From Pontiella agarivorans (lineage in GTDB: Bacteria; Verrucomicrobiota; Kiritimatiellia; Kiritimatiellales; Pontiellaceae): a DNA stretch of 64,000 nt. The position numbers and the translations under genes were made by a program. The stretch lies in assembly GCF_034531395.1 (NCBI RefSeq), contig NZ_JARVCO010000002.1, forward strand, positions 1-64,000, given 5' to 3'. Positions 1-64,000 of the stretch are shown in pieces. How positions within the stretch are numbered: position 1 is the stretch's first letter; every line of letters starts with the position of its first letter. Below the pieces are notes generated by a model. That model saw only the letters and a list, made by a program, of their open reading frames with translations, was not told the origin of the DNA and ran no database searches.

Positions 1-508
1 ACTGTTTGGTCACGGCGTTGTGAATTATACGATCAATGAGGATAAAACCCTGACCATTGACCTTCCTGAAAACGCGCCGAATCCGAACTGTAACGGCTTT
101 AAGATCAGCAATATGAAACTCAGCTGGCAGCCGTTTGGGCACTATCTGATTGCGAATGCCACGCGTATTGATGTGTCGACGTTGAAGAAAACCCACAAGG
201 GCGAACTCAGTGTAAACTTTACTGCGGGGCCGATTAGTCCGGGCAGCATTCTGATCGGAAGCAAGGTGGATGCACAGGGTACGATTACGCTGTTTGACGG
301 GGATAAAAAACTGACGGAAGCGGCGTATTCCGTAAAAGCCGGGCAGAAGGTCGAAGTGGGCAACTTCAAGTTAAAGCTGCCTCATCGCGTAGCAAGCAAA
401 AGCTTCCGCATGGTCCTGACAGGGATCGATAAGGATGCGGTAACGGATCTTGCTGTGGGCATTCAGCGTGATCACACCATTCTTCAACTGGGTGGCGGAT
501 ATTTTTGA
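1..508 (+). CDS. C-terminal part of an alpha-L-fucosidase-like (GH29-type) protein, 5' end outside window
   Basis: The reading frame is open from the first bases of the window to the stop at 506-508, so this is the 3' end of a longer gene; the GTG at 20 is probably not its start. The first ~35 residues (LFGHG..., then LTIDLP and a FKIS ending) look like the last beta strands of GH29 alpha-L-fucosidases, where a 'dgLtI.LP...vfKI' pattern closes the domain. About 125 further residues follow, ending LGGGYF. They are rich in beta-strand-like segments and I do not recognise them; they could be an accessory sandwich domain. The complete GH29 gene at 6981 supports the context. The family call rests on a short stretch and is tentative. 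Confidence 0.5.
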   Translation, partial: LFGHGVVNYTINEDKTLTIDLPENAPNPNCNGFKISNMKLSWQPFGHYLIANATRIDVSTLKKTHKGELSVNFTAGPISPGSILIGSKVDAQGTITLFDGDKKLTEAAYSVKAGQKVEVGNFKLKLPHRVASKSFRMVLTGIDKDAVTDLAVGIQRDHTILQLGGGYF

Positions 509-527
509 CGGGCTGTACTACAATATT

Positions 528-556
528 TCGTAGTCTCTGCTGTGAAAAGACTACGA
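528..556. terminator. Hairpin after the first gene
   Basis: A 9-bp perfect inverted repeat (TCGTAGTCT / AGACTACGA, 11-nt loop) lies 20 bp after the stop codon of the first gene. Only a loose T-rich stretch follows, so a terminator or mRNA-stabilising hairpin is inferred, not certain. Confidence 0.45.
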
Positions 557-636
557 TACCTCTGTTTTGCTTTGGAGGAGGTCTCGTGTTTCACTCTTGG
601 TGTTAGATTCTGAAAATAATGCGAAAGTGAATCGTG

Positions 637-2196
637 ATGAATAAGCAGTGGCTGTTTTTGGTTTTTTTGGGGGTTTGTGCACAGGGAATTGCGGCAAGTA
701 AGCCCAATATTGTCTATATTCTGGCTGATGACATGGGGCCGGGGGATGTGTCCTGTTATAACGCAGAGGGTAAAATTCCGACGCCGCACATCGACCGCAT
801 GGCACGCGAAGGTATGAAGTTTATGGATGCCCATACCGGTTCCAGTGTCTGTACGCCGACGCGTTACGGGATTATCACGGGGCGCTATTGCTGGCGGACC
901 AGGAAGAAGGAGGGCGTGCTGGGGGGGCATTCGAATCCGTTAATTCCGCAAAGCCGCGAAACGGTCGCGTCATTTCTGAAAAAAGAAGACTATGCAACCG
1001 CGATCATTGGCAAATGGCATTTGGGCATGAGTTGGGAAAATGATGCGGCTCCCAATGCCAAGCGGGTAACGGCAAAGAACGTGAAAAACCCAAAAGCGCC
1101 AATTAAAAACGGACCGACGACGCTGGGGTTTGATTATTATTTCGGACTTTCCTCCTCGCTGGATCATGACCCGCATGCCTATGTGGAAAATGATCAGTTG
1201 CTGGGAGAACTGGAACTGGAAACCGGCAAACGTTATGGGCCGGAAATGGTGGCTCGCGGGTTGCCGAGCGGGCATCCGGGCTGGTGCGCAAAAGGATTTA
1301 AAAATGAGATGGTGCTGACGGATCTGGCGCGGAAAACGGACGAGTGGATCACGGCAAATCGCGACCGGCCCTTTTTCGTTTATCTGGCGCTCACCTCTCC
1401 GCATATGCCGATCTGTCCGCGAAAGGAATTTCAGGGAAAAAGCGGGATCGGGAAACATGGCGATTTTGTGATGGAGACCGACTGGGTGGTTGGCGAAGTC
1501 CTGAAAACATTGGATAAACTGAACCTCGCAGAAAATACGCTGGTGATCTTTACCTCTGACAATGGCACCAGCGGAAAGGCCGGAATTCCCAATATGGAAA
1601 AGCTGGGGCATTTTCCCAGCGGAATTTATCGGGGCCAGAAAAAATCTATTTTTGAAGGCGGGCACCGCATGCCGTTTGTTGCCCGTTGGCCGAAAACCAT
1701 TAAACCGGGGACGGAATCGACAGATCTGATCTGCACGACCGATCTGCTGGCTACGCTGGCGGATCTTGCCGGGAAGACGCTGCCGGATGATGTGGGCGAG
1801 GACAGCGTCAGTTTTCTTCCGGCATTGCAGGGAAAACGGATCCCGGGTGCGCAGGAACGATTGGTGGTGCACCATGATTCGGCGGGATATTTTGCGGCTC
1901 GCAAGGGGAAGTGGAAGCTGGTTCTGGATGCTTATAACGGGAAAAAAACGGGGACGATTAAAGGAGCTCCTATCAAAAACGAGTCCCGTACCATGCTTTT
2001 CGATATGAATGCTGATCCTCGTGAAACGGATAATCTGATCCAGCAATATCCGGAGGTGGCCGAGGCGTTGAAGAACGAGCTGGCCGGAATCATTCAGGCC
2101 GGGCGCAGTACGCCCGGCAGCGCCCAGGCGAACGATCCGTTGCGCAAGGGGGAATCCTGGAAACAGCTTGAGTTGCTAGCGGAGTATTTGAAGTAA
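637..2196 (+). CDS. Secreted sulfatase (S1 family), motif CTPTR
   Basis: Predicted exported sulfatase of 519 aa that hydrolyses a sulfate ester on a glycan. The signal peptide is residues 1-20 (hydrophobic core LFLVFLGVCAQGIA). The metal-binding DD (ILADDMG) is near 31. The formylglycine cysteine is C72 in CTPTR, followed by TGRY; GKWHLG follows the core, and FTSDNG supplies the second metal-ligand pair. ATG 637 is preferred over the adjacent GTG 634. It is closely related to the sulfatases at 8662 and 10224, which share the GPGDVS, CTPTRYG and WRT segments and an RxGRSTPG segment near the C-terminus. The next sulfatase starts 21 bp downstream, suggesting co-transcription. The substrate cannot be read from sequence; a fucose sulfate is inferred from the GH29 neighbour. 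Confidence 0.93.
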   Translation: MNKQWLFLVFLGVCAQGIAASKPNIVYILADDMGPGDVSCYNAEGKIPTPHIDRMAREGMKFMDAHTGSSVCTPTRYGIITGRYCWRTRKKEGVLGGHSNPLIPQSRETVASFLKKEDYATAIIGKWHLGMSWENDAAPNAKRVTAKNVKNPKAPIKNGPTTLGFDYYFGLSSSLDHDPHAYVENDQLLGELELETGKRYGPEMVARGLPSGHPGWCAKGFKNEMVLTDLARKTDEWITANRDRPFFVYLALTSPHMPICPRKEFQGKSGIGKHGDFVMETDWVVGEVLKTLDKLNLAENTLVIFTSDNGTSGKAGIPNMEKLGHFPSGIYRGQKKSIFEGGHRMPFVARWPKTIKPGTESTDLICTTDLLATLADLAGKTLPDDVGEDSVSFLPALQGKRIPGAQERLVVHHDSAGYFAARKGKWKLVLDAYNGKKTGTIKGAPIKNESRTMLFDMNADPRETDNLIQQYPEVAEALKNELAGIIQAGRSTPGSAQANDPLRKGESWKQLELLAEYLK

Positions 2197-2217
2197 AAAA
2201 AAGGATGTTTCTGAAGT

Positions 2218-3681
2218 ATGAAATGGATAAAGCTAATCAGCACAACCTTGTTGCTCGCTGGTGCGGTACAGGCGGCAAACAGGCCGAATTTCATCATGAT
2301 GATGTGTGATGATATGGGCTATGGTGATGTTGGTTTTAATGGCCATCCGTATGTCCAGACTCCGCATCTGGATAAATTGGCGGCGGACGGGGCGAATCTG
2401 ACGCATTTTTATTCCATCGGCCCGGTCTGTTCCCCGACACGGGTTTCTTTAGTGACCGGCCGCCATCATTATCGGATGGGCGTTTTCAGTGCCAACCGCG
2501 CGCATCTGCCGAAGGAAGAATACACGATTGCCCGCATGCTGAAGTCGAAGGGATATACCACCGGGCATTTCGGCAAGTGGCATATGGGCACGCTCAGCCG
2601 GGAAATTTCGCCCAAGGGAAAGGGACGTAAACCTGAGCTGAACTATGCCCCGCCGTGGGAGCGTGACTATGATCACTCCTTTGTGACCGAAGTGGCCGTG
2701 AAAACATGGAATCCGACCGAGGGCCGCCAGGCACCGAACAATTTTTATTACGAAGACGGAGTGGTAACCACTGAAAATCTGCGTGGCGGCTCATCACGCA
2801 TCATTATGGATCGCGTAATTCCGTTCATTGATCAGGCTGTCGAAAGCGATACGCCGTTTCTTTCGGTCATTTGGTTCAACGCGCCGCACAAAGATGTGGA
2901 GGCCGGGCCGGATTATCTGAAGCGTTATGAAGGTTTCGGCGGTGCTGCGCATTATTTCGGCTGTATTTCTGAAGTGGATGATCAGGTTGGGCGCCTGCGG
3001 GCCGAGCTGGAACGGCTGGGTGTTGCCGATAATACGGTGATCTTCTTTACCAGCGATAACGGGCCGCTGGGCGGAGTGTTGAAGTCGAAGGAAACCTACG
3101 GCAAAAGCAAAAACCGGCTGACGGGTAATTCAGGCGGGTTCACCGGCGGCAAGCGTGATGCCACAGAAGGCGGTGTGCGTGTTCCGGGGCTGGCCTGCTG
3201 GCCGGGACAGATTGAGCCGGGAAGCGTGATCGATGTTCCGATGTCGGTACTTGACTATCTGCCGACGCTGGCCGGAGCTCTGGAGGTTGAGTTGCCGCAG
3301 GATCGTGTGCTGGACGGTGAAAATGTCCTGCCGATTCTGCGTGGCAAAAAGCAGGTGCACGACAAGTCGATCCCGTTCCGTTATGAAAATGATGCCTGGA
3401 TCGTAAAGGGCAAAATGAAGCTGATGATTCAGTCACCGACGGATCCTTCCAAGGATCGTATGTTTGACCTTTCAACGGATAAAACGGAGGCCGATAACGT
3501 CTTGAAACACTATCCGGAACAGGCAGCCGAAATGCGCAAGGAGCTGCTGGCCTTTCTGGATTCGGCAAAGTACAGCCATGCCGGAAGGGAGTACGGTACG
3601 GATTTCCGGCCGGTGGAGGAGTGGCATGCTTTGGGGATGTTGAGCCGTAAGATGAAAAAGAAAGCGAAGGAAGAGCAATGA
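2218..3681 (+). CDS. Secreted sulfatase (S1 family), motif CSPTR
   Basis: 487 aa with signal peptide (1-20, LLLAGAVQAA). The DD motif is in MMCDDMGYGD. The predicted formylglycine cysteine is C71 in CSPTR, followed by VTGRHHYRMGV; GKWHMG and FFTSDNG are present. The C-terminus is lysine-rich (KMKKKAKEEQ). The gene overlaps the next sulfatase by 4 bp (ATGA at 3678), so translation is probably coupled. It resembles arylsulfatase-A-like S1 enzymes and is not an obvious recent paralogue of any other gene here. The identity of the sulfated sugar is unknown. Confidence 0.93.
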   Translation: MKWIKLISTTLLLAGAVQAANRPNFIMMMCDDMGYGDVGFNGHPYVQTPHLDKLAADGANLTHFYSIGPVCSPTRVSLVTGRHHYRMGVFSANRAHLPKEEYTIARMLKSKGYTTGHFGKWHMGTLSREISPKGKGRKPELNYAPPWERDYDHSFVTEVAVKTWNPTEGRQAPNNFYYEDGVVTTENLRGGSSRIIMDRVIPFIDQAVESDTPFLSVIWFNAPHKDVEAGPDYLKRYEGFGGAAHYFGCISEVDDQVGRLRAELERLGVADNTVIFFTSDNGPLGGVLKSKETYGKSKNRLTGNSGGFTGGKRDATEGGVRVPGLACWPGQIEPGSVIDVPMSVLDYLPTLAGALEVELPQDRVLDGENVLPILRGKKQVHDKSIPFRYENDAWIVKGKMKLMIQSPTDPSKDRMFDLSTDKTEADNVLKHYPEQAAEMRKELLAFLDSAKYSHAGREYGTDFRPVEEWHALGMLSRKMKKKAKEEQ

Positions 3682-5165
3682 ATCTTTTAAAAAAGTATCT
3701 CGTCGGGGCCGTCGTGGGTCTTCTTCCAATCATTGGAAATGCGGAGAGCCGGCCGAATATTATTTTCCTGATGTCGGATGACCAGAGCTTTTATACCCTG
3801 GGCTGCTACGGCAATCCCGATGTGCAGACACCGAATCTGAATCGGCTGGCTGCGGATGGTATGGCATTCGATCGGCACTATGCCACGACAGCGATCTGCA
3901 TGGCCAGCCGCGCCACGGTGATGTCGGGGATGTTCGAATTCAAGACCGGCTGTAACTTTATGCATGGCGATATGATGGAGGATATCTGGAAAAAGTCCTA
4001 TCCGATGCTGCTGAGGGAGGCGGGATACCGCACCGGGTTTGCCGGAAAATTCGGGTTCAGCATCCGGAAAAATCTGAAAAGTAAGGCCATTAAAAATCTC
4101 GATCAGTATTTTGATGTCTGGGCCGGGGGACACGGTCAGACCAGCTATAAGACCGCAGCGAATGAAGGGCTTAAAAAATATGTCAATGAGTATCCTCACT
4201 CCACCTTGGCATATGGCGCATTCGGCCGTGATTTCATTAAGGAATCCGTCGGAGGAGAGCAGCCGTTCTGTCTTTCCATCAGCTTCAAGGCACCGCATCG
4301 GCCGGCAACACCCGATCCGCGGTTTGATGAAATCTATAAAGGGAAAACGTTTACAAAACCCGGCAATTTCGGGCGTGAAAACGGGGCGCATTTTTCCAAA
4401 CAAAGTCAGGCCGATCGGCAGTATGAGCGGTTCCACAGCTGGAACTACGCAACGAAATATGACCAGGTCATGGCGACGTACCATCAGCAGGTATATGCCA
4501 TAGATCAGGCGGTTGGTATGATCCGCGAGGCCCTGCAAGAGACCGGGGCGGATAAGAATACGGTGATTATTTATACAGCTGATAACGGGTATTTCTGCGG
4601 TTCGCATGGATATGCTTCCAAGGTGCTTCCCTATGAGGAGGCTTCGCGCGTTCCCCTGATTATCTTTGACCCGCGTGAGAAAAACAGTGGAAAACAACTT
4701 CGGTCGGGTTCGCTGAGCGGGCTCTGCGATATTGCGCCGACACTGCTGAAACTTGCGGATTTGCCGGTGCCCGATAATATGGATGGCCGCGACCTGATGG
4801 AGCTCTACCGCGATCCGTCCGCAGAAATTCACGATGCGCTGCCGCTGATTAATGTCTGGAATGAACCGGCAACCCATGCGCTTTCCGTAGTGACCAAAGA
4901 TCAGAAATACATTTACTGGGGCTATGCTGGTGACGGCTATGCGGTTACCGAGGAACTTTATCATCTGGGAAAAGACCCGCTGGAGCTGGTGAACCTTGCC
5001 GCCAATCCGGAAAATTCAGATATGCTGAACAGTATGCGGAAAAAATACGACCGTTTCCTGGATCAGTGGAAAGCGGAAGCGGTTTCTTATAACGATTATG
5101 AACGGTTTGGAACCCTCTTCGATCGCAAGGTTGAGTGGAAAGAAAAAGCAAAGTTGCTGGACTAA
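3678..5165 (+). CDS. Secreted S1 sulfatase with atypical active site: CMASR and GKFG
   Basis: 495 aa. The signal peptide is followed by RPNIIFLMSDDQS. The predicted formylglycine cysteine is C74 in CMASR, a C-x-A-x-R variant of the usual C-x-P-x-R. The normally conserved GKWH reads GKFG (AGKFGFSIRK), so the Lys remains but the Trp-His pair is lost. The late metal-ligand motif is intact as TADNG. The first codon overlaps the preceding stop (ATGA). Its C-terminal segment (FLDQWKAEAVSYNDYERF) recurs in the gene fossil at 6770-6979, so a second copy once existed nearby. The gene also carries one copy of the TTCCA-N5-TGGAA palindrome, at 3724, within its signal-peptide region. Whether the altered motif changes specificity or lowers activity is unknown. 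Confidence 0.9.
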   Translation: MNLLKKYLVGAVVGLLPIIGNAESRPNIIFLMSDDQSFYTLGCYGNPDVQTPNLNRLAADGMAFDRHYATTAICMASRATVMSGMFEFKTGCNFMHGDMMEDIWKKSYPMLLREAGYRTGFAGKFGFSIRKNLKSKAIKNLDQYFDVWAGGHGQTSYKTAANEGLKKYVNEYPHSTLAYGAFGRDFIKESVGGEQPFCLSISFKAPHRPATPDPRFDEIYKGKTFTKPGNFGRENGAHFSKQSQADRQYERFHSWNYATKYDQVMATYHQQVYAIDQAVGMIREALQETGADKNTVIIYTADNGYFCGSHGYASKVLPYEEASRVPLIIFDPREKNSGKQLRSGSLSGLCDIAPTLLKLADLPVPDNMDGRDLMELYRDPSAEIHDALPLINVWNEPATHALSVVTKDQKYIYWGYAGDGYAVTEELYHLGKDPLELVNLAANPENSDMLNSMRKKYDRFLDQWKAEAVSYNDYERFGTLFDRKVEWKEKAKLLD

Positions 5166-5190
5166 TCTGCAAAAGGCACGAGGCCGTTTT

Positions 5191-6726
5191 ATGAGCAATA
5201 CGAAATTCATGAAATTTAATATCCTGGCAGGTTTATTTGCGGGAGTCGCGAGTTTGATGGCTCCTGCGTCGCACGCTAAGCGCGCGGTGATGGATAAGCC
5301 GAATTTGCTGATTGTGGTGACCGATGAGCACAGCCTGCGTACGTTGACCATTTACAAAGAGCTGTTGATCGAGCGCGGGCAGCCGGAACGGGCGAATCCG
5401 TGGGGTGTGATTGATGGGTTCTGCACGCCGCATATCGACCGGATCGGGCACGAGGGTGCCGTGTTGACTAGCATGTACGCGAGTGCTCCGTCGTGCGCTC
5501 CTTCCCGCAGTTCTATGTTTACCGGGAACTTTCCGCATACGGCCGGCGTGCCGACAAACGGGAACGGTATTGCTGAGGATTCGCAGACCATCGCGAAGGT
5601 GCTTCGCAAGGTCGGTTATAAAACCGGTTATGCGGGGAAGTGGCATCTGGAAGAAGGCGATCCGCAACCCGGCTGGTCTCCGGCGAAATCTTTTCATGGG
5701 TTTGATGACAACCGTTATATGTTTAACAGTGGTCACTGGAAACAGCTCGGATTCGAAGCCGACGGAACGACGGGGTGTGTGCCGATAAAAAACGGGAAGA
5801 AGGCCGTTCAGTCAGCGACTGAAAAAACGTATACCACCGACTGGCTGACGGATCGGGCGCTGGAATTTATTGAGGAGAATCAGGAAGACCCGTTCCTGTA
5901 TGTTCTGAGTATTCCTGATCCGCATACGCCGGATACCGTGCGGGCACCGTACGATACGATGTATGACCCTGCCGCGTTTCATATGCCGGAGAGCTTTACG
6001 ACTACCGGGATGCGTGACGATTTCTATCCGCATTGGATTCGGACCAAACAGCGGCTCCCTGAAGGAACCACGGCGGAAAGCATGCTGCCAAAAGTCGCGC
6101 AATATCACGGCATGGTGAAGTGCATTGACGATAACGTCGGCCGCATTCTGAGCAAGCTGGAGAGCACGGGGATTCTGGATGATACCATTGTGGTTTTCTC
6201 TGCTGATCACGGTGAAATGTTCGGTGAATTCGGGCATCAAAATAAAGGGGTTCCGTATGAAGGATCGGCCTGCATTCCGTTTGTAATCCGCTATCCGAAG
6301 CGGATCGCCGCGGGAACGGTGGTGGACAAAGCAGCAAATACGGCTGACTGGATGGATACATTTTTATCGCTGATGCAGGTGGGCGCGTCCGACTTTGATC
6401 CGTCCACGACTGAGGGGCGTAATGTCGCGCCGTTGCTGACCGGCGGCGGGGCGGATTTTGAAGATATGACGATTTCCCGGTTTCAAACGTGGGCGGCGGC
6501 GATTACGGATCGGTATAAGCTGATTTTTGATACGAGCAAGACGCAGCCGTGGTTGATTGATCTGGAATTGAATCCGGGGGAGAGTCGGAACTATATCGAC
6601 GATCCGGGCCACCGGGCGGTGGCGGTTAAACTGGCGAAAGAGCTGCTGGCATATGGTCACCGTACTAAAGATGATCTCGTTACGGTGAAGCTGGAGCCCC
6701 AAATTCAGAAGATTATTAAGCGCTGA
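5191..6726 (+). CDS. Secreted sulfatase, choline-sulfatase-like branch, motif CAPSR
   Basis: 511 aa starting at ATG 5191 after an AGG-type ribosome site; the longer open frame upstream overlaps the previous gene and is not needed. A signal peptide (LAGLFAGVASLMAPASHA) precedes PNLLIVVTDEHSLRTL. The usual DD is DE here, as in several choline-sulfatase/heparan-sulfatase-like S1 enzymes. An inserted segment of about 20 residues separates this motif from the TPHIDR stretch. The formylglycine site is C102 in CAPSR; GKWHLE and SADHGEM complete the active site. It is related to the sulfatase at 60212 (TDEH, PSC/PTC before the motif, long insert). The predicted product is extracytoplasmic. Confidence 0.91.
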   Translation: MSNTKFMKFNILAGLFAGVASLMAPASHAKRAVMDKPNLLIVVTDEHSLRTLTIYKELLIERGQPERANPWGVIDGFCTPHIDRIGHEGAVLTSMYASAPSCAPSRSSMFTGNFPHTAGVPTNGNGIAEDSQTIAKVLRKVGYKTGYAGKWHLEEGDPQPGWSPAKSFHGFDDNRYMFNSGHWKQLGFEADGTTGCVPIKNGKKAVQSATEKTYTTDWLTDRALEFIEENQEDPFLYVLSIPDPHTPDTVRAPYDTMYDPAAFHMPESFTTTGMRDDFYPHWIRTKQRLPEGTTAESMLPKVAQYHGMVKCIDDNVGRILSKLESTGILDDTIVVFSADHGEMFGEFGHQNKGVPYEGSACIPFVIRYPKRIAAGTVVDKAANTADWMDTFLSLMQVGASDFDPSTTEGRNVAPLLTGGGADFEDMTISRFQTWAAAITDRYKLIFDTSKTQPWLIDLELNPGESRNYIDDPGHRAVAVKLAKELLAYGHRTKDDLVTVKLEPQIQKIIKR

Positions 6727-6769
6727 TTTTTCCGATGATTCCGCAATGTCGCAGAAAACGAGAAAAGTG

Positions 6770-6979
6770 ATGAATAAGAACGTATGCATCCTGTTGATAC
6801 CAGGATCGGCGGAGCTGTCTGCTGCATCTGAAACGTTGAAGGGCTTTCTGCGCCAGTGGAAAGCGGAGGCGGTTTCGTTTAATGACGATGAGCGCTTCGG
6901 CTCCCTGTTTGATCGTGTGGTTTCCAGGAAAGAAAAGGCCATGTTGCAACAGGTTCCAATCGCTGGAAAGAGGCCCTGA
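6770..6979 (+). pseudogene. Collapsed sulfatase: signal-peptide-like start joined to a sulfatase C-terminus
   Basis: A 69-codon frame starting ATG 6770. Residues 1-20 (MNKNVCILLIPGSAELSA...) could be a signal-peptide start. From about residue 26 it reads FLRQWKAEAVSFNDDERF, then SLFDRV..RKEKAMLQ, which matches the end of the sulfatase at 3678-5165 (FLDQWKAEAVSYNDYERF, then TLFDRK..KEKAKLL) at both protein and DNA level. The whole catalytic domain is missing. The most economical reading is a former sulfatase paralogue with a large internal deletion. It ends 1 bp before the GH29 start, so it may still be co-transcribed. A TTCCA-N5-TGGAA palindrome sits at 6954. It is unlikely to encode a functional enzyme. 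Confidence 0.75.
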
Positions 6980-6980
6980 T

Positions 6981-8546
6981 ATGAAGTCAACGGTTGTTAG
7001 AACGCTTCTGCTTGCGGCATTGCTGAATGTCCCTTCTTTTGCGGAGAAGCAGTATGATGCAGACTGGGCGGATTTGAATCGTCACGAAATCCCGGACTGG
7101 GCGCTGGACGCCAAGTTCGGCATTTATGCGCACTGGGGGCCTTATTCGGTGATCGGTTCATGGGAAGACAATCCGACCGTGCCGCAGGATGGAAACTACT
7201 ACACGGTCGGCTATCGGGGAATTTACAGCCGTAATGCCGACGATCCGCGTCGTGTGGCGTTTGAGAAACGCTATGGTTCTGTGAAGGACGGCAATGGATA
7301 CCGTAAGGTATGCGAGGACTTTACGGCCAGGGAATTTGACCCGGTTCAGTGGGCCGAGCTGGTTTTGGAATCAGGGGCCAAATATGCCGGGACCTGCGCG
7401 GTGCATCACGATGGGTATCTGATGTGGGACAGCGCGATTACGGACCATTGCGCCGGTAAAACCGGTCCGAAACGCGATCTGATAGCCGAGCTCTTCGCTG
7501 AGCTGGAAAAGCGCGATATCAAAACGATTGCTTCATTTCATCATGCTCGAACATATAAATTTTTCAGCGGCTGGCAGAAAAATTTTTCAAAAGGGACGGA
7601 GTATGCCGGGGTGGATCTGCTTCAGCCGGATGCGGGGGATTATTACTGGTTTCTCGGCGAAGAGCAGCAGTTTGCTGAAAAGCGGCTGGCGATCACTGAA
7701 GAGTTTATCAATAAATACCACCCGAGTGTTATCTGGTTCGATGGCGGGGCCAAAGACAACCCGACGGATATTCTGGCCACGTTTTTCAATATGGGCCTGC
7801 GCGAAAATATCGAGACCTGTCTGCATAACAAAGACCGGCAGTTCGGCGATACCATGGGGGTCTATTCCTATGAACGCGGCTATCTCCGCCCGCCGATGCT
7901 GACCCATCCCTGGGAAGACGATGCAACGTCATCGGTGAGCGGCAGCTGGTGCTGGTGGCACGGCTGCACCTATAAGCCGGCCAGTGACTTGATCCTGCGC
8001 CTTTGTCATTTGACCGCCAATAACGGTGGATTGCTGCTTTCGCTGAATCCGCGGGCCGACGGATCGTTTGATCCGGAAATGGTCGAGCAACTCAAAGGCA
8101 TTGGAAAATGGCTGAAACAGAATGGCGAAGCAATACACGGTTCCAGACCCTGGAAAATCCAGGGGGAAGGGCACGTGGATCGTACGGATCTGCGCTACAT
8201 TTGGACGGAAAAAATGCCGCATCGTTATGCCACGCCGGATGTAAGCAGGTTTGATCACACGGATGTGCGCTTTACAACGCAGGGCAATACACTTTACGCC
8301 ATTCAGCTGGGCATTCCGTCAGAGGGAATAACACGTATTAAATCGCTTTCCTTTAAAAACAGGGTGGGTTCCGAAAACCGCATTTCGGCTGTTGAACTGG
8401 TGGGCCACGGTCCGGTGGCGTTCACGCGGACTGATGATGCGCTTGAAGTTGCTTTGCCTAAACAGCTGCCTAACGACATTGCGCTGGTTTTTAAAATTTC
8501 AGTCAAAGGGCAGCTGGAGCGCCTTCTGTATCAGGGAAAACGATAA
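6981..8546 (+). CDS. Alpha-L-fucosidase, GH29
   Basis: 521 aa, exported (signal peptide 1-21, LLLAALLNVPSFA). GH29 enzymes release terminal L-fucose with retention of configuration. Family features visible are WALDAKFGIYAHWGPYS near 40-56, the FDPVQWAELVLESGAKY stretch, HHDGYLMWDS, and IWFDGG with the expected nucleophile Asp at 254. The start is ATG 6981, directly after the fossil; a longer open frame from 6882 overlaps it and looks spurious. The C-terminal part after about 410 fits the usual GH29 beta-sandwich and ends with L.VALP...ALVFKI, comparable with the fragment at the window start. It is flanked by sulfatases, so de-sulfation followed by fucose release is the inferred order of action. 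Confidence 0.93.
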   Translation: MKSTVVRTLLLAALLNVPSFAEKQYDADWADLNRHEIPDWALDAKFGIYAHWGPYSVIGSWEDNPTVPQDGNYYTVGYRGIYSRNADDPRRVAFEKRYGSVKDGNGYRKVCEDFTAREFDPVQWAELVLESGAKYAGTCAVHHDGYLMWDSAITDHCAGKTGPKRDLIAELFAELEKRDIKTIASFHHARTYKFFSGWQKNFSKGTEYAGVDLLQPDAGDYYWFLGEEQQFAEKRLAITEEFINKYHPSVIWFDGGAKDNPTDILATFFNMGLRENIETCLHNKDRQFGDTMGVYSYERGYLRPPMLTHPWEDDATSSVSGSWCWWHGCTYKPASDLILRLCHLTANNGGLLLSLNPRADGSFDPEMVEQLKGIGKWLKQNGEAIHGSRPWKIQGEGHVDRTDLRYIWTEKMPHRYATPDVSRFDHTDVRFTTQGNTLYAIQLGIPSEGITRIKSLSFKNRVGSENRISAVELVGHGPVAFTRTDDALEVALPKQLPNDIALVFKISVKGQLERLLYQGKR

Positions 8547-8661
8547 ACCTGTTTCTGGGGAAGAAGAGAACCGAAAAAATAGAAGTCAGCAACATCCTTT
8601 CGGGGTCAGAACCGGGGATGAACAGAGCTGATCTGTGAATTAAATTCGAAGGTTGAATGTT

Positions 8662-10221
8662 ATGGGAATCAGTAAATTTTTTGTGATGGCTGTGATTGCC
8701 GGTATGGTTGGATCGGCTCAGGCTGCTCCGCCGAATATTGTTTATATTCTGGCCGACGATATGGGGCCGGGCGATGTGAGCGCTTATAACACGGCCGGCA
8801 AAATCCCGACGCCGCATATCGATCGGATTGCGCAGGAAGGGGTCCGTTTTACCGATGCACATTCGAATGCGAGTATCTGTACGCCGACGCGATATGGAAC
8901 GATGACCGGCCGCTATACGTGGCGGACACCTAGGAAAGAGGGCGTGGTTGGCGGATATACACCGTTAATGATTCAGCCGGGCCGCATGACTGTGTCCCTG
9001 TTTTTGAAAGAGCAGGGCTATCGGACGGCGTGTGTCGGCAAATGGCACATGGGCTTGGACTGGGCGTTGAAGCCTGGCGCAAAAGGGATGAAAGGAAAAA
9101 AGATTCCCGGTAAGTTTGTCGATTTGACCCGGCCGATTACACGGGGTCCGCTGGATGTGGGCTTTGATTATTTCTTCGGGCTGACCGGATCCATGAATAT
9201 GTTCCCTTATGCGTTTATCGATGGTCGGAATTTACAGGGAACGTTGGAGTACCTGCCGGATATGGATGCGGTGAATGCACGGGGATTTGAAGGGGCCAAG
9301 CCGGGTTGGGGCGCAAAGGAATTTGACCGCGAAAAGACACTGGGAATTTTGACGAAGAAGGCCTGCAGCTGGATTCGCCAAAATGCGGAGAAACCGTTTT
9401 TTCTCTATTTTCCGCTGACCTCGCCGCATTCGCCGATTGTTCCCAGTGAAAATTTCAAAGGAAAGAGCGGGCTGAATGGGCACGGCGACTATGTGCTTGA
9501 GACCGATTGGGCGGTGGGGCAGGTGTTGAAGACGCTGGACGAGTTGAATCTGGCGGAGAACACCCTCGTCGTCTTTACATCGGACAATGGTACGTCACCG
9601 CAGGCGGGACTGAAAACGATGCAGGCGAAAGGCCATTTTACGGAAATGCAGTATCGCGGGTTGAAGGGGACCACGTGGGAAGGCGGGCACCGTGTGCCGT
9701 TTGTGGTGCGTTGGCCTGCAGGCGCGAAGCGCGGAATCGTGTCGGAACAGCTGATTTGCTCCACGGATTTACTGGCAACGTGTAACGCGCTTTTGGGGAA
9801 GACGCTGCCAGCCGATGCGGGGGAGGATAGTGTGAGCTTTCTGCCGGCATTGAAGGGCGAAAAAATTCCGGGTAACAGCTCCCGCATGATCGTGCATCAT
9901 TCGGATAAGGGCTTTTTTGCAGTTCGTAAAGGGAAATGGAAGTTGCTGCTGGATGATCGGGGCGGCTCGAGTCGCAAAAATCCGAAAGATCAGCCGGTTG
10001 TAAATGCTGAAGAGATACTCCTGTTTGATATGGAACTGGATGAAGAGGAATCGACGAATCTTTCGCGGCAATATCCGGAAGTGGTTATGCAGATGAAAAA
10101 GGAGCTGGCTTCGCTCATTCGCACGGGCCGCAGTACCCCCGGTGCCGCGCAGCCGACGGATTATGCGGATCCTTCGGTGAAGTGGAAACAGCTGGCTCCG
10201 ATTCGTGAATATTTGAAATAA
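8662..10221 (+). CDS. Secreted sulfatase (S1 family), motif CTPTR
   Basis: 519 aa from ATG 8662; the TTG at 8653 is a weaker alternative. Signal peptide (FFVMAVIAGMVGSAQA), ILADDMGPGD, predicted formylglycine C73 in CTPTR, then TGRYTWRT, GKWHMG and FTSDNGT. It is a close paralogue of the genes at 637 and 10224, and the next one begins only 2 bp after its stop. All three keep the VHH motif late in the protein (IVHHSDKG here) and the RTGRSTPG segment close to the end. The tandem arrangement suggests local duplication with divergence in substrate position or linkage. Confidence 0.93.
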   Translation: MGISKFFVMAVIAGMVGSAQAAPPNIVYILADDMGPGDVSAYNTAGKIPTPHIDRIAQEGVRFTDAHSNASICTPTRYGTMTGRYTWRTPRKEGVVGGYTPLMIQPGRMTVSLFLKEQGYRTACVGKWHMGLDWALKPGAKGMKGKKIPGKFVDLTRPITRGPLDVGFDYFFGLTGSMNMFPYAFIDGRNLQGTLEYLPDMDAVNARGFEGAKPGWGAKEFDREKTLGILTKKACSWIRQNAEKPFFLYFPLTSPHSPIVPSENFKGKSGLNGHGDYVLETDWAVGQVLKTLDELNLAENTLVVFTSDNGTSPQAGLKTMQAKGHFTEMQYRGLKGTTWEGGHRVPFVVRWPAGAKRGIVSEQLICSTDLLATCNALLGKTLPADAGEDSVSFLPALKGEKIPGNSSRMIVHHSDKGFFAVRKGKWKLLLDDRGGSSRKNPKDQPVVNAEEILLFDMELDEEESTNLSRQYPEVVMQMKKELASLIRTGRSTPGAAQPTDYADPSVKWKQLAPIREYLK

Positions 10222-10223
10222 GG

Positions 10224-11792
10224 ATGAATGAAATGAAGATGAAAGTTACAGCAACGGCCGTACTTTTTCTGATGGGCGCGGCGCAGGCCGTTCCGCCGAA
10301 TATTGTTTATATTTTAGCCGATGATATGGGGCCCGGGGATGTTTCCTGTTACAACGCGGAGGGCAAAATTTCGACGCCGAATATCGACCGTCTGGCGCGG
10401 GAGGGTATGAAATTTATGGATATGCATACCAACTCAAGTGTTTGTACCCCGACTCGATATGGCATTCTGACGGGACGGTATGCATGGCGCACATCGCAGC
10501 TGAAAATGGGTGTGCTGAATGGATACAGTCAGCATTTGATTGAGCCGACGCGCGAGACTGTGGCATCCCTGCTGAAAAAGCAGGGATATGCGACCGCATG
10601 CATCGGCAAATGGCACCTGGGTATGGATTGGCAGCAGACGCCGGGGAGTCATTTGACCGGCAAAAAAATCTCCTGGAAAAAAGTGGACCCCAAGGCTCCG
10701 ATAAAAAACGGCCCGAACAGCGTTGGCTTTGATTATTTTTACGGTATTTCCGGCTCCTTGAATATGAGTCCGCATGCCTATATCGAAAATGATCGGATGC
10801 AGGGCGAAATCGAGAAGTTGGCCAAAATGGATGACGTGAATGCGCGCGGATTTACGCAACCTTCAACCCCGGGATACGCCGCCAAAGAATATGTCCAGCA
10901 AGAGGTTGTTCCCCGGTTCACGCGCAAGGCTACGGATTGGATACGGGAAAACAAGGACGGACCGTTTTTTCTGTATTTCCCGCTTCCGTCGCCGCATTCC
11001 CCTCTGGTTCCGAATGCAGCGTTTAAGGGGAAAAGCGGACTCAATCTGCATGGCGACTTTTGTCTGGAGACCGACTGGGCCGTGGGCGAAGTCCTGAAAA
11101 CACTGGACGAACTCGATCTGACGGATAACACACTCGTTGTGTTTACCGCGGATAACGGAACCTCGCCGCGAGCCGGATTTGAGGAGCTGGCCGCCAAGGG
11201 GCATCATCCCAGCTGGATCTATCGCGGCATGAAGGGCACCACCTGGGAGGGCGGGCATCGGGTGCCGTTTGTTGTGCGCTGGCCACAGCAGGTTAAAGCG
11301 GGGGCGGTGTCTTCTGCGCTGATCTGTTCCACCGATTTTTTTGCGACGTGCGCCGAGCTGACCGGAGTGAAACCAGCCCCCGATGCCGGAGAAGACAGTG
11401 TCAGTTTTCTTCCTGCGCTTCAAGGCAGGCCGCAGCCGGGAAGTGACGACCGGTTGGTGATACATCATTCAGATAAAGGTATTTTTTCGATCCGGCGCGG
11501 AACGTGGAAAGTGATGTTTGATGCGTTTGGCGGATCGGGACGATATGATCCGCGGGCGAGTGAGCCGATCAGGAATATTGCCAGTCTGCAACTTTATGAT
11601 ATGGCCTCGGATGCGACTGAAAATGTCAATCTTGCGGCGCAGTACCCGGAGATTGTTCAGAGTCTCCGTAAAGATCTGGCGGGGATTATCCGGCGAGGCC
11701 GCAGTACTCCGGGGCCGAACCTTCCGAGCGATTATAACGATCCAAACGTTGCGTGGCCACAACTTGAGCCGGTCCTGAATGAGTTGAAATAA
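10224..11792 (+). CDS. Secreted sulfatase (S1 family), motif CTPTR
   Basis: 522 aa, starting 2 bp after the previous stop. The in-frame ATGs at 10224, 10233 and 10239 are all possible starts. The signal peptide ends ...LMGAAQA. Predicted formylglycine C74 lies in CTPTR; ILADDMGPGD, GKWHLG and FTADNGTS are present. It is strongly similar to the sulfatase at 8662 and also to that at 637 (shared SCYNAEGKI and PIKNGP segments), so this is a three-member paralogue set flanking the fucosidase gene. It is predicted to remove sulfate from one position of the same polymer as its neighbours. Confidence 0.93.
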   Translation: MNEMKMKVTATAVLFLMGAAQAVPPNIVYILADDMGPGDVSCYNAEGKISTPNIDRLAREGMKFMDMHTNSSVCTPTRYGILTGRYAWRTSQLKMGVLNGYSQHLIEPTRETVASLLKKQGYATACIGKWHLGMDWQQTPGSHLTGKKISWKKVDPKAPIKNGPNSVGFDYFYGISGSLNMSPHAYIENDRMQGEIEKLAKMDDVNARGFTQPSTPGYAAKEYVQQEVVPRFTRKATDWIRENKDGPFFLYFPLPSPHSPLVPNAAFKGKSGLNLHGDFCLETDWAVGEVLKTLDELDLTDNTLVVFTADNGTSPRAGFEELAAKGHHPSWIYRGMKGTTWEGGHRVPFVVRWPQQVKAGAVSSALICSTDFFATCAELTGVKPAPDAGEDSVSFLPALQGRPQPGSDDRLVIHHSDKGIFSIRRGTWKVMFDAFGGSGRYDPRASEPIRNIASLQLYDMASDATENVNLAAQYPEIVQSLRKDLAGIIRRGRSTPGPNLPSDYNDPNVAWPQLEPVLNELK

Positions 11793-11818
11793 GTGGGCAT
11801 GAATAAGGAAAAGTGAAT

Positions 11819-13285
11819 ATGAAGACAGGATATTTTGTACTCGCCGCCACATTGTTTGCAGGGGCCGTCGCTGCGGATTCTCTGAAGAATGCGCGGCCGA
11901 ATATTATTTTTGTGATGACGGATGACCAGGGGTCAAATCTTTCTTTTATGGGACATCCATATATTGAAACGCCGCATATTGACCGGTTCGCGAAACAGTC
12001 GCTTTATTTCAAGGAATATCACGTCAGCCCAAGCTGCGCGCCAACGCGCGCCGCGCTGATGAGCGGGCGTCATGAGTTTCGAAACGGCGTCACTCATACC
12101 GTACATGAACGGGAGCTGATGGCGCTTTCAACAACCACGTTTCCGCAGTTGTTGCAACGTGCGGGATATACTACCGGTATTTTCGGGAAGTGGCACTTGG
12201 GGGATCAGGAGGCCTATCTGCCTGTAAACCGGGGATTCGATGAGGTGTTGGTCCACGGTGCCGGGGGAATTGGGCAGGCCTATTCGGGAAGTAATTTTGA
12301 CTTTCCGCCGAATCGGGGAAAAGGGTCGAAGGCAAAATATTTCGATCCGGTTTTGCTGCATAACGATACCATTGTTCAAACAAAGGGATATTGCACCGAT
12401 CTGTTTTTCAACGCCGCGCTGGGCTGGATTAAAAAGAATCATGAGGCGGATAAACCGTATTTTGCATATATCTCTCCAAACGCACCGCATTCTCCGTTGA
12501 TTGCTCCAAAAGAATCATATGATCGTATTGCAAAGCGTCACCCGGAGTTGAAGAAGGTGTCGGGCCGGTATGCGATGATTGAGAGGATCGACGACAACTT
12601 CGGGCTGATGATGAAGAAGCTGAAGGAATGGGGTGCGCTGGATAATACGCTGATTATTTTCACCACGGACAACGGGGCGCCGTATCGGGGTCCGGAAAGC
12701 AACGAATTCAATGCGGGCTATAAAACCGGTAAGGGAAGTCCTTATGAGGGCGGGGTTCATGTGCCCGCGTTCTGGTACTGGAAAGGGGTTCTTCAGGGAG
12801 GGAAAACCGTGGATGCACTGACGGCGCATATTGATTTGTTTAAAACGTTCTGCGACCTGGCCGGGGCGGAAATTCCGGCGGATATTCAACCGTTGGATGG
12901 CCGCTCGCTGTTGCCGCTTTTGGAAAATCCGGATGCCGAATGGGAAAAACGTCAGTTGTTCACACATCGTGGTCGATGGGACAAAGGCGCAAAACCGGAA
13001 CGCGATGCCAACTGGGCCGTGAGAACCGAACGCTGGCGACTGGTCGGCCGGGAACTCTATGATATCGCGCATGATCCCTATGAAGATCAGGATGTTTCGG
13101 CGCAATACCCGGAGGTCGTCGAGCAGCTGAAAAATGCCTACTACAAGTGGTGGGATGAAACCGTGCCCTACATGATTAATGAAGATCGCGAGTGTGAGTT
13201 GGAGGATCCGTTGGGCAAGCGCTATTACAAGCAGCTCGAGGAGCGCGGTATTCCGGATTGGGTGCCGTACGATCTGGACCTCTGA
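11819..13285 (+). CDS. Secreted sulfatase (S1 family), motif CAPTR
   Basis: 488 aa from ATG 11819, preceded by AAGGAAAAG; GTG 11813 is less likely. Signal peptide YFVLAATLFAGAVAA, then PNIIFVMTDDQGSN. Predicted formylglycine C73 in CAPTR, followed by AALMSGRHEF; GKWHLGDQ and FTTDNGAP are present. It differs clearly from the three CTPTR enzymes upstream: the insert after GKWH is different and the C-terminus ends DWVPYDLDL. It belongs to the arylsulfatase-A-like S1 family; the substrate is not determinable from sequence. Confidence 0.92.
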   Translation: MKTGYFVLAATLFAGAVAADSLKNARPNIIFVMTDDQGSNLSFMGHPYIETPHIDRFAKQSLYFKEYHVSPSCAPTRAALMSGRHEFRNGVTHTVHERELMALSTTTFPQLLQRAGYTTGIFGKWHLGDQEAYLPVNRGFDEVLVHGAGGIGQAYSGSNFDFPPNRGKGSKAKYFDPVLLHNDTIVQTKGYCTDLFFNAALGWIKKNHEADKPYFAYISPNAPHSPLIAPKESYDRIAKRHPELKKVSGRYAMIERIDDNFGLMMKKLKEWGALDNTLIIFTTDNGAPYRGPESNEFNAGYKTGKGSPYEGGVHVPAFWYWKGVLQGGKTVDALTAHIDLFKTFCDLAGAEIPADIQPLDGRSLLPLLENPDAEWEKRQLFTHRGRWDKGAKPERDANWAVRTERWRLVGRELYDIAHDPYEDQDVSAQYPEVVEQLKNAYYKWWDETVPYMINEDRECELEDPLGKRYYKQLEERGIPDWVPYDLDL

Positions 13286-13416
13286 TTGAAGTCGGATTCC
13301 CTCTGAGCAAGACCTGAGACCGTGTTCTGAGACGTGATGGGATCAATTAAATTTTAATATTGAACGGCGGGCCTGAACTGATCGGTGAACCGCTGAATAG
13401 AATGAGATGTAAGGAA

Positions 13417-15090
13417 ATGATGATGAATACTAAAATGAATATTTTTTCTGCGATGATGGGAGTCGGATTGCTGGCCGGTGCCGCCGGTGCGGCAGAGCTG
13501 TCGAAACCGAATATTCTGTTTGTGATGTCGGACGATCATACCTCGCAGGCCATTGGTGCGTATGGTGGCCGTTTGGCGGTGCTGAATCCGACGCCGACGA
13601 TTGACTCGATTGCGGAAGAAGGCATGGTGATGGAAAATGCATTTTGCCAGAATGCGATCTGCACGCCGAGCCGCGCCAGCATCATGACCGGACAAAGCAG
13701 TGCGGTGAATGGTTGTCCAACCTTGGCTGACACGCTGCCGGCCGAGCGGCAGTATCTTCCGATCGAACTGAAAAAAGCCGGATATCAAACCGCAGTGATT
13801 GGCAAGTGGCATCTGCATGCGCTTCCTGAAACGTTTGATTATTATAAAGTGCTGCCGGGGCAGGGCCGTTATTTCGATCCAATCTTTTTCGAACTGGGTG
13901 CCACGGGCGTGAATAAATTCCGTAGAAATGTTTATGAGGGTTCCGTGAAAATGACGGGGCACTCTTCGGATTGTATTGCCGACTCTGCATTGGATTGGTT
14001 CAAAAATAAACGGGATCCCAAAAAGCCGTTTTACCTCAGTATGCACTTCAAGGCGCCGCATGATTATTTTCAGTATGCACCGCGCTATGAAGACTATCTG
14101 GCGGATGTCACTATTCCGGAACCGGAAAATATGCGCGACCGTAAAAACCATGGTTCCATTGCCACCCGTGGCGATCAGGACGAACTGGTTCCATACATTG
14201 GAACATCGGTTGGGCGGCGCAATCCGCGCCGGAATTATTCCCAGGCGGAGGGTCGGGGCAAGTGGGCGAAAAAGCTGGATCAGTCTCGCAGTGATGAAGA
14301 GATTCTGGGGGACACCTATCAGGAATATCTGAAGGCATACCTTCGCTGTGTTAAAGGCGTCGACGATAACCTGAAACGCGTTGTGGATTATCTGAAGGCC
14401 GAAGGACTTTATGACAACACGATTATTTTCTACACCGGCGACCAGGGATTCTACCTCGGTGAGCATGACTACATTGATAAACGCTGGGCCTATGAAGAAT
14501 CGATGCGTATGCCGTTCATCGTGCGTTACCCGAAGCAGGTAAAAGCCGGCCGTTCAGACGCCATCGTTGAAAACATCGATTATGCCCCGACGATTCTTGA
14601 CTTTGCAGGGGCTGAAACGCCGGATTATATGCACGGGCGGAGCTTTAAAAAGATTCTGGAAACGGGGACGGCTTCCAAAGACTGGAAAGATTCCGCCTAT
14701 TATCACTATTGGATGCACATGGCCTCGCACGATAATCCCGGTCACATTGCCATTCGCACTAAACGCTATAAACTGATTCTGTTTTACGGCGCACCGATGG
14801 ATTCCGATCAGGCCGAAACTCCGCCGGCCTGGGAGCTCTATGATCTCAAGAATGATCCGACAGAAGATAATAACGTCTATGACAATCCGGAATATGCCGG
14901 CGTCATCGAAAAGCTGAAAAAGAAGCTTAAAACGCGTCGTGCTGAACTGGGCGAGGACGATCCGAAATTCCCCTTCAATGCTGTGATCAATGAATTCTGG
15001 GATTACGATCAGGCGGATCGGGCGAAGGCGATTCAGCTTTCACACACCTATCGTCAGCAAAGAGCTGCTGAAGCCAAAGTGGAAAAATGA
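13417..15090 (+). CDS. Secreted sulfatase (S1 family), motif CTPSR, with DQ in place of DN
   Basis: 557 aa from the ATG triplet 13417/13420/13423; an AAGGA ribosome site at 13411 fits best with the third. Signal peptide NIFSAMMGVGLLAGAAGA, then PNILFVMSDDHTSQAIGAYG. Predicted formylglycine C82 in CTPSR, GKWHLHALPETFDYY, and YTGDQGFYLGEHD in place of the usual TSDNG. The GEHD ending is typical of the sulfamidase/iduronate/glucosamine-type S1 branch. The protein is longer than its neighbours, with a charged C-terminus. It carries two copies of the TTCCA-N5-TGGAA palindrome, at 14189 and 14673. A 131-bp gap upstream may hold its own promoter; I see no clear element there. Confidence 0.91.
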   Translation: MMMNTKMNIFSAMMGVGLLAGAAGAAELSKPNILFVMSDDHTSQAIGAYGGRLAVLNPTPTIDSIAEEGMVMENAFCQNAICTPSRASIMTGQSSAVNGCPTLADTLPAERQYLPIELKKAGYQTAVIGKWHLHALPETFDYYKVLPGQGRYFDPIFFELGATGVNKFRRNVYEGSVKMTGHSSDCIADSALDWFKNKRDPKKPFYLSMHFKAPHDYFQYAPRYEDYLADVTIPEPENMRDRKNHGSIATRGDQDELVPYIGTSVGRRNPRRNYSQAEGRGKWAKKLDQSRSDEEILGDTYQEYLKAYLRCVKGVDDNLKRVVDYLKAEGLYDNTIIFYTGDQGFYLGEHDYIDKRWAYEESMRMPFIVRYPKQVKAGRSDAIVENIDYAPTILDFAGAETPDYMHGRSFKKILETGTASKDWKDSAYYHYWMHMASHDNPGHIAIRTKRYKLILFYGAPMDSDQAETPPAWELYDLKNDPTEDNNVYDNPEYAGVIEKLKKKLKTRRAELGEDDPKFPFNAVINEFWDYDQADRAKAIQLSHTYRQQRAAEAKVEK

Positions 15091-15166
15091 CATGGAGTCA
15101 GTTCAAGCCGGTTTTTGCAATTAGAGTTGTAACGGGACAGCGAACGAGCTGAATTATAAGGCGAAA

Positions 15167-17269
15167 ATGATGAATGGTGTGAAAACAGCGTTGGCGGTTT
15201 TATGTGTTGCTGCCCAGATTGCAGCGGGTACTGAAAGCAGGCGCACGATTATTTCTCTTAATGGAACCTGGCAGATTGAAGAGACTGCTTCGCCGGATGT
15301 CCTCCCCGAAAGCTATTCTGGAACTGTTCCGGTTCCGGGACTGATTGATATGGCGGGGCCGACGCCGTTTGAGGACGTTGGATATGAGACGGCATACAAA
15401 CGCTATTTCTGGTATCGCCGCGAGTTCACGGTGGGGGACAGCATTCCGGATACGGCTTTGTTGAAAATCAATAAAGCCAAATTTATTTCCCAGGTTTATG
15501 TGAACGGAAAGTTTGTGGGCGAAAATCCGCATAATTTCACGCCCGGAATTTTCGATGTCAAACGCTGGCTTAAAGCGAAAAAAACGAATGAGCTGGTTGT
15601 CCGGATCACGACCTATGAAAACACACCGCCAACCATCATGAACGGGTTCGATGCGGAAAAGAAACGCTACATTCCCGGAATCTATGACGATGTGAGCCTC
15701 ATCCTGTCGGGGCAGCAATTTATTGAAAATGTGCAGGTGGTACCCGATGTGGAACATAAGGCTATGCGCGCTGTGGTTCAGCTCAAGAGCGGGGCGGGAG
15801 AGGCTGCCGTCACGTACCGTATTCGTGAATGCAATTCCGGGAAGGTTGTGGCATCCGGAGAGGCCGACGGACTCGATTTTACGGTTCCGATTCCCGGTTG
15901 CAAACTCTGGTCTCCGGCAAGTCCGTTTCTTTATACGCTGGAGCTGGAAACGGAATCGGACAGTTATTCAACGCGTTTTGGAATGCGCAGCTTCCGACTG
16001 GATCATAAAACCGGAAAGGCCTATTTGAATGGTAAGCCGTTCTACATGCATGGAACCAATGTGTGCATTTTCCGCTTCTTTGAAGATCCGGACCGCAACG
16101 GGCTTCCCTGGGATGAGGCCTGGGTACGGAAACTCTTTCGCAAGATGAAAACCATGCATTGGGATTCGATCCGCTTCACCATCGGATTCCCGCCGGAGCG
16201 CTGGTATGAGATTGCCGATGAAGAGGGCTTTCTGATTCAGGATGAATATCCGATCTGGTACAACAACGAGCGCAGGATTTCCCTGTTTAAAAAAGATCTG
16301 TCGCTGATCCATGTGGAGTTTGAAAAATGGATGCGCGAACGTTGGAACCATCCGTGTGTGGTGATTTGGGATGCGCAGAATGAAACCACAACGACAAAGA
16401 CCGGTGACGCCATTCGAAAGGTCCGTCATCTGGACCTTTCCAACCGTCCGTGGGATAACGGGCGGGGGGCGCCGGTGGATATCAATGATGTCGCGGAAGT
16501 GCATCCCTACCTCTATAATAAATTCCGTAAAGACGAGAATCCTATTCCCGAGGAAGGGCTGCTTAAATACGCCCTGTCGACCGTTCGGATTCCGGACAAC
16601 GGTCCGGCCCAGTTTACGCCTCCTGTTTCGGGAGCGGAACAGTATCCAAATCCTTTCATCATTAATGAATATGCCTGGCTCTGGATCAACCGGAACGGTA
16701 CACCGACCAGCCTGACCGAGGTGCTGTATCCGAAGGCATTCGGAAAACTGACTAAGGAACAGCTCTATACCACCTACGCGCGTCATCTGGCCATGAAGAC
16801 CGAGTATTGGCGGGTGCACCGGAAATGCGCAGGTGTTCTGCAGTTTTGTGTGTTGAGCTATTCCCGCCCGGAGGAACCCAAGGGAGAGACGAGTGATAAC
16901 TTTGTCGATATCAAAAATCTCATTTTTGAGCCGACGTATGAACGCTATGTCAAAGATGCCTTTTCGCCGGTTACCCTGATGATCGATTTCTGGGAGTCCG
17001 AAGTCTCCAAAGACCGGGACGAAGAAATTCGGATTATGATCATCAACGACACCTATACCGATTGGGCGGGAAAGTTAAAGCTGACACTGAGAAACGCTGA
17101 AGGGGTTGTATTCAAAAAAAGAAAACGGGTTGAAGTCGATGCGCTGGGTAAAATTTCAGTGTCCATCCCGGTGCAGTGGGGTGTTGAGCCCGGAGCCTGT
17201 TCGTTGACGGCTGAATTGAAGTACAACGGGGACAAGGTTCAAAGTATTCGGGAATTTGAGGTTCGCTAA
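15167..17269 (+). CDS. Secreted glycoside hydrolase family 2 enzyme (beta-galactosidase/glucuronidase-like)
   Basis: 700 aa with signal peptide (VKTALAVLCVAAQIAAG). The GH2 domain order is visible. The N-terminal jelly roll opens with SLNGTWQIEE and carries YRREF and VYVNGKFVG. A central immunoglobulin-like domain ends in RFGMRSFRL. The TIM barrel starts at LNGKPFYMHGTN. The acid/base Glu is E406 in WDAQNET and the nucleophile is probably E501 in IINEYAWLW. It would cleave a beta-linked galactose-, glucuronate- or mannose-type residue; the exact sugar is not readable. It is followed after 5 bp by the beta-helix protein, so the two are probably co-expressed. In a fucoidan context it could remove a non-fucose branch. 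Confidence 0.88.
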   Translation: MMNGVKTALAVLCVAAQIAAGTESRRTIISLNGTWQIEETASPDVLPESYSGTVPVPGLIDMAGPTPFEDVGYETAYKRYFWYRREFTVGDSIPDTALLKINKAKFISQVYVNGKFVGENPHNFTPGIFDVKRWLKAKKTNELVVRITTYENTPPTIMNGFDAEKKRYIPGIYDDVSLILSGQQFIENVQVVPDVEHKAMRAVVQLKSGAGEAAVTYRIRECNSGKVVASGEADGLDFTVPIPGCKLWSPASPFLYTLELETESDSYSTRFGMRSFRLDHKTGKAYLNGKPFYMHGTNVCIFRFFEDPDRNGLPWDEAWVRKLFRKMKTMHWDSIRFTIGFPPERWYEIADEEGFLIQDEYPIWYNNERRISLFKKDLSLIHVEFEKWMRERWNHPCVVIWDAQNETTTTKTGDAIRKVRHLDLSNRPWDNGRGAPVDINDVAEVHPYLYNKFRKDENPIPEEGLLKYALSTVRIPDNGPAQFTPPVSGAEQYPNPFIINEYAWLWINRNGTPTSLTEVLYPKAFGKLTKEQLYTTYARHLAMKTEYWRVHRKCAGVLQFCVLSYSRPEEPKGETSDNFVDIKNLIFEPTYERYVKDAFSPVTLMIDFWESEVSKDRDEEIRIMIINDTYTDWAGKLKLTLRNAEGVVFKKRKRVEVDALGKISVSIPVQWGVEPGACSLTAELKYNGDKVQSIREFEVR

Positions 17270-17274
17270 TAGAA

Positions 17275-19569
17275 ATGCTGAAAATGATGATGAAGGCTGG
17301 TTTCAGGATTTTACTTGCGGCATGGGTTGCAATCCCGGCTGCGGCGAAGGAGTTTCACGTTTCCAAACGAGGAGATGACCGTTCCGCCGGGAGCTTGCAG
17401 GAACCGCTGTTGACCATCGCTGCCGCCGCCGCGAAAGCACAGCCCGGCGATACGGTGATTGTGCATGAGGGGGTGTATCGCGAGCGGATCAATCCGCCGC
17501 GTGGCGGAGTGTCGGATGCCCAGCGAATCACATATCAGGCATTTTCCGGGGATAACGTGGTGATTAAAGGTTCCGAAGTGATTTCGGATTGGACGCAGGT
17601 TGAAGACGATGTCTGGAAAGCGGTGATTCCGAATTCATTTTTCGGCGATTACAATCCGTTTGCGGATGTGCTTTCCGGAGACTGGTATGTTGACGACAAC
17701 TGGGATCACCATCAGGGGGCAGTTTATCTGAATGGAGATTGGCTACATGAAGCGCGGAGTCTGGACGATGTCATGCAACCGGTGGGTGCCGTTGCGGATC
17801 GATATTCGCCGACGTGTGTGCGGCACTTTTTCGGTAGAAAGGTGACCGACTTTCTGCGCTTGAAAGAGATCGCCTTGTCGAATGGCGTGTCGATTGATGT
17901 GTTCGATTTTATCGGCGCGTCCGGCGTGGACCAAGTGGTTGATAAAAAAGAGAAGAGCACGTTCTTGGGTAACTTTCATCCGGGCGATTGGGTACTGTAT
18001 GACTCCGTGGATTTGACGGGGGTGGATCAGATTGAATTGCTGGCAACCACCGAGCGGCACGGTGCGATCGTGGAGGTACGTTTGGGTGGACCGCGAGGTA
18101 GGTTGATCGGAAGTGCGCGTTTGCCATCCGTTCGATTCTGGAGCCAGTGGTTTACGTTGCCCGTCTCTTTGGAAAACGTTTCCGGAACCCATGATGTATG
18201 CATGGTCTGCCGTGATCCGCAGGAATCGGCGTGGGCGGATATCCGCCTTTGGTACGCGAAGGTTGATGAAACGAAGACAACGATCTGGGCCCAGTTTCCG
18301 GGAAAAGATCCGAACCGGGAGCTGGTGGAGGTCAACGCGCGCCGGACGGTTTTTTATCCGGATAAACCGGGGCGGAATTATATTACGGTGCGCGGTTTTA
18401 CGCTGGAACATGCGGCCACGCCGTGGGCGCCGCCGACGGCTGAGCAGGTCGGGTTGATCGGCACGCATTGGAGTAAGGGCTGGGTGATTGAGGATAATAC
18501 GATCCGCTACGCCACCTGCACCGGCGTGACACTTGGTAAATTTGGCGATGAGGGTGACAATCAGGCGGAGTCGGCGCCGGGCTACGTCGAAACCATTAAA
18601 CGCGCACTTTCCAAGGGTTGGAATAAAGAATCGGTGGGGTCTCATCTTGTGCGGAATAACCATATTTCGCATTGTGAACAGGCTGGCATTGTCGGGAGTA
18701 TGGGTGCGGCTTTCAGCCGGATTGAGGGGAATCATATTCACGATATTCATGTGAAGCGGCAGTTTTGGGGCGCAGAGATGGCGGCTATTAAGTTCCACGG
18801 TCCGATCGATACGCAGATTATCGGCAACTATATTCATCACAGCGAAAAGGGCATCTGGCTGGACTGGATGACACAGGGTACGCGCGTCAGTGGAAACCTG
18901 CTGCATGATAACCCGACTTGTGACTTGCATCTAGAAGTGAATCACGGGCCGTTTCTTTTTGATAATAATATTTTTCTGTCGGAAGTCTCTCTGTGGGACT
19001 GGTCGAATGGCGGGGCCTATGTGCACAACCTGTTTGCAGGAACAATTCAGCACCGTTCCATCACACGCAACGTTCCCTATCATCCGCCACATAAAACCGA
19101 CATTGTGGCACTTAAGGCCAATCCGGGAGGAGACAGCCGGTTCTATAACAATATATTTGCAGGACGTCGTGGAACGGATTTGCCGTATGGGTTGAGCGTT
19201 TATGCCGCTGCCAGGCTGCCGATGTTTGTGAAAGGCAATGTTTATTATAACGGAGCACAGCCATTCCCCGGTGAGCAATGCAGTCATGTCGTTTCGGCCT
19301 TTGATCCAGAAATGAGGGTTGCTCAAAAAGGCGGAACCGCCGTGTTTAACTTTCGACTGGATGATGCATTCGGTTCGGTGGAAACGCAGCCGGTTGATAC
19401 TGAAATGCTGGGCAAGGCGCTGATTCCGAATCAGGGATTTGAGCATCCGGACGGCTCTCCGATTACGATCGATCAGGATATTCTGGGTGAAGCTCGTAAC
19501 CGGAAGCACCCGGCTGCGGGGCCGTTTTCGATTTCCAGGCCGGGCAAACATTCGGTGCGGATGAACTGA
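17275..19569 (+). CDS. Secreted right-handed beta-helix enzyme with inserted CBM6-like domain (GH141-like candidate)
   Basis: 764 aa, signal peptide MLKMMM...LLAAWVAIPAAA. Directly after cleavage comes EFHVSKRGDDRSAGS...PLLTI, then QPGDTVIVHEGVYRERI, the typical opening of parallel beta-helix carbohydrate enzymes. A jelly-roll-like insert around residues 210-330 (FHPGDWVLYDSVDL to DIRLWYAKV) resembles a CBM6-type module. The helix repeats resume at YITVRGFTLEHA with many N/H-rich turns (HLVRNNHISHCEQAGI, IIGNYIHHSEKGIW). The family could be GH141 (alpha-L-fucosidase or related, described in fucan- and rhamnogalacturonan-degrading systems), a polysaccharide lyase, or an epimerase-like helix. 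GH141 is my preferred guess from this architecture and the fucan context, but it is inference. The palindrome TTCCA-N5-TGGAA occurs at 18609. Confidence 0.75.
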   Translation: MLKMMMKAGFRILLAAWVAIPAAAKEFHVSKRGDDRSAGSLQEPLLTIAAAAAKAQPGDTVIVHEGVYRERINPPRGGVSDAQRITYQAFSGDNVVIKGSEVISDWTQVEDDVWKAVIPNSFFGDYNPFADVLSGDWYVDDNWDHHQGAVYLNGDWLHEARSLDDVMQPVGAVADRYSPTCVRHFFGRKVTDFLRLKEIALSNGVSIDVFDFIGASGVDQVVDKKEKSTFLGNFHPGDWVLYDSVDLTGVDQIELLATTERHGAIVEVRLGGPRGRLIGSARLPSVRFWSQWFTLPVSLENVSGTHDVCMVCRDPQESAWADIRLWYAKVDETKTTIWAQFPGKDPNRELVEVNARRTVFYPDKPGRNYITVRGFTLEHAATPWAPPTAEQVGLIGTHWSKGWVIEDNTIRYATCTGVTLGKFGDEGDNQAESAPGYVETIKRALSKGWNKESVGSHLVRNNHISHCEQAGIVGSMGAAFSRIEGNHIHDIHVKRQFWGAEMAAIKFHGPIDTQIIGNYIHHSEKGIWLDWMTQGTRVSGNLLHDNPTCDLHLEVNHGPFLFDNNIFLSEVSLWDWSNGGAYVHNLFAGTIQHRSITRNVPYHPPHKTDIVALKANPGGDSRFYNNIFAGRRGTDLPYGLSVYAAARLPMFVKGNVYYNGAQPFPGEQCSHVVSAFDPEMRVAQKGGTAVFNFRLDDAFGSVETQPVDTEMLGKALIPNQGFEHPDGSPITIDQDILGEARNRKHPAAGPFSISRPGKHSVRMN

Positions 19570-19691
19570 AGGTTTATCCGTCGAAAAAAAGAAGTCGAAG
19601 TGATTTAAGACAGTGCGGAAAAATCCATCGGGTGGTTCGGCCAGTGCAACAGGCTGACACGGAAAATGGAATGTTGATACAGGAGAAAAAA

Positions 19692-21581
19692 ATGAATTGG
19701 AAAATAATGATAGGTTTGGGGCTTTCGGTGGGGGCTCTGGTAGCAGGCAGCTACGCGGAAAAGCAACCGAATGTGATTATTTTGTTGGCGGATGACCAAG
19801 GCTACGGCGATTTGTCGTGTCATGGAAACCCGGTTTTGAAAACACCGAATCTGGATAAAATGCATGCCGAATCGGTTCGGTTTACAGACTTTCATGCCTC
19901 GGCCATCTGTACGCCGTCGCGTGCTCAGTTGATGACCGGAATTGATGCGGTGCGTAACGGAGCCTACAATTACGGTTTCGGAAAAACGCAGATCTTTGAA
20001 GCCATTCCGGCGGCGGATGGCAGCGAGCATGCAGTGCATCTGATGTCTGATTATTTTAAGGCAAACGGTTATCGCACCGGGCTGTTTGGAAAATGGCATT
20101 TGGGCGATTTCTACCCGTATCGTCCGCAGGATCGCGGATTCGAAGAGGTCTTCAGTTATCCGGGAGCTTCGGTGTGGCAGACGCCGAACCACTGGAATAA
20201 TGATTGTTTTAACGATGTCTATTTACACAATGGCGAACCGGTTCAAACAGAAGGCTATTGCACCGATGTTTGGTTCGACAAAACGATTTCGTTTATTGAA
20301 GACAACGTGAAGGCTGAAAAGCCGTTTTTCGTCTATCTGCCGACGAGCTCCATGCATACGCCGCAATTTGTGCCGGAGAAATATATTGAGCCGTATAAAG
20401 ATCAGGATGAGTTGGTGGCTTATTTCTTCGGCATGGTAGCCAACTTTGATGACAATGTGGGTCGTCTGGATGCTGCGCTGCAGCGTTTGGGGGTCAGAGA
20501 TGATACGATCGTAATCTATATGAGCGACAATGGCGGAACGCTGGGGAACGACGTCTATAACGCCGGCATGACCGGTAAAAAATGCCAGATCCAGGACGGG
20601 GGGCATCGTGTGCCTTGTTTTGTGCGCTGGCCGGCCGGCATTCCCTCGCCCGGCAGAGATGTGGATGATCTGACCATTATTCAGGATATTTTACCGACAC
20701 TTATCGACCTGTGCGGTCTCAATATGCCGTGGCCGCAGAGCTTTGATGGAGTCAGCCTGAAGGAAGCCATTCTGGCCGAAAAACAGGAGCTGGGTTCGCG
20801 CATGTCGGTGGTACAGTTTTCCACGAAACGCGTGGGGCTGAAGGGCTATTCGGTACTGTGGAATAAATGGCGTCTGCTCGATGAGACCGACGGGGTTCAG
20901 CCGGGCGAAGAAATCAAACTCTATAATGTCGCCAATGATTCCGCCCAGAAGAACAATGTGGCCAATCAGCATCCCGAAGTGGTCAAGGAGATGCAGGATT
21001 ATTATATCCAGTGGCGTAAATCGGTTGAGCCGTCGATGGCAAAGAATTCCAAAATAACAATTGGATATCCGGGGTTTGAATCGCTTGAGCTGACCTGCTT
21101 TGACTGGCTGACTGTTGACGGGAAAGGCAATCCGTCCCAGCAGGTTGATGTTCGTCTGGGTATGGAAATGCACGGGGCCTGGAATGTTTATGTTGAAACG
21201 CCGGGGAAGTATGAGCTGACATTCCGCCGCTGGCCGAAGGAAGCGAATACCGAAATCAGTGGTGGACTTCCGCCGCACGTTTCTGACTTTTCAAAAGAAA
21301 TGGGTCGTACTGATGAAGTTCCGGTTCGTGGGAAATACCACAATTGGAAAACCATTGTTCCGGCGGGGGTTTATCCGGCGGGTGAAGCGCTGCCGATTAC
21401 AGAGATTCGTTTGAGTTGCGGTGAAATCAACAAGACGAAAGCGGTAAAGGCCTCTGATAAAGCCATGCGTTTTGTGGTCGATCTTCCGGCCGGACCGATT
21501 CGGCTTCAGGGCGATTTTCTGGACAAGCAGGGTGAAGTCGTCTGCGGCGCATATTATGCAGATATCAAACTGATGGACTAG
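19692..21581 (+). CDS. Secreted sulfatase with extra C-terminal domain, motif CTPSR
   Basis: 629 aa from ATG 19692, with AGGAG at 19681-19685 as a clear ribosome site. Signal peptide, then PNVIILLADDQGYGD. Predicted formylglycine C73 in CTPSR, GKWHLGDFYPYRPQDRGF and YMSDNGG follow. The sulfatase domain ends near residue 475. About 150 further residues (from SKITIGYPGFESLEL) are rich in predicted strands (NVYVETPGKYELTFRRWP...) and look like a beta-sandwich accessory domain, a known arrangement in some arylsulfatases. It is about 110-160 residues longer than most sulfatases here. It is last in the run before the AraC gene, and an inverted repeat follows 21 bp after its stop. Confidence 0.92.
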   Translation: MNWKIMIGLGLSVGALVAGSYAEKQPNVIILLADDQGYGDLSCHGNPVLKTPNLDKMHAESVRFTDFHASAICTPSRAQLMTGIDAVRNGAYNYGFGKTQIFEAIPAADGSEHAVHLMSDYFKANGYRTGLFGKWHLGDFYPYRPQDRGFEEVFSYPGASVWQTPNHWNNDCFNDVYLHNGEPVQTEGYCTDVWFDKTISFIEDNVKAEKPFFVYLPTSSMHTPQFVPEKYIEPYKDQDELVAYFFGMVANFDDNVGRLDAALQRLGVRDDTIVIYMSDNGGTLGNDVYNAGMTGKKCQIQDGGHRVPCFVRWPAGIPSPGRDVDDLTIIQDILPTLIDLCGLNMPWPQSFDGVSLKEAILAEKQELGSRMSVVQFSTKRVGLKGYSVLWNKWRLLDETDGVQPGEEIKLYNVANDSAQKNNVANQHPEVVKEMQDYYIQWRKSVEPSMAKNSKITIGYPGFESLELTCFDWLTVDGKGNPSQQVDVRLGMEMHGAWNVYVETPGKYELTFRRWPKEANTEISGGLPPHVSDFSKEMGRTDEVPVRGKYHNWKTIVPAGVYPAGEALPITEIRLSCGEINKTKAVKASDKAMRFVVDLPAGPIRLQGDFLDKQGEVVCGAYYADIKLMD

Positions 21582-21602
21582 CCGCGTGATTATTCGGGGA
21601 GC

Positions 21603-21648
21603 CGCCACATAGTGCAGGCTGTATCAGTAGAGCCGCCACTATGTGGCG
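21603..21648. terminator. Inverted repeat between convergent genes
   Basis: A perfect 12-bp inverted repeat, CGCCACATAGTG / CACTATGTGGCG, with a 22-nt loop lies between the sulfatase stop (21581) and the AraC gene, which ends at 21787 on the minus strand. There is no T-run. It may act as a bidirectional transcription barrier or be a small palindromic repeat. The remaining ~140 bases up to the AraC gene show no gene; a second short stem (GGACCG / CGGTCC, 21778-21795) overlaps the AraC stop codon. Confidence 0.5.
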
Positions 21649-21786
21649 CTGGGCCTTTGCGGTCTTCCAGGATGCTTTGTGCCCTTTGTGTTTAAATCCA
21701 TCTATCCCGGTGGGATCGAATCAGGTCTTGGTGTTGATTTGAAATCGAGGTTTTTCAGGTCCGATTCGTTTAAATCAGGACCGCAT

Positions 21787-22629
21787 TTACGGTCCTATTC
21801 GGGAGGCCTGTGTGCGGTAGCTGGAAGGCGATATTCCTGCCATCCGTTTAAATGCTTTCGAAAGATGAAAGGCATCGTAGAACCCCAGTGCATCAGCAAT
21901 CTGTTGAATGGTTTCATTGGTTTCCCAGAGTAGTAGCTGAGCCTGATTGATGCGCCGACGCATGATGTAACGCTGTGGTGATTCCCCAAAGAAACGCGTG
22001 AATTTTCGAGAAAAATAGGAGGGCTCTAAACTGGTTAGGCGGGCCAGCTCTGCCACACTGAGTGGATCAGCTAAAGTTTGCTCGATCGCTTTTAGCACCG
22101 GCTGAAAGCATTGCTGCTGTTTCAGCTTTAGCTGAATGGCCTCGGAATCAATGGTATCCATGAAGAAGGCCAGTAGCTGCATCAGAGTTCCGTTGGAATA
22201 AAATGCCTTACCTTTTCGATCACTTTGCTGCGCCGAAAAAAGATCAAGAAACATTTTTTTACATTCCATTTGATTGTCAGGAATCAACTTCCGCTCACAG
22301 TCAATATAGGCAAATAGGTCTATTCCGCCGAGCAAGGTGGCCGAGAATCGTACCCAATGGATCACGACCTGCTTCTCACACGAATACTCAAAGCTGTTGT
22401 TTGAGGGGATCAGGTGTAGTTCTTTTGCTCTGAGTGGCCTGTCCTGATTATTGTAGTGTATATGACCGGATCCCGATTCAATCCAGTACAAACGGGTGTA
22501 GGGGTCCGGCATTTGAATGCCCCTCCATTCGGTGCCTAGTTCGGACCGGTCTCCACCAACAATATCGATTTGAATGGTTTTTAATACATCGAGCATCTGT
22601 CCGGATCCTGATTCTGTGAAATTAAGCAT
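21787..22629 (-). CDS. AraC-family transcriptional regulator
   Basis: 280 aa. The N-terminal half (to about 165) looks like an AraC-type cupin sensor domain (GTEWRGIQMPDPYTRLYWIE, then a jelly-roll pattern). The C-terminal ~100 residues contain the two helix-turn-helix motifs: LARLTSLEPSYFSRKFTRFF, followed by IQQIADALGFYDAFHLSKAF. It is divergent from the L-fucose operon starting at 22779, so it most likely senses L-fucose or a pathway intermediate and controls that operon. The start is taken as ATG 22629; the next in-frame ATG is 11 codons later. No strong ribosome site precedes either. Confidence 0.9.
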   Translation of the reverse strand: MLNFTESGSGQMLDVLKTIQIDIVGGDRSELGTEWRGIQMPDPYTRLYWIESGSGHIHYNNQDRPLRAKELHLIPSNNSFEYSCEKQVVIHWVRFSATLLGGIDLFAYIDCERKLIPDNQMECKKMFLDLFSAQQSDRKGKAFYSNGTLMQLLAFFMDTIDSEAIQLKLKQQQCFQPVLKAIEQTLADPLSVAELARLTSLEPSYFSRKFTRFFGESPQRYIMRRRINQAQLLLWETNETIQQIADALGFYDAFHLSKAFKRMAGISPSSYRTQASRIGP

Positions 22630-22778
22630 AGCGCAGGGTTAATGTCAGATTCATACATGTATATCTCAGGTCTGTCCATTGAAACATTCTTCCTGATACG
22701 ATTAGATATTTAACTGCCTCAGAATAGTTGAGGAGAGGATCTGAACCGTTGTTGAGGCCCCGTCAGGAGAAATAGAAT
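22630..22778. promoter_or_regulatory. Divergent control region between AraC regulator and fucose operon
   Basis: A 149-bp intergenic region that must carry promoters in both directions. It contains a 10-bp palindrome ATACATGTAT (22653-22662) and a short inverted repeat CCTCA/TGAGG near 22717-22733, both possible regulator sites. A ribosome site AGGAG lies just before ATG 22779. Promoter hexamers are not distinct enough to assign. Confidence 0.5.
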
Positions 22779-23798
22779 ATGGATATGCAAATATGGAATC
22801 TACATGGCGCACGTGATTTGCGTCTGGAAACGGTCGCCCTTCCTGTTCCGGGAAAAGGGCAGGCTCTGGTCCGTGTGGAACGCACGGGTATCTGTGGTTC
22901 TGATTTGCACTATTTTATGCATGGCCGCTGCGGTTGTTTTATTCCCAAGAATCCCTTTGCTCTCGGGCATGAATTTTCCGGAACCATCGAGGCTGTCGGA
23001 GAGGATGTACATCGTGAAATCGGAGAACGCGTTGCCGTCGACCCTTTACAACCGTGTTGCTCCTGTTCGTTTTGCCTGACGGGTCGTTACAACTTATGCC
23101 CGAACCGTAAATACATCGGTTCCGCCTCCACCATTCCGCATCAAAATGGTGCATTTGGTCAATTTGTTGTTGTGAAGTCGGAAAATTGTCTGGAATTAGA
23201 CGATAGGATTTCCTTCGAAGAGGGCGCCATGCTTGAACCGCTTTCAGTGGCATTGCATGCGCTTAAGCAAAGTGGGGGTGTGACAGGCAGGCGTGTATTA
23301 ATTAGCGGCGGCGGGCCGATCGGTCAGCTGATTGCTTTGGCCGCCCGTGCGTGGGGTGCTCTGGAAGTGACAATGAGTGATCCCCGTTCGTTTCCTCAAA
23401 ACTATGCACTTCAACACGGGGCAGATCGGTCCATTGATCCAACGGATGGAACACCTGCCGACATAGACTTTGATATCGTGATCGAAGCATCGGGGACAGC
23501 ACCCGCTTTGAAGAGTGCGTTTGAATGGGTGCGGCGCGGGGGAACCATTGTGCAGGTCGGGACGCTCCCCGATCAGGTTGAACTTCCGGCTAATCTGATT
23601 ATGGCGAAGGAACTGACCATCCGTGGCTCGATCTATTCGCTCAATACTTTTGCACTCGGTATGGAAATGATAGCCTCAGGACGGATCAATGTTATGCCGC
23701 TGGTTACGGCTTCAGTTCCGTTCGAAAATCTCCCCGAGGCTCTTGCGCTTGCGGAGTCCAAAGGAGAGCATATGAAAATTCAGGTGATGTACTCATGA
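22779..23798 (+). CDS. Zinc-dependent medium-chain dehydrogenase (sorbitol/L-idonate dehydrogenase-like)
   Basis: 339 aa cytoplasmic MDR oxidoreductase. The catalytic-zinc segment is GICGSDLHYF, with GHEF about 25 residues later. The structural-zinc cysteine cluster is PCCSCSFCLTGRYNLC. The nucleotide-binding motif is SGGGPIGQL. It resembles L-idonate 5-dehydrogenase and related polyol/sugar-acid dehydrogenases. It is the first gene of the fucose operon and overlaps the next by 4 bp. Its role in the pathway is not obvious, because a second likely fucose dehydrogenase follows. It could oxidise a keto-deoxy acid intermediate, act on lactaldehyde/propanediol, or handle another sugar released from the polymer. 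Confidence 0.87.
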   Translation: MDMQIWNLHGARDLRLETVALPVPGKGQALVRVERTGICGSDLHYFMHGRCGCFIPKNPFALGHEFSGTIEAVGEDVHREIGERVAVDPLQPCCSCSFCLTGRYNLCPNRKYIGSASTIPHQNGAFGQFVVVKSENCLELDDRISFEEGAMLEPLSVALHALKQSGGVTGRRVLISGGGPIGQLIALAARAWGALEVTMSDPRSFPQNYALQHGADRSIDPTDGTPADIDFDIVIEASGTAPALKSAFEWVRRGGTIVQVGTLPDQVELPANLIMAKELTIRGSIYSLNTFALGMEMIASGRINVMPLVTASVPFENLPEALALAESKGEHMKIQVMYS

Positions 23799-24748
23799 AA
23801 AGACGACCACTTGGCAAAACGGGAATGGATGTTTCCATTCTAAGTTACGGCGCGTCAGCTCTTGGAAGTGTTTACCGCGAGATTAACGACGAGGAAGGAA
23901 TTCGCGCGGTACATATGGCTTTTGACAGAGGTGTAAACTATTTTGATGTGGCACCTGCTTATGGAAACCTCAAGGCGGAAGTTGTGCTGGGAAAAGCATT
24001 GGCCGGTTTGCCGCGTGATCAATACCTGCTCTCAACCAAGACGGGGAAATGGTGCTCCTATGATGGGGTCGGCGATCATATCTACGATTTTTCAGAGGAT
24101 AGAATACGCGCGTCCCTGCAGGAAAGTATGGATCGGCTGGGTACGGACTACCTCGATATCGTGCATCTGCATGATATCGAATACGATCGCGGTTGCTACA
24201 TTGATCAGGCGTTGGGAGAGGGGCTGACTGTTCTCCAGGAATTGAAGAAAGAAGGAGTGATTCGTGCCGTCGGAGTGTCCAACTATGATATGGCCGTTTG
24301 GCATCAGGTTCTCGCCCGGGCAGAGCTTGATACGATCATGGTACATAATCATTATTGCCTGAATGATACCTTGCTGCTGGAGCTGTTTCCGGAAGTCAGG
24401 AAACAGGGGATCGGGATCATTAATGCCTCGCCTTTTGCCAGTGGTCTGCTTACTCAGCGCGGCCCGGCCGATTGGCATCCGATTGGAGAAAAGGAAAAGG
24501 CGATTTTTCGCAAAGCAGTTAAGTTCTGCGCCGATGCGGGAAGTTCCATCGAAGAAGTGGCAATGCCCTTTGCGCTGGGGAACGATGAGATTCCGACGAC
24601 ATTGGTGAGCACGGCCTCCGCCGATCGGATGGCGCAGAACCTTGATTGGTCTGAACTGCCGTTGAACCCTGCGTTGGTTGAAGACGTGCAACAGATACTC
24701 GCTCCGGTCATGAACCGGGATTGGGCTTTTGCAAAACACTGTACTTGA
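23795..24748 (+). CDS. Aldo/keto reductase, probable L-fucose (L-galactose-type) 1-dehydrogenase
   Basis: 317 aa. It closely follows the plan of plant L-galactose dehydrogenase and bacterial L-fucose dehydrogenases: RPLGKTGMDVSILSYGASALGSVY at the start, then FDVAPAYG (Asp and Tyr of the tetrad), STKTGKW (Lys), VHLHDIEY (His), and an ASPFASGLLTQRGPADWHP segment that matches the plant enzyme family strongly. L-fucose is 6-deoxy-L-galactose, so the predicted reaction is L-fucose to L-fucono-lactone with NAD(P)+. The lactonase gene follows immediately. The ATGA overlap with the preceding gene indicates translational coupling. Confidence 0.85.
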   Translation: MKRRPLGKTGMDVSILSYGASALGSVYREINDEEGIRAVHMAFDRGVNYFDVAPAYGNLKAEVVLGKALAGLPRDQYLLSTKTGKWCSYDGVGDHIYDFSEDRIRASLQESMDRLGTDYLDIVHLHDIEYDRGCYIDQALGEGLTVLQELKKEGVIRAVGVSNYDMAVWHQVLARAELDTIMVHNHYCLNDTLLLELFPEVRKQGIGIINASPFASGLLTQRGPADWHPIGEKEKAIFRKAVKFCADAGSSIEEVAMPFALGNDEIPTTLVSTASADRMAQNLDWSELPLNPALVEDVQQILAPVMNRDWAFAKHCT

Positions 24749-24759
24749 GGAATCTTTTT

Positions 24760-25599
24760 TTGAGAATAGATGCACATCAACATTTCTGGAAATACGATGC
24801 TGAAATCCATTCATGGATGGAGGGTCCCTGGGCGGTTTTGCGTCACGACTTTCTGCCGGCTGACTTTCAGCCTGTTCTTCAAGAGTCAGAATTTGATGGA
24901 AGCATAGCCGTACATGCTTCGCAGACAGCTAGCGAAACGCATTGGCTTCTGGAGCAGGCGGAACAGCATTCCTTCATTCTTGGAGTCACGGGATGGATCG
25001 ACCTGCTTGGTGATGTGTCAGCTCAACTGACTGCGTTACCCAATTCCGGGAAGCTGCGGGCCCTTCGTCATTTTTTACAATTCGAAGAGGAAGCATTTTT
25101 TCAAAATGAGACTTTTCGTGAAAACCTCCGTCTGCTGGGCGAAAAAGGGCTTCCCTTCGAACTGCTCATCACGCCCGACCAGTTGCAGACGGCCACGGAA
25201 CTCGTTCAGGCCTGTCCGGAAACCACGTTTGTGCTGGATCATCTGGCAAAACCAGACATTGCCGGAGGAGAGTTCGCGTGCTGGCAGACGGGATTCGGGA
25301 AATTGGCGGCGTGCACGAATGTCCATGCAAAGGTCAGTGGGCTCGTAACGCAAGTGAATTGGGAAAGCTGGAAACCTGCTGACTTGATTCCCTATTTGGA
25401 TGCCGCTTTTGATGTATTCGGCCCGGAACGCTTAATGGCCGGTTCGGACTGGCCCGTTTGCAGCTGCACTTCTTCCCACGCAGAAGTGATGAACATTTTA
25501 AAGAACTACATGAAAAATTATTCAGAAAAAGATCAGGCTGCTGTCTTTGGCTGTAACTGCGCCCGAATATATGGAATCGAAGAATATGAATCAGTTTAA
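24760..25599 (+). CDS. Amidohydrolase-family lactonase, probable L-fuconolactone hydrolase
   Basis: 279 aa from TTG 24760, with GAGG at 24746-24749; this choice places the family opening RIDAHQHFW at the start as in homologues. The metal site is HxH (HQH) near residue 6. LDHLAKP supplies a later His and GSDWPV the Asp near the end. Members of this amidohydrolase-2 group open 1,4- or 1,5-sugar lactones such as L-fucono-, L-rhamnono- and galactaro-lactone. Placed directly after the fucose dehydrogenase, it would convert L-fuconolactone to L-fuconate. The gene ends inside the start of the SDR gene (14-bp overlap). Confidence 0.82.
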   Translation: MRIDAHQHFWKYDAEIHSWMEGPWAVLRHDFLPADFQPVLQESEFDGSIAVHASQTASETHWLLEQAEQHSFILGVTGWIDLLGDVSAQLTALPNSGKLRALRHFLQFEEEAFFQNETFRENLRLLGEKGLPFELLITPDQLQTATELVQACPETTFVLDHLAKPDIAGGEFACWQTGFGKLAACTNVHAKVSGLVTQVNWESWKPADLIPYLDAAFDVFGPERLMAGSDWPVCSCTSSHAEVMNILKNYMKNYSEKDQAAVFGCNCARIYGIEEYESV

Positions 25600-26341
25600 A
25601 TTAGATAATGAGCGCGCATTGATCACAGGCGGAGGAAGCGGCATCGGCCGAGCCATTGCCGAATCTTTTATTGAAGCCGGTGCCGAAGTGGTCATCACGG
25701 GACGCCGTGCCGAGCTGTTGGAAGAAACGTGTTCGGAACTGGGGGCTAAATCCGCCTATTATGTCAGCGATGTAGCCGATTACGATGCGAATGCCAAACT
25801 GCTTGAACGAATTGAAAATGAACTCGGTCCTATTTCAATTCTGGTCAACAATGCGGGAGTTCATCAGAAAAAGGATGCGTTGGAGACCTCGGAAGAGGAG
25901 TTTGAACAACTCATGTCGGTTCATGTTACCGGCGCATTTTCGCTGGCACGTCATGCGGCCAAAGGCATGATTGAACGTGGGCATGGCTCCATCCTCTTTA
26001 TCGCCTCCATGAGCTCCTTCATGGCTATTCCGTCGATTGTGAGTTATAGCAGCGCGAAGACTGCTGTCTTAGGCACTATGCGGGCGTTGGCCGCGGAATG
26101 GTCCGCTCAGGGGGTGCGAGTGAACGCCATTGCTCCGGGCTGGATTGAAACCGCCATGTCCCGCAAAGCGCTGAACAACGCGCCGGATCGTAAGCGCAAG
26201 ATTTTGGAACGTACGCCGATGAATCGGCTAGGGCAGGTAGAAGAGATCGGCACTGCCGCCACCTTTCTATGTTCACCCGCTGCGGGATTTATCACAGGAG
26301 CCTGCCTCCCGGTAGACGGTGGTGCCAGCGTCGGATTTTAA
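25586..26341 (+). CDS. Short-chain dehydrogenase, candidate 2-keto-3-deoxy-L-fuconate dehydrogenase
   Basis: 251 aa from ATG 25586; ATG 25571 is an alternative. It is a classical SDR: GGGSGIG cofactor loop, NNAG, catalytic Ser in IASMSS, YSSAK with the Tyr/Lys pair, and the terminal PVDGGAS. It is similar in general to gluconate 5-dehydrogenases and to keto-deoxy-fuconate dehydrogenases of non-phosphorylative L-fucose routes. In this operon it would oxidise 2-keto-3-deoxy-L-fuconate. It could instead act on lactaldehyde if the RraA-like protein downstream is an aldolase. Overlap with the lactonase gene supports one operon. Confidence 0.83.
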   Translation: MNQFKLDNERALITGGGSGIGRAIAESFIEAGAEVVITGRRAELLEETCSELGAKSAYYVSDVADYDANAKLLERIENELGPISILVNNAGVHQKKDALETSEEEFEQLMSVHVTGAFSLARHAAKGMIERGHGSILFIASMSSFMAIPSIVSYSSAKTAVLGTMRALAAEWSAQGVRVNAIAPGWIETAMSRKALNNAPDRKRKILERTPMNRLGQVEEIGTAATFLCSPAAGFITGACLPVDGGASVGF

Positions 26342-26360
26342 CGTTTAAGAGGAATAATCG

Positions 26361-27038
26361 ATGGAAAATATTAAAGTAGAATGGGCAAGCGATGAGGCCC
26401 TGTTTGAACTGATGAAGCACGAGCTCTATACACCGGTGCTCGGGGATATTCTGGATGATCTCGGGAACTATCATCATTTCCTGCCACAGCCGGTGCAACC
26501 GGCGCGTGAAGCCATGAAAATTGCAGGGCGTGCCATGCCGGTGGTTCAGGCTGATGTATACGGGCCACAGGAAAAACCGTTCGGCCTGTTGACGGAAGCA
26601 TTGGATCAGTTGGAAGCCGGCGAAGTGTACATTGCCTCCGGTGGCGATATGCGCTGTGCGTATTGGGGCGAAATTCTCACGGCAACGGCGCGAATGCGCG
26701 GTGCCGCCGGAGCGGTCGTCAACGGATTCCATCGGGACACTCCGCAAATGCTGGAGCAAAATTTTCCGGTTTTCAGCCGCGGGCGCTATGCCGCTGATAG
26801 CGGGGTGCGGACCATTATTCAGGCTTACCGCGTACCGATCGAAGTCGGCGGGGTTTGGATTAATCCCGGTGATCTGGTTTTTGGTGATCTTGACGGGGTG
26901 TTGATTATTCCGAAAGAAATTGAGACCGAGGTGGTGTGTAAGGCGTTGGAAAAGGCGCGCGGCGAAAAAATGGTGCGCAAGGAAATCGAGAACGGCATGT
27001 CGAGCACCGATGCGTTCGCTAAATACGGAATACTCTAA
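26361..27038 (+). CDS. RraA-like protein, candidate class II pyruvate aldolase/lyase of the fucose pathway
   Basis: 225 aa. It has the RraA / 4-hydroxy-4-methyl-2-oxoglutarate aldolase fold signature: [12 protein letters not shown] near the N-terminus, [31 protein letters not shown], and VNPGD-like [14 protein letters not shown]. The last motif carries the Asp residues typical of the metal and substrate site. Related enzymes split 2-oxo acids to release pyruvate. The usual final enzyme of the oxidative L-fucose route, a FAH-family hydrolase, is absent from this operon. This protein is therefore the best candidate for the C-C cleavage giving pyruvate plus L-lactaldehyde or L-lactate. That role is inference. 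It begins 19 bp after the SDR. Confidence 0.8.
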
Positions 27039-27040
27039 CG

Positions 27041-28156
27041 ATGAAGATCACTAAAATAGAAACCTGGGTTTGCGAGCGGCCGGATAACTTTTTTGACAGT
27101 GCTCGTACGGGACGCAGCCCGATGCGCTGGGACGTGGTGGTGCTTAAACTGCATACGGATACCGGACTCCACGGAACCTGCACCTTTTTCGGGGCACGGT
27201 CGGGCAGGATTACAGAAGCCATGATTCACGACATCATTGTTCCGGTGGTTCTTGGGCGTGACCCTACGGACCGCGAAACGATCTGGCATGAATTCTGGAA
27301 TATTGATCGTCATGGAGCTTTTTTTCCCGTATTTCTACCGGGCCCAATTGACGTTGCACTATGGGATATCTGTGCCAAAGCGGCGGGTCTGCCGTTGCAC
27401 CGTTACATCGGCAGCTATCGTACCAGTCTGCCGGTCTATGCCAGCAGTCTCTTTCTGCCAAGTACAGAAGCATATGTGGAGCAGGCGCTGGACTATCAGA
27501 AACGCGGCATAAATGCCTATAAGGCTCATCCACCGGGACCGTGGAGAAAGGATATGGAAGTTCATCAGGCGCTGCGCGATGCGCTGGGAGCTGAAGCGGT
27601 GTTGATGAGCGATCCTGTTGCCGAATATACCCTGGAGGAGGCCATCCGCGTTGGACGCCATTTGGAAGAGCTGAACTATCACTGGTTCGAGGAACCCTTC
27701 AGGGACTTTGAATTGGAAAAATATCGTAAGTTGTGTAATGCGTTGGATATTCCGATTGCGACGACCGAGACCACGCGCGGCGGCCCGTGGGGCGTGGCGC
27801 AGGCCATCCAGCAGGGGGCGGCGGATATTGTGCGTGCCGATGTTTCCTGGAAAGGCGGCATTACCGGTACGCTGAAAGTTTGTCATTTGGCGGAAGCCCA
27901 CGGCCTGCCGTGCGAGATTCACACCACGACAATGGGGCTGATGGATATGGCCAATCTCCATGTTTCCTGCGCTGTGCGTAATTGCGAATATTTTGAGCTC
28001 TTTGCCCCTGAAGATCGATTCCAGTTTCCAATGAAGGATCCGTTGCCAGTGGATAAAAATGGACGAATTAATGTTCCGGAAGGGCCCGGCTTAGGTATGG
28101 ATCTGGATTGGGATACTGTAGACAACTCAGCAATCAGCTATAAATCATTCATCTAA
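27041..28156 (+). CDS. Enolase-superfamily sugar-acid dehydratase, candidate L-fuconate dehydratase
   Basis: 371 aa mandelate-racemase-type enzyme. The metal ligands can be placed at about D191 (LMSDPV), E217 (WFEEP) and E243 (ATTETT). The first catalytic motif is K161-A-H163 (YKAHPPG). A His/Asp dyad is offered by H294 (CEIHTTTMG) and D267 (RADVSWKGG). These fit a dehydratase that removes water from an aldonic acid; in this operon that would be L-fuconate to 2-keto-3-deoxy-L-fuconate. The K-x-H motif differs from the K-x-K I associate with characterised L-fuconate dehydratases, so substrate identity is not settled. It starts 2 bp after the preceding stop. Confidence 0.83.
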   Translation: MKITKIETWVCERPDNFFDSARTGRSPMRWDVVVLKLHTDTGLHGTCTFFGARSGRITEAMIHDIIVPVVLGRDPTDRETIWHEFWNIDRHGAFFPVFLPGPIDVALWDICAKAAGLPLHRYIGSYRTSLPVYASSLFLPSTEAYVEQALDYQKRGINAYKAHPPGPWRKDMEVHQALRDALGAEAVLMSDPVAEYTLEEAIRVGRHLEELNYHWFEEPFRDFELEKYRKLCNALDIPIATTETTRGGPWGVAQAIQQGAADIVRADVSWKGGITGTLKVCHLAEAHGLPCEIHTTTMGLMDMANLHVSCAVRNCEYFELFAPEDRFQFPMKDPLPVDKNGRINVPEGPGLGMDLDWDTVDNSAISYKSFI

Positions 28157-28184
28157 AATTCATAAATAGAACAAAGGGACGGGC

Positions 28185-29909
28185 ATGTTAAATATTTTGG
28201 ATTTCGGAATTTTGATCGGATACGTGCTGATGGTTATTGGTGTCGGATGCGGCGCGGCCTGGTTTCAGAAACGCAAAGCGGCGCGGCTGGGGAAATCGCA
28301 GGATGACGGGGCTTACTTTCTGGCAGCCCGCACGCTGGCCTGGCCGATCATTGGACTGTCACTCTTTTCCACCAACATTTCCACGGTGCATATTGTCGCG
28401 CTATGCGAGGAGGGCTTCCGCAGCGGGCTTGCCTATGCAAACTTTGAACTGGCGGCCGTTTTCACGCTCGTCATTCTGGCCGTCTTTTTTGTTCCGTTCT
28501 ATCTACGTTCAAACATCACTACGTTGCCCGATTTTCTTGAAAAACGGTTTAACCGTAATTGCCGGGATTTTCTCGCGTTCATCTCAATTATCTCCGCCAT
28601 CTTTATTCACATTGGTGTTTCGCTCTATGCCGGTGCCGTGGTGATCAATGCCATGCTCGGTCTGGGCACAGAGGTTGCGCAGTTGATGCCCACGATGATT
28701 GCGATCGCCGTAGCGACAGGACTCTATGTCGTGGTCGGCGGTCTGCTGGCGGTTACATTGACCGACGCGATTCAAACAACGACACTGTTGGTTGGCTCTG
28801 CCGTTGTTACCTATTTTGCCTTCACGAAACTTGGTGGATGGAATGCCCTGCACGACTCGGTGGGGCCGCATATGATTTCTGTACTTCGTCCTTCCGGTGA
28901 TTTCAGCGGGATGCCGTGGCACGCCGTGGTATTGGGCTATCCGGTAATCGGAATCTGGTATTGGTGTACGGACCAGACGATCGTTCAGCGTGTACTCGGT
29001 GCCAAAAATGAAGATCACGGAAAGGCGGGCGCTTTGTTTGCCTGTTTCCTTAAACTGCTGCCCATGTTTCTTTTTGTTCTGCCCGGTCTGCTTTGCCTCG
29101 CACTGATCAATAATGGCCTTCTCCCGGAACTGGCAGATACTAAAGAAGCATTCGCTCATATGGTGATGAATCTGCTTCCTGCCGGAATGAGAGGGCTCAT
29201 CGTTGCTGCGCTGCTGGCGGCGCTCATGGGCACAATTGCCGGTGCGCTCAACTCCATTGCGACGCTGTTCGCATTTGATCTCTACAAACGGTTTAAGCCC
29301 GGGACGTCCGATAAGAAGCTGGTCCACATTGGACGGGCCGCTACCATCGGCGGTGTGATTCTCGCCATTGTGTGGTCTCCAATCATTGGACAGTTCGATT
29401 CCATCTACGGTGCCATTGCTTCGATGATCTGCTACATCTCACCGCCGATCACCGCCGTCTTTATGATTGGTATCTTTTGGAAGCGAGCCACCGCAAAGGC
29501 CGCAGCCATTACGTTATGGTCTGGTTTTGCCATGGGCATGATTGTATTTGCACTCGACCTCTTCAAAGAACATACCGGCTGGAGCATGCTCTTTATGCAC
29601 GCGGCCGGTATGCTCTGCGGAATCTGTATATTGGTTATGATCGTGGCTTCTTTGCTCGATAAAGATACGAACACCGAAGCGAACCTTAAATTGGTGTGGG
29701 ATTCCCCGATGACTCCGTTACGCATCAAAGGTGCGCCCGGCCTTTTAAACTATAAGTTCCTGTCCATTTTGGCGCTGGTGGTGGCATCGCTCATCTATTT
29801 TGTATTCCGTGCTCCATCCGCAGAAAAGATCAATGCATGGAAAATAGCCAATCCCGAAAATGCCGCTAAGATTGAAGCACATATACATCCGGCACCTGAG
29901 GCTCCGTAA
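28185..29909 (+). CDS. Sodium:solute symporter (SSS family), probable L-fucose importer
   Basis: 574 aa inner-membrane protein with about 13-14 hydrophobic segments. SSS features include YFLAARTLAWPIIGLSLFSTNIS near the N-terminus, the WYWCTDQTIVQRVLGAK loop, and AALLAALMGTIAGALNSIATL in the middle. An AAAGG-type ribosome site precedes ATG 28185. It is the last gene of the fucose operon, 28 bp after the dehydratase. Members carry sugars, sugar acids or other solutes with Na+. L-fucose is the most likely cargo from position; a fuco-oligosaccharide or another monosaccharide is possible. It is the only recognisable uptake gene in the window. Confidence 0.88.
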   Translation: MLNILDFGILIGYVLMVIGVGCGAAWFQKRKAARLGKSQDDGAYFLAARTLAWPIIGLSLFSTNISTVHIVALCEEGFRSGLAYANFELAAVFTLVILAVFFVPFYLRSNITTLPDFLEKRFNRNCRDFLAFISIISAIFIHIGVSLYAGAVVINAMLGLGTEVAQLMPTMIAIAVATGLYVVVGGLLAVTLTDAIQTTTLLVGSAVVTYFAFTKLGGWNALHDSVGPHMISVLRPSGDFSGMPWHAVVLGYPVIGIWYWCTDQTIVQRVLGAKNEDHGKAGALFACFLKLLPMFLFVLPGLLCLALINNGLLPELADTKEAFAHMVMNLLPAGMRGLIVAALLAALMGTIAGALNSIATLFAFDLYKRFKPGTSDKKLVHIGRAATIGGVILAIVWSPIIGQFDSIYGAIASMICYISPPITAVFMIGIFWKRATAKAAAITLWSGFAMGMIVFALDLFKEHTGWSMLFMHAAGMLCGICILVMIVASLLDKDTNTEANLKLVWDSPMTPLRIKGAPGLLNYKFLSILALVVASLIYFVFRAPSAEKINAWKIANPENAAKIEAHIHPAPEAP

Positions 29910-30142
29910 AGGTATTGACCAATGCGTATTACATCTATCTCCGGTAATTATATGGATTTTAATGTTCTGAATGCCATGCACAGTGAAATGGGTTTACGTA
30001 AAAGGAGAAATTTATGAGCCGAATCAAAATTAAATCTTATAGGAAGCCTGCTTACAGTTGGAGTGGCAGTCTCTCTTTGTGTCTATAGGGTAGAATGCAG
30101 TGCAATATGTATAATTTTATAAAGAAATAATGGGAGTTAACG
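29910..30142 (+). pseudogene. Intergenic region with remnants of small exported-protein starts
   Basis: This 233-bp gap holds a 31-codon frame (29922-30017) and, after a very good ribosome site (AAGGAG), an ATG at 30014. It reads MSRIKIKS and then, after a +1 shift, IGSLLTVGVAVSLCV, which looks like a signal peptide broken by one extra base. I read this as the stump of a lost secreted-protein gene. An AT-rich TATAATTTTATAAA stretch near 30109-30122 could be the promoter of the gene at 30143. Confidence 0.4.
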
Positions 30143-31816
30143 ATGTCTGGTATTAAAAAAATGCGATCAGTTTGTTCAGTTATGGCTTTAGTGGCTATAT
30201 TCTGTGGGCAGGCCGACGGGCAAGTGGTGGATCGGGAACGTCCGGCAGAGTGGAAAAACTTAGTTCCGGGTGCTCAGTTTAAGGATCATATCCTGCCGAT
30301 GCCGGTGCGGAAGGGGCTGACTTCCAACTGCTGGGGCGGTGAGAATGTGACGCCGCGTGATATTGATAACGGGATCGAAGATCCTGAGTGGACCTATTGG
30401 GGCGGCGATGCCCATAAGGACGAAAACGGACTGTATCATCTGTTTGTGACCCGCTGGCCGGAAAGTCATCGTGATGGACATTTCGGATATTTCGATTCCG
30501 AGATTGTTCACGCTGTTGCTCTGGATCCGATGGGGCCGTATCGGTATCAGGATACGCTGGGCGAGGGTAATAATCCGGAGTTACTGATTCCGCCGAAAAT
30601 GAAGAACGGAAAATATGTCGTTTATTCTGTGTATGGCCGTTATTTCATTTCCGACAGTTTGAACGGGCCGTGGAAACGTCGGGCCTATGATTTTCACAAG
30701 CGCGAACGCTATGTGTTTAACGGCTATTTGAACTTTTCTTTTGCGCCGCGTGATGACGGTTCGTATCTCGCGGTGTCGCGCCGCGGTCATATCTGGGCGA
30801 GCCCGGATGGGGTGGAAAACTGGTATAACACCTCCGCAGAATCGGTGTATCACAAATTGGAGGGAATTTTTGAAGATCCCGTTCTGTGGAAGGACGATAT
30901 TCAATATCATATCATCGTGAATGACTGGAAGGGGCGGATCGCATACTACCTGCGCTCCAAAGACGGTTTCCACTGGAAGCCGGAAGCGGGCGAAGCGTAC
31001 GTTCCGGGGATTTCAACGTATGAGGATGGAACGAAGAGCGAGTGGTACAAATATGAGCGCATTCGTTTTTTGTTTGATGAGCAGCAACGCCCGTCGATAG
31101 TCTTTTTTGCCGTGGCAGATTGCATTAAGCATGATGACCTGGATAACGATAACCACAGCGGAAAATTGATTGCTTTGCCAATGCGTAAAGCCCGCCTGTT
31201 GGAGATGTTAAACACCTCGCCCGTTACCGCGACTACGCAGGAAATTCGGGTGAAGGTTAAAGCTGAAGAAGGTTTCAATCCCCATACGGATCTGGATTTG
31301 GCATCGCTTCGTTACGGATCGTCCGATGAGGTTAATTTCGGGCGCGGCAGTCAGCTGGTCCGCAGCGAAAAGTCGGGCGAGGATTTGATTCTCGTCTTTA
31401 ACGGAAAAGATTGTGGTTTTACGGCGGAAAACTTTGCCGGCAAGTTGCTGGGTAAAGATGCCGCGGGCGAGCTGATCTTCGGTTGGTCTTCGCTGCCCGG
31501 CCCAAAAGAACAGGTTCAGTATTTGTCGACTTTGTCGCCCAAGTTTGAATTTACCAATGATGGACTGGTTGCCTATATCGAGGTTCAGAATTTCGGCGAG
31601 CTTGTTTCAAAGCCATCCAGCGTTCGCCTTCTGCAAGGGGACGAAGAAATCGGACTGGGCTCGGTCCGTCCACTCAAGCCCTTTGAAACGTCGATTGTTC
31701 AGGTGAAGGTCAAAAAGAGACTGAAGCCCGGCAGTCAATCGAAGTTTACCGTGACGGTTGAGAGCGAGGGATATCCTTCCGAATCCTTTACGAAAGCGGT
31801 TCGTTTGCCGTTATAA
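30143..31816 (+). CDS. Secreted beta-propeller glycosidase-like protein (GH43/GH117-type fold)
   Basis: 557 aa with signal peptide (VCSVMALVAIFCGQADG). The N-terminal ~350 residues form repeated blade-like segments: PRDIDNGIEDPEWTYWGGDA, HKDENGLYHLFVTRW, GPYRYQDT, KYVVYSVYGRYFISDS, GPWKRRAYDF, FEDPVLWKDDIQYHIIV. These fit five-bladed propeller glycosidases. It shares PRDI.NGLED, the HLF/LYASRWP motif and the HSGKLIALP ending with the protein at 62023, so the two are paralogues. The C-terminal ~200 residues look like one or two beta-sandwich modules. The exact CAZy family is uncertain. ATG 30143 follows GGGAG. Confidence 0.7.
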   Translation: MSGIKKMRSVCSVMALVAIFCGQADGQVVDRERPAEWKNLVPGAQFKDHILPMPVRKGLTSNCWGGENVTPRDIDNGIEDPEWTYWGGDAHKDENGLYHLFVTRWPESHRDGHFGYFDSEIVHAVALDPMGPYRYQDTLGEGNNPELLIPPKMKNGKYVVYSVYGRYFISDSLNGPWKRRAYDFHKRERYVFNGYLNFSFAPRDDGSYLAVSRRGHIWASPDGVENWYNTSAESVYHKLEGIFEDPVLWKDDIQYHIIVNDWKGRIAYYLRSKDGFHWKPEAGEAYVPGISTYEDGTKSEWYKYERIRFLFDEQQRPSIVFFAVADCIKHDDLDNDNHSGKLIALPMRKARLLEMLNTSPVTATTQEIRVKVKAEEGFNPHTDLDLASLRYGSSDEVNFGRGSQLVRSEKSGEDLILVFNGKDCGFTAENFAGKLLGKDAAGELIFGWSSLPGPKEQVQYLSTLSPKFEFTNDGLVAYIEVQNFGELVSKPSSVRLLQGDEEIGLGSVRPLKPFETSIVQVKVKKRLKPGSQSKFTVTVESEGYPSESFTKAVRLPL

Positions 31817-31825
31817 ATCAGAGTG

Positions 31826-31872
31826 GGGCAAAGGCCGGTCGCTTTATGTCAGATTCGGCTTTTTGCCCTTTT
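31826..31872 (+). terminator. Rho-independent terminator after the propeller glycosidase
   Basis: The stem GGGCAAA-GGCCG (31826-31837) pairs with CGGC-TTTTTGCCC (31856-31868) across an 18-nt loop, with one small internal mismatch, and is followed by TTTT. It lies 10 bp after the stop of the plus-strand gene. It also separates it from the convergent kinase gene. Confidence 0.75.
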
Positions 31873-31988
31873 CGGCATCTGTGCCGCTCATCCTTTGGAT
31901 GGTGCGTGAAGTTCTGGAAGTTATTGCTTTTCCACCTGTTTGTGCAGGGGATGGTTCACCGGATGAGAAGCCCGGTTGCAGAGGCGCA

Positions 31989-34016
31989 TCATTTCTGAAT
32001 AACGACGTTCAGCCATTCAGAAAGGGCTGAAATTTGTTCCGGAGTGAACTGGCCGGGCGAGATGATGAGGGTTTTGAGGCGGGGAAACATTTCTTCGGTG
32101 GGCGGTGTGGAGATCAGGGTGCCGCTGATATTGAACGTTTCCAGCAGGAGCAGATGCTGGAAATGTGCAAGGTTGTAAGCGTCTGTGTTGCTGATATCGA
32201 GGGATCTCAGTTTGATGTAGGAAAGAAGGGATCGATCTTCGAAGCGCAGAAAAACGCCCAGAGTGGTGAGGTTTTTTCCGCCGAGTTTCAGGTGTTGGGT
32301 TTTGGGGGTGTAGAAGAATTCAATATCAGACCACTCCGGGTTGTAAAAATGAACGACCTCTCTGACTACGCGTTCGTATCCCTTTTTATTTTTCCGGATT
32401 GCGGCATCATAGATCAGTATTTTATTAACTAGTCGATAGTTGCTGAAACCAACTTTGCGCGCAGATTTGATGACTTCCACCAAATCATCTTCCGATGGAT
32501 TTTTTAAAAACCGGGGGTCATTCGCATAGATTGCGCAGAGTTCAGCGAGGCCTTGCGGTGCAGGTGTTCGGAGGTTGGCCAGGCACTTCGCCGCTTCGGT
32601 GAAATCGAGTTTAATGATTAACGTGTAAGCCTGATTGATTCGAACCTGGTTATCGTTCGGGTTTTTCTGCAGGAACTCATTCTGGGATTTAATCTGTTCT
32701 TCGAGTGCCCGTTGGGGTTTCTGATAAAAATAGGAAAAGCTGCGGAGCTGATTCATATTGCGAAGGGAAGAGAAATAATCCTCATTCAGTTCGCTGAGGG
32801 CCTGTTTTTCCGCTTCATAGAGCTGTAGCGCCTTCTTGGCCCGAAATTCAGATTTTTCTGCCCGAAGCCGGGATTGCAGTTCCATTTTTCGACTTTCAAT
32901 CAGGTGGAAAATAAAAATGGATGTGCAGAGTGCGAGTGTAATGAAACTTGCCGTGATCACGAGGCACAGCTTGCGGTTCCGCAGGAAGAACAGGCCCGCC
33001 TCTTTAAAGAATCCGGTTTCCTCGGCGGCGGGAGAATACCCGTTCTGATATCGCCGGATATCCTTTAAAAGATCGACTACAGAGGCATAGCGAGCATTCG
33101 GCGATTGCATGGTGCACCGGGAAATGATGGCTTTAAGCGGTTTGGGAATGTGGCGGTTATGGCGAAGCTTTTCCTGCAGATCACCGGCCAAGGTGTGTTT
33201 CATGATTTGATCATACGAACCGCCAAAGGGCGGTTTTTGTGTCAGTAGAAAATAGAGAATACAGCCCAGACCGTAGATGTCGGTTTGAATGGTTTTCGGC
33301 TCATCCTGCCGGATTTGTTCCGGCGCCATATATCCGGGAGTTCCTTTGATCTGCCCATGGATGGTCCCGGTTTGCTTAGTGGACTCATTGTTCAGATCCC
33401 AACTGCCGATTTCCGGTTCCGGGGTGAGATCTTTTTCTGAAAATTTGGCTAAGCCCCAATCGCAAACCACCACGCCGCCGTACTGACCGATTTGAATGTT
33501 ATCCGGTTTCAGATCGAGATGGAGGATGCCTTTGGAGTGGGCAAAGGCAATGGCCTCGCAAATTTTTGAAAAGGTTTCCAAGGGTTGGAAGTTGGAGGGA
33601 GCTGAGAAGATCTGAGCAAGGGATTGCCCGGATTTTAAATCCATCGTGAAGAACGGGCGCCGATCTTCATTCACGCCCAGGTCATGAATGCGAATGATAT
33701 TGGGGTGATCGAGTTGGGCGGTAATCCAGGCTTCATGAATAAACGGGTCGAAGTATTCCTTGGGGGCATCGTCAACCAGAACGGCCATGGCGACTTCGCG
33801 CCGGGTGAGGCGGTCGTAGGCTCGAAAGATTTTTTTCATGCCTCCCGCAGCAATCTCTTCGATGAGGTCATATCGTTTATCTTCGCGTTCAATTGAGGCG
33901 AATGAGGGGTTGAGTTCATCCGGACCAAGAGCGCTTAAATCGTCGGTCAGATCATACAGGACTTTAAAGGCCTGATGGCGTCCGGGAGAAGACGCGGCAT
34001 TGGAGGAATCGGCCAT
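31989..34016 (-). CDS. Membrane serine/threonine protein kinase lacking the usual beta-3 lysine
   Basis: 675 aa from ATG 34016, immediately after the sigma-factor stop. The kinase domain spans about residues 50-320, with catalytic loop HLDLKPDN, DWG in place of DFG, GTPGYMAPEQ and SDIYG-like TDIYGLG. The position expected for the ATP-anchoring Lys reads VAMAVL, so it is Ala; a Lys pair sits instead in the glycine-rich loop (AAGGMKKIF). A transmembrane segment (LVITASFITLALCTSIFIFH) follows, then a coiled region. The extracytoplasmic part has TPR-like character and ends in leucine-rich-like strands (LRSLDISNT, LETFNISGT). It is paired with an ECF sigma, as in several PVC systems, and probably controls that sigma. 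A TTCCA-N5-TGGAA palindrome lies at 33576. Confidence 0.85.
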   Translation of the reverse strand: MADSSNAASSPGRHQAFKVLYDLTDDLSALGPDELNPSFASIEREDKRYDLIEEIAAGGMKKIFRAYDRLTRREVAMAVLVDDAPKEYFDPFIHEAWITAQLDHPNIIRIHDLGVNEDRRPFFTMDLKSGQSLAQIFSAPSNFQPLETFSKICEAIAFAHSKGILHLDLKPDNIQIGQYGGVVVCDWGLAKFSEKDLTPEPEIGSWDLNNESTKQTGTIHGQIKGTPGYMAPEQIRQDEPKTIQTDIYGLGCILYFLLTQKPPFGGSYDQIMKHTLAGDLQEKLRHNRHIPKPLKAIISRCTMQSPNARYASVVDLLKDIRRYQNGYSPAAEETGFFKEAGLFFLRNRKLCLVITASFITLALCTSIFIFHLIESRKMELQSRLRAEKSEFRAKKALQLYEAEKQALSELNEDYFSSLRNMNQLRSFSYFYQKPQRALEEQIKSQNEFLQKNPNDNQVRINQAYTLIIKLDFTEAAKCLANLRTPAPQGLAELCAIYANDPRFLKNPSEDDLVEVIKSARKVGFSNYRLVNKILIYDAAIRKNKKGYERVVREVVHFYNPEWSDIEFFYTPKTQHLKLGGKNLTTLGVFLRFEDRSLLSYIKLRSLDISNTDAYNLAHFQHLLLLETFNISGTLISTPPTEEMFPRLKTLIISPGQFTPEQISALSEWLNVVIQK

Positions 34017-34017
34017 T

Positions 34018-34617
34018 TTAAAACTCGTACTGTTTCCGCAGGTGTTGAATTTCACGGAGAATCCGGGCCTTTACCCGCTTGCGGGAGGAATAGACTGTTT
34101 CTACGGCAATGTTCAAGCGTTTCGCTGTATCCGCCGCGCTGACTCCATCCATTCCTTCTAAAAAGCACTGGATGGTTTTTTTGCCGAAAGCGTCTTCAAT
34201 GCGTTTAAGGGCGAGCATGGACAGATGTGCTTTCCACTCTTCATCGATCATCTGATTGAGCTCTGTTTCAGAACAAAGTTCACTCACCTGTTGCGCTTCA
34301 TGGTTGAGGATTATTTCCTGTGCTGAATTAACTTTTTTACGCCGGGAAAAATAGTCGGATGCCTCGTTGCGAACCACCGTTCGGAGCCAGGTTCTGAATT
34401 TTCCTTTATCTTTTTTATAGCAGTCCAGCCGTTTCCAGAGGGTGATCAAAACCTCTTGAGTCATATCTTCAAAATCGGCAGAGGGAATCCGGATGCGGTT
34501 CAGCAGATAGATGATAAACGGCCGATAAACAGCAGTGAATTCGGTCCAGGCTTCCTCGTCGTCGCGCTTGAGGGCCCCTTCAAGTAGGGTATACCGAGTC
34601 TTCCACGTGTTATCCAT
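34018..34617 (-). CDS. ECF-type RNA polymerase sigma factor
   Basis: 199 aa from ATG 34617, preceded by AAGGAG on the minus strand; a longer open frame upstream is non-coding leader. Region 2 is visible as YRPFIIYLLNRI...FEDMTQEVLITLWKRL and KFRTWLRTVVRNEA. Region 4 is visible as SAADTAKRLNIAVETVYSSRKRVKARI. It is co-transcribed with the kinase, which starts 1 bp after its stop. It is divergent from the DUF4838-like gene. A copy of its first codons and upstream region is found at 37325-37500, upstream of a sulfatase block, which suggests that its promoter region drives catabolic genes. Confidence 0.92.
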   Translation of the reverse strand: MDNTWKTRYTLLEGALKRDDEEAWTEFTAVYRPFIIYLLNRIRIPSADFEDMTQEVLITLWKRLDCYKKDKGKFRTWLRTVVRNEASDYFSRRKKVNSAQEIILNHEAQQVSELCSETELNQMIDEEWKAHLSMLALKRIEDAFGKKTIQCFLEGMDGVSAADTAKRLNIAVETVYSSRKRVKARILREIQHLRKQYEF

Positions 34618-34920
34618 TCTTCTCCTTTGTATATATGAGAGTGAATATAGGCGAAAATACCTGTTTTTTCCGAGTTTTATTGGCGTAATTAAACAATTAA
34701 AAAAACGGATTTGAATGCACCGATAAGGGGATGGGCGGAGGTATATCATATAGACGGCTTTCTCTCTGGAGAATGTATGGGGTGGCCTCGTGGGCGGATC
34801 GTGTCGTTCGAGCAGATGAACAGGAGAGGATTCTGTTGACTCACTTCTCACCTGAAACGGCAGAGTAAGGCTCCGTCGACTCAGCAAAAATAATTAAAAA
34901 AAATGCGGCAGGGAAGTGTA
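34618..34920. promoter_or_regulatory. Divergent promoter region of the sigma factor and DUF4838-like gene
   Basis: A 303-bp non-coding region. TGCACC (34716-34721) is followed after exactly 20 bases by TATATC (34742-34747). The same spacing recurs at 37464-37495 and 47534-47565. A TGAATATAGGCGAA block near 34652 is also conserved in the copy near 37400. I infer promoter elements in both directions; the rest of the region up to the DUF4838-like gene shows nothing else recognisable. Confidence 0.55.
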
Positions 34921-37083
34921 ATGCAACTAAATTTGAAGAAACGAAATTTGCTGATTTTCAGCGCGTTGCTTTTGGGGAGTGGGATTGCTGCGGCAAATCA
35001 GATTGAAATGCATCTGAAGTGTCCGGCTCCGCCCCAGGAGCAGGTCCTTTGGGATGACGCTGATTCGTCGGATGATACGGCGTGTACGGTTGCTTTTGCC
35101 GCCTCTGAACTGCAGTACTATCTCCGGTTGATCACCGGGGAGACTTCAAATTGGGCGATCGTGAACGATGAACCGGGTGACGATCAAAAACAGATCGTAT
35201 TTACCCAGCTTGACTCGTCTGACACCAGCGAGTTGCTGGGGGATGAGGGTTATATTCTGGTGACGAAAAATACGCAGGCCGGGTGGCGCGCGGAAATCAA
35301 ATTCGCTCATCGCATCGGAGCCCTCTACGGAGCCTACGATCTTCTCCACCGACTGGGCGTCCGGTGGTTTGCTCCCGGCGAGGCGGGGCAAATTGTGCCG
35401 CAGTCCAAACTGGAAACCATTCCTGAAGTCAACGCGGTTGAGCGTCCGGACTATCTCCTGCGGGGCTTTCACGCGTGGGAAGACCGCGGCGGGACGGACT
35501 TCCTGCTTTGGATGGCGCGCAATCGACTGAATTACTGGTGCATCGAGGAATCAAATAAGCCTCTGATTAACAAACTGGGGATCCAGCTTGCGGGCGGAGA
35601 ACACCTGCTTCATGACTGGTATCTGGGGGCATTCAATGCGTATCCGTATAATCATTCCGGGTTTGATGGAGACGAGCAGCTTCCTGCAGATCCCTATCAG
35701 GTGAGTCCGTCGTTCCTCGGCGATAAGAACGCGGACGGGCGGCTTAGTTATTATGAAGCCCATCCGGAATGGTTTGGACTCAATAAAGGAAAGCGCGTTC
35801 CGGGACCGAACTCACCGACGGGAAAAGGGCGGCGGCACGGGGTCAACTTCTGCACCTCGAATGCGGATGCGCTGGCTGAGTTTGTAAAGAATGCGGTAAC
35901 GGATTTCGAAAGCGGACGTTTGAAAGATGCATCAATTGTCAATGCCTGGTTGCTGGACAATGCGACCTGGTGTTCCTGCGAGGAGTGCCGAAAACTGGGG
36001 ACCCCGACCGATCGCAATCTGTTGGTGATTTATGCAATGGATCAAGGCGTCAAAACCGCTCAAAAAGAAGGACGGATTCATCGGCCGATCCGCTTCCTTT
36101 TTCTAACCTATAATGATGTGATTGATCCTCCGACGCGCCCATTGCCTGCCGACTTTGATTATGAGTCCTGTATCGCGACTTTTTTCCCTATTCGCCGATG
36201 CTATGTCCATGATCTGCAGGATACATCGTGCGACATCAACACCCGTTTCGATGAGATTTTTAGAGGATGGGTTTCTTCGCCTGATCGTTTTTACAAGGGG
36301 CAGATGTGCGTCGGGGAATATTATAATATCTCCCGGTTTAAGTGTTTGCCGATGTCCTTTATGAACACCATGACGCCTGATATTCCGTATTATCATAAAT
36401 TGGGGGCACGTTATTTTCACTACATGCATGTCTCAACTGAAAACTGGGGAAATAAGGCGCTCACAAACTGGCAGATGGCGCGGCAGTTGTGGGATGTCGA
36501 CTCGGATGTGGAGGCGCTGTGGACGGATTATTTTTCAGCTCGGTATGAAAGTGCTGCAGACGATATGCGGAACTTTTACGAAGGGCTGGAACCGATGTTG
36601 AGCAATATCACCTTGCTGAAATATACCACCGGCCCCGCCATGGAAAAGGGAGGCAGGAATGCGTTTTCTGCAGGCTCTCACTTGAGCTACGATCAGCCCG
36701 GTGTTGCACCCAGTTTACTGGAGATGCGTGAAGCAGGATATCGATGTCGTGAACTCATCGATCGTGTACAGGCGCAAGAGCTGACGGAACCGGTGCGCCG
36801 TCGTATTGAAGAAGATGAACGCATGTTTGTTTATGGGGAACGCACGCTGGAGTTCTACGACTTGGCCGAGCAGGGATTTCGAGCCGTGCGAGAAAAAAAT
36901 AAACCGGAGGCCGAACGCATTTTGAAGCGTTTAAAGGTTGTTGAAAAACAGTTGAAAGACGACACGGTTTCCGCGTCGAATGCCGGCGAGCATGCCAGCT
37001 CACCGAACGCGTTGGATGCAACGTACGGACGCCGTGCAGTCAAGACGCTGGAACGGAAAATGAAGGTTTTTGATGAGGGGTAA
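34921..37083 (+). CDS. Secreted DUF4838-like carbohydrate-active protein
   Basis: 720 aa from ATG 34921, which has GGGAAG upstream; ATG 34903 is an alternative. Signal peptide LLIFSALLLGSGIAAA. The N-terminal ~150 residues look like the domain that precedes the barrel in GH67/GH20-type enzymes (AASELQYYLRLITGE, then RIGALYGAYDLLHRLGVRWFAPGE). From about 180 a TIM-barrel-like DUF4838 region follows, with RGFHAWEDRG, WMARNRLNYWCIEE, ATWCSCEECRKLGTP and YFHYMHVSTENWGNKALTNW. A helical C-terminus closes the protein. Function within the family is largely unproven; an exo-acting glycosidase is plausible. Its position opposite the sigma factor suggests it is a main target of that system. Confidence 0.8.
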   Translation: MQLNLKKRNLLIFSALLLGSGIAAANQIEMHLKCPAPPQEQVLWDDADSSDDTACTVAFAASELQYYLRLITGETSNWAIVNDEPGDDQKQIVFTQLDSSDTSELLGDEGYILVTKNTQAGWRAEIKFAHRIGALYGAYDLLHRLGVRWFAPGEAGQIVPQSKLETIPEVNAVERPDYLLRGFHAWEDRGGTDFLLWMARNRLNYWCIEESNKPLINKLGIQLAGGEHLLHDWYLGAFNAYPYNHSGFDGDEQLPADPYQVSPSFLGDKNADGRLSYYEAHPEWFGLNKGKRVPGPNSPTGKGRRHGVNFCTSNADALAEFVKNAVTDFESGRLKDASIVNAWLLDNATWCSCEECRKLGTPTDRNLLVIYAMDQGVKTAQKEGRIHRPIRFLFLTYNDVIDPPTRPLPADFDYESCIATFFPIRRCYVHDLQDTSCDINTRFDEIFRGWVSSPDRFYKGQMCVGEYYNISRFKCLPMSFMNTMTPDIPYYHKLGARYFHYMHVSTENWGNKALTNWQMARQLWDVDSDVEALWTDYFSARYESAADDMRNFYEGLEPMLSNITLLKYTTGPAMEKGGRNAFSAGSHLSYDQPGVAPSLLEMREAGYRCRELIDRVQAQELTEPVRRRIEEDERMFVYGERTLEFYDLAEQGFRAVREKNKPEAERILKRLKVVEKQLKDDTVSASNAGEHASSPNALDATYGRRAVKTLERKMKVFDEG

Positions 37084-37084
37084 C

Positions 37085-37345
37085 GTGCGTTTATATCGAT
37101 TTCTATTCCGCTTGGGCGTGTGCGCTGTAGGGGCATTACACGCAGAAGCGCAAGCAACATAAGCTCCGGTATCTCGCCCCAGCATCATCTACATTCTTAC
37201 CGATGATCGAAGATCCGTGGGCAGAAGGACATTCGGTATTCGCCTGTTTTAAGAAGGCCCAAACGGTCCGCACGGATACCCATCGACTGGTGTTGCATAA
37301 CGATGGCTTTGTGGAATTGTACAATCACCGCACGCCGGCAAGCAG
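37085..37345 (+). pseudogene. Collapsed sulfatase: broken N-terminus joined to a C-terminal piece
   Basis: GTG 37085 opens a signal peptide (LYRFLFRLGVCAVGALHAEA) that hits a TAA after 25 codons. In the same frame the next residues are RPSIIYILTDD, the sulfatase opening motif. About 60 bases later a different frame reads KKAQTVRTDTHRLVLHNDG, then FVELYNHRT, which is typical of the C-terminal part of choline/iduronate-type sulfatases. The whole catalytic centre, including the formylglycine cysteine, is missing. The fragment ends in a copied piece of the sigma-factor gene. It starts 1 bp after the DUF4838-like gene, so a sulfatase once followed that gene. Confidence 0.78.
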
Positions 37346-37375
37346 GGTATATCGGGTATTCCACGTGTTATCCAT
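37325..37375 (-). pseudogene. Duplicated stub of the ECF sigma-factor gene
   Basis: On the minus strand, ATG at 37375 encodes MDNTWNTRYTLLAGVR and then stops. The intact sigma factor begins MDNTWKTRYTLLEGAL. The homology continues upstream of the start codon through the promoter region (37376-37500). The duplication therefore copied the start of the sigma gene with its divergent control region, then broke off inside the gene. Confidence 0.8.
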
Positions 37376-37559
37376 GTTGTTCCTTTGCATGTACGCATTG
37401 AATATAGGCGAACTCCGGAGCTTTTCCAGTTTTCTTGGCGTAATATGAATTCTGAAATTTTCGTGCACCGAAGGACGGTTGGATAGGGGTATAATTTATA
37501 AATGGATCCTCTCCATCCCGCCCTCGGGATTGCCAGAGGAATTGTGGCAGGAGATTGCG
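37376..37559 (+). promoter_or_regulatory. Copied sigma-type control region upstream of the sulfatase block
   Basis: It shares TGAATATAGGCGAA, TTTTCCAGTTTT-like and TTGGCGTAAT blocks, in the same order, with the region at 34618-34760. TGCACC (37464-37469) is followed after 20 bases by TATAAT (37490-37495) and TTATAAAT. AGGAG at 37549-37553 is the ribosome site for GTG 37560. It is inferred to drive the sulfatase genes 37560-46399. Confidence 0.6.
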
Positions 37560-39005
37560 GTGAGAAGTTCAGTTCTGTGTATTTTATTGTTTGTCGGATT
37601 GTCGGTTGCGGCACGTCCTAATGTGATCATTATTTTAGCGGATGATCAGGGCTACAACGATTTGGGGTGCTACGGCTCGAAAACGATCAAGACTCCGCGC
37701 ATTGATCAGATGGCGCGGGAAGGGATTCGACTGACCGACTATTATGCGGCGGCACCGTTGTGCGGACCGAGCCGGGCGGCTTTGCTGACCGGCTGTTATG
37801 CGCAGCGCTTGGCGGAATACGGAAAAGAAAAGGAGTGTCATACGGTCATTGATTCAGGTGAAGTATTGATTTCCGAGCTGCTCCAATCGGCGGGCTATAA
37901 AACCGCCTGTATTGGAAAGTGGCATGTGGCCGGCAGTAAAAAGACCTGTATAAAGACGGCGAAAAACGGGAGCGGGCTGGAGCGGTATTCTATGGCCCGC
38001 CCGGAAATTATGCCGATGCAGAAAGGATTCGATGTCTACTTCGGCACGCCATATAGCAACGATATGGATCCAACGGTGCTGATCCGCGGTAATGAGATCG
38101 TGGAAGAGCTTGGACATGGAGAAAAACAGGCCGGTCTGTCAACGCGCTACACCGATGAGGCGCTCAGTTTCATTGAATCGAATAAAGATGCGCCCTTTTT
38201 CCTGTATCTGGCCTTTAATATGCCGCACAAACCGCTGTGGCCGGGTAAAGAATTTGAAGGCAAGTCGGCTTATGGGCGCTACGGGGACTGCATTGAGGAG
38301 ATCGATTGGAACACCGGGCGCGTGCTTGATAAGCTGACGGAATTGGGGATCGATGAGAATACTTTCGTGGTGTACATGTCGGACAACGGTCCGTTTAAAG
38401 CGCATAAGGCGGGCATTCCGAAATTCCTGAAACGGGTACCCGATGCTTCGTACATTCAGGGCGGATGTGCCGATCCGCTGAAAGGACATAAACTCACGTC
38501 CAATGAGGGGGGACTGCGCGTTCCGGCCATCATTCGCTGGCCGAAAGGAATTTCGGCCGGGCGGGTGAGCAGTGAATTGGTTTCTGCGATTGATCTTTTT
38601 CCGACGATTGTCCGTCTGGCCGGAGCAACGCTTCCGGACGATCGGGTGATCGACGGCGTAGATTTGACTGAATTTCTGACGGGAAAACGCGTTCAGTCCG
38701 GGCGGGACCATTTCTATTATTATAAATGGCTTTATCTGTATGCCGTGCGTGACAGCGAGTGGAAATTGGTGATGCCGCGCCCGGCAGTCTATAAAGATAT
38801 GGCCTGGTATTGCCGCGGCCAGGAGGCCGTCAAAGAACCGACGCTTTACAACCTGAAAAAGGATATCGGCGAGACGGTCAACGTTGCCGCACAGCACCCG
38901 GAGGTGGTCAGCCGATTGATGAAGGTGGTTGAGCAGGCTCGGGAAGATCTCGGCGACCGGGCGACCGGACTCGACGGTTCAGGAATCCGACATAACCATA
39001 ACTAG
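37560..39005 (+). CDS. Secreted sulfatase (S1 family), motif CGPSR
   Basis: 481 aa from GTG 37560. The start fits AGGAG six bases upstream and puts a normal signal peptide (VLCILLFVGLSVAA) first. RPNVIIILADDQGYNDLGCYGS; predicted formylglycine C68 in CGPSR, followed by AALLTGCYAQRLAE; GKWHVAG and YMSDNGPF. It is a clear paralogue of the gene at 47612, and the pair of genes here (37560 and 39016) matches the pair at 47612 and 49053 in order and spacing (10 bp). It is first in a tightly spaced run of six sulfatases ending at 46399. Confidence 0.93.
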   Translation: MRSSVLCILLFVGLSVAARPNVIIILADDQGYNDLGCYGSKTIKTPRIDQMAREGIRLTDYYAAAPLCGPSRAALLTGCYAQRLAEYGKEKECHTVIDSGEVLISELLQSAGYKTACIGKWHVAGSKKTCIKTAKNGSGLERYSMARPEIMPMQKGFDVYFGTPYSNDMDPTVLIRGNEIVEELGHGEKQAGLSTRYTDEALSFIESNKDAPFFLYLAFNMPHKPLWPGKEFEGKSAYGRYGDCIEEIDWNTGRVLDKLTELGIDENTFVVYMSDNGPFKAHKAGIPKFLKRVPDASYIQGGCADPLKGHKLTSNEGGLRVPAIIRWPKGISAGRVSSELVSAIDLFPTIVRLAGATLPDDRVIDGVDLTEFLTGKRVQSGRDHFYYYKWLYLYAVRDSEWKLVMPRPAVYKDMAWYCRGQEAVKEPTLYNLKKDIGETVNVAAQHPEVVSRLMKVVEQAREDLGDRATGLDGSGIRHNHN

Positions 39006-39015
39006 GTGAAAACAA

Positions 39016-40626
39016 ATGAAATCAAGAACATGCTATGTTGATTTGACGGACACTGACTACGAAAGACACCGGATACCCGAAAGGGGAACGGGCGGTCATT
39101 TTTTGTGTATCAGGTGCCTTTGGGGGTTGAAATTTGCTGTGACGGTGCTCATCGTTCTTTCTGCTTTCACGGCTTCAAGTTTCGGCGAGAACCCATCGCG
39201 CCCCAATGTATTGTTTATTCTGATCGATGATTTCGGGTGGAAGGATGTTGGCTATAACGGCAGCACATTCTATGAAACGCCGCAAATCGATAAGTTGTCG
39301 AAAGAGTGGATGCGGTTTGATTCCTGTTACACGCCGAGTCCGATGTGTTCTCCGACCCGCGCCAGTATTCTGACAGGTAAAAATCCGGCGCGGCATGGCA
39401 TTACGCAATGGCTGCCGGGGATTGATCGGGCCTATGCGCGGCGGGGGGATACTCCTCGTGTGTATTGCCCGGGGCCGCAATCTCCGACGATTAAGGAAAG
39501 TGAAGTGACTCTGGGTGAAGCATTTCAGGAAGCCGGGTACGAAACGGCGTTTTACGGTAAGTGGCATATGGGGGATTTTCCGTTGAGCGGCGGTCCGAAA
39601 AATCATGGGTATGATTCGCAGGTCGCGGTGATTGAGCGGAATGGATGCGCTCAGTTTTCCTTTAAGCGTTATTTCAAGCAGGCAAAGCCGGGGCAGAGTT
39701 TTAATGATGCTCTGACGGATGCGGCGATTGATTATGTGACGGCCAAAAGGGATAAGCCCTTTTATCTGCATTTGTGCCATTTTGCCATGCATCTTCCAAT
39801 TTCCACGTCGCCGGAATTGCGTGCAAAATTTGAGGCGAAAAAGAACGCATTGGGCCTGACCACGGCTGAGACGAAACTGGATGATTATGCTCATCATCCG
39901 TGGAAACTTCAGCAGGACAGCGCTGAGTATGCAGGTGAGTTATATAATCTGGATTCGAATATCGGCCGGTTGGTGGATGCGCTGAAGAAAAGCGGGCAGT
40001 ATGAAAATACGATCATCGTTTTCACCGGGGATAACGGTGGCCGTACGTCCACAAAGAGTGAACATGCGACGGCTGTGGCTCCGTTGCGCGGTGGAAAAAC
40101 GTATGTGTTTGAGGGCGGTTTGCGGACGCCGACATTAATCTATTGGCCGGGGCATACGAAGGCCGGGATGCATACGGATACGCCGATCAATAGTATGGAT
40201 TTTTATCCGACGCTGCTGGAGATGGCGGGCCTGCCGCTGAAGCCGGAGCAGCATCTGGATGGGCTCAGTATCGTACCGTTGTTTAAAGGTCAACCCGTGG
40301 AGCGTGGTGCGCAATATTGGCATTTTCCGCACTACCAGAAGGACGGCAGTTATCCATCCAGTGCGATTCGCGTCGGCGATTATAAACTGATTCATAATTA
40401 TCATCATGACGATCTGCTCCTGTTCAAGATTTCGGAAGATCCCCATGAAACTAAAAATCTAGCGAAGTCGATGCCTGAAAAAGCGGCGGCGCTGAATAAA
40501 CAGCTGATGGACTATTTGAAAGAGACCGGGGCCTATCTTCCGCAGCCTCCGACACCGGAGCAGCGAATGAGAAAAAACAAGTCCAGAAAGAGTAAGAACA
40601 AGAAGGTTGAAAATCCCATAAAATGA
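39016..40626 (+). CDS. Secreted sulfatase (S1 family), motif CSPTR, long N-terminal leader
   Basis: 536 aa if ATG 39016 is used, which leaves about 36 polar residues before the hydrophobic signal core (FAVTVLIVLSAFTASSFG). A TTG near 39129 would give a normal signal peptide, so the true start is uncertain. ILIDDFGWKDVGYNGSTFYETP; predicted formylglycine C111 in CSPTR, then ILTGKNPARHGITQWLPG; GKWHMGDF and FTGDNGGR. It is a paralogue of 49053 and, more distantly, of 55740. The C-terminus is strongly basic (KNKSRKSKNKK). Its stop overlaps the next gene's ATG by 4 bp. Confidence 0.91.
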   Translation: MKSRTCYVDLTDTDYERHRIPERGTGGHFLCIRCLWGLKFAVTVLIVLSAFTASSFGENPSRPNVLFILIDDFGWKDVGYNGSTFYETPQIDKLSKEWMRFDSCYTPSPMCSPTRASILTGKNPARHGITQWLPGIDRAYARRGDTPRVYCPGPQSPTIKESEVTLGEAFQEAGYETAFYGKWHMGDFPLSGGPKNHGYDSQVAVIERNGCAQFSFKRYFKQAKPGQSFNDALTDAAIDYVTAKRDKPFYLHLCHFAMHLPISTSPELRAKFEAKKNALGLTTAETKLDDYAHHPWKLQQDSAEYAGELYNLDSNIGRLVDALKKSGQYENTIIVFTGDNGGRTSTKSEHATAVAPLRGGKTYVFEGGLRTPTLIYWPGHTKAGMHTDTPINSMDFYPTLLEMAGLPLKPEQHLDGLSIVPLFKGQPVERGAQYWHFPHYQKDGSYPSSAIRVGDYKLIHNYHHDDLLLFKISEDPHETKNLAKSMPEKAAALNKQLMDYLKETGAYLPQPPTPEQRMRKNKSRKSKNKKVENPIK

Positions 40627-42026
40627 GAGACAGAAGGATGAACTATTTTTTAGCGTTATGGATTGGATGCGTGTTATGGACAGCTTCTGCTGCTGAGCGT
40701 CCAAATGTTGTTTTGATTATGGCGGATGATGTCAGTTGGACGGCTTTCGGAAGCTATGGCAATGAAGATTGCAAGACGCCGGTATTGGACCGCATGGCCG
40801 AGCAGGGCATTCGTTTTACGCAGTGTTACGGTACGCCGATCTGCACGCCTTCGCGGGTGATGTTGATGACTGGAAAGTATAATTTCCGAAACTACACGCA
40901 TTTCGGCTATATGAGTCCAGATGAAAAAACGTTTGGGAATCTGTTGCAGGATGCCGGATATAAAACGGCGATTGCGGGTAAGTGGCAGCTGAACGGCCTT
41001 TATAATCAGAAACCGGGCTGGGATGACCATACCCGTCCTTTCAAGGCCGGGTTTGATGAATATTGTCTGTGGCAGCTTACAAAAGGTAAAAAAGGGGGCG
41101 CGGGGGCCGGTGAGCGTTTCTGGAGTCCGCCGATCGAGCATAACGGGACGTTCATCTCCTCGAAGGAGAATGCGGGTAAATACGGGCCGGATATTTTTGT
41201 CGATTTTATCTGCGACTTTATGGAACGCAGCGTGGCCGAGGATCAACCCTTCTTCGCGTATTATCCGATGGTGTTGGTGCACAGTCCATTTGTGCCTACG
41301 CCGGATACTATCGGCGATGCGCCTCGAACACAGAAGGCGAATAAGGCCAGGAGGGGATCGAATGAATTCCCGGCCATGGTGAATTACATGGATCAAATCG
41401 TCGGCCGGATTTTGGAAAAAACAGAGGCGTTGGGTATCGCAGAGAATACACTCATTATCTTTACCGCAGATAACGGAACCAATACGCGAATTACCACGCG
41501 GTGGAACGGGCGGAAAATCAAGGGTGGCAAGGGCGGTATGACGGATACGGGGACGCATGTGCCGCTGATTGCTTATTGGAAGGGGCATACACCGAAAGGA
41601 AAAGTACTGGATGATCTGGTGGACTTTACCGATTTCTATCCGACGCTGGCGGAGTTGGCCGGTATCGGGTTGGACGGGAGCGATCCGTTTGACGGCACGA
41701 GTTTTCTGCCGCAGATTCAAGGGTTGGAGGGAACGCCGCGAGATTGGGTGTTGTGTCACTATCAACCGTACTGGAACAAAGAGCCGGGCCAGTTTGTGCG
41801 TACGGCTGAATATAAGCTCTATGCGGATGGCCGTTTTTATAAGCCGGCCGAAGATCTGGACGAGAAGAACGATCTGGCTCATTCGCTGAAGAGTGAACGG
41901 CAGATGGAGATTCATCGCCGCCTGCAGTCGGTGCTGGAAACGGCACCGCCTGCTCCGACTGAATGGGGTTCAGTGAATACAAAAGAGGAAGACCGTGTGA
42001 TCTATCCTGAGTGGAGAACGCTTTAG
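40623..42026 (+). CDS. Secreted sulfatase with GKWQ in place of GKWH, motif CTPSR
   Basis: 467 aa from ATG 40623, overlapping the previous stop (ATGA); ATG 40638 is an alternative. Signal peptide YFLALWIGCVLWTASA, RPNVVLIMADDVSWTAFGSYGN. Predicted formylglycine C74 in CTPSR, then VMLMTGKYNFRNY. The conserved GKWH reads GKWQ (AGKWQLNGLY), with a following NG as also in the gene at 44978. FTADNGTNTRIT and KGGKGGMTDTGTHVP follow. The His-to-Gln change at a residue usually in the sulfate site may alter specificity. It is spaced 1 bp from the next sulfatase. Confidence 0.91.
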   Translation: MRDRRMNYFLALWIGCVLWTASAAERPNVVLIMADDVSWTAFGSYGNEDCKTPVLDRMAEQGIRFTQCYGTPICTPSRVMLMTGKYNFRNYTHFGYMSPDEKTFGNLLQDAGYKTAIAGKWQLNGLYNQKPGWDDHTRPFKAGFDEYCLWQLTKGKKGGAGAGERFWSPPIEHNGTFISSKENAGKYGPDIFVDFICDFMERSVAEDQPFFAYYPMVLVHSPFVPTPDTIGDAPRTQKANKARRGSNEFPAMVNYMDQIVGRILEKTEALGIAENTLIIFTADNGTNTRITTRWNGRKIKGGKGGMTDTGTHVPLIAYWKGHTPKGKVLDDLVDFTDFYPTLAELAGIGLDGSDPFDGTSFLPQIQGLEGTPRDWVLCHYQPYWNKEPGQFVRTAEYKLYADGRFYKPAEDLDEKNDLAHSLKSERQMEIHRRLQSVLETAPPAPTEWGSVNTKEEDRVIYPEWRTL

Positions 42027-42027
42027 T

Positions 42028-43545
42028 ATGAAACTGCGTATAACATTGGTGGCGGCTCTGTCGGCTGTAGGGATTCAGTTGACCGTTCCGGCCGCGAATC
42101 AACCGAATATTATCCTGATTATGGCGGATGATATGGGATATTCGGATATCGGTTGCTATGGGGGAGAGATTGATACGCCGAATATTGACCGTTTGGCAGC
42201 TGAAGGCATGCGGTTTCGTCAGTTCTACAACAATGCCAAATGTACGACGACGCGGGCTTCATTGATGAGCGGGCTTTACCCTCAGCTGGATAAAAAGGGA
42301 AAACCGTTTCTCTCCGACGACATGCTGACCTTGCCGCAGGCGATGAAATTGGCGGGGTATCGTACGATTTTGAGCGGAAAGTGGCATCTGGGAAACAGCA
42401 GCGGCCACCTGCCGATCGATCGCGGATTTGATGAAAGTTACGGTCTGTTTGACGGCTGCTGCAACTTTTTTGATCCAGCGCGTCCGATTCCGACATCAAA
42501 GAAAAAAAAGGTCCGTTGGTTTGGTCGGAACCGGACGCGGATTACCGAGTTTCCCGCCGACTTTTATGCGACTGACGCATTTACCGATCATGCGCTGAAT
42601 GAGATCCGCCAGGCGGTTGCGGCGGATCAGCCTTATTTCCTGCATCTGGCATATACCGCACCGCATTTTCCGCTGCATGCCAAACCGGTGGATATCGAAA
42701 AATATAAGGGGCGGTATGCGGCCGGTTGGGCGGCGCTGCGCAAGGAGCGTCATCAGCGGATGATTGAGCTGGGAATTATTGCTCCGGATGTAAAACTTTC
42801 CGATGCAGATCCTGAGGCGACTGCGTGGACCGGAAGGGCCGAAGATCAGCGATTGATGGAGGTCTATGCGGCGATGATCGACTGCATGGATCAGAATATC
42901 GGTCGGGTATTAAGCCTGTTGGATGAAACGGGAACGGCCGAGAATACCGTAATCTTTTTTTTGTCGGATAACGGTGCCAGTGCCGAAGATTATGATGCGG
43001 ACTACGTGAAGGGGGCCGAGATCGGTTCGGTTGATTCGTATCGAGTGGTCCATCCGAGCTGGGCGAATGCGCAGAATACGCCGTTTCGCAAATTTAAACT
43101 GAATGGGCATGAAGGCGGCATTTGTACGCCGTTTATTGTCCGTTGGCCGGGCAACGTTCAGGCGGGCAGCTGGAATGATTCGGTGGCACACATCATCGAT
43201 ATTGAGCCGACTTTGATGAAGCTTGCCGGACTGGATCCGAATACTGATGTTCCTGCCGGTAAACGTCCGCTGGAGGGTGAGGTTTTTCTTGCTGCATTTT
43301 CCGGTGAACGGATTGAGCGGAGCAAGCCCTTCTTTATGGAGTTTAAGGGTAATCGTGCCGTTCGGGATGGCGATTGGAAAGCGGCCTATTTCAACAAGAC
43401 GAAGAAATGGGAACTGTTCAATCTGGCACAGGACCGTTCGGAGTGTGTCGATTTGGCGGCGGACTATCCTGAAAAACTAAAAGCGTTGACAGGCGCCTGG
43501 GATCAGTGGGCTGAAAAGCACGGCCGCACCGGGAAAAAGAAATAA
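42028..43545 (+). CDS. Secreted sulfatase with non-canonical motif CTTTR
   Basis: 505 aa. Signal peptide LRITLVAALSAVGIQLTVPAA, QPNIILIMADDMGYSDIGCYGGE. The predicted formylglycine cysteine C72 lies in CTTTR (FYNNAKCTTTRASLMSG), so the usual Pro is Thr. All the other core motifs are normal: GKWHLGN, FLSDNGASAED and HEGGICTPFIVRWPG. The arrangement around YNNAKC is otherwise typical of the arylsulfatase group whose motif reads RCCPTR. It probably remains a formylglycine enzyme if the maturase tolerates the substitution. It is linked 1 bp and 10 bp to its neighbours. Confidence 0.91.
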   Translation: MKLRITLVAALSAVGIQLTVPAANQPNIILIMADDMGYSDIGCYGGEIDTPNIDRLAAEGMRFRQFYNNAKCTTTRASLMSGLYPQLDKKGKPFLSDDMLTLPQAMKLAGYRTILSGKWHLGNSSGHLPIDRGFDESYGLFDGCCNFFDPARPIPTSKKKKVRWFGRNRTRITEFPADFYATDAFTDHALNEIRQAVAADQPYFLHLAYTAPHFPLHAKPVDIEKYKGRYAAGWAALRKERHQRMIELGIIAPDVKLSDADPEATAWTGRAEDQRLMEVYAAMIDCMDQNIGRVLSLLDETGTAENTVIFFLSDNGASAEDYDADYVKGAEIGSVDSYRVVHPSWANAQNTPFRKFKLNGHEGGICTPFIVRWPGNVQAGSWNDSVAHIIDIEPTLMKLAGLDPNTDVPAGKRPLEGEVFLAAFSGERIERSKPFFMEFKGNRAVRDGDWKAAYFNKTKKWELFNLAQDRSECVDLAADYPEKLKALTGAWDQWAEKHGRTGKKK

Positions 43546-43555
43546 TAGACGCATC

Positions 43556-44953
43556 GTGAAAAAATATTGGAATTCAGGTTGGGTTTTTGCGGGGCTGTTG
43601 GTGCTTGGATGCGGGATAGTTCAGGCCGCTCCGCGTAAGCCGAACGTGATCATTATTCTGACGGACGATCAGGGGTATGGTGATTTGAGTTGTTACGGCT
43701 CGACGAAAATCAAGAGTCCTAATCTGGATCGGTTGGCTGAAGAGGGGCTGCGGCTGACGGGTTTTTATTCGGCCTCCTCCATTTGTTCGCCCTCGCGGGC
43801 CGCGCTTTTGACCGGTCGGATGCCGAAGCGAGTCGGTGTGCCGGATGTCTTTTTCCCGTATTCCAACGACGGATTGCCTGAAGAGGAAATTACGCTGGCG
43901 GAAATGCTGCGGGCGCAGGGCTATCGCACGGCGTTAATCGGGAAGTGGCATCTGGGCCATCAAAAACGATTTTTGCCGCTGAATCAGGGCTTCGATTCCT
44001 ACTTTGGGATTCCGTACAGTAACGACATGTCGGTTTCCGCTGATCTGGAAATTTCGCCTCACGTGAAGCTGAACCAGGGCTATACGATGGCTAAATTGGA
44101 GCAGGACTGCGCGACGGTTGAGAAAAACTACAAGAAGCTGAAAAACAGGGTGCCGCTGATGCGGGATAATCAGGTGGTTGAATATCCGGCCAACCAGGAA
44201 ACGTTGACGAAGGTTTATACGCAGGCGGCCGTGGAATTTATTCGGTCTGCTTCTGAACAGCAGCCGTTTTTTCTCTGTCTCGCCCACAGTATGCCGCATC
44301 GTCCCTGGCACATTGAAAAGCAGTACCAAGGCCAAAGCGGGGGCGGTCTGTACGGCGATGTTATCGAACAGCTGGACTGGAGCGTGGGTGAGGTTGTTGC
44401 GGCACTGAAGGACCAAGGGCTCGATCAAAACACTATTGTCTTTTTTACGTCGGATAATGGCCCGATCGCCAGCGGCGGTTCAGCCGGGCCCTTCAGCGGC
44501 ACCAAGGCCTCGACCTATGAAGGCGGGCATCGCGTGGCGGCCATTTTCTGGGGGCCGGGGTTGATTCCGCCGAACCGGGTGAGCGACGTCCTGATGACTT
44601 CCATGGATATTTTCCCGACTCTGGCGCATTATGCCGGTGCGTCATTGCCGGGCGATCGCATCTATGACGGCGTGAATTTTTCGGCGCTGCTGGAAGGGCG
44701 GGAGGCATCAGCGGCTCGGTCTGAGTTTGTCTATTATGTGGCCAAAACGGAGCTGGTTGACGGGATCCGTGTCGGCGATTGGAAATATCTCCTGCGCGGA
44801 AAAAGAAGGCCGAAACCGAAGGATATCAAACCACAGCTTTTTAATCTAAAAAATGATCCAGCTGAACAGAATAATCTGATCGGCCAAAATCCGGAAAAGG
44901 CGCAGGAACTTGCGCAAAAGATGAAGCAATTTGATGCGCAGTTTAAACCGTAA
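43556..44953 (+). CDS. Secreted sulfatase (S1 family), motif CSPSR
   Basis: 465 aa from GTG 43556, giving KKYWNSG and a signal peptide ending GCGIVQAA. PNVIIILTDDQGYGDLSCYGST; predicted formylglycine C77 in CSPSR, followed by AALLTGRMPKRVGVPDVFFP; GKWHLGHQ, then FLPLNQGFDSYFGIPYSNDM; FFTSDNGPIASGGSAGP. This last set of segments resembles N-acetylgalactosamine-6-sulfatase/arylsulfatase-A-type enzymes and is shared with the gene at 51608. Spacing to neighbours is 10 and 24 bp. Confidence 0.93.
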   Translation: MKKYWNSGWVFAGLLVLGCGIVQAAPRKPNVIIILTDDQGYGDLSCYGSTKIKSPNLDRLAEEGLRLTGFYSASSICSPSRAALLTGRMPKRVGVPDVFFPYSNDGLPEEEITLAEMLRAQGYRTALIGKWHLGHQKRFLPLNQGFDSYFGIPYSNDMSVSADLEISPHVKLNQGYTMAKLEQDCATVEKNYKKLKNRVPLMRDNQVVEYPANQETLTKVYTQAAVEFIRSASEQQPFFLCLAHSMPHRPWHIEKQYQGQSGGGLYGDVIEQLDWSVGEVVAALKDQGLDQNTIVFFTSDNGPIASGGSAGPFSGTKASTYEGGHRVAAIFWGPGLIPPNRVSDVLMTSMDIFPTLAHYAGASLPGDRIYDGVNFSALLEGREASAARSEFVYYVAKTELVDGIRVGDWKYLLRGKRRPKPKDIKPQLFNLKNDPAEQNNLIGQNPEKAQELAQKMKQFDAQFKP

Positions 44954-44977
44954 TCGCGGGGTTGTAGGGAGAAGGGT

Positions 44978-46399
44978 GTGAATATTCGGGTTGCCGTGAA
45001 AGTTTTACTGATCAGTGCATTGTTGTTTGCGGGCGGGGCACCGGAAGCGGTTCCGGTTGAAAGGCCTAATGTGATCCTGATTCTGGCCGATGATATGGGC
45101 TATGCCGATATCGGCTGTTTCGGCTCCACCAAAAACCGCACGCCGGTGCTGGACCAAATGGCGGAAGAGGGGATGCGCTTTACCTCTTTTAATACGCATG
45201 CTGTCTGCGGGCCGAGCCGCGCGGCGATTATGACGGGATGCTACGCGATGCGTGTGGCAGAAACTAAAAATCTGAAAAGGCATCATCCGGATATTCACCG
45301 CGATGAAATCATGATTCCAGGATTGCTGAAGCCCGCGGGGTATGCCACAGCCGCGATCGGTAAGTGGGATTTGAACGGGCATAAGAAGGATTATAAATCC
45401 AAGGTTTATCCGAGCGATTTTGGTTTCGACTATTCATATGGTCGCCTGGTCGGGAGTAAAGGCCGGGTTTATGAAAATGGACTCGTGACAAAATCGATTC
45501 CGTATAGGGCTTCGACCGAGAAGTATACGGATCAAGCTTTGGCGTTTATTGAGAATTATGCGTCACAACCTTTCTTCCTGTATTTGGCGCATGCGATGCC
45601 GCATGAACCCGTTCAGCCCGGGGTTGCCTTTGAAGGGAAAAGTGCAAACGGCCGCTATGGTGATGTGATCGAGGAACTCGACTGGCACATTGGTCGTATT
45701 ATGACGCGACTGAAGGAACTGAACCTTGATGAAAAAACCGTTGTGATTTTCTGCTCGGATAATGGACCGTGGCCGTATTGGACCGGTCCGGAAGATTCCG
45801 GTGAAACCGGGCCGTTGCGCGGTCAGAAGACCGAGACGTGGGAGGGGGGCGTACGTACACCATTTATTATCCGCGCTCCCGGTTTGGTTCCGGCGGGGAG
45901 GGTTTGCAACGGCATGATCGGAGATATTGACATTCTGCCGACGTTGGCCGCCTTTGCCGGGGTGGAGGTGCCGCACGACCGCATCATTGACGGGCTGAAT
46001 ATGAAGCCGTTGATGACCGGAGCGGTGACGGAGAGTCCGCGCAAAACGCGCTATTTTTATTACGACAGTCATCTGCAGGCGGTTCGATACGGAAAATGGA
46101 AACTGATTCTGAAACGGCCAGCCTGTCCCCCCTGGTTGCATGATCAGGGGTTAGGTAAAAATTTCCGCGGGCGCGATGTCGAGGCTGTCGAGGTGCCGCA
46201 ACTCTATAACCTGGAAGAGGACCTCGGGGAAACAGAAGATCTCGCGGAGCAATACCCGGAAGTTGTCGGGCGCCTGTTGACAATAGCTGCTGCGGCACGG
46301 GCGGATGTGGGCGATTACAATCAGGTTGGCGCTGGCGCGCGTTTTTATGATGCAACAAAGCCCCAACGTCCCGATGCCGAAAAATGGGAGGATGAATAA
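44978..46399 (+). CDS. Secreted sulfatase with GKWD in place of GKWH, motif CGPSR
   Basis: 473 aa from GTG 44978, with GGAGAAGG just upstream. Signal peptide VLLISALLFAGGAPEA, RPNVILILADDMGYADIGCFGST. Predicted formylglycine C77 in CGPSR, then AAIMTGCYAMRVAET. The conserved GKWH reads GKWD (IGKWDLNGHKKDY). CSDNGPWPYWTG and RGQKTETWEGGVRTPFI follow. The TGCYAMRVAE region relates it to 37560 and 47612. It is last in the six-gene run and is followed by a long inverted repeat. Confidence 0.91.
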   Translation: MNIRVAVKVLLISALLFAGGAPEAVPVERPNVILILADDMGYADIGCFGSTKNRTPVLDQMAEEGMRFTSFNTHAVCGPSRAAIMTGCYAMRVAETKNLKRHHPDIHRDEIMIPGLLKPAGYATAAIGKWDLNGHKKDYKSKVYPSDFGFDYSYGRLVGSKGRVYENGLVTKSIPYRASTEKYTDQALAFIENYASQPFFLYLAHAMPHEPVQPGVAFEGKSANGRYGDVIEELDWHIGRIMTRLKELNLDEKTVVIFCSDNGPWPYWTGPEDSGETGPLRGQKTETWEGGVRTPFIIRAPGLVPAGRVCNGMIGDIDILPTLAAFAGVEVPHDRIIDGLNMKPLMTGAVTESPRKTRYFYYDSHLQAVRYGKWKLILKRPACPPWLHDQGLGKNFRGRDVEAVEVPQLYNLEEDLGETEDLAEQYPEVVGRLLTIAAAARADVGDYNQVGAGARFYDATKPQRPDAEKWEDE

Positions 46400-46401
46400 G
46401 T

Positions 46402-46467
46402 CGGAGTATCCTGTTGGTTTCGGATAATACGGCGGCCTTGCTACGGGGCCCTTGTCAGGATACTCCG
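46402..46467. terminator. Long stem-loop after the six-sulfatase run
   Basis: A perfect 12-bp inverted repeat, CGGAGTATCCTG (46402-46413) and CAGGATACTCCG (46456-46467), lies directly after the stop at 46399 with a 42-nt loop that can form a further GC-rich stem. There is no clear T-run. It probably ends or stabilises the upstream transcript. Confidence 0.55.
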
Positions 46468-46525
46468 GAATAAAACCGGCGCGGCAGGTTTTCCGAAGAT
46501 TAAAACAAGAGAGAGCATCGCAGCA

Positions 46526-46750
46526 GTGTGCCGCCGAGTATGCCGGAGTGGTTTAGAATGGAAGAAGATGCACCAGGAGTTGAGGAAAAAATCCGCATTG
46601 TCCGGGGAATATACGCATTTAGCAGAGAGTCCGGAGCACCGGCAAGTCGCCGAACACTTCAAGACCGGGATGGAGAAGAAACTGAAGACAATACGTGGTA
46701 ACGATCTTTCTCGAAAAAAAGAAGGTATCCAGGATGCAGTTACGCCGTAA
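46526..46750 (+). pseudogene. Sulfatase C-terminal remnant
   Basis: This 74-codon frame contains WKKMHQELRKKSALSGEY, then THLAESPEHRQVAEHFKTGM. It resembles the end of S1 sulfatases, where a 'G E x x N L A ... P E ... V' stretch is followed by a basic helix. Nothing upstream resembles the catalytic part. It appears to be the leftover tail of a deleted sulfatase gene between the two paralogous sulfatase blocks. Confidence 0.5.
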
Positions 46751-46795
46751 TGAGAAGGTGGCTGCTTGTTTCGGGAAATATAACTATCCCGCACC

Positions 46796-47140
46796 GTGCT
46801 CCGGTTGCGCTATGAGGATGCGCTCAAAACAGCCCGGCGGGCCGAGAGCGCCATGACTGAGGAACAGGCGCGTTTTTTCTACGATAATGCCATGTATGGC
46901 ATGCTGATCGATTTTCGCCCGACGCAGGCGGCCGTGTTGGCCTGGGAGGCCGCAGAGTCTGGGTCGGAAGTCCCGCTGTTGAAGGCGATGGATAAACTTG
47001 AGTTGCTGGAGCAGGAAACGCTCAAAGCTGAATTTTATCCATTTGAAAACTGGTATCGGGAGACCTGGATTCGCAGACGACCGCGCTTTTATAATATCCA
47101 TTACAGTTATCATAAATTACGTGCCTATCTTGAACGATAA
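46796..47140 (+). pseudogene. C-terminal fragment of an unrecognised larger enzyme
   Basis: 114 codons with no ribosome site and no signal peptide, starting abruptly with RLRYEDALKTARRAESAMT. It is predicted helical and contains YPFENWYRETWIRRRPRFYN near the end. It looks like the helical tail of a large secreted glycosidase, but I cannot name the family. The lack of a proper start and its position in a fossil-rich gap suggest a truncated gene. It could still be a small expressed protein. Confidence 0.45.
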
Positions 47141-47611
47141 AGTAACGGGGAATCTTTTTTCAGAAAGGAGATTTCCAGAGGTTGGAATTAGGAATAGGTA
47201 AATTCTGATCCAGAACGATCTTTTCATGCTTCAGCGGGGACTGATGGTCCCTGTAATCTCAAATATGGTTCCTTAGAAGTAACCCTTCCTTTACAAGCGG
47301 GGCTGGTACACAGCTTGAGCGGCAGTTTGCAGCTGAGTAAACAGGAAGAAGAATAGGTAACTTCCCGCAGTGTCGTTATTCGAAACAGGGAGCGAGACAC
47401 ATTCTGTTTCGTTGATGAGTCATTTTCATTCAGAGAAAGCGGTGCCTGTGCCGCAAGTTTCTATTTCCGCACTCCAGCTTGTTTACTGCACCCTTCGCAT
47501 GCGGTGAATTTTTCTCAAGAAATGGCTCCCGCGTGCACCGAAGAGCTCTTGGGCACAGGTATAACTTTATAAATACGCCTCTCTGATTCAGGAGTAGGCG
47601 GGGAGGTTGTG
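47141..47611 (+). promoter_or_regulatory. Intergenic region: palindrome, coding remnant and copied promoter motif
   Basis: This 471-bp region has no intact gene. It contains a TTCCA-N5-TGGAA palindrome (47173-47187). The short frame 47258-47356 reads LKYGSLEVTLPLQAGL and ends at a stop, and may be the tail of a lost beta-sandwich protein. TGCACC (47534-47539) is followed after 20 bases by TATAAC (47560-47565) and TTTATAAAT, matching the elements at 34716 and 37464. The motif ends 46 bp before the sulfatase start and is the probable promoter of 47612-50582. Confidence 0.55.
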
Positions 47612-49042
47612 GTGAAGGTTTTTGTTTATTGTGCATTGTTGATGGTCAGTATTTCGGCCATTGCGCGCCCGAATATCATTATTATTTTAACCGATGATCA
47701 GGGCTATAATGATTTGGGATGTTATGGATCGGAAACCATTAAAACGCCGCGTATTGATCAGATGGCAAAAGAGGGGATGCGACTGACGAGTTTCTATGCG
47801 GCCGCTCCATTGTGCGGCCAGAGTCGGTCGGCACTGTTAACCGGATGCTATTCCCAGAGATTGGCCGAATTGGGGGATGAGAAGGAGTTTCATACCACCA
47901 TCAGTCCGGAAGAAATTTTACTTTCTGAAGTATTGAAAAAAAGCGGGTATATAACCGGCTGCATTGGAAAATGGCATCTTGCCGGCACTCGGCGAAATTG
48001 CATTAGTTCGTCAAAAAAAGAGGGCTTCGGTTTAGTGCACCCCGAAATTATGCCGATGCAAAAGGGCTTTGATTCGTATCTGGGGATTCCTTACAGCAAC
48101 GATACTCCTCCCATCGTTTTAATGCGGGGCAATGAGATTATTGAAGAGCTGGGACGTGGCGAAAAACAAACGGGGATCACGACGCGCTATACCGATGAGG
48201 CCTTGAGGTTTATCGAGGACAATCAGCAGGGTCCCTTTTTCCTTTATCTGGCGCACAACATGCCGCATGCGCCTCTTTGGCCGGGCAAAGATTTTGAAGG
48301 TAAATCGGAGTATGGCCGCTACGGGGATTGTGTGGAGGAGATCGATTGGAATACGGGGCGCATTCTGGACAAGCTTAAGGAATTGGGGATCGATGAAAAG
48401 ACCATCGTAATCTACATGTCGGATAACGGCCCGTGGCTCCGGAAGCCAAAGGATAAAGGGGCGTTACGGTTTGTTCCGGATGCATCCTATCTCCAAGGGG
48501 GGTGCGCAGATCCGCTTCGGGGATCGAAGATGACCACTTATGATGGCGGACTGCGTGTGCCGTGCATCATTCGCTGGCCGAAGTCGATTGCTGCCGGCCG
48601 GGTTAGCGACGAATTGGTTTCTGCGCTCGATTGGTTCCCGACGTTGGCCCGTTTCGCGAATGCTCAAATCCCGACGGACCGAACGATTGACGGGGTGGAC
48701 CAGAGCGCATTTTTGACGGGGAAATCCGAGCATTCATCGCGTCAGGATTTTTATTATTACAAATGGCTGCATTTGCATGCGGTGCGTTCCGGTGATTGGA
48801 AACTGGTGCTTCCGCGCGAAGCTAAACCGGCGGATTTGGGATGGTATAATAAGCATCAGGAAGCTGTCACCGAAACGACGCTTTATCATCTGAAAAAGGA
48901 CATTGGAGAGACGACGAATGTTGCAAAGCAAAACCCGGAAGTGGTCAGCCGTTTAATGAAAATTATTGAAAAGGCACAACGAGATCTCGGCGACCAAAGC
49001 CGTGGAATCGACGGGCAGGGCATTCGTCATACGAATAAATAG
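47612..49042 (+). CDS. Secreted sulfatase paralogue with altered motif CGQSR
   Basis: 476 aa from GTG 47612; GTG 47609 is possible, but GGAGG at 47602-47606 fits 47612 better. Signal peptide VYCALLMVSISAIA, RPNIIIILTDDQGYNDLGCYGS. The site equivalent to C68 of the paralogue at 37560 reads CGQSR: the conserved Pro is Gln and the rest of the surroundings (YAAAPLCGQSRSALLTGCYS) is unchanged. GKWHLAGTRR and YMSDNGPW are intact. It shares gene order (next gene 10 bp away) and promoter motif with the 37560-40626 pair, so it is one half of a duplicated two-gene cassette. Conversion of this cysteine may be impaired. Confidence 0.91.
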   Translation: MKVFVYCALLMVSISAIARPNIIIILTDDQGYNDLGCYGSETIKTPRIDQMAKEGMRLTSFYAAAPLCGQSRSALLTGCYSQRLAELGDEKEFHTTISPEEILLSEVLKKSGYITGCIGKWHLAGTRRNCISSSKKEGFGLVHPEIMPMQKGFDSYLGIPYSNDTPPIVLMRGNEIIEELGRGEKQTGITTRYTDEALRFIEDNQQGPFFLYLAHNMPHAPLWPGKDFEGKSEYGRYGDCVEEIDWNTGRILDKLKELGIDEKTIVIYMSDNGPWLRKPKDKGALRFVPDASYLQGGCADPLRGSKMTTYDGGLRVPCIIRWPKSIAAGRVSDELVSALDWFPTLARFANAQIPTDRTIDGVDQSAFLTGKSEHSSRQDFYYYKWLHLHAVRSGDWKLVLPREAKPADLGWYNKHQEAVTETTLYHLKKDIGETTNVAKQNPEVVSRLMKIIEKAQRDLGDQSRGIDGQGIRHTNK

Positions 49043-49052
49043 GAATCTGATT

Positions 49053-50582
49053 ATGAAAATAAAACTGAATATACTGATTACGGGTTTGCTGATTTTTTCT
49101 GCGCAAGGGAAGGTGGATGATTCACCCCGGGAGCGTCTGGAAAAACCCAATATTTTGTTCATATTGATTGATGATTTCGGCTGGAACGATGTCGGTTATA
49201 ACGGCAGTACGTTTTATGAAACGCCGCGGCTCGATCAATTGGCAAGCGAATGGATTCGATTAGACTACTGCTATACGCCGAGTCCCATGTGTTCGCCGAC
49301 GCGTACGAGTATTCTGACTGGAAAAAATCCGGCGCGTCACGGGGTGACCCAGTGGTTGCCGGGGCGCGATACCTTTTATGGGTTACCGGATCAAACGGCG
49401 AACGTGTATTGCCCGACCCCGTTATCGAAAGGTATCAAGGAGAGTGAGGTAACACTGGGTGAGGCTTTCCAGTCGGCAGGGTATGAAACGGCGTTTATGG
49501 GTAAATGGCACATGGGAAAATTCAAGGTAACCGGCGGGCCGGCCAATCATGGCTATGCCTTCACACAAGCGGTGATTGAAGAAAATGGTTGTGACATGTT
49601 TTACCCTTTTCGCGGGCATCCTGAATATTTCCCCAATGCTAAAAAGGGCGATAATTTTACTGATTTGCTGACGGATGCGGCGATTGATTTTGTGACGGCC
49701 GATCGGGAGAAACCGTTTTATCTGCATTTATGTCATTTCGCGATGCATCATCCCATTGGTTCGAAGCCGGAGCTGCGCGAATATTTTGAACAAAAACGGG
49801 CGGCGTTACCGGTATTGGAAAATGATCGGATTCAAACAGACCATATGCATAAGCCGCAGAAATTCCGACAGGATGATCCTGAATATGCCGGAGAGTTGGC
49901 AACGCTGGATGAAAATATCGGACGTTTAGTTGATGCTTTAAAAGCCGCGGGGCAGTATGAAAACACGATCATTGTGTTTACTGGAGATAACGGCGGGCGC
50001 ACTTCGTATCATCGGGAGCACCCGACATCGGTACAACCGCTTCGCGCCGGTAAAACCTTTGTTTATGAAGGCGGACTGCGTACGCCGTTACTGATTCATT
50101 TGCCAAAATATTCAGGAACAAAGACGATTGATGTGCCGGTTTCGAGTATGGATTTTTATCCCACGTTGCTGGATCTGGCAGGGTTGCCGCTGAAACCGGA
50201 ACAGCATCTGGATGGGGTGAACCTCGCTCCTCTGTTTGATGGAAAGACGATTGAGCGCGAACCGTTTGTTTGGCATTTCCCTCATTACCAGCATGAAGGT
50301 TCCTATCCGTCCAGCGCGATCCGCATGGGCGATTATAAACTGATTCATGATTATTTTTATGACGACGAGCAGTTGTTTGATGTGGTGAATGATCCGTATG
50401 AAAAAAATGATCTTGCTGCACGGCATCCGGAACGGACGAAACGCATGAAGGAGCAGTTGATGGCCTATTTGAAAAATGCGGGAGCCTATCTTCCGGTGGC
50501 ACCCACTGCTGCTGAAATTGAATCCATGCGTCTGGGCGCGATCAAAGACGCAAAAAAGAACCGTCGGAAAAAAAAGAAGTAA
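49053..50582 (+). CDS. Secreted sulfatase (S1 family), motif CSPTR
   Basis: 509 aa from ATG 49053; the longer frame upstream overlaps the preceding gene. Signal peptide LNILITGLLIFSAQG, PNILFILIDDFGWNDVGYNGS. Predicted formylglycine C80 in CSPTR, then ILTGKNPARHGVTQWLPG; GKWHMGKF and FTGDNGGRTSYHREHPT. It is a paralogue of 39016 across the whole length (same PHYQ.EGSYPSSAIR and YKLIH segments) but without that gene's long leader. The C-terminus is a lysine-rich tail (KKNRRKKKK). It is the second gene of the duplicated cassette. Confidence 0.93.
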   Translation: MKIKLNILITGLLIFSAQGKVDDSPRERLEKPNILFILIDDFGWNDVGYNGSTFYETPRLDQLASEWIRLDYCYTPSPMCSPTRTSILTGKNPARHGVTQWLPGRDTFYGLPDQTANVYCPTPLSKGIKESEVTLGEAFQSAGYETAFMGKWHMGKFKVTGGPANHGYAFTQAVIEENGCDMFYPFRGHPEYFPNAKKGDNFTDLLTDAAIDFVTADREKPFYLHLCHFAMHHPIGSKPELREYFEQKRAALPVLENDRIQTDHMHKPQKFRQDDPEYAGELATLDENIGRLVDALKAAGQYENTIIVFTGDNGGRTSYHREHPTSVQPLRAGKTFVYEGGLRTPLLIHLPKYSGTKTIDVPVSSMDFYPTLLDLAGLPLKPEQHLDGVNLAPLFDGKTIEREPFVWHFPHYQHEGSYPSSAIRMGDYKLIHDYFYDDEQLFDVVNDPYEKNDLAARHPERTKRMKEQLMAYLKNAGAYLPVAPTAAEIESMRLGAIKDAKKNRRKKKK

Positions 50583-50639
50583 CGTCAGCGCGATCTCATA
50601 AATTCAATGTCGAAAAAAGGAAACAGGGGAATTTAAAAT

Positions 50640-51605
50640 ATGAAATGGATGAAACCGGCAGTGGTATGGGCTCTTTTAACCGCGGCAGGAATGGCTGGCG
50701 TTAAAGAAGTGGGTTTTACGACGTCTCCGGCATTTAATATCGGCGTGGAAAAGGGCGTTATGCGCCGCGATCCGAGCGATATTCTGAAAGAGAACGGCCG
50801 GTATTATGTTTGGTACACGAAGGGCGATAAATTTGCGGGGTATGATGCGACGATCTGGTATGCCACCTCGCTGGATGGTCACACATGGACGGAGCAGGGC
50901 GAAGCAATTGCCCGTGGTGCGGAAGGAAGCTGGGATGAGCAGAGTGTCTTTACGCCGAATATTCTGAAAGCCGAGGGAAAATTCTGGTTGTTCTATACAG
51001 CGGTTCCGAAACCCTTTCTCCGGGAGGAAACCAAGACTGCGATCGGGGTGATGGTTTCTGATTCTCCGGATGGACCATGGGTGCGGTGCGGCAGTAACCC
51101 CGTGCTGAAGGCCAGTGAAAATCCGGAACTGTTCGACAGTTTTCGCGTGGATGATTCCTGCCTCGTTGTACGGGATGGCAAATACTGGATGTACTATAAA
51201 GGCCGTCAATGGGGCAAAACCTCTGCACAAACAAAAATGGGTGTAGCCATTGCTGACAAGCCCGGAGGTCCCTATGTGAAGCATAAAGCCAATCCGCTGA
51301 TTCAGGGCGGGCATGAGGTGATTGTCTGGCCATACGGCAGCGGCATTGTGGCACTCATTGGACACCGTGGCTCCAAAGCGGTCAGGGAAACACTGCAATA
51401 CGCCGGTGATGGAATTTCGTTTAAAAAGCTTTCGAGTCTGGAGGGCATTCCCTGGGCGGGGGGGACCTATCGTCCCGAGGCCTTTACGGATAGCAATCAG
51501 GGGCGAATGATTGAATGGGGGTTGCAGATTGCCAGGAAGGAAGGCGAACTTCCTTTTCTGGAACGGTTTGACTATAGGTGGGCCGAGTGCGCACCGGAGG
51601 AATAA
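50640..51605 (+). CDS. GH117 glycosidase (alpha-1,3-(3,6-anhydro)-L-galactosidase family)
   Basis: 321 aa with a short signal peptide (VVWALLTAAGMAG). It follows the five-bladed propeller plan of GH117 neoagarobiose hydrolases closely: GVMRRDPSDILKENGRYYVWYTK, IWYATSLDG..W, GSWDEQSVFTPNILKAEGKF, SFRVDDSCLVVRDGKYWMYY, MGVAIADKPGGPYVKH, NPLIQGGHEVIVWPYGSG, and GRMIEWGL at the end. The RRDPS and GHEVIVWP segments hold catalytic and metal-site residues in characterised members. Known activity is on terminal 3,6-anhydro-L-galactose of agar-type oligosaccharides. In this fucan-type locus another alpha-linked L-sugar is possible, since L-fucose and L-galactose share configuration. The next sulfatase starts 2 bp after its stop. 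Confidence 0.85.
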   Translation: MKWMKPAVVWALLTAAGMAGVKEVGFTTSPAFNIGVEKGVMRRDPSDILKENGRYYVWYTKGDKFAGYDATIWYATSLDGHTWTEQGEAIARGAEGSWDEQSVFTPNILKAEGKFWLFYTAVPKPFLREETKTAIGVMVSDSPDGPWVRCGSNPVLKASENPELFDSFRVDDSCLVVRDGKYWMYYKGRQWGKTSAQTKMGVAIADKPGGPYVKHKANPLIQGGHEVIVWPYGSGIVALIGHRGSKAVRETLQYAGDGISFKKLSSLEGIPWAGGTYRPEAFTDSNQGRMIEWGLQIARKEGELPFLERFDYRWAECAPEE

Positions 51606-51607
51606 TC

Positions 51608-53017
51608 ATGAATGGTTGCCTGATTAAATCGGTGGGAATTGTCCTGCTTGGAATCCTGTGTGCCGGGGCGGTTTCCGCAAAAACTCAGAAACCCAATTTT
51701 GTTGTGATCTTTGTTGATGACATGGGGTATGGCGATATCGAACCGTTCGGCTCGAAACAGAATAAGACGCCGGAGCTTAACCGAATGGCTGAAGAGGGTA
51801 TGAAATTCACTTCTTTTTATGCTGCGGCGCCGCTCTGTTCTCCATCCCGTGCCGCACTGATGACGGGATGTTACCCGAAACGGGTTGGTCTGGATGTCGG
51901 CTCAATTCATGCGGTGCTGTTGGCAAAAGATGCCCACGGTCTGAATCCGTCGGAGAAGACGATTGCTGAAGTGTTGAAGGACGAAGGGTATGCGACGGCT
52001 TGTATCGGTAAATGGCATCTGGGCGATCAGCCGGAATTTATGCCGAATAATCAGGGGTTCGATACCTATTTCGGTATTCCGTATTCAAATAATATCTGGC
52101 CTTTCGAGAAGCATCCAAAGGGAGCGCCGGCCTATCCGCCGTTGCCGTTGATGCGGAATGAAAAAATCGTTGAGATCGTTGAGGATATGGGCGATCAGGC
52201 TCAGCTGTGCCGTCGCTTTACGGAAGAAGCCCTGTCATTCATTAAAGAAAACAGGGATCAGCCGTTCTTCGTCTACCTTCCGCATACCTCTGTTCATCAT
52301 CCGCGAACTGCGCCGGTTGAGTTTCTGAAGCGTGCGGGCAAAGAACAGAATCTGGATGAAGAGAGAATGTTGACGGATAAAAAGTATGCCATGAATCAGC
52401 GGCTTCGGGCTCAGGTGGAAGAGCTCGATTGGTCCACAGGCCAAGTGCTGGATTGTATCCGGGATCTGGGATTGGCAGACAATACGCTGGTGATCTTTAC
52501 TTCGGATAACGGCCCGTCGGCCGGAGGTTCCAGCGGCCCGCTGAAGGGAAATAAAGGAAAGAGTTTTGAAGGCGGTATGCGTGAACCTATGATCGCCTGG
52601 TGGCCGGGAACCATCCCGGCGAATACGACCTGCGATGAGGTGGCAACCGTGATGGATTTGCTGCCGACGTTTGCTGCGCTCTCTGGAGGGGCGGTGCCCC
52701 GCGACCGTATTATTGACGGGAAAAATATCATGCCGCTTTTGCGCGGCGATGAGGAGGCCACGTCACCCTACCATGCATTTTTTTATCACCGGCGTGATGT
52801 TCTTGAGGCCGTTCGTTCCGGGGAGTGGAAGCTGACGGTCAAAGGCGAACTTTATAATCTCGATGAAGATATCGGCGAACGGAATAATGTTGCGGCTCAG
52901 CATCCGGAAGTGGTGGAGCGGTTGCGTGGTTATTTGGCTGCGTGCCGTGCTGATCTGAATGATCCGGATCATTGTCGTGCGGTCGGGCATAACAGTAATC
53001 CGCAATACCTTGAATGA
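51608..53017 (+). CDS. Secreted sulfatase (S1 family), motif CSPSR
   Basis: 469 aa from ATG 51608, with GGAGG at 51596-51600 inside the end of the GH117 gene, so the two are co-translated. Signal peptide SVGIVLLGILCAGAVSA, PNFVVIFVDDMGYGDIEPFGS. Predicted formylglycine C77 in CSPSR, then AALMTGCYPKRVGLDVGSIH; GKWHLGDQPEFMPNNQGF and FTSDNGPSAGGSSGPLKG. It resembles the gene at 43556 and other arylsulfatase-A/GalNAc-6-sulfatase-like enzymes. Pairing with GH117 suggests removal of a sulfate that blocks that enzyme. Confidence 0.93.
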   Translation: MNGCLIKSVGIVLLGILCAGAVSAKTQKPNFVVIFVDDMGYGDIEPFGSKQNKTPELNRMAEEGMKFTSFYAAAPLCSPSRAALMTGCYPKRVGLDVGSIHAVLLAKDAHGLNPSEKTIAEVLKDEGYATACIGKWHLGDQPEFMPNNQGFDTYFGIPYSNNIWPFEKHPKGAPAYPPLPLMRNEKIVEIVEDMGDQAQLCRRFTEEALSFIKENRDQPFFVYLPHTSVHHPRTAPVEFLKRAGKEQNLDEERMLTDKKYAMNQRLRAQVEELDWSTGQVLDCIRDLGLADNTLVIFTSDNGPSAGGSSGPLKGNKGKSFEGGMREPMIAWWPGTIPANTTCDEVATVMDLLPTFAALSGGAVPRDRIIDGKNIMPLLRGDEEATSPYHAFFYHRRDVLEAVRSGEWKLTVKGELYNLDEDIGERNNVAAQHPEVVERLRGYLAACRADLNDPDHCRAVGHNSNPQYLE

Positions 53018-53135
53018 ACCGCACATGTTCTCAGTTATGGAAGGGGGGCTGCAAAAAGTGCAAGGCTCGCGCAAAACTAAAACCCCGGATATCTGCTCTC
53101 TCACGGCAATTCATTTCAGGAGTGAAATTTAAAAT

Positions 53136-54185
53136 ATGAAATGTCTAATACCGTACTTATTGTGGTCTCTATTTCTGATTTCCGCCGGTCGGGTGATTGC
53201 CAGGCCGAACGTCCCCCGGGACGTTGAGAGTTTTGCCGAAAAACTTATTCCCCAAAAACGGATTCTGAATTTGATGGATGAAGGCTGGCGGGTATGGGGC
53301 TGTGCTCCGATGTATGGTCCCGAAGGAAAGGTGCATGTGTTTTTTGCACGTTGGCCGAATAAGGAGGAAGGATTCAGCGAGCACCAGTGGGCGGCCGAAG
53401 GCCAGATTGTGCATGCCATTGCGGATCATCCTTTGGGCCCCTATAAGGTGCTGGATATTGTCATTGAAGGACGCGGTGGCGATTGCTGGGATGCGACGGG
53501 GGTAATCAATCCGCAGATTCATAAGATCGATGGAAAATATGTGCTGCTTTATACGGGGGCCCGGGACGGGGATATTGCCACGCAGGGCGTGGGTATGTTG
53601 ACAGCTCCGTCGCTTTATGGTCCGTGGAAAAAGATCAGTGATAAAAAGGCGCTGGTTGAAACCTCGGATGATCCGAATGCGTTTGACAGCATGATGTGTA
53701 ACAACCCGGCCCTGATTAAGACGCCGGATGGACGGTATTTTATGTATTACAAAGGGCGTTCCATGGCTGATCTTGAAAAGGGGAAGGCCAAGCGCCGCAT
53801 CGGACTCGCCATAGCCGATCAATTGGAAGGTCCATACGTCAAATATAAGGGCAATCCCGTCTATAATCCGTCGCCCAAAAATTGTGAAGACCCCTACGTT
53901 TGGTTTGAGGAAGGGACGTTTAAAATGCTGATGGCTGATAAGACGGTGATTGAGCGTCATGCCGGCATATATCTGGAGTCATTCGATGGTATTCATTGGT
54001 CGGATCCGGTGAAGGGTTATCCCAGTCCGATGACGCTGTGCGGAAAAAAGCAGCGATTGGAAACGCCGATGCTTTTGATGAAAGACGGGCATCCGGAATA
54101 CCTGTTCTGCAATCGTGGAGAAGCGAATGACGACCCCGTATACAGTGGATTTGTATTCAAAGTTGAACGTGCCGGAGGGCAATAA
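53136..54185 (+). CDS. Secreted five-bladed beta-propeller glycosidase-like protein
   Basis: 349 aa with signal peptide (LIPYLLWSLFLISAGRVIA). Blade-like repeats are visible: WGCAPMYGPEGKVHVFFARW, GPYKVLDIVIE, NPQIHKIDGKYVLLYTG, GPWKKISD, NPALIKTPDGRYFMYYKGR, IGLAIADQLEGPYVKY, EDPYVWFEEGTFKMLMAD. The ADQLEGPYVKYKGNP segment resembles the GH117 neighbour (ADKPGGPYVKHKANP), so a shared fold with GH117/GH43-type enzymes is likely. I cannot assign a precise family or sugar. It stands 118 bp after the sulfatase stop, with CAGGAG as ribosome site. Confidence 0.72.
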   Translation: MKCLIPYLLWSLFLISAGRVIARPNVPRDVESFAEKLIPQKRILNLMDEGWRVWGCAPMYGPEGKVHVFFARWPNKEEGFSEHQWAAEGQIVHAIADHPLGPYKVLDIVIEGRGGDCWDATGVINPQIHKIDGKYVLLYTGARDGDIATQGVGMLTAPSLYGPWKKISDKKALVETSDDPNAFDSMMCNNPALIKTPDGRYFMYYKGRSMADLEKGKAKRRIGLAIADQLEGPYVKYKGNPVYNPSPKNCEDPYVWFEEGTFKMLMADKTVIERHAGIYLESFDGIHWSDPVKGYPSPMTLCGKKQRLETPMLLMKDGHPEYLFCNRGEANDDPVYSGFVFKVERAGGQ

Positions 54186-54355
54186 TGTTGCGTTTGAAAA
54201 TATCAGTTTAATCGTGGCTTTCACCGTTGTCTCATCTTTATTTGCGCGTTCGCCCGATATTGTACGCATTCTTGCCGATGATGGCCTATTTTGACCGGGA
54301 CGGTATGGGGCCGGCCCAGACAAAGAGGAAAAATAAAAAAAGAAGTAGGGAATAA
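54185..54355 (+). pseudogene. Collapsed sulfatase: signal peptide and first motif joined to a basic tail
   Basis: ATG 54185 overlaps the previous stop. It reads MLRLKIS and then, after a frameshift, LIVAFTVVSSLFARSPDIV, RILADD: the signal peptide and opening motif of a sulfatase. Within 30 bases it changes to DGMGPAQTKRKNKKRSRE and a stop, which is like the lysine-rich tails of the sulfatases at 39016 and 49053. The catalytic centre is gone. This is the third gene in the window that keeps only the two ends of a sulfatase. Confidence 0.65.
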
Positions 54356-54366
54356 GGAGACCGATT

Positions 54367-55632
54367 ATGAACACACGAATGAAACCGAATGCCTGTTGTG
54401 TGAGTATCATGCTTCTTCCGGTTTTGTTGCTTGGGTGCGCGACTCAACCAGGAGGATTTACAGATGATGTGGCGTTTATGAAAAAGCATACCGAGATCAT
54501 TCTTCTGAAAAAGGGCAAAGCCGCGGTTGCGGTGGCCCCTGATTATCAGGGACGGGTGATGACCAGCGCGATCAACCGGAAGACCGGCGATGGATTTGGC
54601 TGGATCAACCGACCGGTGATTGAAACGGGCGTGCTGCCTGAAAGCGAGCGCAAGGGGAAACTGGAAGAGCATATTCATATTTTCGGCGGCGAGGAGCGTT
54701 TTTGGCTGGGGCCGGAGGGTGGACAGTTCGGGTTCTATTTCAAGCCGGGTTCGGAGTTTGTATTTGAAGATTGGACGACGCCGGCGGCGATTGATACCGA
54801 ACCCTTTGAGTTGGTCGTGAAGTCGGCCGATCGCGCGGTTTTCCGGCGTGACTGTGAGTTGACAAATTATAGCGGTACAGTTTTCACGATGGGGATCGAG
54901 CGTACGGTTCGGCTGCTGGATGCAGATGCCGTGGAGGATTCCATTAATCAATCCGTGCCGCAGGGCGTGGAGTTTGTCGCCTTTGAAACAGATAACCGTT
55001 TGACCAATCGGGGAAAAACAGCGTGGAAGGCGGAAACCGGTTTGCCATCGATCTGGCTGCTGGGTCACTTCAGTCCTTCGCCGAGTACCACGATTGTGAT
55101 TCCTTTTGAGTCGGGGCCTGAACGTGCATTAGGGCCGAAGGTGAACGGCACCTATTTCGGCAAAGTTCCTCCGGAGTATTTGACCGTAGAAGATGATGTG
55201 CTCTTTTTCCGGGGCGACGGTACGCGGCGCGGTAAGATTGGCGTCAGTCCGGAACGTTCAAAAGGCGTGGCCGGGAGCTATGATGCCGAGGGACAGGTCT
55301 TGACGCTTTTGACCTATAATCAGCAGGCGGCTCCGAATGGATTTGTGAACTCCATGTGGGAGTTTCAGAAAGAGCCGTACAAAGGCGATGTAATCAATTC
55401 CTATAATGATGGATCGCCGGCACCGGGTAAGCCGCCGCTGGGCCCGTTTTATGAACTGGAAACTTCTTCGCCTGCGGCCGCTCTGAAACCGGGTGAAACG
55501 ATGCAGCATATTCAGCAGACCATGCATTTCCATGGTTCGGAAGAAGCGCTGGAACCATTGGCCCGCAATATTCTTGGGGTTGGGTTGCAGGATATAAAAA
55601 CGGTAAATCAAACGGGATCGAACAGAAAATAG
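54367..55632 (+). CDS. Putative lipoprotein, DUF6786-like (mutarotase-like beta fold)
   Basis: 421 aa. A lipoprotein signal is clear: LLPVLLLGCATQ, with C24 as the predicted lipidated cysteine. The mature part begins VAFMKKHTEIILLKKGKAAV and is rich in strands. Segments such as GFGWINRP, HIHIFGGEERFWLGPEGGQ, GLPSIWLLGHFSPSPSTTIV and FYELETSSPAAALKPGETM resemble proteins I associate with DUF6786, whose fold is like aldose-1-epimerases. Function is unknown; a sugar-binding or epimerase role on the outer membrane is possible. AAGGAG precedes the start. Flanking sulfatase and propeller genes place it in polysaccharide use. Confidence 0.7.
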   Translation: MNTRMKPNACCVSIMLLPVLLLGCATQPGGFTDDVAFMKKHTEIILLKKGKAAVAVAPDYQGRVMTSAINRKTGDGFGWINRPVIETGVLPESERKGKLEEHIHIFGGEERFWLGPEGGQFGFYFKPGSEFVFEDWTTPAAIDTEPFELVVKSADRAVFRRDCELTNYSGTVFTMGIERTVRLLDADAVEDSINQSVPQGVEFVAFETDNRLTNRGKTAWKAETGLPSIWLLGHFSPSPSTTIVIPFESGPERALGPKVNGTYFGKVPPEYLTVEDDVLFFRGDGTRRGKIGVSPERSKGVAGSYDAEGQVLTLLTYNQQAAPNGFVNSMWEFQKEPYKGDVINSYNDGSPAPGKPPLGPFYELETSSPAAALKPGETMQHIQQTMHFHGSEEALEPLARNILGVGLQDIKTVNQTGSNRK

Positions 55633-55739
55633 GTGAGTTTGAGTTCAGGAATCGACGTTGATTGACGTCATTATGCGGCTGAACGGCGGTTGTTGATTCG
55701 TCTTATGGCTTACTGGCTTCTGAGAATAAGGGAAAATAA

Positions 55740-57296
55740 ATGAGAAATAGACTGATCGTGCTGGTGAGCATGCTGGCGGGACTCGCTGCGGCTGAGCGGC
55801 CCAATTTTCTGTTCATTCTGGTGGATGATCTGGGCTGTCGGGATCTGGGCTATGAAGGCAGTACTTTTCATGAAACACCGAATATCGATGCGCTGGCGGC
55901 ATCCGGCATGCGGTTTAATCAGGGTTATGCGGCCTGTTCGGTGTGCAGTCCTTCGCGCGCGAGCATTATGACCGGGAAAGCCACGCCGCGTCATGGAATT
56001 ACGGATTGGATCGGTTCCGAAAGCGGAATGGACTGGGATCGGGATGATCAGGTGCTGCCGGCAGAATATGTGTGGAACCTTCCGAAGGAGGAGATCACAA
56101 TTGCCGAGGCGATGCGCGACGCCGGATACGAAACTTTTTTCGCCGGGAAGTGGCATCTCGGAACCAAAGGATCCTGGCCGGAAGACCATGGGTTTATGAC
56201 GAATATCGGTGGCTGGGATAAAGGGTCGCCGCGGCGTCACTATTTTTCTCCCTACAAAAATCCGGCATTGGAAGATGGTCCGGCGGGCGAATCGCTGACG
56301 GAACGGTTGGCACGGGAAACGGCTGAATTTATCGAGTCGCGCCCGGATAAACCGTTTTTTGCGTTTCTGTCTTTTTATGCCGTGCATGGGCGGATTCAAA
56401 CTACGGAAGAACTGTGTCGGAAATATCAGAAAAAAGCGGCGGCCATGGGGCTGACCGAAAACGATACCCGCTTTAAATTTGATCGGCGTTTGCCGGTGCG
56501 GCAGGTGCAGGATAACCCGATCTATGCCGGGTTGGTGGAAAGCATGGATTCCGCGGTCGGACTGGTGATGAATACGTTGAAGAAAACCGGGCTCGATAAA
56601 AATACCGTGGTGATTTTCACTTCTGACAATGGCGGCGTTTCATCCGGTGACAGTTATTCAACGAGCCTGCTTCCCTTTCGCGGGGGAAAAGGTCGTCAAT
56701 GGGAAGGCGGCATTCGTGAGCCGTATCTGATTTATGTGCCGGGAATGACGCATGAGGGAGAGGTTTCGGAAGAGCCGGTGATTGGAATGGATTTTTATCC
56801 AACCATTCTGGAGTTGGCCGGACTCCCGCTTATGCCGGAACAACATGTGGATGGCGTCAGTCTGGTTCCGTTGTTGAAGGGGGAGTCTATTGCGGATCGG
56901 GATTTGTTCTGGCACTACCCGCATTACGGGAATCAGGGGGGCGAGCCGTCATCAATCATTCGTTCCAGGGATTGGAAATTAATCTATTACCACGAAGACG
57001 GGCGGTGTGAACTTTATAATCTGAAGAACGATATCGGGGAACAGACCGACCTTGCCGCGCAACAACCGGAGCGGGTGGCTCTGTTTCAAAAGAAGCTGAA
57101 TGAGTGGTTGGCGGAAACCGGGGCAAAGTTTCCGGCCCGTGATCCGCGTTTTACGCAGGAAGCATTTGACGCAAAAATTGAAACAGCCCGGACTTCGTTC
57201 ATGCAGGGACTTGAGAAGGAGCACGCAGCTTGTCTGGATGAAAACTGGGCGCCGGATGAAGGTCCGTTGCCATGGTGGGGCAGTAAGGGGAAATGA
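55740..57296 (+). CDS. Secreted sulfatase (S1 family), motif CSPSR
   Basis: 518 aa. Signal peptide LIVLVSMLAGLAAA, RPNFLFILVDDLGCRDLGYEGS. Predicted formylglycine C69 in CSPSR, then ASIMTGKATPRHGITDWIGS; GKWHLGTKGSWPEDHGF and FTSDNGGVSSGD. It shares the GSTF.ETP, TGK..PRHGIT.W and PHYGNQGGEPSS-type segments with the sulfatases at 39016 and 49053, so it is a third, more distant member of that group. A TTCCA-N5-TGGAA palindrome occurs at 56963, in codons for RSRDWK. A 107-bp gap upstream contains a weak hairpin (GACGT/ACGTC) only. Confidence 0.93.
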   Translation: MRNRLIVLVSMLAGLAAAERPNFLFILVDDLGCRDLGYEGSTFHETPNIDALAASGMRFNQGYAACSVCSPSRASIMTGKATPRHGITDWIGSESGMDWDRDDQVLPAEYVWNLPKEEITIAEAMRDAGYETFFAGKWHLGTKGSWPEDHGFMTNIGGWDKGSPRRHYFSPYKNPALEDGPAGESLTERLARETAEFIESRPDKPFFAFLSFYAVHGRIQTTEELCRKYQKKAAAMGLTENDTRFKFDRRLPVRQVQDNPIYAGLVESMDSAVGLVMNTLKKTGLDKNTVVIFTSDNGGVSSGDSYSTSLLPFRGGKGRQWEGGIREPYLIYVPGMTHEGEVSEEPVIGMDFYPTILELAGLPLMPEQHVDGVSLVPLLKGESIADRDLFWHYPHYGNQGGEPSSIIRSRDWKLIYYHEDGRCELYNLKNDIGEQTDLAAQQPERVALFQKKLNEWLAETGAKFPARDPRFTQEAFDAKIETARTSFMQGLEKEHAACLDENWAPDEGPLPWWGSKGK

Positions 57297-57310
57297 CCCT
57301 GCCAGAGTGT

Positions 57311-57331
57311 GCTCTTTCGAGCGTATTTTTT
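57311..57331 (+). terminator. Possible short terminator after sulfatase
   Basis: GCTC-TTTC-GAGC is followed three bases later by six Ts, 14 bp after the sulfatase stop and before the convergent response-regulator gene. The stem is only 4 bp, so this is weak. The rest of the 146-bp gap shows a 5-bp stem TCACC/GGTGA and nothing else. Confidence 0.4.
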
Positions 57332-57442
57332 ATGGCGGAGCAAAGCGGTAAGGACGGTCACCGTAAAGGGTGATTGATGAGATCCCAGGACTTAAGAGGA
57401 GTGTCTTTCACATGCTGATGTCTTGTGTGTTGACCGCCTGTA

Positions 57443-58087
57443 TCAAATTAGTCCTTTACGAATGGCGGCGGCGACGGCGGCGGCGACATTGGGCACCTGC
57501 ATCTTTTTGTATATCCGTTCTGTCTTTTTGGAAACAGAGCGGTAACTCAGGTTCAGGCGTTCGGCAATTTCTTTCTTGATATACCCCATTGCCAAAAGTT
57601 CCAGCACTTCCAGTTCGCCGCTGTTTAAAGGGTTTTTTACGGGAAGTTTGTCGGAACTTAACGCGTTAAAAATCATACGGGAAAGTTGTGGGTCTATAAT
57701 ACCGGCACCGTCATGAATATCCTGAATGGCATCACGGATTTCGGTGATTGAGGAGTCTTTGAGAATATAGCCGGCTACACCCAGCCGAATAGCCTCCAGT
57801 GTCGTGAGATAGTCATCGTCTTGTGTAAGCACAAGAATATCCGCATCCGGTAAAAATTTCCGAAGCATTGGAACGAGTGTAAGGCCGTTTTTCCCTGGGA
57901 GGTGCAGATCGAGCAAAACCAGGTCTGCCACCGGCGGTGCTGTACTGGTTAATGCGGTCATACATTTTTCGGCAGAACCGTAGACCGCGGAACAACTCAT
58001 ATTATGAGAAATTTCGATCATCGTCATGAGCGATTCGGCAAACGCGGGATTGTCTTCTATGATCAGTATTTGAATGGTTGTGCTCAT
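57443..58087 (-). CDS. NarL/LuxR-type response regulator
   Basis: 214 aa. Receiver domain: IIEDN near residue 11, phospho-acceptor D60 in LVLLDLHLPGKNG, a conserved Thr in VLTQD, and Lys in YILKDSS. The C-terminal LuxR-type helix-turn-helix is at about 150-212 (SGELEVLELLAMGYIKKEIAERLNLS, then TERIYKKMQVPN). Its start overlaps the stop of the histidine kinase by 4 bp, so they are a two-component pair. It probably controls nearby plus-strand genes on both sides (sulfatases at 55740 and 60212); this is positional inference. Confidence 0.92.
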   Translation of the reverse strand: MSTTIQILIIEDNPAFAESLMTMIEISHNMSCSAVYGSAEKCMTALTSTAPPVADLVLLDLHLPGKNGLTLVPMLRKFLPDADILVLTQDDDYLTTLEAIRLGVAGYILKDSSITEIRDAIQDIHDGAGIIDPQLSRMIFNALSSDKLPVKNPLNSGELEVLELLAMGYIKKEIAERLNLSYRSVSKKTERIYKKMQVPNVAAAVAAAIRKGLI

Positions 58088-60075
58088 CGTTTTACCCTTA
58101 AAGTCAGAGAAATCCGGGTTCCCAGTTCACGGGACGACTCCAACTCCATCTTACCCTTCATTTTTTTTGCCCGTAGTTCCAGATGTAGAAGAGGCAGGTT
58201 GTCGGGATCGATTCCACAGCCGTTATCCTGAAGAATCAGTTTTACATTCGCCCTGTCCCTCATTGTACTGATTCGTACTTCGGTTGCATTCGCATGTTTA
58301 ATCGTATTATTCAGCACTTCTTTAATGAAAAGAATCAGATTCCATTGCTGAATAGGTTTTAACCCATTGAACGCTTCAATTTCGCTCATCGCAAAAGAGG
58401 TTTTAATCGGGCCGAGCATTTGGTCTGCGATGTGGCGAATTTGGGATTCAAAACTAATTCTTTTATTTTTCGGGTTTAGAATTTTTATGAAGCGGCGGGT
58501 GTCCCGAGCCGTCATTTTCGCCGTCTGTGTGGTGGAGTTTAATAATTTTTTCTGAAGTGCAGTCGGCATTTCGATGAGCTCGCTTAACATCTCAACGGAA
58601 TGAGCAATGCTGCTGAGATTGGCTCCTACTTCATCGTGGAGATCGCTGGCAATCTGATCACGCATATTCGCCCAATGACGCTGATCCAGCAACCGTACAA
58701 CCCAGATCATCAGCGCCAGAATAATGGCCAGTCCCACCGCCGCGGCGGCCACGGTGACAACGCGGTTTTTTTCCTGAATCAAGGCGAGATCAAGTTTGGC
58801 TTCCAGGAATTTTTTCTGCCGTTCGAGCTCTTTCTTTCGCGCATAGTCAATCAGCCATACCCGCAATGGAACAATCTGGCCGTCATTGGTGAGTCCATCT
58901 GTAAGAATGTCGGGATTGGGCTTATAAGGTTTGTCGTGTTCATACGTATTGGCAATAGGACTGATATTCCGCACCAGATTTGTTCCCCGATGCAAAAATT
59001 CAACTTCGCTTAAAAAGATTCTTTTTTGAAGATTGGGCCGCGTTCCAAGGTGACCATTTGCAACTGTAAGTCGTAAATAGCGCGCGTGAACAGGCGGCAG
59101 GCGCTTCATATAAGGCGTTGACCCGGGCGCTGGAAGTTCTTCTGCGTTTTGAAAAATAAGTTCTGGAGCCGGATCTTCAGGGTACTTCAGAACCTCGAGT
59201 TTAATGTCTTTCGGAAATCCGAAGCCAAGGTCGTAGGACTGAACATATTGAAAGTTAATAAGAACCGGCCAAAGCCGCAGCTCATCAATTGTTCTTTCTT
59301 CTTTCAGGTCAAAGATGAGATCGACTTGCTGCGAAAAGGAGCGGAATTCATGACGGTCAACCGTACTGGTTCGGTCTGCCGGTCTGTAGTACGTATGGCC
59401 ATCCACTAAACAGGGGGTATTCCATATTAAATTTTTTTTTCTCGGTTTGGGAGCGACGACCTGAGCGTTCAGCGCCGCATTATATTCCCCGGCAAATGCA
59501 AAAATTTCTCCAAATGCAAGAAAGGCTTCCTCGGCTATCCGGGTTGTTGTGACCCTGATACCGACTATCGGTTTAGCATCCGGGCAGAAAAAAAGCTGTG
59601 GTTCAATACCCTGAAGTTCATAATTCGTATTCCGGTGATCTGCAATCACTTCAGTGGTTCCATCCTGGAATATTCGTTCGATATAAAACCGTTCAGGAAA
59701 TCCAATCGGGCTCAACGTAATGCCATCCAGCGGATAGATCGCCGGAACAAGAACCACTAAATCAACCGACACCTCTTCGCTGAACGGTACCTCGATGGTC
59801 AACTTCTGATCTAGCGACTCAAATAGCTGCGATTGATATCCCAGTGTTGTCGGGCTGCCGACCGGTCCCGTTTTCGGCAGTTTGTTCAATTCTGCTTGAA
59901 TGATTGAGAGTTGGTCAATCATCCGGTCTGACTTGGTGTTTATCCAGTTGCGTACTGAAGCCTGAGCAGACGGAATGAAGACAGATAGAACAAGACCATA
60001 TAACGCAATGAACACTCCTGATCGGTCCCGTGATATAGGAAAGGAAAACTTCTGAAGGGGCCCCGTACTGAACAT
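58084..60075 (-). CDS. Sensor histidine kinase with two discoidin-like extracytoplasmic domains
   Basis: 663 aa. N-terminal hydrophobic segment (VFIALYGLVLSVFIP), then about 400 residues predicted outside the cytoplasm. Two regions look like F5/8-type C (discoidin) sandwiches: about 90-195 (VDLVVLVPAIYPLDGITL...) and about 215-365 (VDLIFDLKEERTIDELRLWP, GFGFPKDIKLEVL, ARYLRLTVANG). Such domains often bind carbohydrate. A transmembrane helix is near 440-465. A HisKA_3 box (DLHDEVGANLSSIAHS, His near 482) and an ATPase domain (NNTIKHANAT, DNGCGID) follow. It is predicted to sense a glycan outside the cell and to phosphorylate the regulator encoded downstream. Confidence 0.9.
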   Translation of the reverse strand: MFSTGPLQKFSFPISRDRSGVFIALYGLVLSVFIPSAQASVRNWINTKSDRMIDQLSIIQAELNKLPKTGPVGSPTTLGYQSQLFESLDQKLTIEVPFSEEVSVDLVVLVPAIYPLDGITLSPIGFPERFYIERIFQDGTTEVIADHRNTNYELQGIEPQLFFCPDAKPIVGIRVTTTRIAEEAFLAFGEIFAFAGEYNAALNAQVVAPKPRKKNLIWNTPCLVDGHTYYRPADRTSTVDRHEFRSFSQQVDLIFDLKEERTIDELRLWPVLINFQYVQSYDLGFGFPKDIKLEVLKYPEDPAPELIFQNAEELPAPGSTPYMKRLPPVHARYLRLTVANGHLGTRPNLQKRIFLSEVEFLHRGTNLVRNISPIANTYEHDKPYKPNPDILTDGLTNDGQIVPLRVWLIDYARKKELERQKKFLEAKLDLALIQEKNRVVTVAAAAVGLAIILALMIWVVRLLDQRHWANMRDQIASDLHDEVGANLSSIAHSVEMLSELIEMPTALQKKLLNSTTQTAKMTARDTRRFIKILNPKNKRISFESQIRHIADQMLGPIKTSFAMSEIEAFNGLKPIQQWNLILFIKEVLNNTIKHANATEVRISTMRDRANVKLILQDNGCGIDPDNLPLLHLELRAKKMKGKMELESSRELGTRISLTLRVKR

Positions 60076-60131
60076 ATATCTAATAATGCATGGAACCCCA
60101 TGCGATGCAATCCTGTTTTAAACGCTTCAAT

Positions 60132-60156
60132 GGGGGGTATTTGCCCCCCTTTTTTT
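60132..60156 (+). terminator. Strong intrinsic terminator in the leader of the sulfatase at 60212
   Basis: GGGGGG (60132-60137), six-base loop, CCCCCC (60144-60149), then seven Ts. The orientation stops plus-strand transcription, yet the upstream gene is on the minus strand and the next plus-strand gene starts 55 bp later. It may be an attenuator or a block on antisense read-through. The remaining bases from 60076 to 60211 hold only AT-rich promoter-like sequence (near 60166) and GGGAG as ribosome site. Confidence 0.75.
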
Positions 60157-60211
60157 GCAGGTAAACATATAGAATTATGCTGGGGATAAATTGGGAATAG
60201 CGGGAGATGCA

Positions 60212-61984
60212 ATGAAGTTAACTGAATGGAAGAGCGTTTTGTTTCTGTGCTGCGCAGTAATGTTTGCGGCAGAAACTTTTGCGGGCCGGAAAACAACGGC
60301 CAACGGGAAAAATCTGATCTGGATTATCACCGATGAGCACAATTTACGGACGTTAGGCTGCTATCGGGATTTGATGTCGCCGGACCAAGCCTATATGTGG
60401 GGCGAGGGGAATGCCGTGGAAACGCCCTATATTGATTCATTGGCGGAAAACGGAACGCTGTTCAGCCGAATGCATGCCAGCACTCCGACCTGTACACCTT
60501 CACGAGGTTCAATGTTTACGGGGATCTACGGGCATAATCTGACCGTGCATAACAATTCAACCAAAGTCGGAGACGGGAAATATCTTCGTTCGGATATTAT
60601 AACGATCTTTGATGTGTTGAAGGATGCCGGATATCTGACGGGTTATGCCGGGAAATGGCATTTGGGAGAACATCACCCGCTGGAAGAAAAACGGAAACAT
60701 GGAAAGTGGTGGGAACCTTACCCTCTGGACGATCCCAGTGATTCTTATGGAATTATCCATAATAAATTTATGTTCAACGGCGGCCATGAAAAGTGGTACG
60801 GCATGGTTGAGAATGGAAAACCGGCCAAGGCTAATGGGCTTGATACACCGACAACGGATGGTGATCCGTATTTGGTCTGGGTTCGGGAACCGAAACTTGA
60901 TCACTATAAAACTGAAAACGGTGAGCGGTTTGATGACCGGATTCATGATGAAAAGGTGGATGGAAAGCTGCCGTTTTATTCTGATGGGAACACCACAACA
61001 GTTCGATTTCAGACGGATTGGTTAGTTGATCGGGCCAAAGAGTTTATTTCTGACTTCAAAAAGGATGATGCCTATTCCTCGTTTTTCTATGTGCTCAGCA
61101 TTCCGGATCCGCATTCGGGAGATCGGGTTCGCGCTCCTTATAATTCCATGTACACGAATATGGCGTTTGAATTGCCGAAAACATGGAACGATCCCAATCA
61201 TAATCCTGAGAACCCCTATAAAGCCGATGCGAACAATCCAAAATGGATTGAAGCTGATGGAAAGGCTGCTGATGTACATGATTCCAGGGACAAGGGCTAT
61301 TATACTATTCAGGATAATATTGCGCAGTATTTCGGCATGGTGAAGTGTATCGATGATAATGTCGGCCGCCTCATAAAGCATCTCGAAAAGGAGGCCCTGC
61401 TGAAGGATACGGTCATTCTCTTTACTTCGGATCACGGGGATCTTTTTGGTGAACACCGTCGGGTCAATAAAGGAACTCCGCATGATATGTCGCTGCGAAT
61501 TCCATTTGTTCTGGTGGACGGAAGCCAGCTGGTCAACCCAGTGGTGAATCATAATCCGATGGTGCCTCGGGGAAAAGTTATTGAACAGGCGGGCAATACG
61601 ATTGATTGGATGGAGACGTTTTTGAGTTTGCTGGAGGTGAATCCTATTCCGGAAACACCGGGACGCGATCTGACTCCGTTGTTTGATCCGGAAAACCTTG
61701 CGGACTGGAATGATGTAACAGTAACCCGGAAATATTGGAATGCAGCTGTGGATTCACGTCATAAGCTGGTCATTGATTTTTACGGTAAAGAGACTTGGCT
61801 GCTGGATAATGAACGCGACCCTGATGAAGTGATTAATTTCATTGATGATCCCGCCTATGATCCCGTTGTCCGAAAACTAGCCAAGGCCATTAAGGTCTAT
61901 ATGGTTGAAAATGACTCCCCGGATAAAGAGGTAAGTGAAGAAATCGAACGCCTGCTTTCCCGCTCACAAAGATCAGATATTTAA
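60212..61984 (+). CDS. Secreted sulfatase, choline-sulfatase-like branch, motif CTPSR
   Basis: 590 aa from ATG 60212 (GGGAG at 60202-60206). Signal peptide SVLFLCCAVMFAAETFA, LIWIITDEHNLRTLGCYRD, with DE in place of DD. An inserted segment (PDQAYMWGEGNAVETP) precedes the formylglycine site C94 in CTPSR, followed by GSMFTGIYG. GKWHLGEHHPLEEK and FTSDHGDLFGEHR complete the site. It is related to the gene at 5191 (TDEH, insert, DHG, and matching QYFGMVKCIDDNVGR / QYHGMVKCIDDNVGR segments) but about 80 residues longer, with extra acidic inserts. It is the first gene of a plus-strand run continuing to the window end. Confidence 0.92.
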   Translation: MKLTEWKSVLFLCCAVMFAAETFAGRKTTANGKNLIWIITDEHNLRTLGCYRDLMSPDQAYMWGEGNAVETPYIDSLAENGTLFSRMHASTPTCTPSRGSMFTGIYGHNLTVHNNSTKVGDGKYLRSDIITIFDVLKDAGYLTGYAGKWHLGEHHPLEEKRKHGKWWEPYPLDDPSDSYGIIHNKFMFNGGHEKWYGMVENGKPAKANGLDTPTTDGDPYLVWVREPKLDHYKTENGERFDDRIHDEKVDGKLPFYSDGNTTTVRFQTDWLVDRAKEFISDFKKDDAYSSFFYVLSIPDPHSGDRVRAPYNSMYTNMAFELPKTWNDPNHNPENPYKADANNPKWIEADGKAADVHDSRDKGYYTIQDNIAQYFGMVKCIDDNVGRLIKHLEKEALLKDTVILFTSDHGDLFGEHRRVNKGTPHDMSLRIPFVLVDGSQLVNPVVNHNPMVPRGKVIEQAGNTIDWMETFLSLLEVNPIPETPGRDLTPLFDPENLADWNDVTVTRKYWNAAVDSRHKLVIDFYGKETWLLDNERDPDEVINFIDDPAYDPVVRKLAKAIKVYMVENDSPDKEVSEEIERLLSRSQRSDI

Positions 61985-62022
61985 TGATTCTCGGAAACAT
62001 GAATTAAACAGAGAGCAAATTG

Positions 62023-63159
62023 ATGAACGTTAAAAATTATGTCGTATATGCGGCCGCATGGATGGTCATTGCTGCTTCGGCCGATGAAAAGAAATCATTG
62101 GTTGACTATTTTCTGCCGATGGAACCGCGGGGCGCGCTGGTGTCGGAAGGGATTTGGGGGGATCCCAATGTGTTGCCGCGTGATATTAATAACGGGCTCG
62201 AAGATGCAAAACTGGAAAACTGGTGCTACTGGGATGGCCGGATTGTGCAAAGCGATGATGGAAAATTCCACCTCTATGCCAGCCGCTGGCCCCAATCCAT
62301 GGCGCATGGAGTCGGATGGAAGGCCGGTTCAAAAGGCATGCATGCTGTCAGCAATCATATTATGGGTCCCTATAAAGATCAGGGCCTGATCTATCCGCAG
62401 TGGCAAGGCGGCAGAGGACATAATCTCATCGGACTTCGTATGCATGACGGGCGCTATGCAGTGGTGACGAGTGAGATTACAGAAGGAGAAATCTTTGTTT
62501 CCGATACACCGGAGGGGCCCTTTGAATTGCTTGGAAAAATCGAGGTGGATGAAAACGGATTTAATAAAGGCCTGGCTCGGTATACCAACAGGGAAAGCCC
62601 TTCATACGGGCATATGTCGAATGTGAAAGTGCTGCTGCGGCATGATGGACGATATATGATTATTCCCCGTTCCACAGCTCCGATGGTCAGTGATGAGGGC
62701 ATTCTCGGCCCCTATAAAATCATGAATGGTCGGATATACGAAAACTACCCTGACCTCCCTCAGACCCAGAACGAAGACCCAACGGTGTGGTATAGCGGAG
62801 GCATGTATCACGTCGTTTATAACCATTGGCCTTCGAAAACTTCGCACCATTTTTCATCTATTGATGGAATAACAGACTGGAAATACCGGGGCATTGCTTT
62901 CAAGAAGGACGAAACCAAGATTTTCCGTTATACCGATGGCACCGTTAATGACTGGCAATACATTGAACGTCCGACCGCCTATCTGGATGAACAAACCGGA
63001 CATGTGACTCATTTTATTTTTTCAGTAATTGATGTCAAAAAAGGTCAGGATCGCGCCAATGATAATCATGCCAGTAAGATTGTTGTTGTTCCTTTCGATG
63101 GAGAAGCTTTTGATCGCGATATGCAGGCCCTTGTTAAAGCCGAGAAGGAAGCAGAATAA
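62023..63159 (+). CDS. Secreted beta-propeller glycosidase-like protein (GH43/GH117-type fold)
   Basis: 378 aa from ATG 62023; TTG 62020 is adjacent. Signal peptide VVYAAAWMVIAASA. Blade-like segments are PRDINNGLEDAKLENWCYWD, KFHLYASRWPQ, GPYKDQGLIY, RYAVVTSEITEGEIFVSD, GPFELLGKIE, NVKVLLRHDGRYMIIP, EDPTVWYSGGMYHVVYNHW. It is a shorter paralogue of the protein at 30143, sharing PRDI.NGLED, ASRWP-type motifs and the NHASKIVVVP ending, but without that protein's C-terminal sandwich modules. An endo- or exo-glycosidase of the propeller clans is likely; exact specificity is unknown. It directly abuts the next sulfatase. Confidence 0.72.
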   Translation: MNVKNYVVYAAAWMVIAASADEKKSLVDYFLPMEPRGALVSEGIWGDPNVLPRDINNGLEDAKLENWCYWDGRIVQSDDGKFHLYASRWPQSMAHGVGWKAGSKGMHAVSNHIMGPYKDQGLIYPQWQGGRGHNLIGLRMHDGRYAVVTSEITEGEIFVSDTPEGPFELLGKIEVDENGFNKGLARYTNRESPSYGHMSNVKVLLRHDGRYMIIPRSTAPMVSDEGILGPYKIMNGRIYENYPDLPQTQNEDPTVWYSGGMYHVVYNHWPSKTSHHFSSIDGITDWKYRGIAFKKDETKIFRYTDGTVNDWQYIERPTAYLDEQTGHVTHFIFSVIDVKKGQDRANDNHASKIVVVPFDGEAFDRDMQALVKAEKEAE

Positions 63160-64000
63160 ATGAAAAACATTTTGCTGTTAACCGCGCTGATCGGAGGGCT
63201 TACGGCCCATGCTGAAAAACCCAATATTCTTTTAATCATGGTGGATGATCTGAACCGGTTTGTAGGGTGCTATGACGGACCGGCCATATCGCCTAATATT
63301 GATAAACTGGCGGAAACCGGAGTCAAGTTTGGCAATGCATATTCAGCCTGTCCGTCGTGCAACCCCTCACGCGTTGCGTTGATGACCGGTCTTCGTCCGG
63401 AAAACAGCGGCGTATTCAACAATACCCAGCACTACCGCAAAACCGAGTCCGCAAAGAATTTAACCTCACTACCGGAATTTCTTCAGCAGAATGGATACCA
63501 CACCATTGCCGCCGGTAAAATTTTCCATCACAGAGGAAGAAATCATAATAATCCCGATCCTCTGTCCGATCCGCAATCCTGGAATTTTCAGCCGGGAATC
63601 AGCGCTGAAAAAAGTTTCGGCCACAACTACAGAGCGCGATACTTTGAAGAAAACGGTGACCCCAAATGGCTTGCACGCACCTCCAAAACAGTCGCCCCAA
63701 AAGACCGGAAATCGTTAACAGGAACGTGGGTCTGGGGACCGCTGGAAGAAGATATTAAGCCAACCAACACATTGGATTGGAATGTTGCGGAATGGGGCGC
63801 TGCCTGGCTGAACCGGGACTTTTCGGAACCGCGGGTGGAGGACGCTCCTGCTCCCGATGAGAAACCCTGGCTTCTGGCCTGCGGAATCTTCCGGCCGCAC
63901 ATCCCCTATATCTGCCCTCAGCAATATTTTGATCTCTACACGACCGAAGAAAACAAACACCGATTGGCCCTTCCGGATTTGCCGGAGAATGATTTTGATG
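63160..64000 (+). CDS. Secreted iduronate-2-sulfatase-like sulfatase, motif CNPSR (3' end beyond window)
   Basis: At least 280 codons are open to the window end. The ATG at 63160 directly follows the preceding stop. Signal peptide ILLLTALIGGLTAHA, PNILLIMVDDLNRFVGCYDG. Predicted formylglycine C67 in CNPSR, then VALMTGLRPENSGVFNN. The GK motif reads AAGKIFHHRG, as in the iduronate-2-sulfatase branch where GKxFH replaces GKWH. Also branch-typical are PWLLACGIFRPHIPYICP and the YFDLY segment. It is the only member of this branch in the window. The rest of the enzyme, including the late metal ligands, lies outside. Confidence 0.9.
   Translation, partial: MKNILLLTALIGGLTAHAEKPNILLIMVDDLNRFVGCYDGPAISPNIDKLAETGVKFGNAYSACPSCNPSRVALMTGLRPENSGVFNNTQHYRKTESAKNLTSLPEFLQQNGYHTIAAGKIFHHRGRNHNNPDPLSDPQSWNFQPGISAEKSFGHNYRARYFEENGDPKWLARTSKTVAPKDRKSLTGTWVWGPLEEDIKPTNTLDWNVAEWGAAWLNRDFSEPRVEDAPAPDEKPWLLACGIFRPHIPYICPQQYFDLYTTEENKHRLALPDLPENDFD

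Follow-up and report, generated by a model that had tools for sequence, protein, structure and literature searches.

Duplicated sigma-factor control DNA and a three-site motif beside sulfatase genes of Pontiella agarivorans NLcol2

ECF sigma factors paired with Ser/Thr kinases have been described in ECF43 (EcfP/PknT and EcfK/PknS) and in the Planctomycetes groups ECF59, 61, 62 and 217 (PMC8999054). In ECF43, phosphorylation provides the charge that is missing from region 2.2 (PMC8999054). The locus described here resembles these kinase-paired systems in its arrangement, an ECF sigma gene followed directly by the gene for a Hanks-type membrane kinase. It differs from them in that the control region is multiplied over several operons. 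In a general process, a regulator is duplicated locally and its redundant copy decays; the locus matches this process in having paralogous copies of which one is pseudogenised, with a useful flanking promoter apparently retained. What distinguishes the present case from this general process is that two loci of one genome, of different ages, carry three control-region copies each.

Strain NLcol2, in which the locus was found, is a degrader of seaweed polysaccharides for which 165 sulfatases have been reported, with sulfatase runs of four or six and a suggestion of co-regulation (PMC10880615). The available text of that paper on the sulfatase and glycoside-hydrolase clusters of this strain mentions two-component and TonB genes nearby, and contains no mention of a sigma-kinase pair, a relic or a common motif. 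The genome surveyed here comprises 4,436,865 bases in 12 contigs, and 152 sulfatases were detected across it. With approximately 150 sulfatases in these bacteria, the question is how similar genes are matched to the right sugar signal. A private motif at exactly three sites beside one sigma-kinase pair represents a concrete, testable candidate regulon, and its decayed copies illustrate how such regulons may grow through the copying of control DNA along with the regulator.

The sigma-kinase pair and its neighbours

The window, the whole stretch of DNA analysed, covers 64,000 nucleotides at the start of contig NZ_JARVCO010000002.1. An intact ECF-type sigma factor of 199 aa, beginning MDNTWKTRYTLLEG, is encoded on the minus strand at 34018..34617. 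The protein matched PF04542 (E 1.3e-17, 63.8 bits, cut-off 24) and TIGR02937 (71.6 bits, cut-off 42.9), and resembled the solved Sigma-E 1or7 over both domains (residues 12-194, E 2.1e-8). Directly downstream on the same strand, a membrane Ser/Thr protein kinase of the Hanks type is encoded at 31989..34055 (PF00069, E 2.7e-37), and the same order of sigma gene and kinase gene was observed for 37 of the 64 related sigma genes examined. A FecR-type anti-sigma partner was also considered and rejected, the partner being the kinase. ECF43 is recognised by the absence of the acidic DAED motif from region 2.2, and the sigma factor falls outside that group, retaining the acidic residues DFED in this region (DFEDMTQE); most of its homologues are likewise acidic. 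No close orthologue of the sigma factor was identified in the contigs of related genomes, the best match among 24 congeners reaching 43% identity, so that no outgroup among the species searched can reveal the ancestral gene order.

The first gene divergent from the sigma gene, on the plus strand at 34903..37083 (ATG at 34903 or 34921), encodes a DUF4838 protein (PF16126, E 3.9e-18), for which no orthologue was found among 27 congeners at E 1e-30. It is followed on the same strand by six consecutive sulfatases at 37560..46399, with PF00884 in all six, as the preliminary description of this DNA had counted them. Beyond a stretch of gene remnants with weak identities (46500..47140, plus strand), another sulfatase is encoded at 47609..49042 (plus strand), with 68% identity to the sulfatase at 37560. 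One of the remnants resembles a sulfatase C-terminus, and the other (46802-47137) is unassigned; its identification as a DUF4838 relic was rejected as unsupported. The window also encodes an AraC-type regulator (21787-22629) and a histidine kinase/response regulator pair (57443-60075), which are candidate alternative controllers of the sulfatase region. An Rfam search of the region for RNA elements gave no match.

Duplicated control DNA, relics and a shared motif

The start of the sigma gene and the DNA upstream of it occur twice. Positions 37339-37444 matched 34581-34689, both on the minus strand, at 77% identity (E 1.7e-15, DNA search), and these were the only two copies in the whole 4.4-Mb genome at the sensitivity of that search. 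A gapped alignment carries the homology on at 69% to 34766 and 37513, respectively. Both the copying of the sigma start with its divergent control region and the continuation of the homology through short blocks toward the plus-strand motif had been proposed from a first inspection, and both are borne out by these alignments. The conserved blocks comprise the sigma start (33/37 nt), TGAATATAGGCG and TTGGCGTAAT. Copy A, the 5' region of the intact sigma gene with its TATATTCA and ATTACGCCAA blocks, lies at 34618..34689 (minus strand), and copy B, the former 5' region of the second sigma gene, retains both conserved blocks at 37376..37444 (minus strand). A genome pattern scan for the TGAATATAGGCGAA/TTGGCGTAAT composite at fixed spacing returned no match and is a weak test, as the 2-nt length difference between the copies was not accommodated. 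In the spacer from TTGGCGTAAT to TGCACCGA, the similarity between copies A and B was no higher than for shuffled sequence.

Of the second sigma gene itself, codons 1-12 and one base remain at 37339..37375 on the minus strand. This relic is a homologous, disrupted copy located near the intact gene, and qualifies as a pseudogene formed by local duplication. The coding homology spans exactly 37 nt and ends at 37339; the peptide MDNTWNTRYTLLAGVR of the preliminary description is indeed read from 37375-37328, with a stop codon after it, while the placement of AGVR inside the duplication has to be corrected. The four differences from the intact gene are all at third codon positions, with 0/25 first and second positions changed (Fisher p 0.0075), an argument that is thin by itself for a stub of only 37 nt. 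Because the changes are confined to third positions, the lost second sigma was probably a working coding gene through most of the divergence, rather than a stub at birth. Gene conversion between the copies could mimic such constraint. No kinase relic was found.

Two pieces of a decayed sulfatase sit between the DUF4838 gene and the sigma stub, and the sigma homology abuts them. The N-terminal piece (37087..37210, plus strand, SRPSIIYILTDD) contains an in-frame stop and was detected with a sulfatase HMM built from the sulfatases of the window and related loci, scoring 11.0 bits against a best of 3.8 in shuffles. The C-terminal piece (37230..37334, plus strand, VRTDTHRLVLHNDGFVELYNHRT) is in another frame, the middle of the gene being missing, and matches intact sulfatases from related species at 60% identity (E 4.8e-9). 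With both pieces beside the stub, the junction looks scarred by deletions and does not resemble the clean insertion of a promoter. The preliminary description included neither this decayed sulfatase nor the perfect recurrence of a plus-strand motif at three sites.

That motif, TGCACCGA-N8-TGG-N5-GGTATA, emerged from a comparison of the spaces before 34903, 37560 and 47609; it begins at 34716, 37464 and 47534, and its spacing is the same each time. All three occurrences are on the plus strand: in copy A before the DUF4838 gene (34716..34745), in copy B before the six-sulfatase block (37464..37493), and in copy C before the second sulfatase unit (47534..47563), where no sigma relic adjoins. All of them are contained in 13 kb of DNA on the divergent side of the intact sigma gene. 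In the 4.4-Mb genome the pattern matched perfectly at these three sites and nowhere with a single mismatch, and no perfect match occurred in 27 congeners; as the pattern was derived from its own three sites, this rarity means solely that no others exist. Across the three sites, 17 of 30 columns are identical, and none of 200 single-base shuffles gave more than 13. Between the sulfatases beside copies B and C (37560 and 47609), dS is about 2.2 and identity at four-fold sites is 44%, a divergence at which DNA free of constraint should be scrambled between these copies. The motif is far better conserved than the surrounding DNA and therefore probably functions as a locus-specific promoter. A candidate upstream of the gene at 30143 was rejected; the DNA at 30109-30123 (GTATAATTTTATAAA) contains the -10-like part alone, without the TGCACCGA block. 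Scans of the region for terminators and sigma-70 consensus sites gave no excess over shuffles.

A second sigma-kinase locus in the same genome

A second sigma-kinase locus was identified on contig C12 at 542432-554781 (L023:6433-10208, L121:4600-4781), again with three control-region copies, each before a different gene. Its kinase paralogue terminates in an F5/8-type sugar-binding domain. A truncated sigma copy located 3 kb from the intact sigma is 98% identical to it; the piece present twice measures 525 nt (397 nt of sigma and 127 nt upstream), and different genes adjoin each copy. The third copy, an old one 12 kb away and 71% identical, consists of upstream traces only. It has lost the sigma -10 and retains the block adjoining the downstream gene. 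The product of that gene has 541 aa and belongs to an unknown family, and genes for glycoside hydrolases, carbohydrate-binding proteins and sulfatases come after it.

The truncated sigma of this locus has four coding differences, each of them at a third position and without effect on the amino-acid sequence, compared with 5 substitutions in 125 upstream bases. Pooled over the stub in the window and this copy, the third-position bias reached p 1.3e-4. Most simply, the second sigma copies at both loci would have been coding for much of their lifetime and have been truncated late. The two loci carry different motifs, which fits module-specific promoters. Among about 33 modules from three related genomes, scanned over up to 20 kb on the divergent side, no clear case of a repeated control region was found, so the pattern belongs to these two loci and is not a genus-wide rule.

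Proposed history and competing readings

Copy B alone has both homologies, sharing its sigma side with copy A and its sulfatase side with copy C. For this reason, the ancestral order was probably sigma, promoter, sulfatase, with the DUF4838 gene as a newcomer. The sulfatases would then probably have had the motif promoter earlier, which reverses the idea of a transplanted promoter. No close relative with an informative gene arrangement was found in the species searched.

Taken as a whole, the following account is rather probable. Local duplication would have affected a sigma-kinase module, the two-way control region of which drives adjacent polysaccharide genes as well. The second sigma would have remained coding through most of the divergence before being cut to 12 codons, with loss of its kinase (if any) and of most of the adjoining sulfatase. 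The survival of the control region of copy B may be due to its plus-strand half, the putative promoter of the six-sulfatase operon, and the third copy, before the sulfatase at 47.6 kb, would complete a set of three transcription units with one locus-specific promoter. In the putative circuit, the membrane kinase senses an extracellular signal and the sigma factor responds, so that the three units would most likely be co-induced when the surviving sigma-kinase module is active.

The serious rival is that the motif is a housekeeping-sigma promoter served by a separate activator (the two-component pair, the AraC-type regulator or one encoded elsewhere), the ECF sigma being a mere neighbour. We regard this as a real possibility somewhat short of even chances. 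The -10 of copy B is TATAAT and thus housekeeping-like, the motif is not found on the sigma gene's own strand, and it differs from the sigma's own upstream region; from the -10 and this difference it follows that the sigma factor may not read the motif. The window does contain other regulators. Against this reading, the three sites all cluster within 13 kb of the sigma gene on its divergent side, and the second sigma module likewise repeats a promoter block of its own, different from the one here.

Regulatory rewiring by promoter transplantation, as the preliminary description had it, would mean that a short, already truncated sigma start was copied together with its two-way promoter before pre-existing sulfatases, placing them under new control. 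The 525-nt piece of the second locus, 98% identical in its two settings with different neighbouring genes, speaks for such copying. This reading is nevertheless unlikely, as differences restricted to third positions at both loci are unexpected for copies dead from the start, and copy B looks ancestral rather than like a recipient site. What holds of the earlier proposal is the duplication of the regulator's bidirectional control DNA, with a plus-strand half that directly precedes the sulfatase block as well as two further units and is conserved beyond chance; the view that the sulfatases were newly recruited is not supported. That copy B is a neutral relic without present promoter function agrees with the eroding surroundings (the stub, the decayed sulfatase and other remnants) and is improbable, given that all three sites have kept the motif intact and that the spacer between its neighbouring blocks is alike only at shuffle level.

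Viewed across both loci, duplication of the two-way control region of a sigma-kinase module might in this genome be a recurrent way of extending a local regulon, with control-region copies placed before successive operons, the extra sigma decaying and a private promoter repeated for each module. We advance this generalisation tentatively. If true, the two loci would offer four decay stages (the 98% truncated copy, the 12-codon stub, upstream traces only, and the promoter core only) as a time series of regulon growth. In a related genome (G005:C2, L149), two full-length sigma genes at 1296876 and 1314352, about 17 kb apart, share 96% identity across their starts and the 45 nt preceding them, and this pair is possibly an early stage of the same duplication process.

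Follow-up and report, generated by a model that had tools for sequence, protein, structure and literature searches.

Formylglycine maturation activates sulfatases and also serves to tag recombinant proteins, and the Pro or Ala two residues after the catalytic Cys (position +2) is treated as a recognition signal. For S1 sulfatases of the C-x-[PA]-x-R type, the updated catalytic-site pattern permits only these two residues at +2 (PMC5066984). The SulfAtlas-linked survey in the same source reported Pro in 87% of 4,058 sequences, Ala in 369 sequences and each of the other residues in less than 1%. Changes of the Pro are described for human iduronate-2-sulfatase (IDS), in which P86L accompanies the severe form of the disease and the corresponding substitution in mice impairs enzyme function (PMC10185571), and of which the P86L/R variants traffic poorly (PMC5472762). 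This harm, like the rarity of other residues in the survey, counts against a tolerance of Gln at this position. A search of the open literature for 'P86Q' together with 'iduronate' returned no paper. An S1_8A sulfatase of solved structure (9bb9, 9bes) resembles the protein described below in having neither Pro nor Ala at +2, but the residue is Thr and not Gln. In this C-S-T-A-R sulfatase one chain (PDB 9bes_B) shows a non-standard residue, given as X, at the position of the Cys, which may count for tolerance, and the other chains show Cys.

Pontiella agarivorans NLcol2 is an anaerobe that degrades seaweed polysaccharides, for which the genome authors count 165 sulfatases, five genes for formylglycine-generating enzymes (FGE) and one anSME (PMC10880615). 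Here we describe a sulfatase gene of this species with Gln at +2. It lies in a stretch of 64,000 nucleotides at the start of contig NZ_JARVCO010000002.1, which is referred to as the window.

A sulfatase gene with Gln in the maturation motif

The Gln gene is intact and encodes 477 aa, with a GTG start, a hydrophobic leader (judged by eye) and YAAAPLCGQSRSALLTGC around the catalytic site. Against PF00884 the protein scored 206 bits (cut-off 25) and covered profile positions 1-300 of 301, and the C-G-Q-S-R site aligned with the catalytic Cys of this full-length domain. Its best sequence match among solved structures was human steryl-sulfatase (8eg3, 1p49). Besides +2, 10 of 10 catalytic or calcium-binding positions were intact in an alignment to the positions of AtsA (Table 1). 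The protein has in common with S1 sulfatases of the C-x-[PA]-x-R type the family, the nucleophile precursor Cys69, Arg73 at +4, the calcium ligands and the Lys/His set, but carries Gln71 instead of Pro or Ala at +2 and therefore falls outside the updated pattern. Since sequences with neither Pro nor Ala are counted both in the SulfAtlas survey and in the genome itself (see below), Gln71 weakens the description of the motif as canonical and not the assignment as a sulfatase.

Table 1. Positions in the window of the Gln-type sulfatase gene, its catalytic residues, its paralogue and the second genes of both modules.
Feature	Position	Strand	Basis
Sulfatase, PF00884, S1 type, C-x-Q-x-R	47609..49042	+	ORF, profile match
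Asp29-Asp30, calcium ligands (AtsA D13, D14)	47693..47698	+	
Catalytic site C-G-Q-S-R, TGC GGC CAG AGT CGG	47813..47827	+	
Cys69, formylglycine precursor position	within 47813..47827	+	alignment
CAG, Gln71 at +2; CCG (Pro) in paralogue	47819..47821	+	codon comparison
Lys121 and His123 (AtsA K113, H115)	47969..47977	+	
His220 (AtsA H211)	48266..48268	+	
Asp272-Asn273 (AtsA D317, N318)	48422..48427	+	
Lys307 (AtsA K375)	48527..48529	+	
Second gene of the same module, CSPTR	48966..50582	+	
Paralogous sulfatase, C-G-P-S-R	37479..39005	+	
Paralogue site C-G-P-S-R, TGC GGA CCG AGC CGG	37761..37775	+	
Second gene of the first module, CSPTR	39016..40626	+	

The duplicated two-sulfatase module

An adjacent pair of sulfatase genes is present twice in the window, and the Gln gene is the first gene of the second pair. 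DNA identity between the copies was 69% for the first genes (47663-48995 vs 37611-38958) and 68% for the second genes (49146-50495 vs 39202-40542). Within the ORF of the second gene that follows the Gln gene, an ATG at 49053 is located 10 bases past the end of the Gln gene. The paralogue shares about 68% identity and the two-gene module with the Gln protein and differs from it by Pro at +2, a change of one base. The initial annotation had reported CGQSR in place of C-x-P-x-R and a paralogue with CGPSR; both were borne out, with CCG at the matching codon of the latter. The position given for the paralogue, 37560, is the start of the match to the paralogue gene and not the site, as the Cys codon is found at 37761. 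The flanking residues are unchanged as had been stated, except for the residue after the Arg, which is Ser in the Gln copy and Ala in the paralogue.

The 1.2 kb before the Gln gene (46400-47608) contain no ORF of more than 120 aa, inside an otherwise dense sulfatase cluster. We considered this region as a remnant of an upstream gene and rejected this, as it gave no significant match to six upstream proteins of the window and an ORF at 46796 was without Pfam match.

Searches in 29 genomes of the family gave matches at E up to 1e-100 in seven genomes including its own, and those of the other genomes reached at most 52% identity. A scan of viral contigs with the Gln protein gave no matches, and from a scan of genome contigs the best 80 of 130 confirmed stretches were kept. 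The family search and these best 80 of 130 stretches amounted to 167 distinct sulfatase rows with the motifs C-x-P-x-R (145), C-x-A (9), S-x-P (2), C-x-G (2), C-x-T (1) and C-x-Q (2, both of them the window gene), and 6 unread. Every row above 350 bits among them had Pro, except the window gene. Gln is a singleton in its own subfamily as sampled, and conservation therefore does not vouch for the window gene.

When the differences between the copies were polarised with six outgroup proteins, 39 fell on the Gln copy and 38 on the Pro copy. Out of 112 sites invariant in the outgroups, the Gln copy alone differed at three (including the Pro itself), the Pro copy alone at five and both copies at three. 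The pairwise dN/dS was 0.108, at a dS of 2.27 that is near saturation. By these comparisons the Gln copy appears to be under no relaxed constraint, though a recent substitution would leave no such sign.

The best surviving alternative to a matured enzyme is a recently impaired copy, in which Gln would block or strongly slow maturation and the gene would be a redundant, mostly unmodified duplicate that has not yet decayed. The singleton status of Gln in its subfamily, the presence of a Pro copy 10 kb away and the pathogenicity of the Pro-to-Leu change at the same position of human IDS (PMC10185571) all fit this explanation. However, the invariant sites carry no excess of changes, the two copies show no asymmetry, and an unrelated clade of intact sulfatases has kept Gln (see below), so that we consider it unlikely, although it deserves serious attention.

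Gln and other residues at +2 in further sulfatases

The genome that contains the window consists of 12 contigs with 4,436,865 bases, one contig having 1,265,434, and gave 152 PF00884 matches. We read the site in 156 distinct sulfatase-profile ORFs from the window and 53 stretches of this genome; these are the matches listed, and some sulfatases may be missing. Among the matches listed, the motifs were C-x-P-x-R (130), C-x-A (12), C-x-T (5), C-x-V (3), C-x-Q (1) and C-x-G (1), while the other four ORFs comprised two truncated and unread ones, one with Gly for Cys and one without most sulfatase residues. Neither Pro nor Ala was thus present at +2 in 10 of the 152 C-x-?-x-R sulfatases among the matches listed. 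Besides the Gln gene, one of these ten belongs to the same cluster (42028-43545 of the window); its +2 residue is Thr (KCTTTR) and its remaining catalytic positions are intact. Eight more are found elsewhere in the genome, with Thr (L010, L046, L047, L001), Val (L039, L040, L045) or Gly (L044). A sulfatase-like protein (L011, 1737-3119) retains most of the positions but has Gly at that of the catalytic Cys and Gln at that of H115, all others being unchanged, and is a candidate for a natural pseudoenzyme. In the 29 family genomes, a pattern for residues other than Pro, Ala, Ser and Thr matched 23 places, 12 of which were sulfatase sites: eight with Val, two with Ile, one with Gly and one, the window gene, with Gln. 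Related genomes, too, have Val, Ile and Gly types.

We further screened the class and the phylum with a tight pattern, C-x-Q-[ST]-R, that accepted Arg as CGN only and a restricted next residue. It matched in 4 of 345 class genomes and 13 of 387 phylum genomes, two overlapping sets, and 2 of the 4 and 9 of the 13 places were without a sulfatase-profile ORF of at least 100 aa in the locus. The sulfatases recovered were the window gene, L247, L257 and L258 (all three CSQSR) and L256 (CSQTR). This pattern undercounts, since a search with L258 added members to the clade described below. A loose Gln pattern was discarded as evidence because it matched 263 of the 387 phylum genomes and its Arg codon admitted Ser. 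Its matches included two near-identical peptides with C-S-Q-S-S in two genomes of one genus, C-S-Q-S-S-A-S-V-I-S-G (G116:C63:5450-5481) and C-S-Q-S-S-A-S-V-I-N-G (G207:C1:985346-985377).

L247, L257 and L258 represent one subfamily, with 66% identity between classes and 91% within the genus, and best PDB matches of L247 were human SGSH (4mhx) and an S1_8A sulfatase. Between L257 and L258 the dN/dS was 0.21. When 12 genomes from the order of its host (G577) were searched with L247, only L247 itself was returned. Among 372 genomes of another order (that of G247), 34 contained matches to L258 at E up to 1e-80, 48 in all. These comprised 25 with Gln (24 CSQSR and 1 CSQCR) in 20 genomes, 20 with Pro, one with Ala and two in which the match stops short of the site, which was therefore left unread. 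All Gln matches had at least 55% identity to L258 and the Pro or Ala matches at most 54%. Together with L247, the SGSH-like Gln clade contains 26 proteins (25 CSQSR, 1 CSQCR; L247, L257, L258, L262-L278, L280 and L315-L319) from two classes of the phylum.

An initial tree, built from 372 sulfatases with the motif columns removed and only part of this clade included, split the clade around two Pro sequences (support 0.69) and required four changes. In a tree of 389 tips the 26 Gln proteins formed one group, with a support of only 0.64, beside four CSPSR proteins. Three changes were needed here, namely in the SGSH-like clade, in L256, which is a Gln singleton in a third lineage, and in the window gene. 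The window protein grouped with its CGPSR paralogue (support 1.0) and not with the SGSH-like clade. The ten catalytic positions are retained in all 28 Gln proteins of the tree; in the 26 clade members D13 is Glu and N318 is His, variants that were both also seen in pooled Pro-type sulfatases. The clade resembles the window protein in Gln at the same position and in intact catalytic positions, but is a separate lineage, with about 29% identity to the window protein, and across it Gln is conserved. The occurrence of Gln in two unrelated sulfatase lineages, with conservation in one, suggests that it is probably tolerated at +2 rather than fatal.

Genes of the CSQSR clade were often found near BNR-repeat proteins, one cluster of which occurred in 9 of 20 loci (e.g. 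L297 12586-13932, L304 14851-17457 and similar neighbours). Another neighbour cluster, the longest member of which has NanM and sodium-symporter domains, occurred in 8 of the 20; one member of each cluster was scanned for domains. These neighbours suggest a sialoglycan context.

No paper was returned for 'CSQSR' together with 'sulfatase' in the open literature searched, which does not make the motif undescribed. The family as such is known; the published pattern leaves out the Gln-type variant of its motif, most notably that of the conserved CSQSR clade.

Maturases and the fate of the Gln site

Oxygen-dependent FGEs are marked by a C-x4-C pair. The genome of P. agarivorans showed one anSME (TIGR03942, 516 bits) and seven PF03781 matches, one of which (L054) has such a pair, CHDSYC, by regular expression. 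The initial annotation had named FGEs as the recognising enzymes; an FGE-family protein with the Cys pair is indeed present, but the anaerobe also has an anSME, which had been left out. TIGR03942 was above cut-off in the related genomes G002 and G028 as well. By contrast, no anSME was found above the cut-off of 349 in the four genomes with other Gln sulfatases (G247, G330, G359 and the 86% complete G577), three of which gave TIGR03942 matches of 22 to 27 bits. The three checked genomes of the SGSH-like clade differ in this from that of the window, and the four genomes therefore give no evidence of an anSME accepting Gln. Should the Gln enzymes of these four genomes contain formylglycine, it would most likely be made by an FGE-type enzyme. 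Around CSQSR genes, 20 loci of 3 to 20 kb were inspected; one of them (L313) had an FGE-family protein that carries the Cys pair, and two others (L304, L308) had a protein that weakly matches FGE and is without the pair. A dedicated maturase beside the CSQSR genes was therefore rejected, as no partner was consistent across the 20 loci.

The explanation towards which we lean is that the Gln gene encodes a matured, working and exported S1 sulfatase that exchanged Pro for Gln after a tandem duplication. A two-sulfatase module would have been duplicated in tandem, and one copy would then have changed from Pro to Gln at +2 of the maturation motif while retaining the Cys that becomes the formylglycine nucleophile, the Arg, the calcium site and the Lys/His set. 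Cys69 would most likely still be converted to formylglycine, maybe less efficiently than in CGPSR; given the anaerobic lifestyle, the one anSME would do most of this. We infer export, conversion and its rate, the acting maturase and the activity of the Gln protein from sequence. Among the three outcomes initially proposed, an unmodified enzyme, a slowly modified one or a tolerant maturase, sequence cannot decide, yet the evidence leans to tolerance given the lack of decay, the nine other sulfatases with neither Pro nor Ala and the clade of 26 Gln proteins with intact catalytic positions. The uniqueness of Gln that had been implied did not hold up, as Gln is found repeatedly and Thr, Val, Ile and Gly are present at +2 as well.

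Alternatively, the protein might need no formylglycine, and its Cys thiol would itself serve as a slow nucleophile or play some other part. An unmodified choline sulfatase is reported to turn over still, with a kcat of 0.27 per s, but the same source expects kcat to rise 5- to 2500-fold with formylglycine, as for other enzymes (PMC6189696), and no sequence feature of the Gln protein points to a different chemistry, which makes this improbable. A sequencing or assembly error is very improbable: Gln and Pro are one base apart and no other sampled member of the subfamily has the change, but the NLcol2 genome has a mean Illumina coverage of 593x (PMC10880615), and short reads should not mix two copies that are only about 69% identical in DNA.

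CGQSR is best regarded as a natural and recurrent variant of the motif that is probably still matured, possibly slowly. A broader and more tentative proposal, which we hold to be quite possible but would not bet on, is that C-x-Q-x-R is a real, repeatedly evolved motif and that maturases of the phylum convert its Cys, FGE in the CSQSR clade and anSME in Pontiella. If this is true, the [PA] rule would be too narrow both for recognising sulfatases and for explaining maturase recognition. Searches that demand [PA] would miss Gln-type enzymes. The Gln clade and the pair of Pro and Gln paralogues in an anaerobe with one anSME offer natural substrate pairs for probing how strict maturases are.
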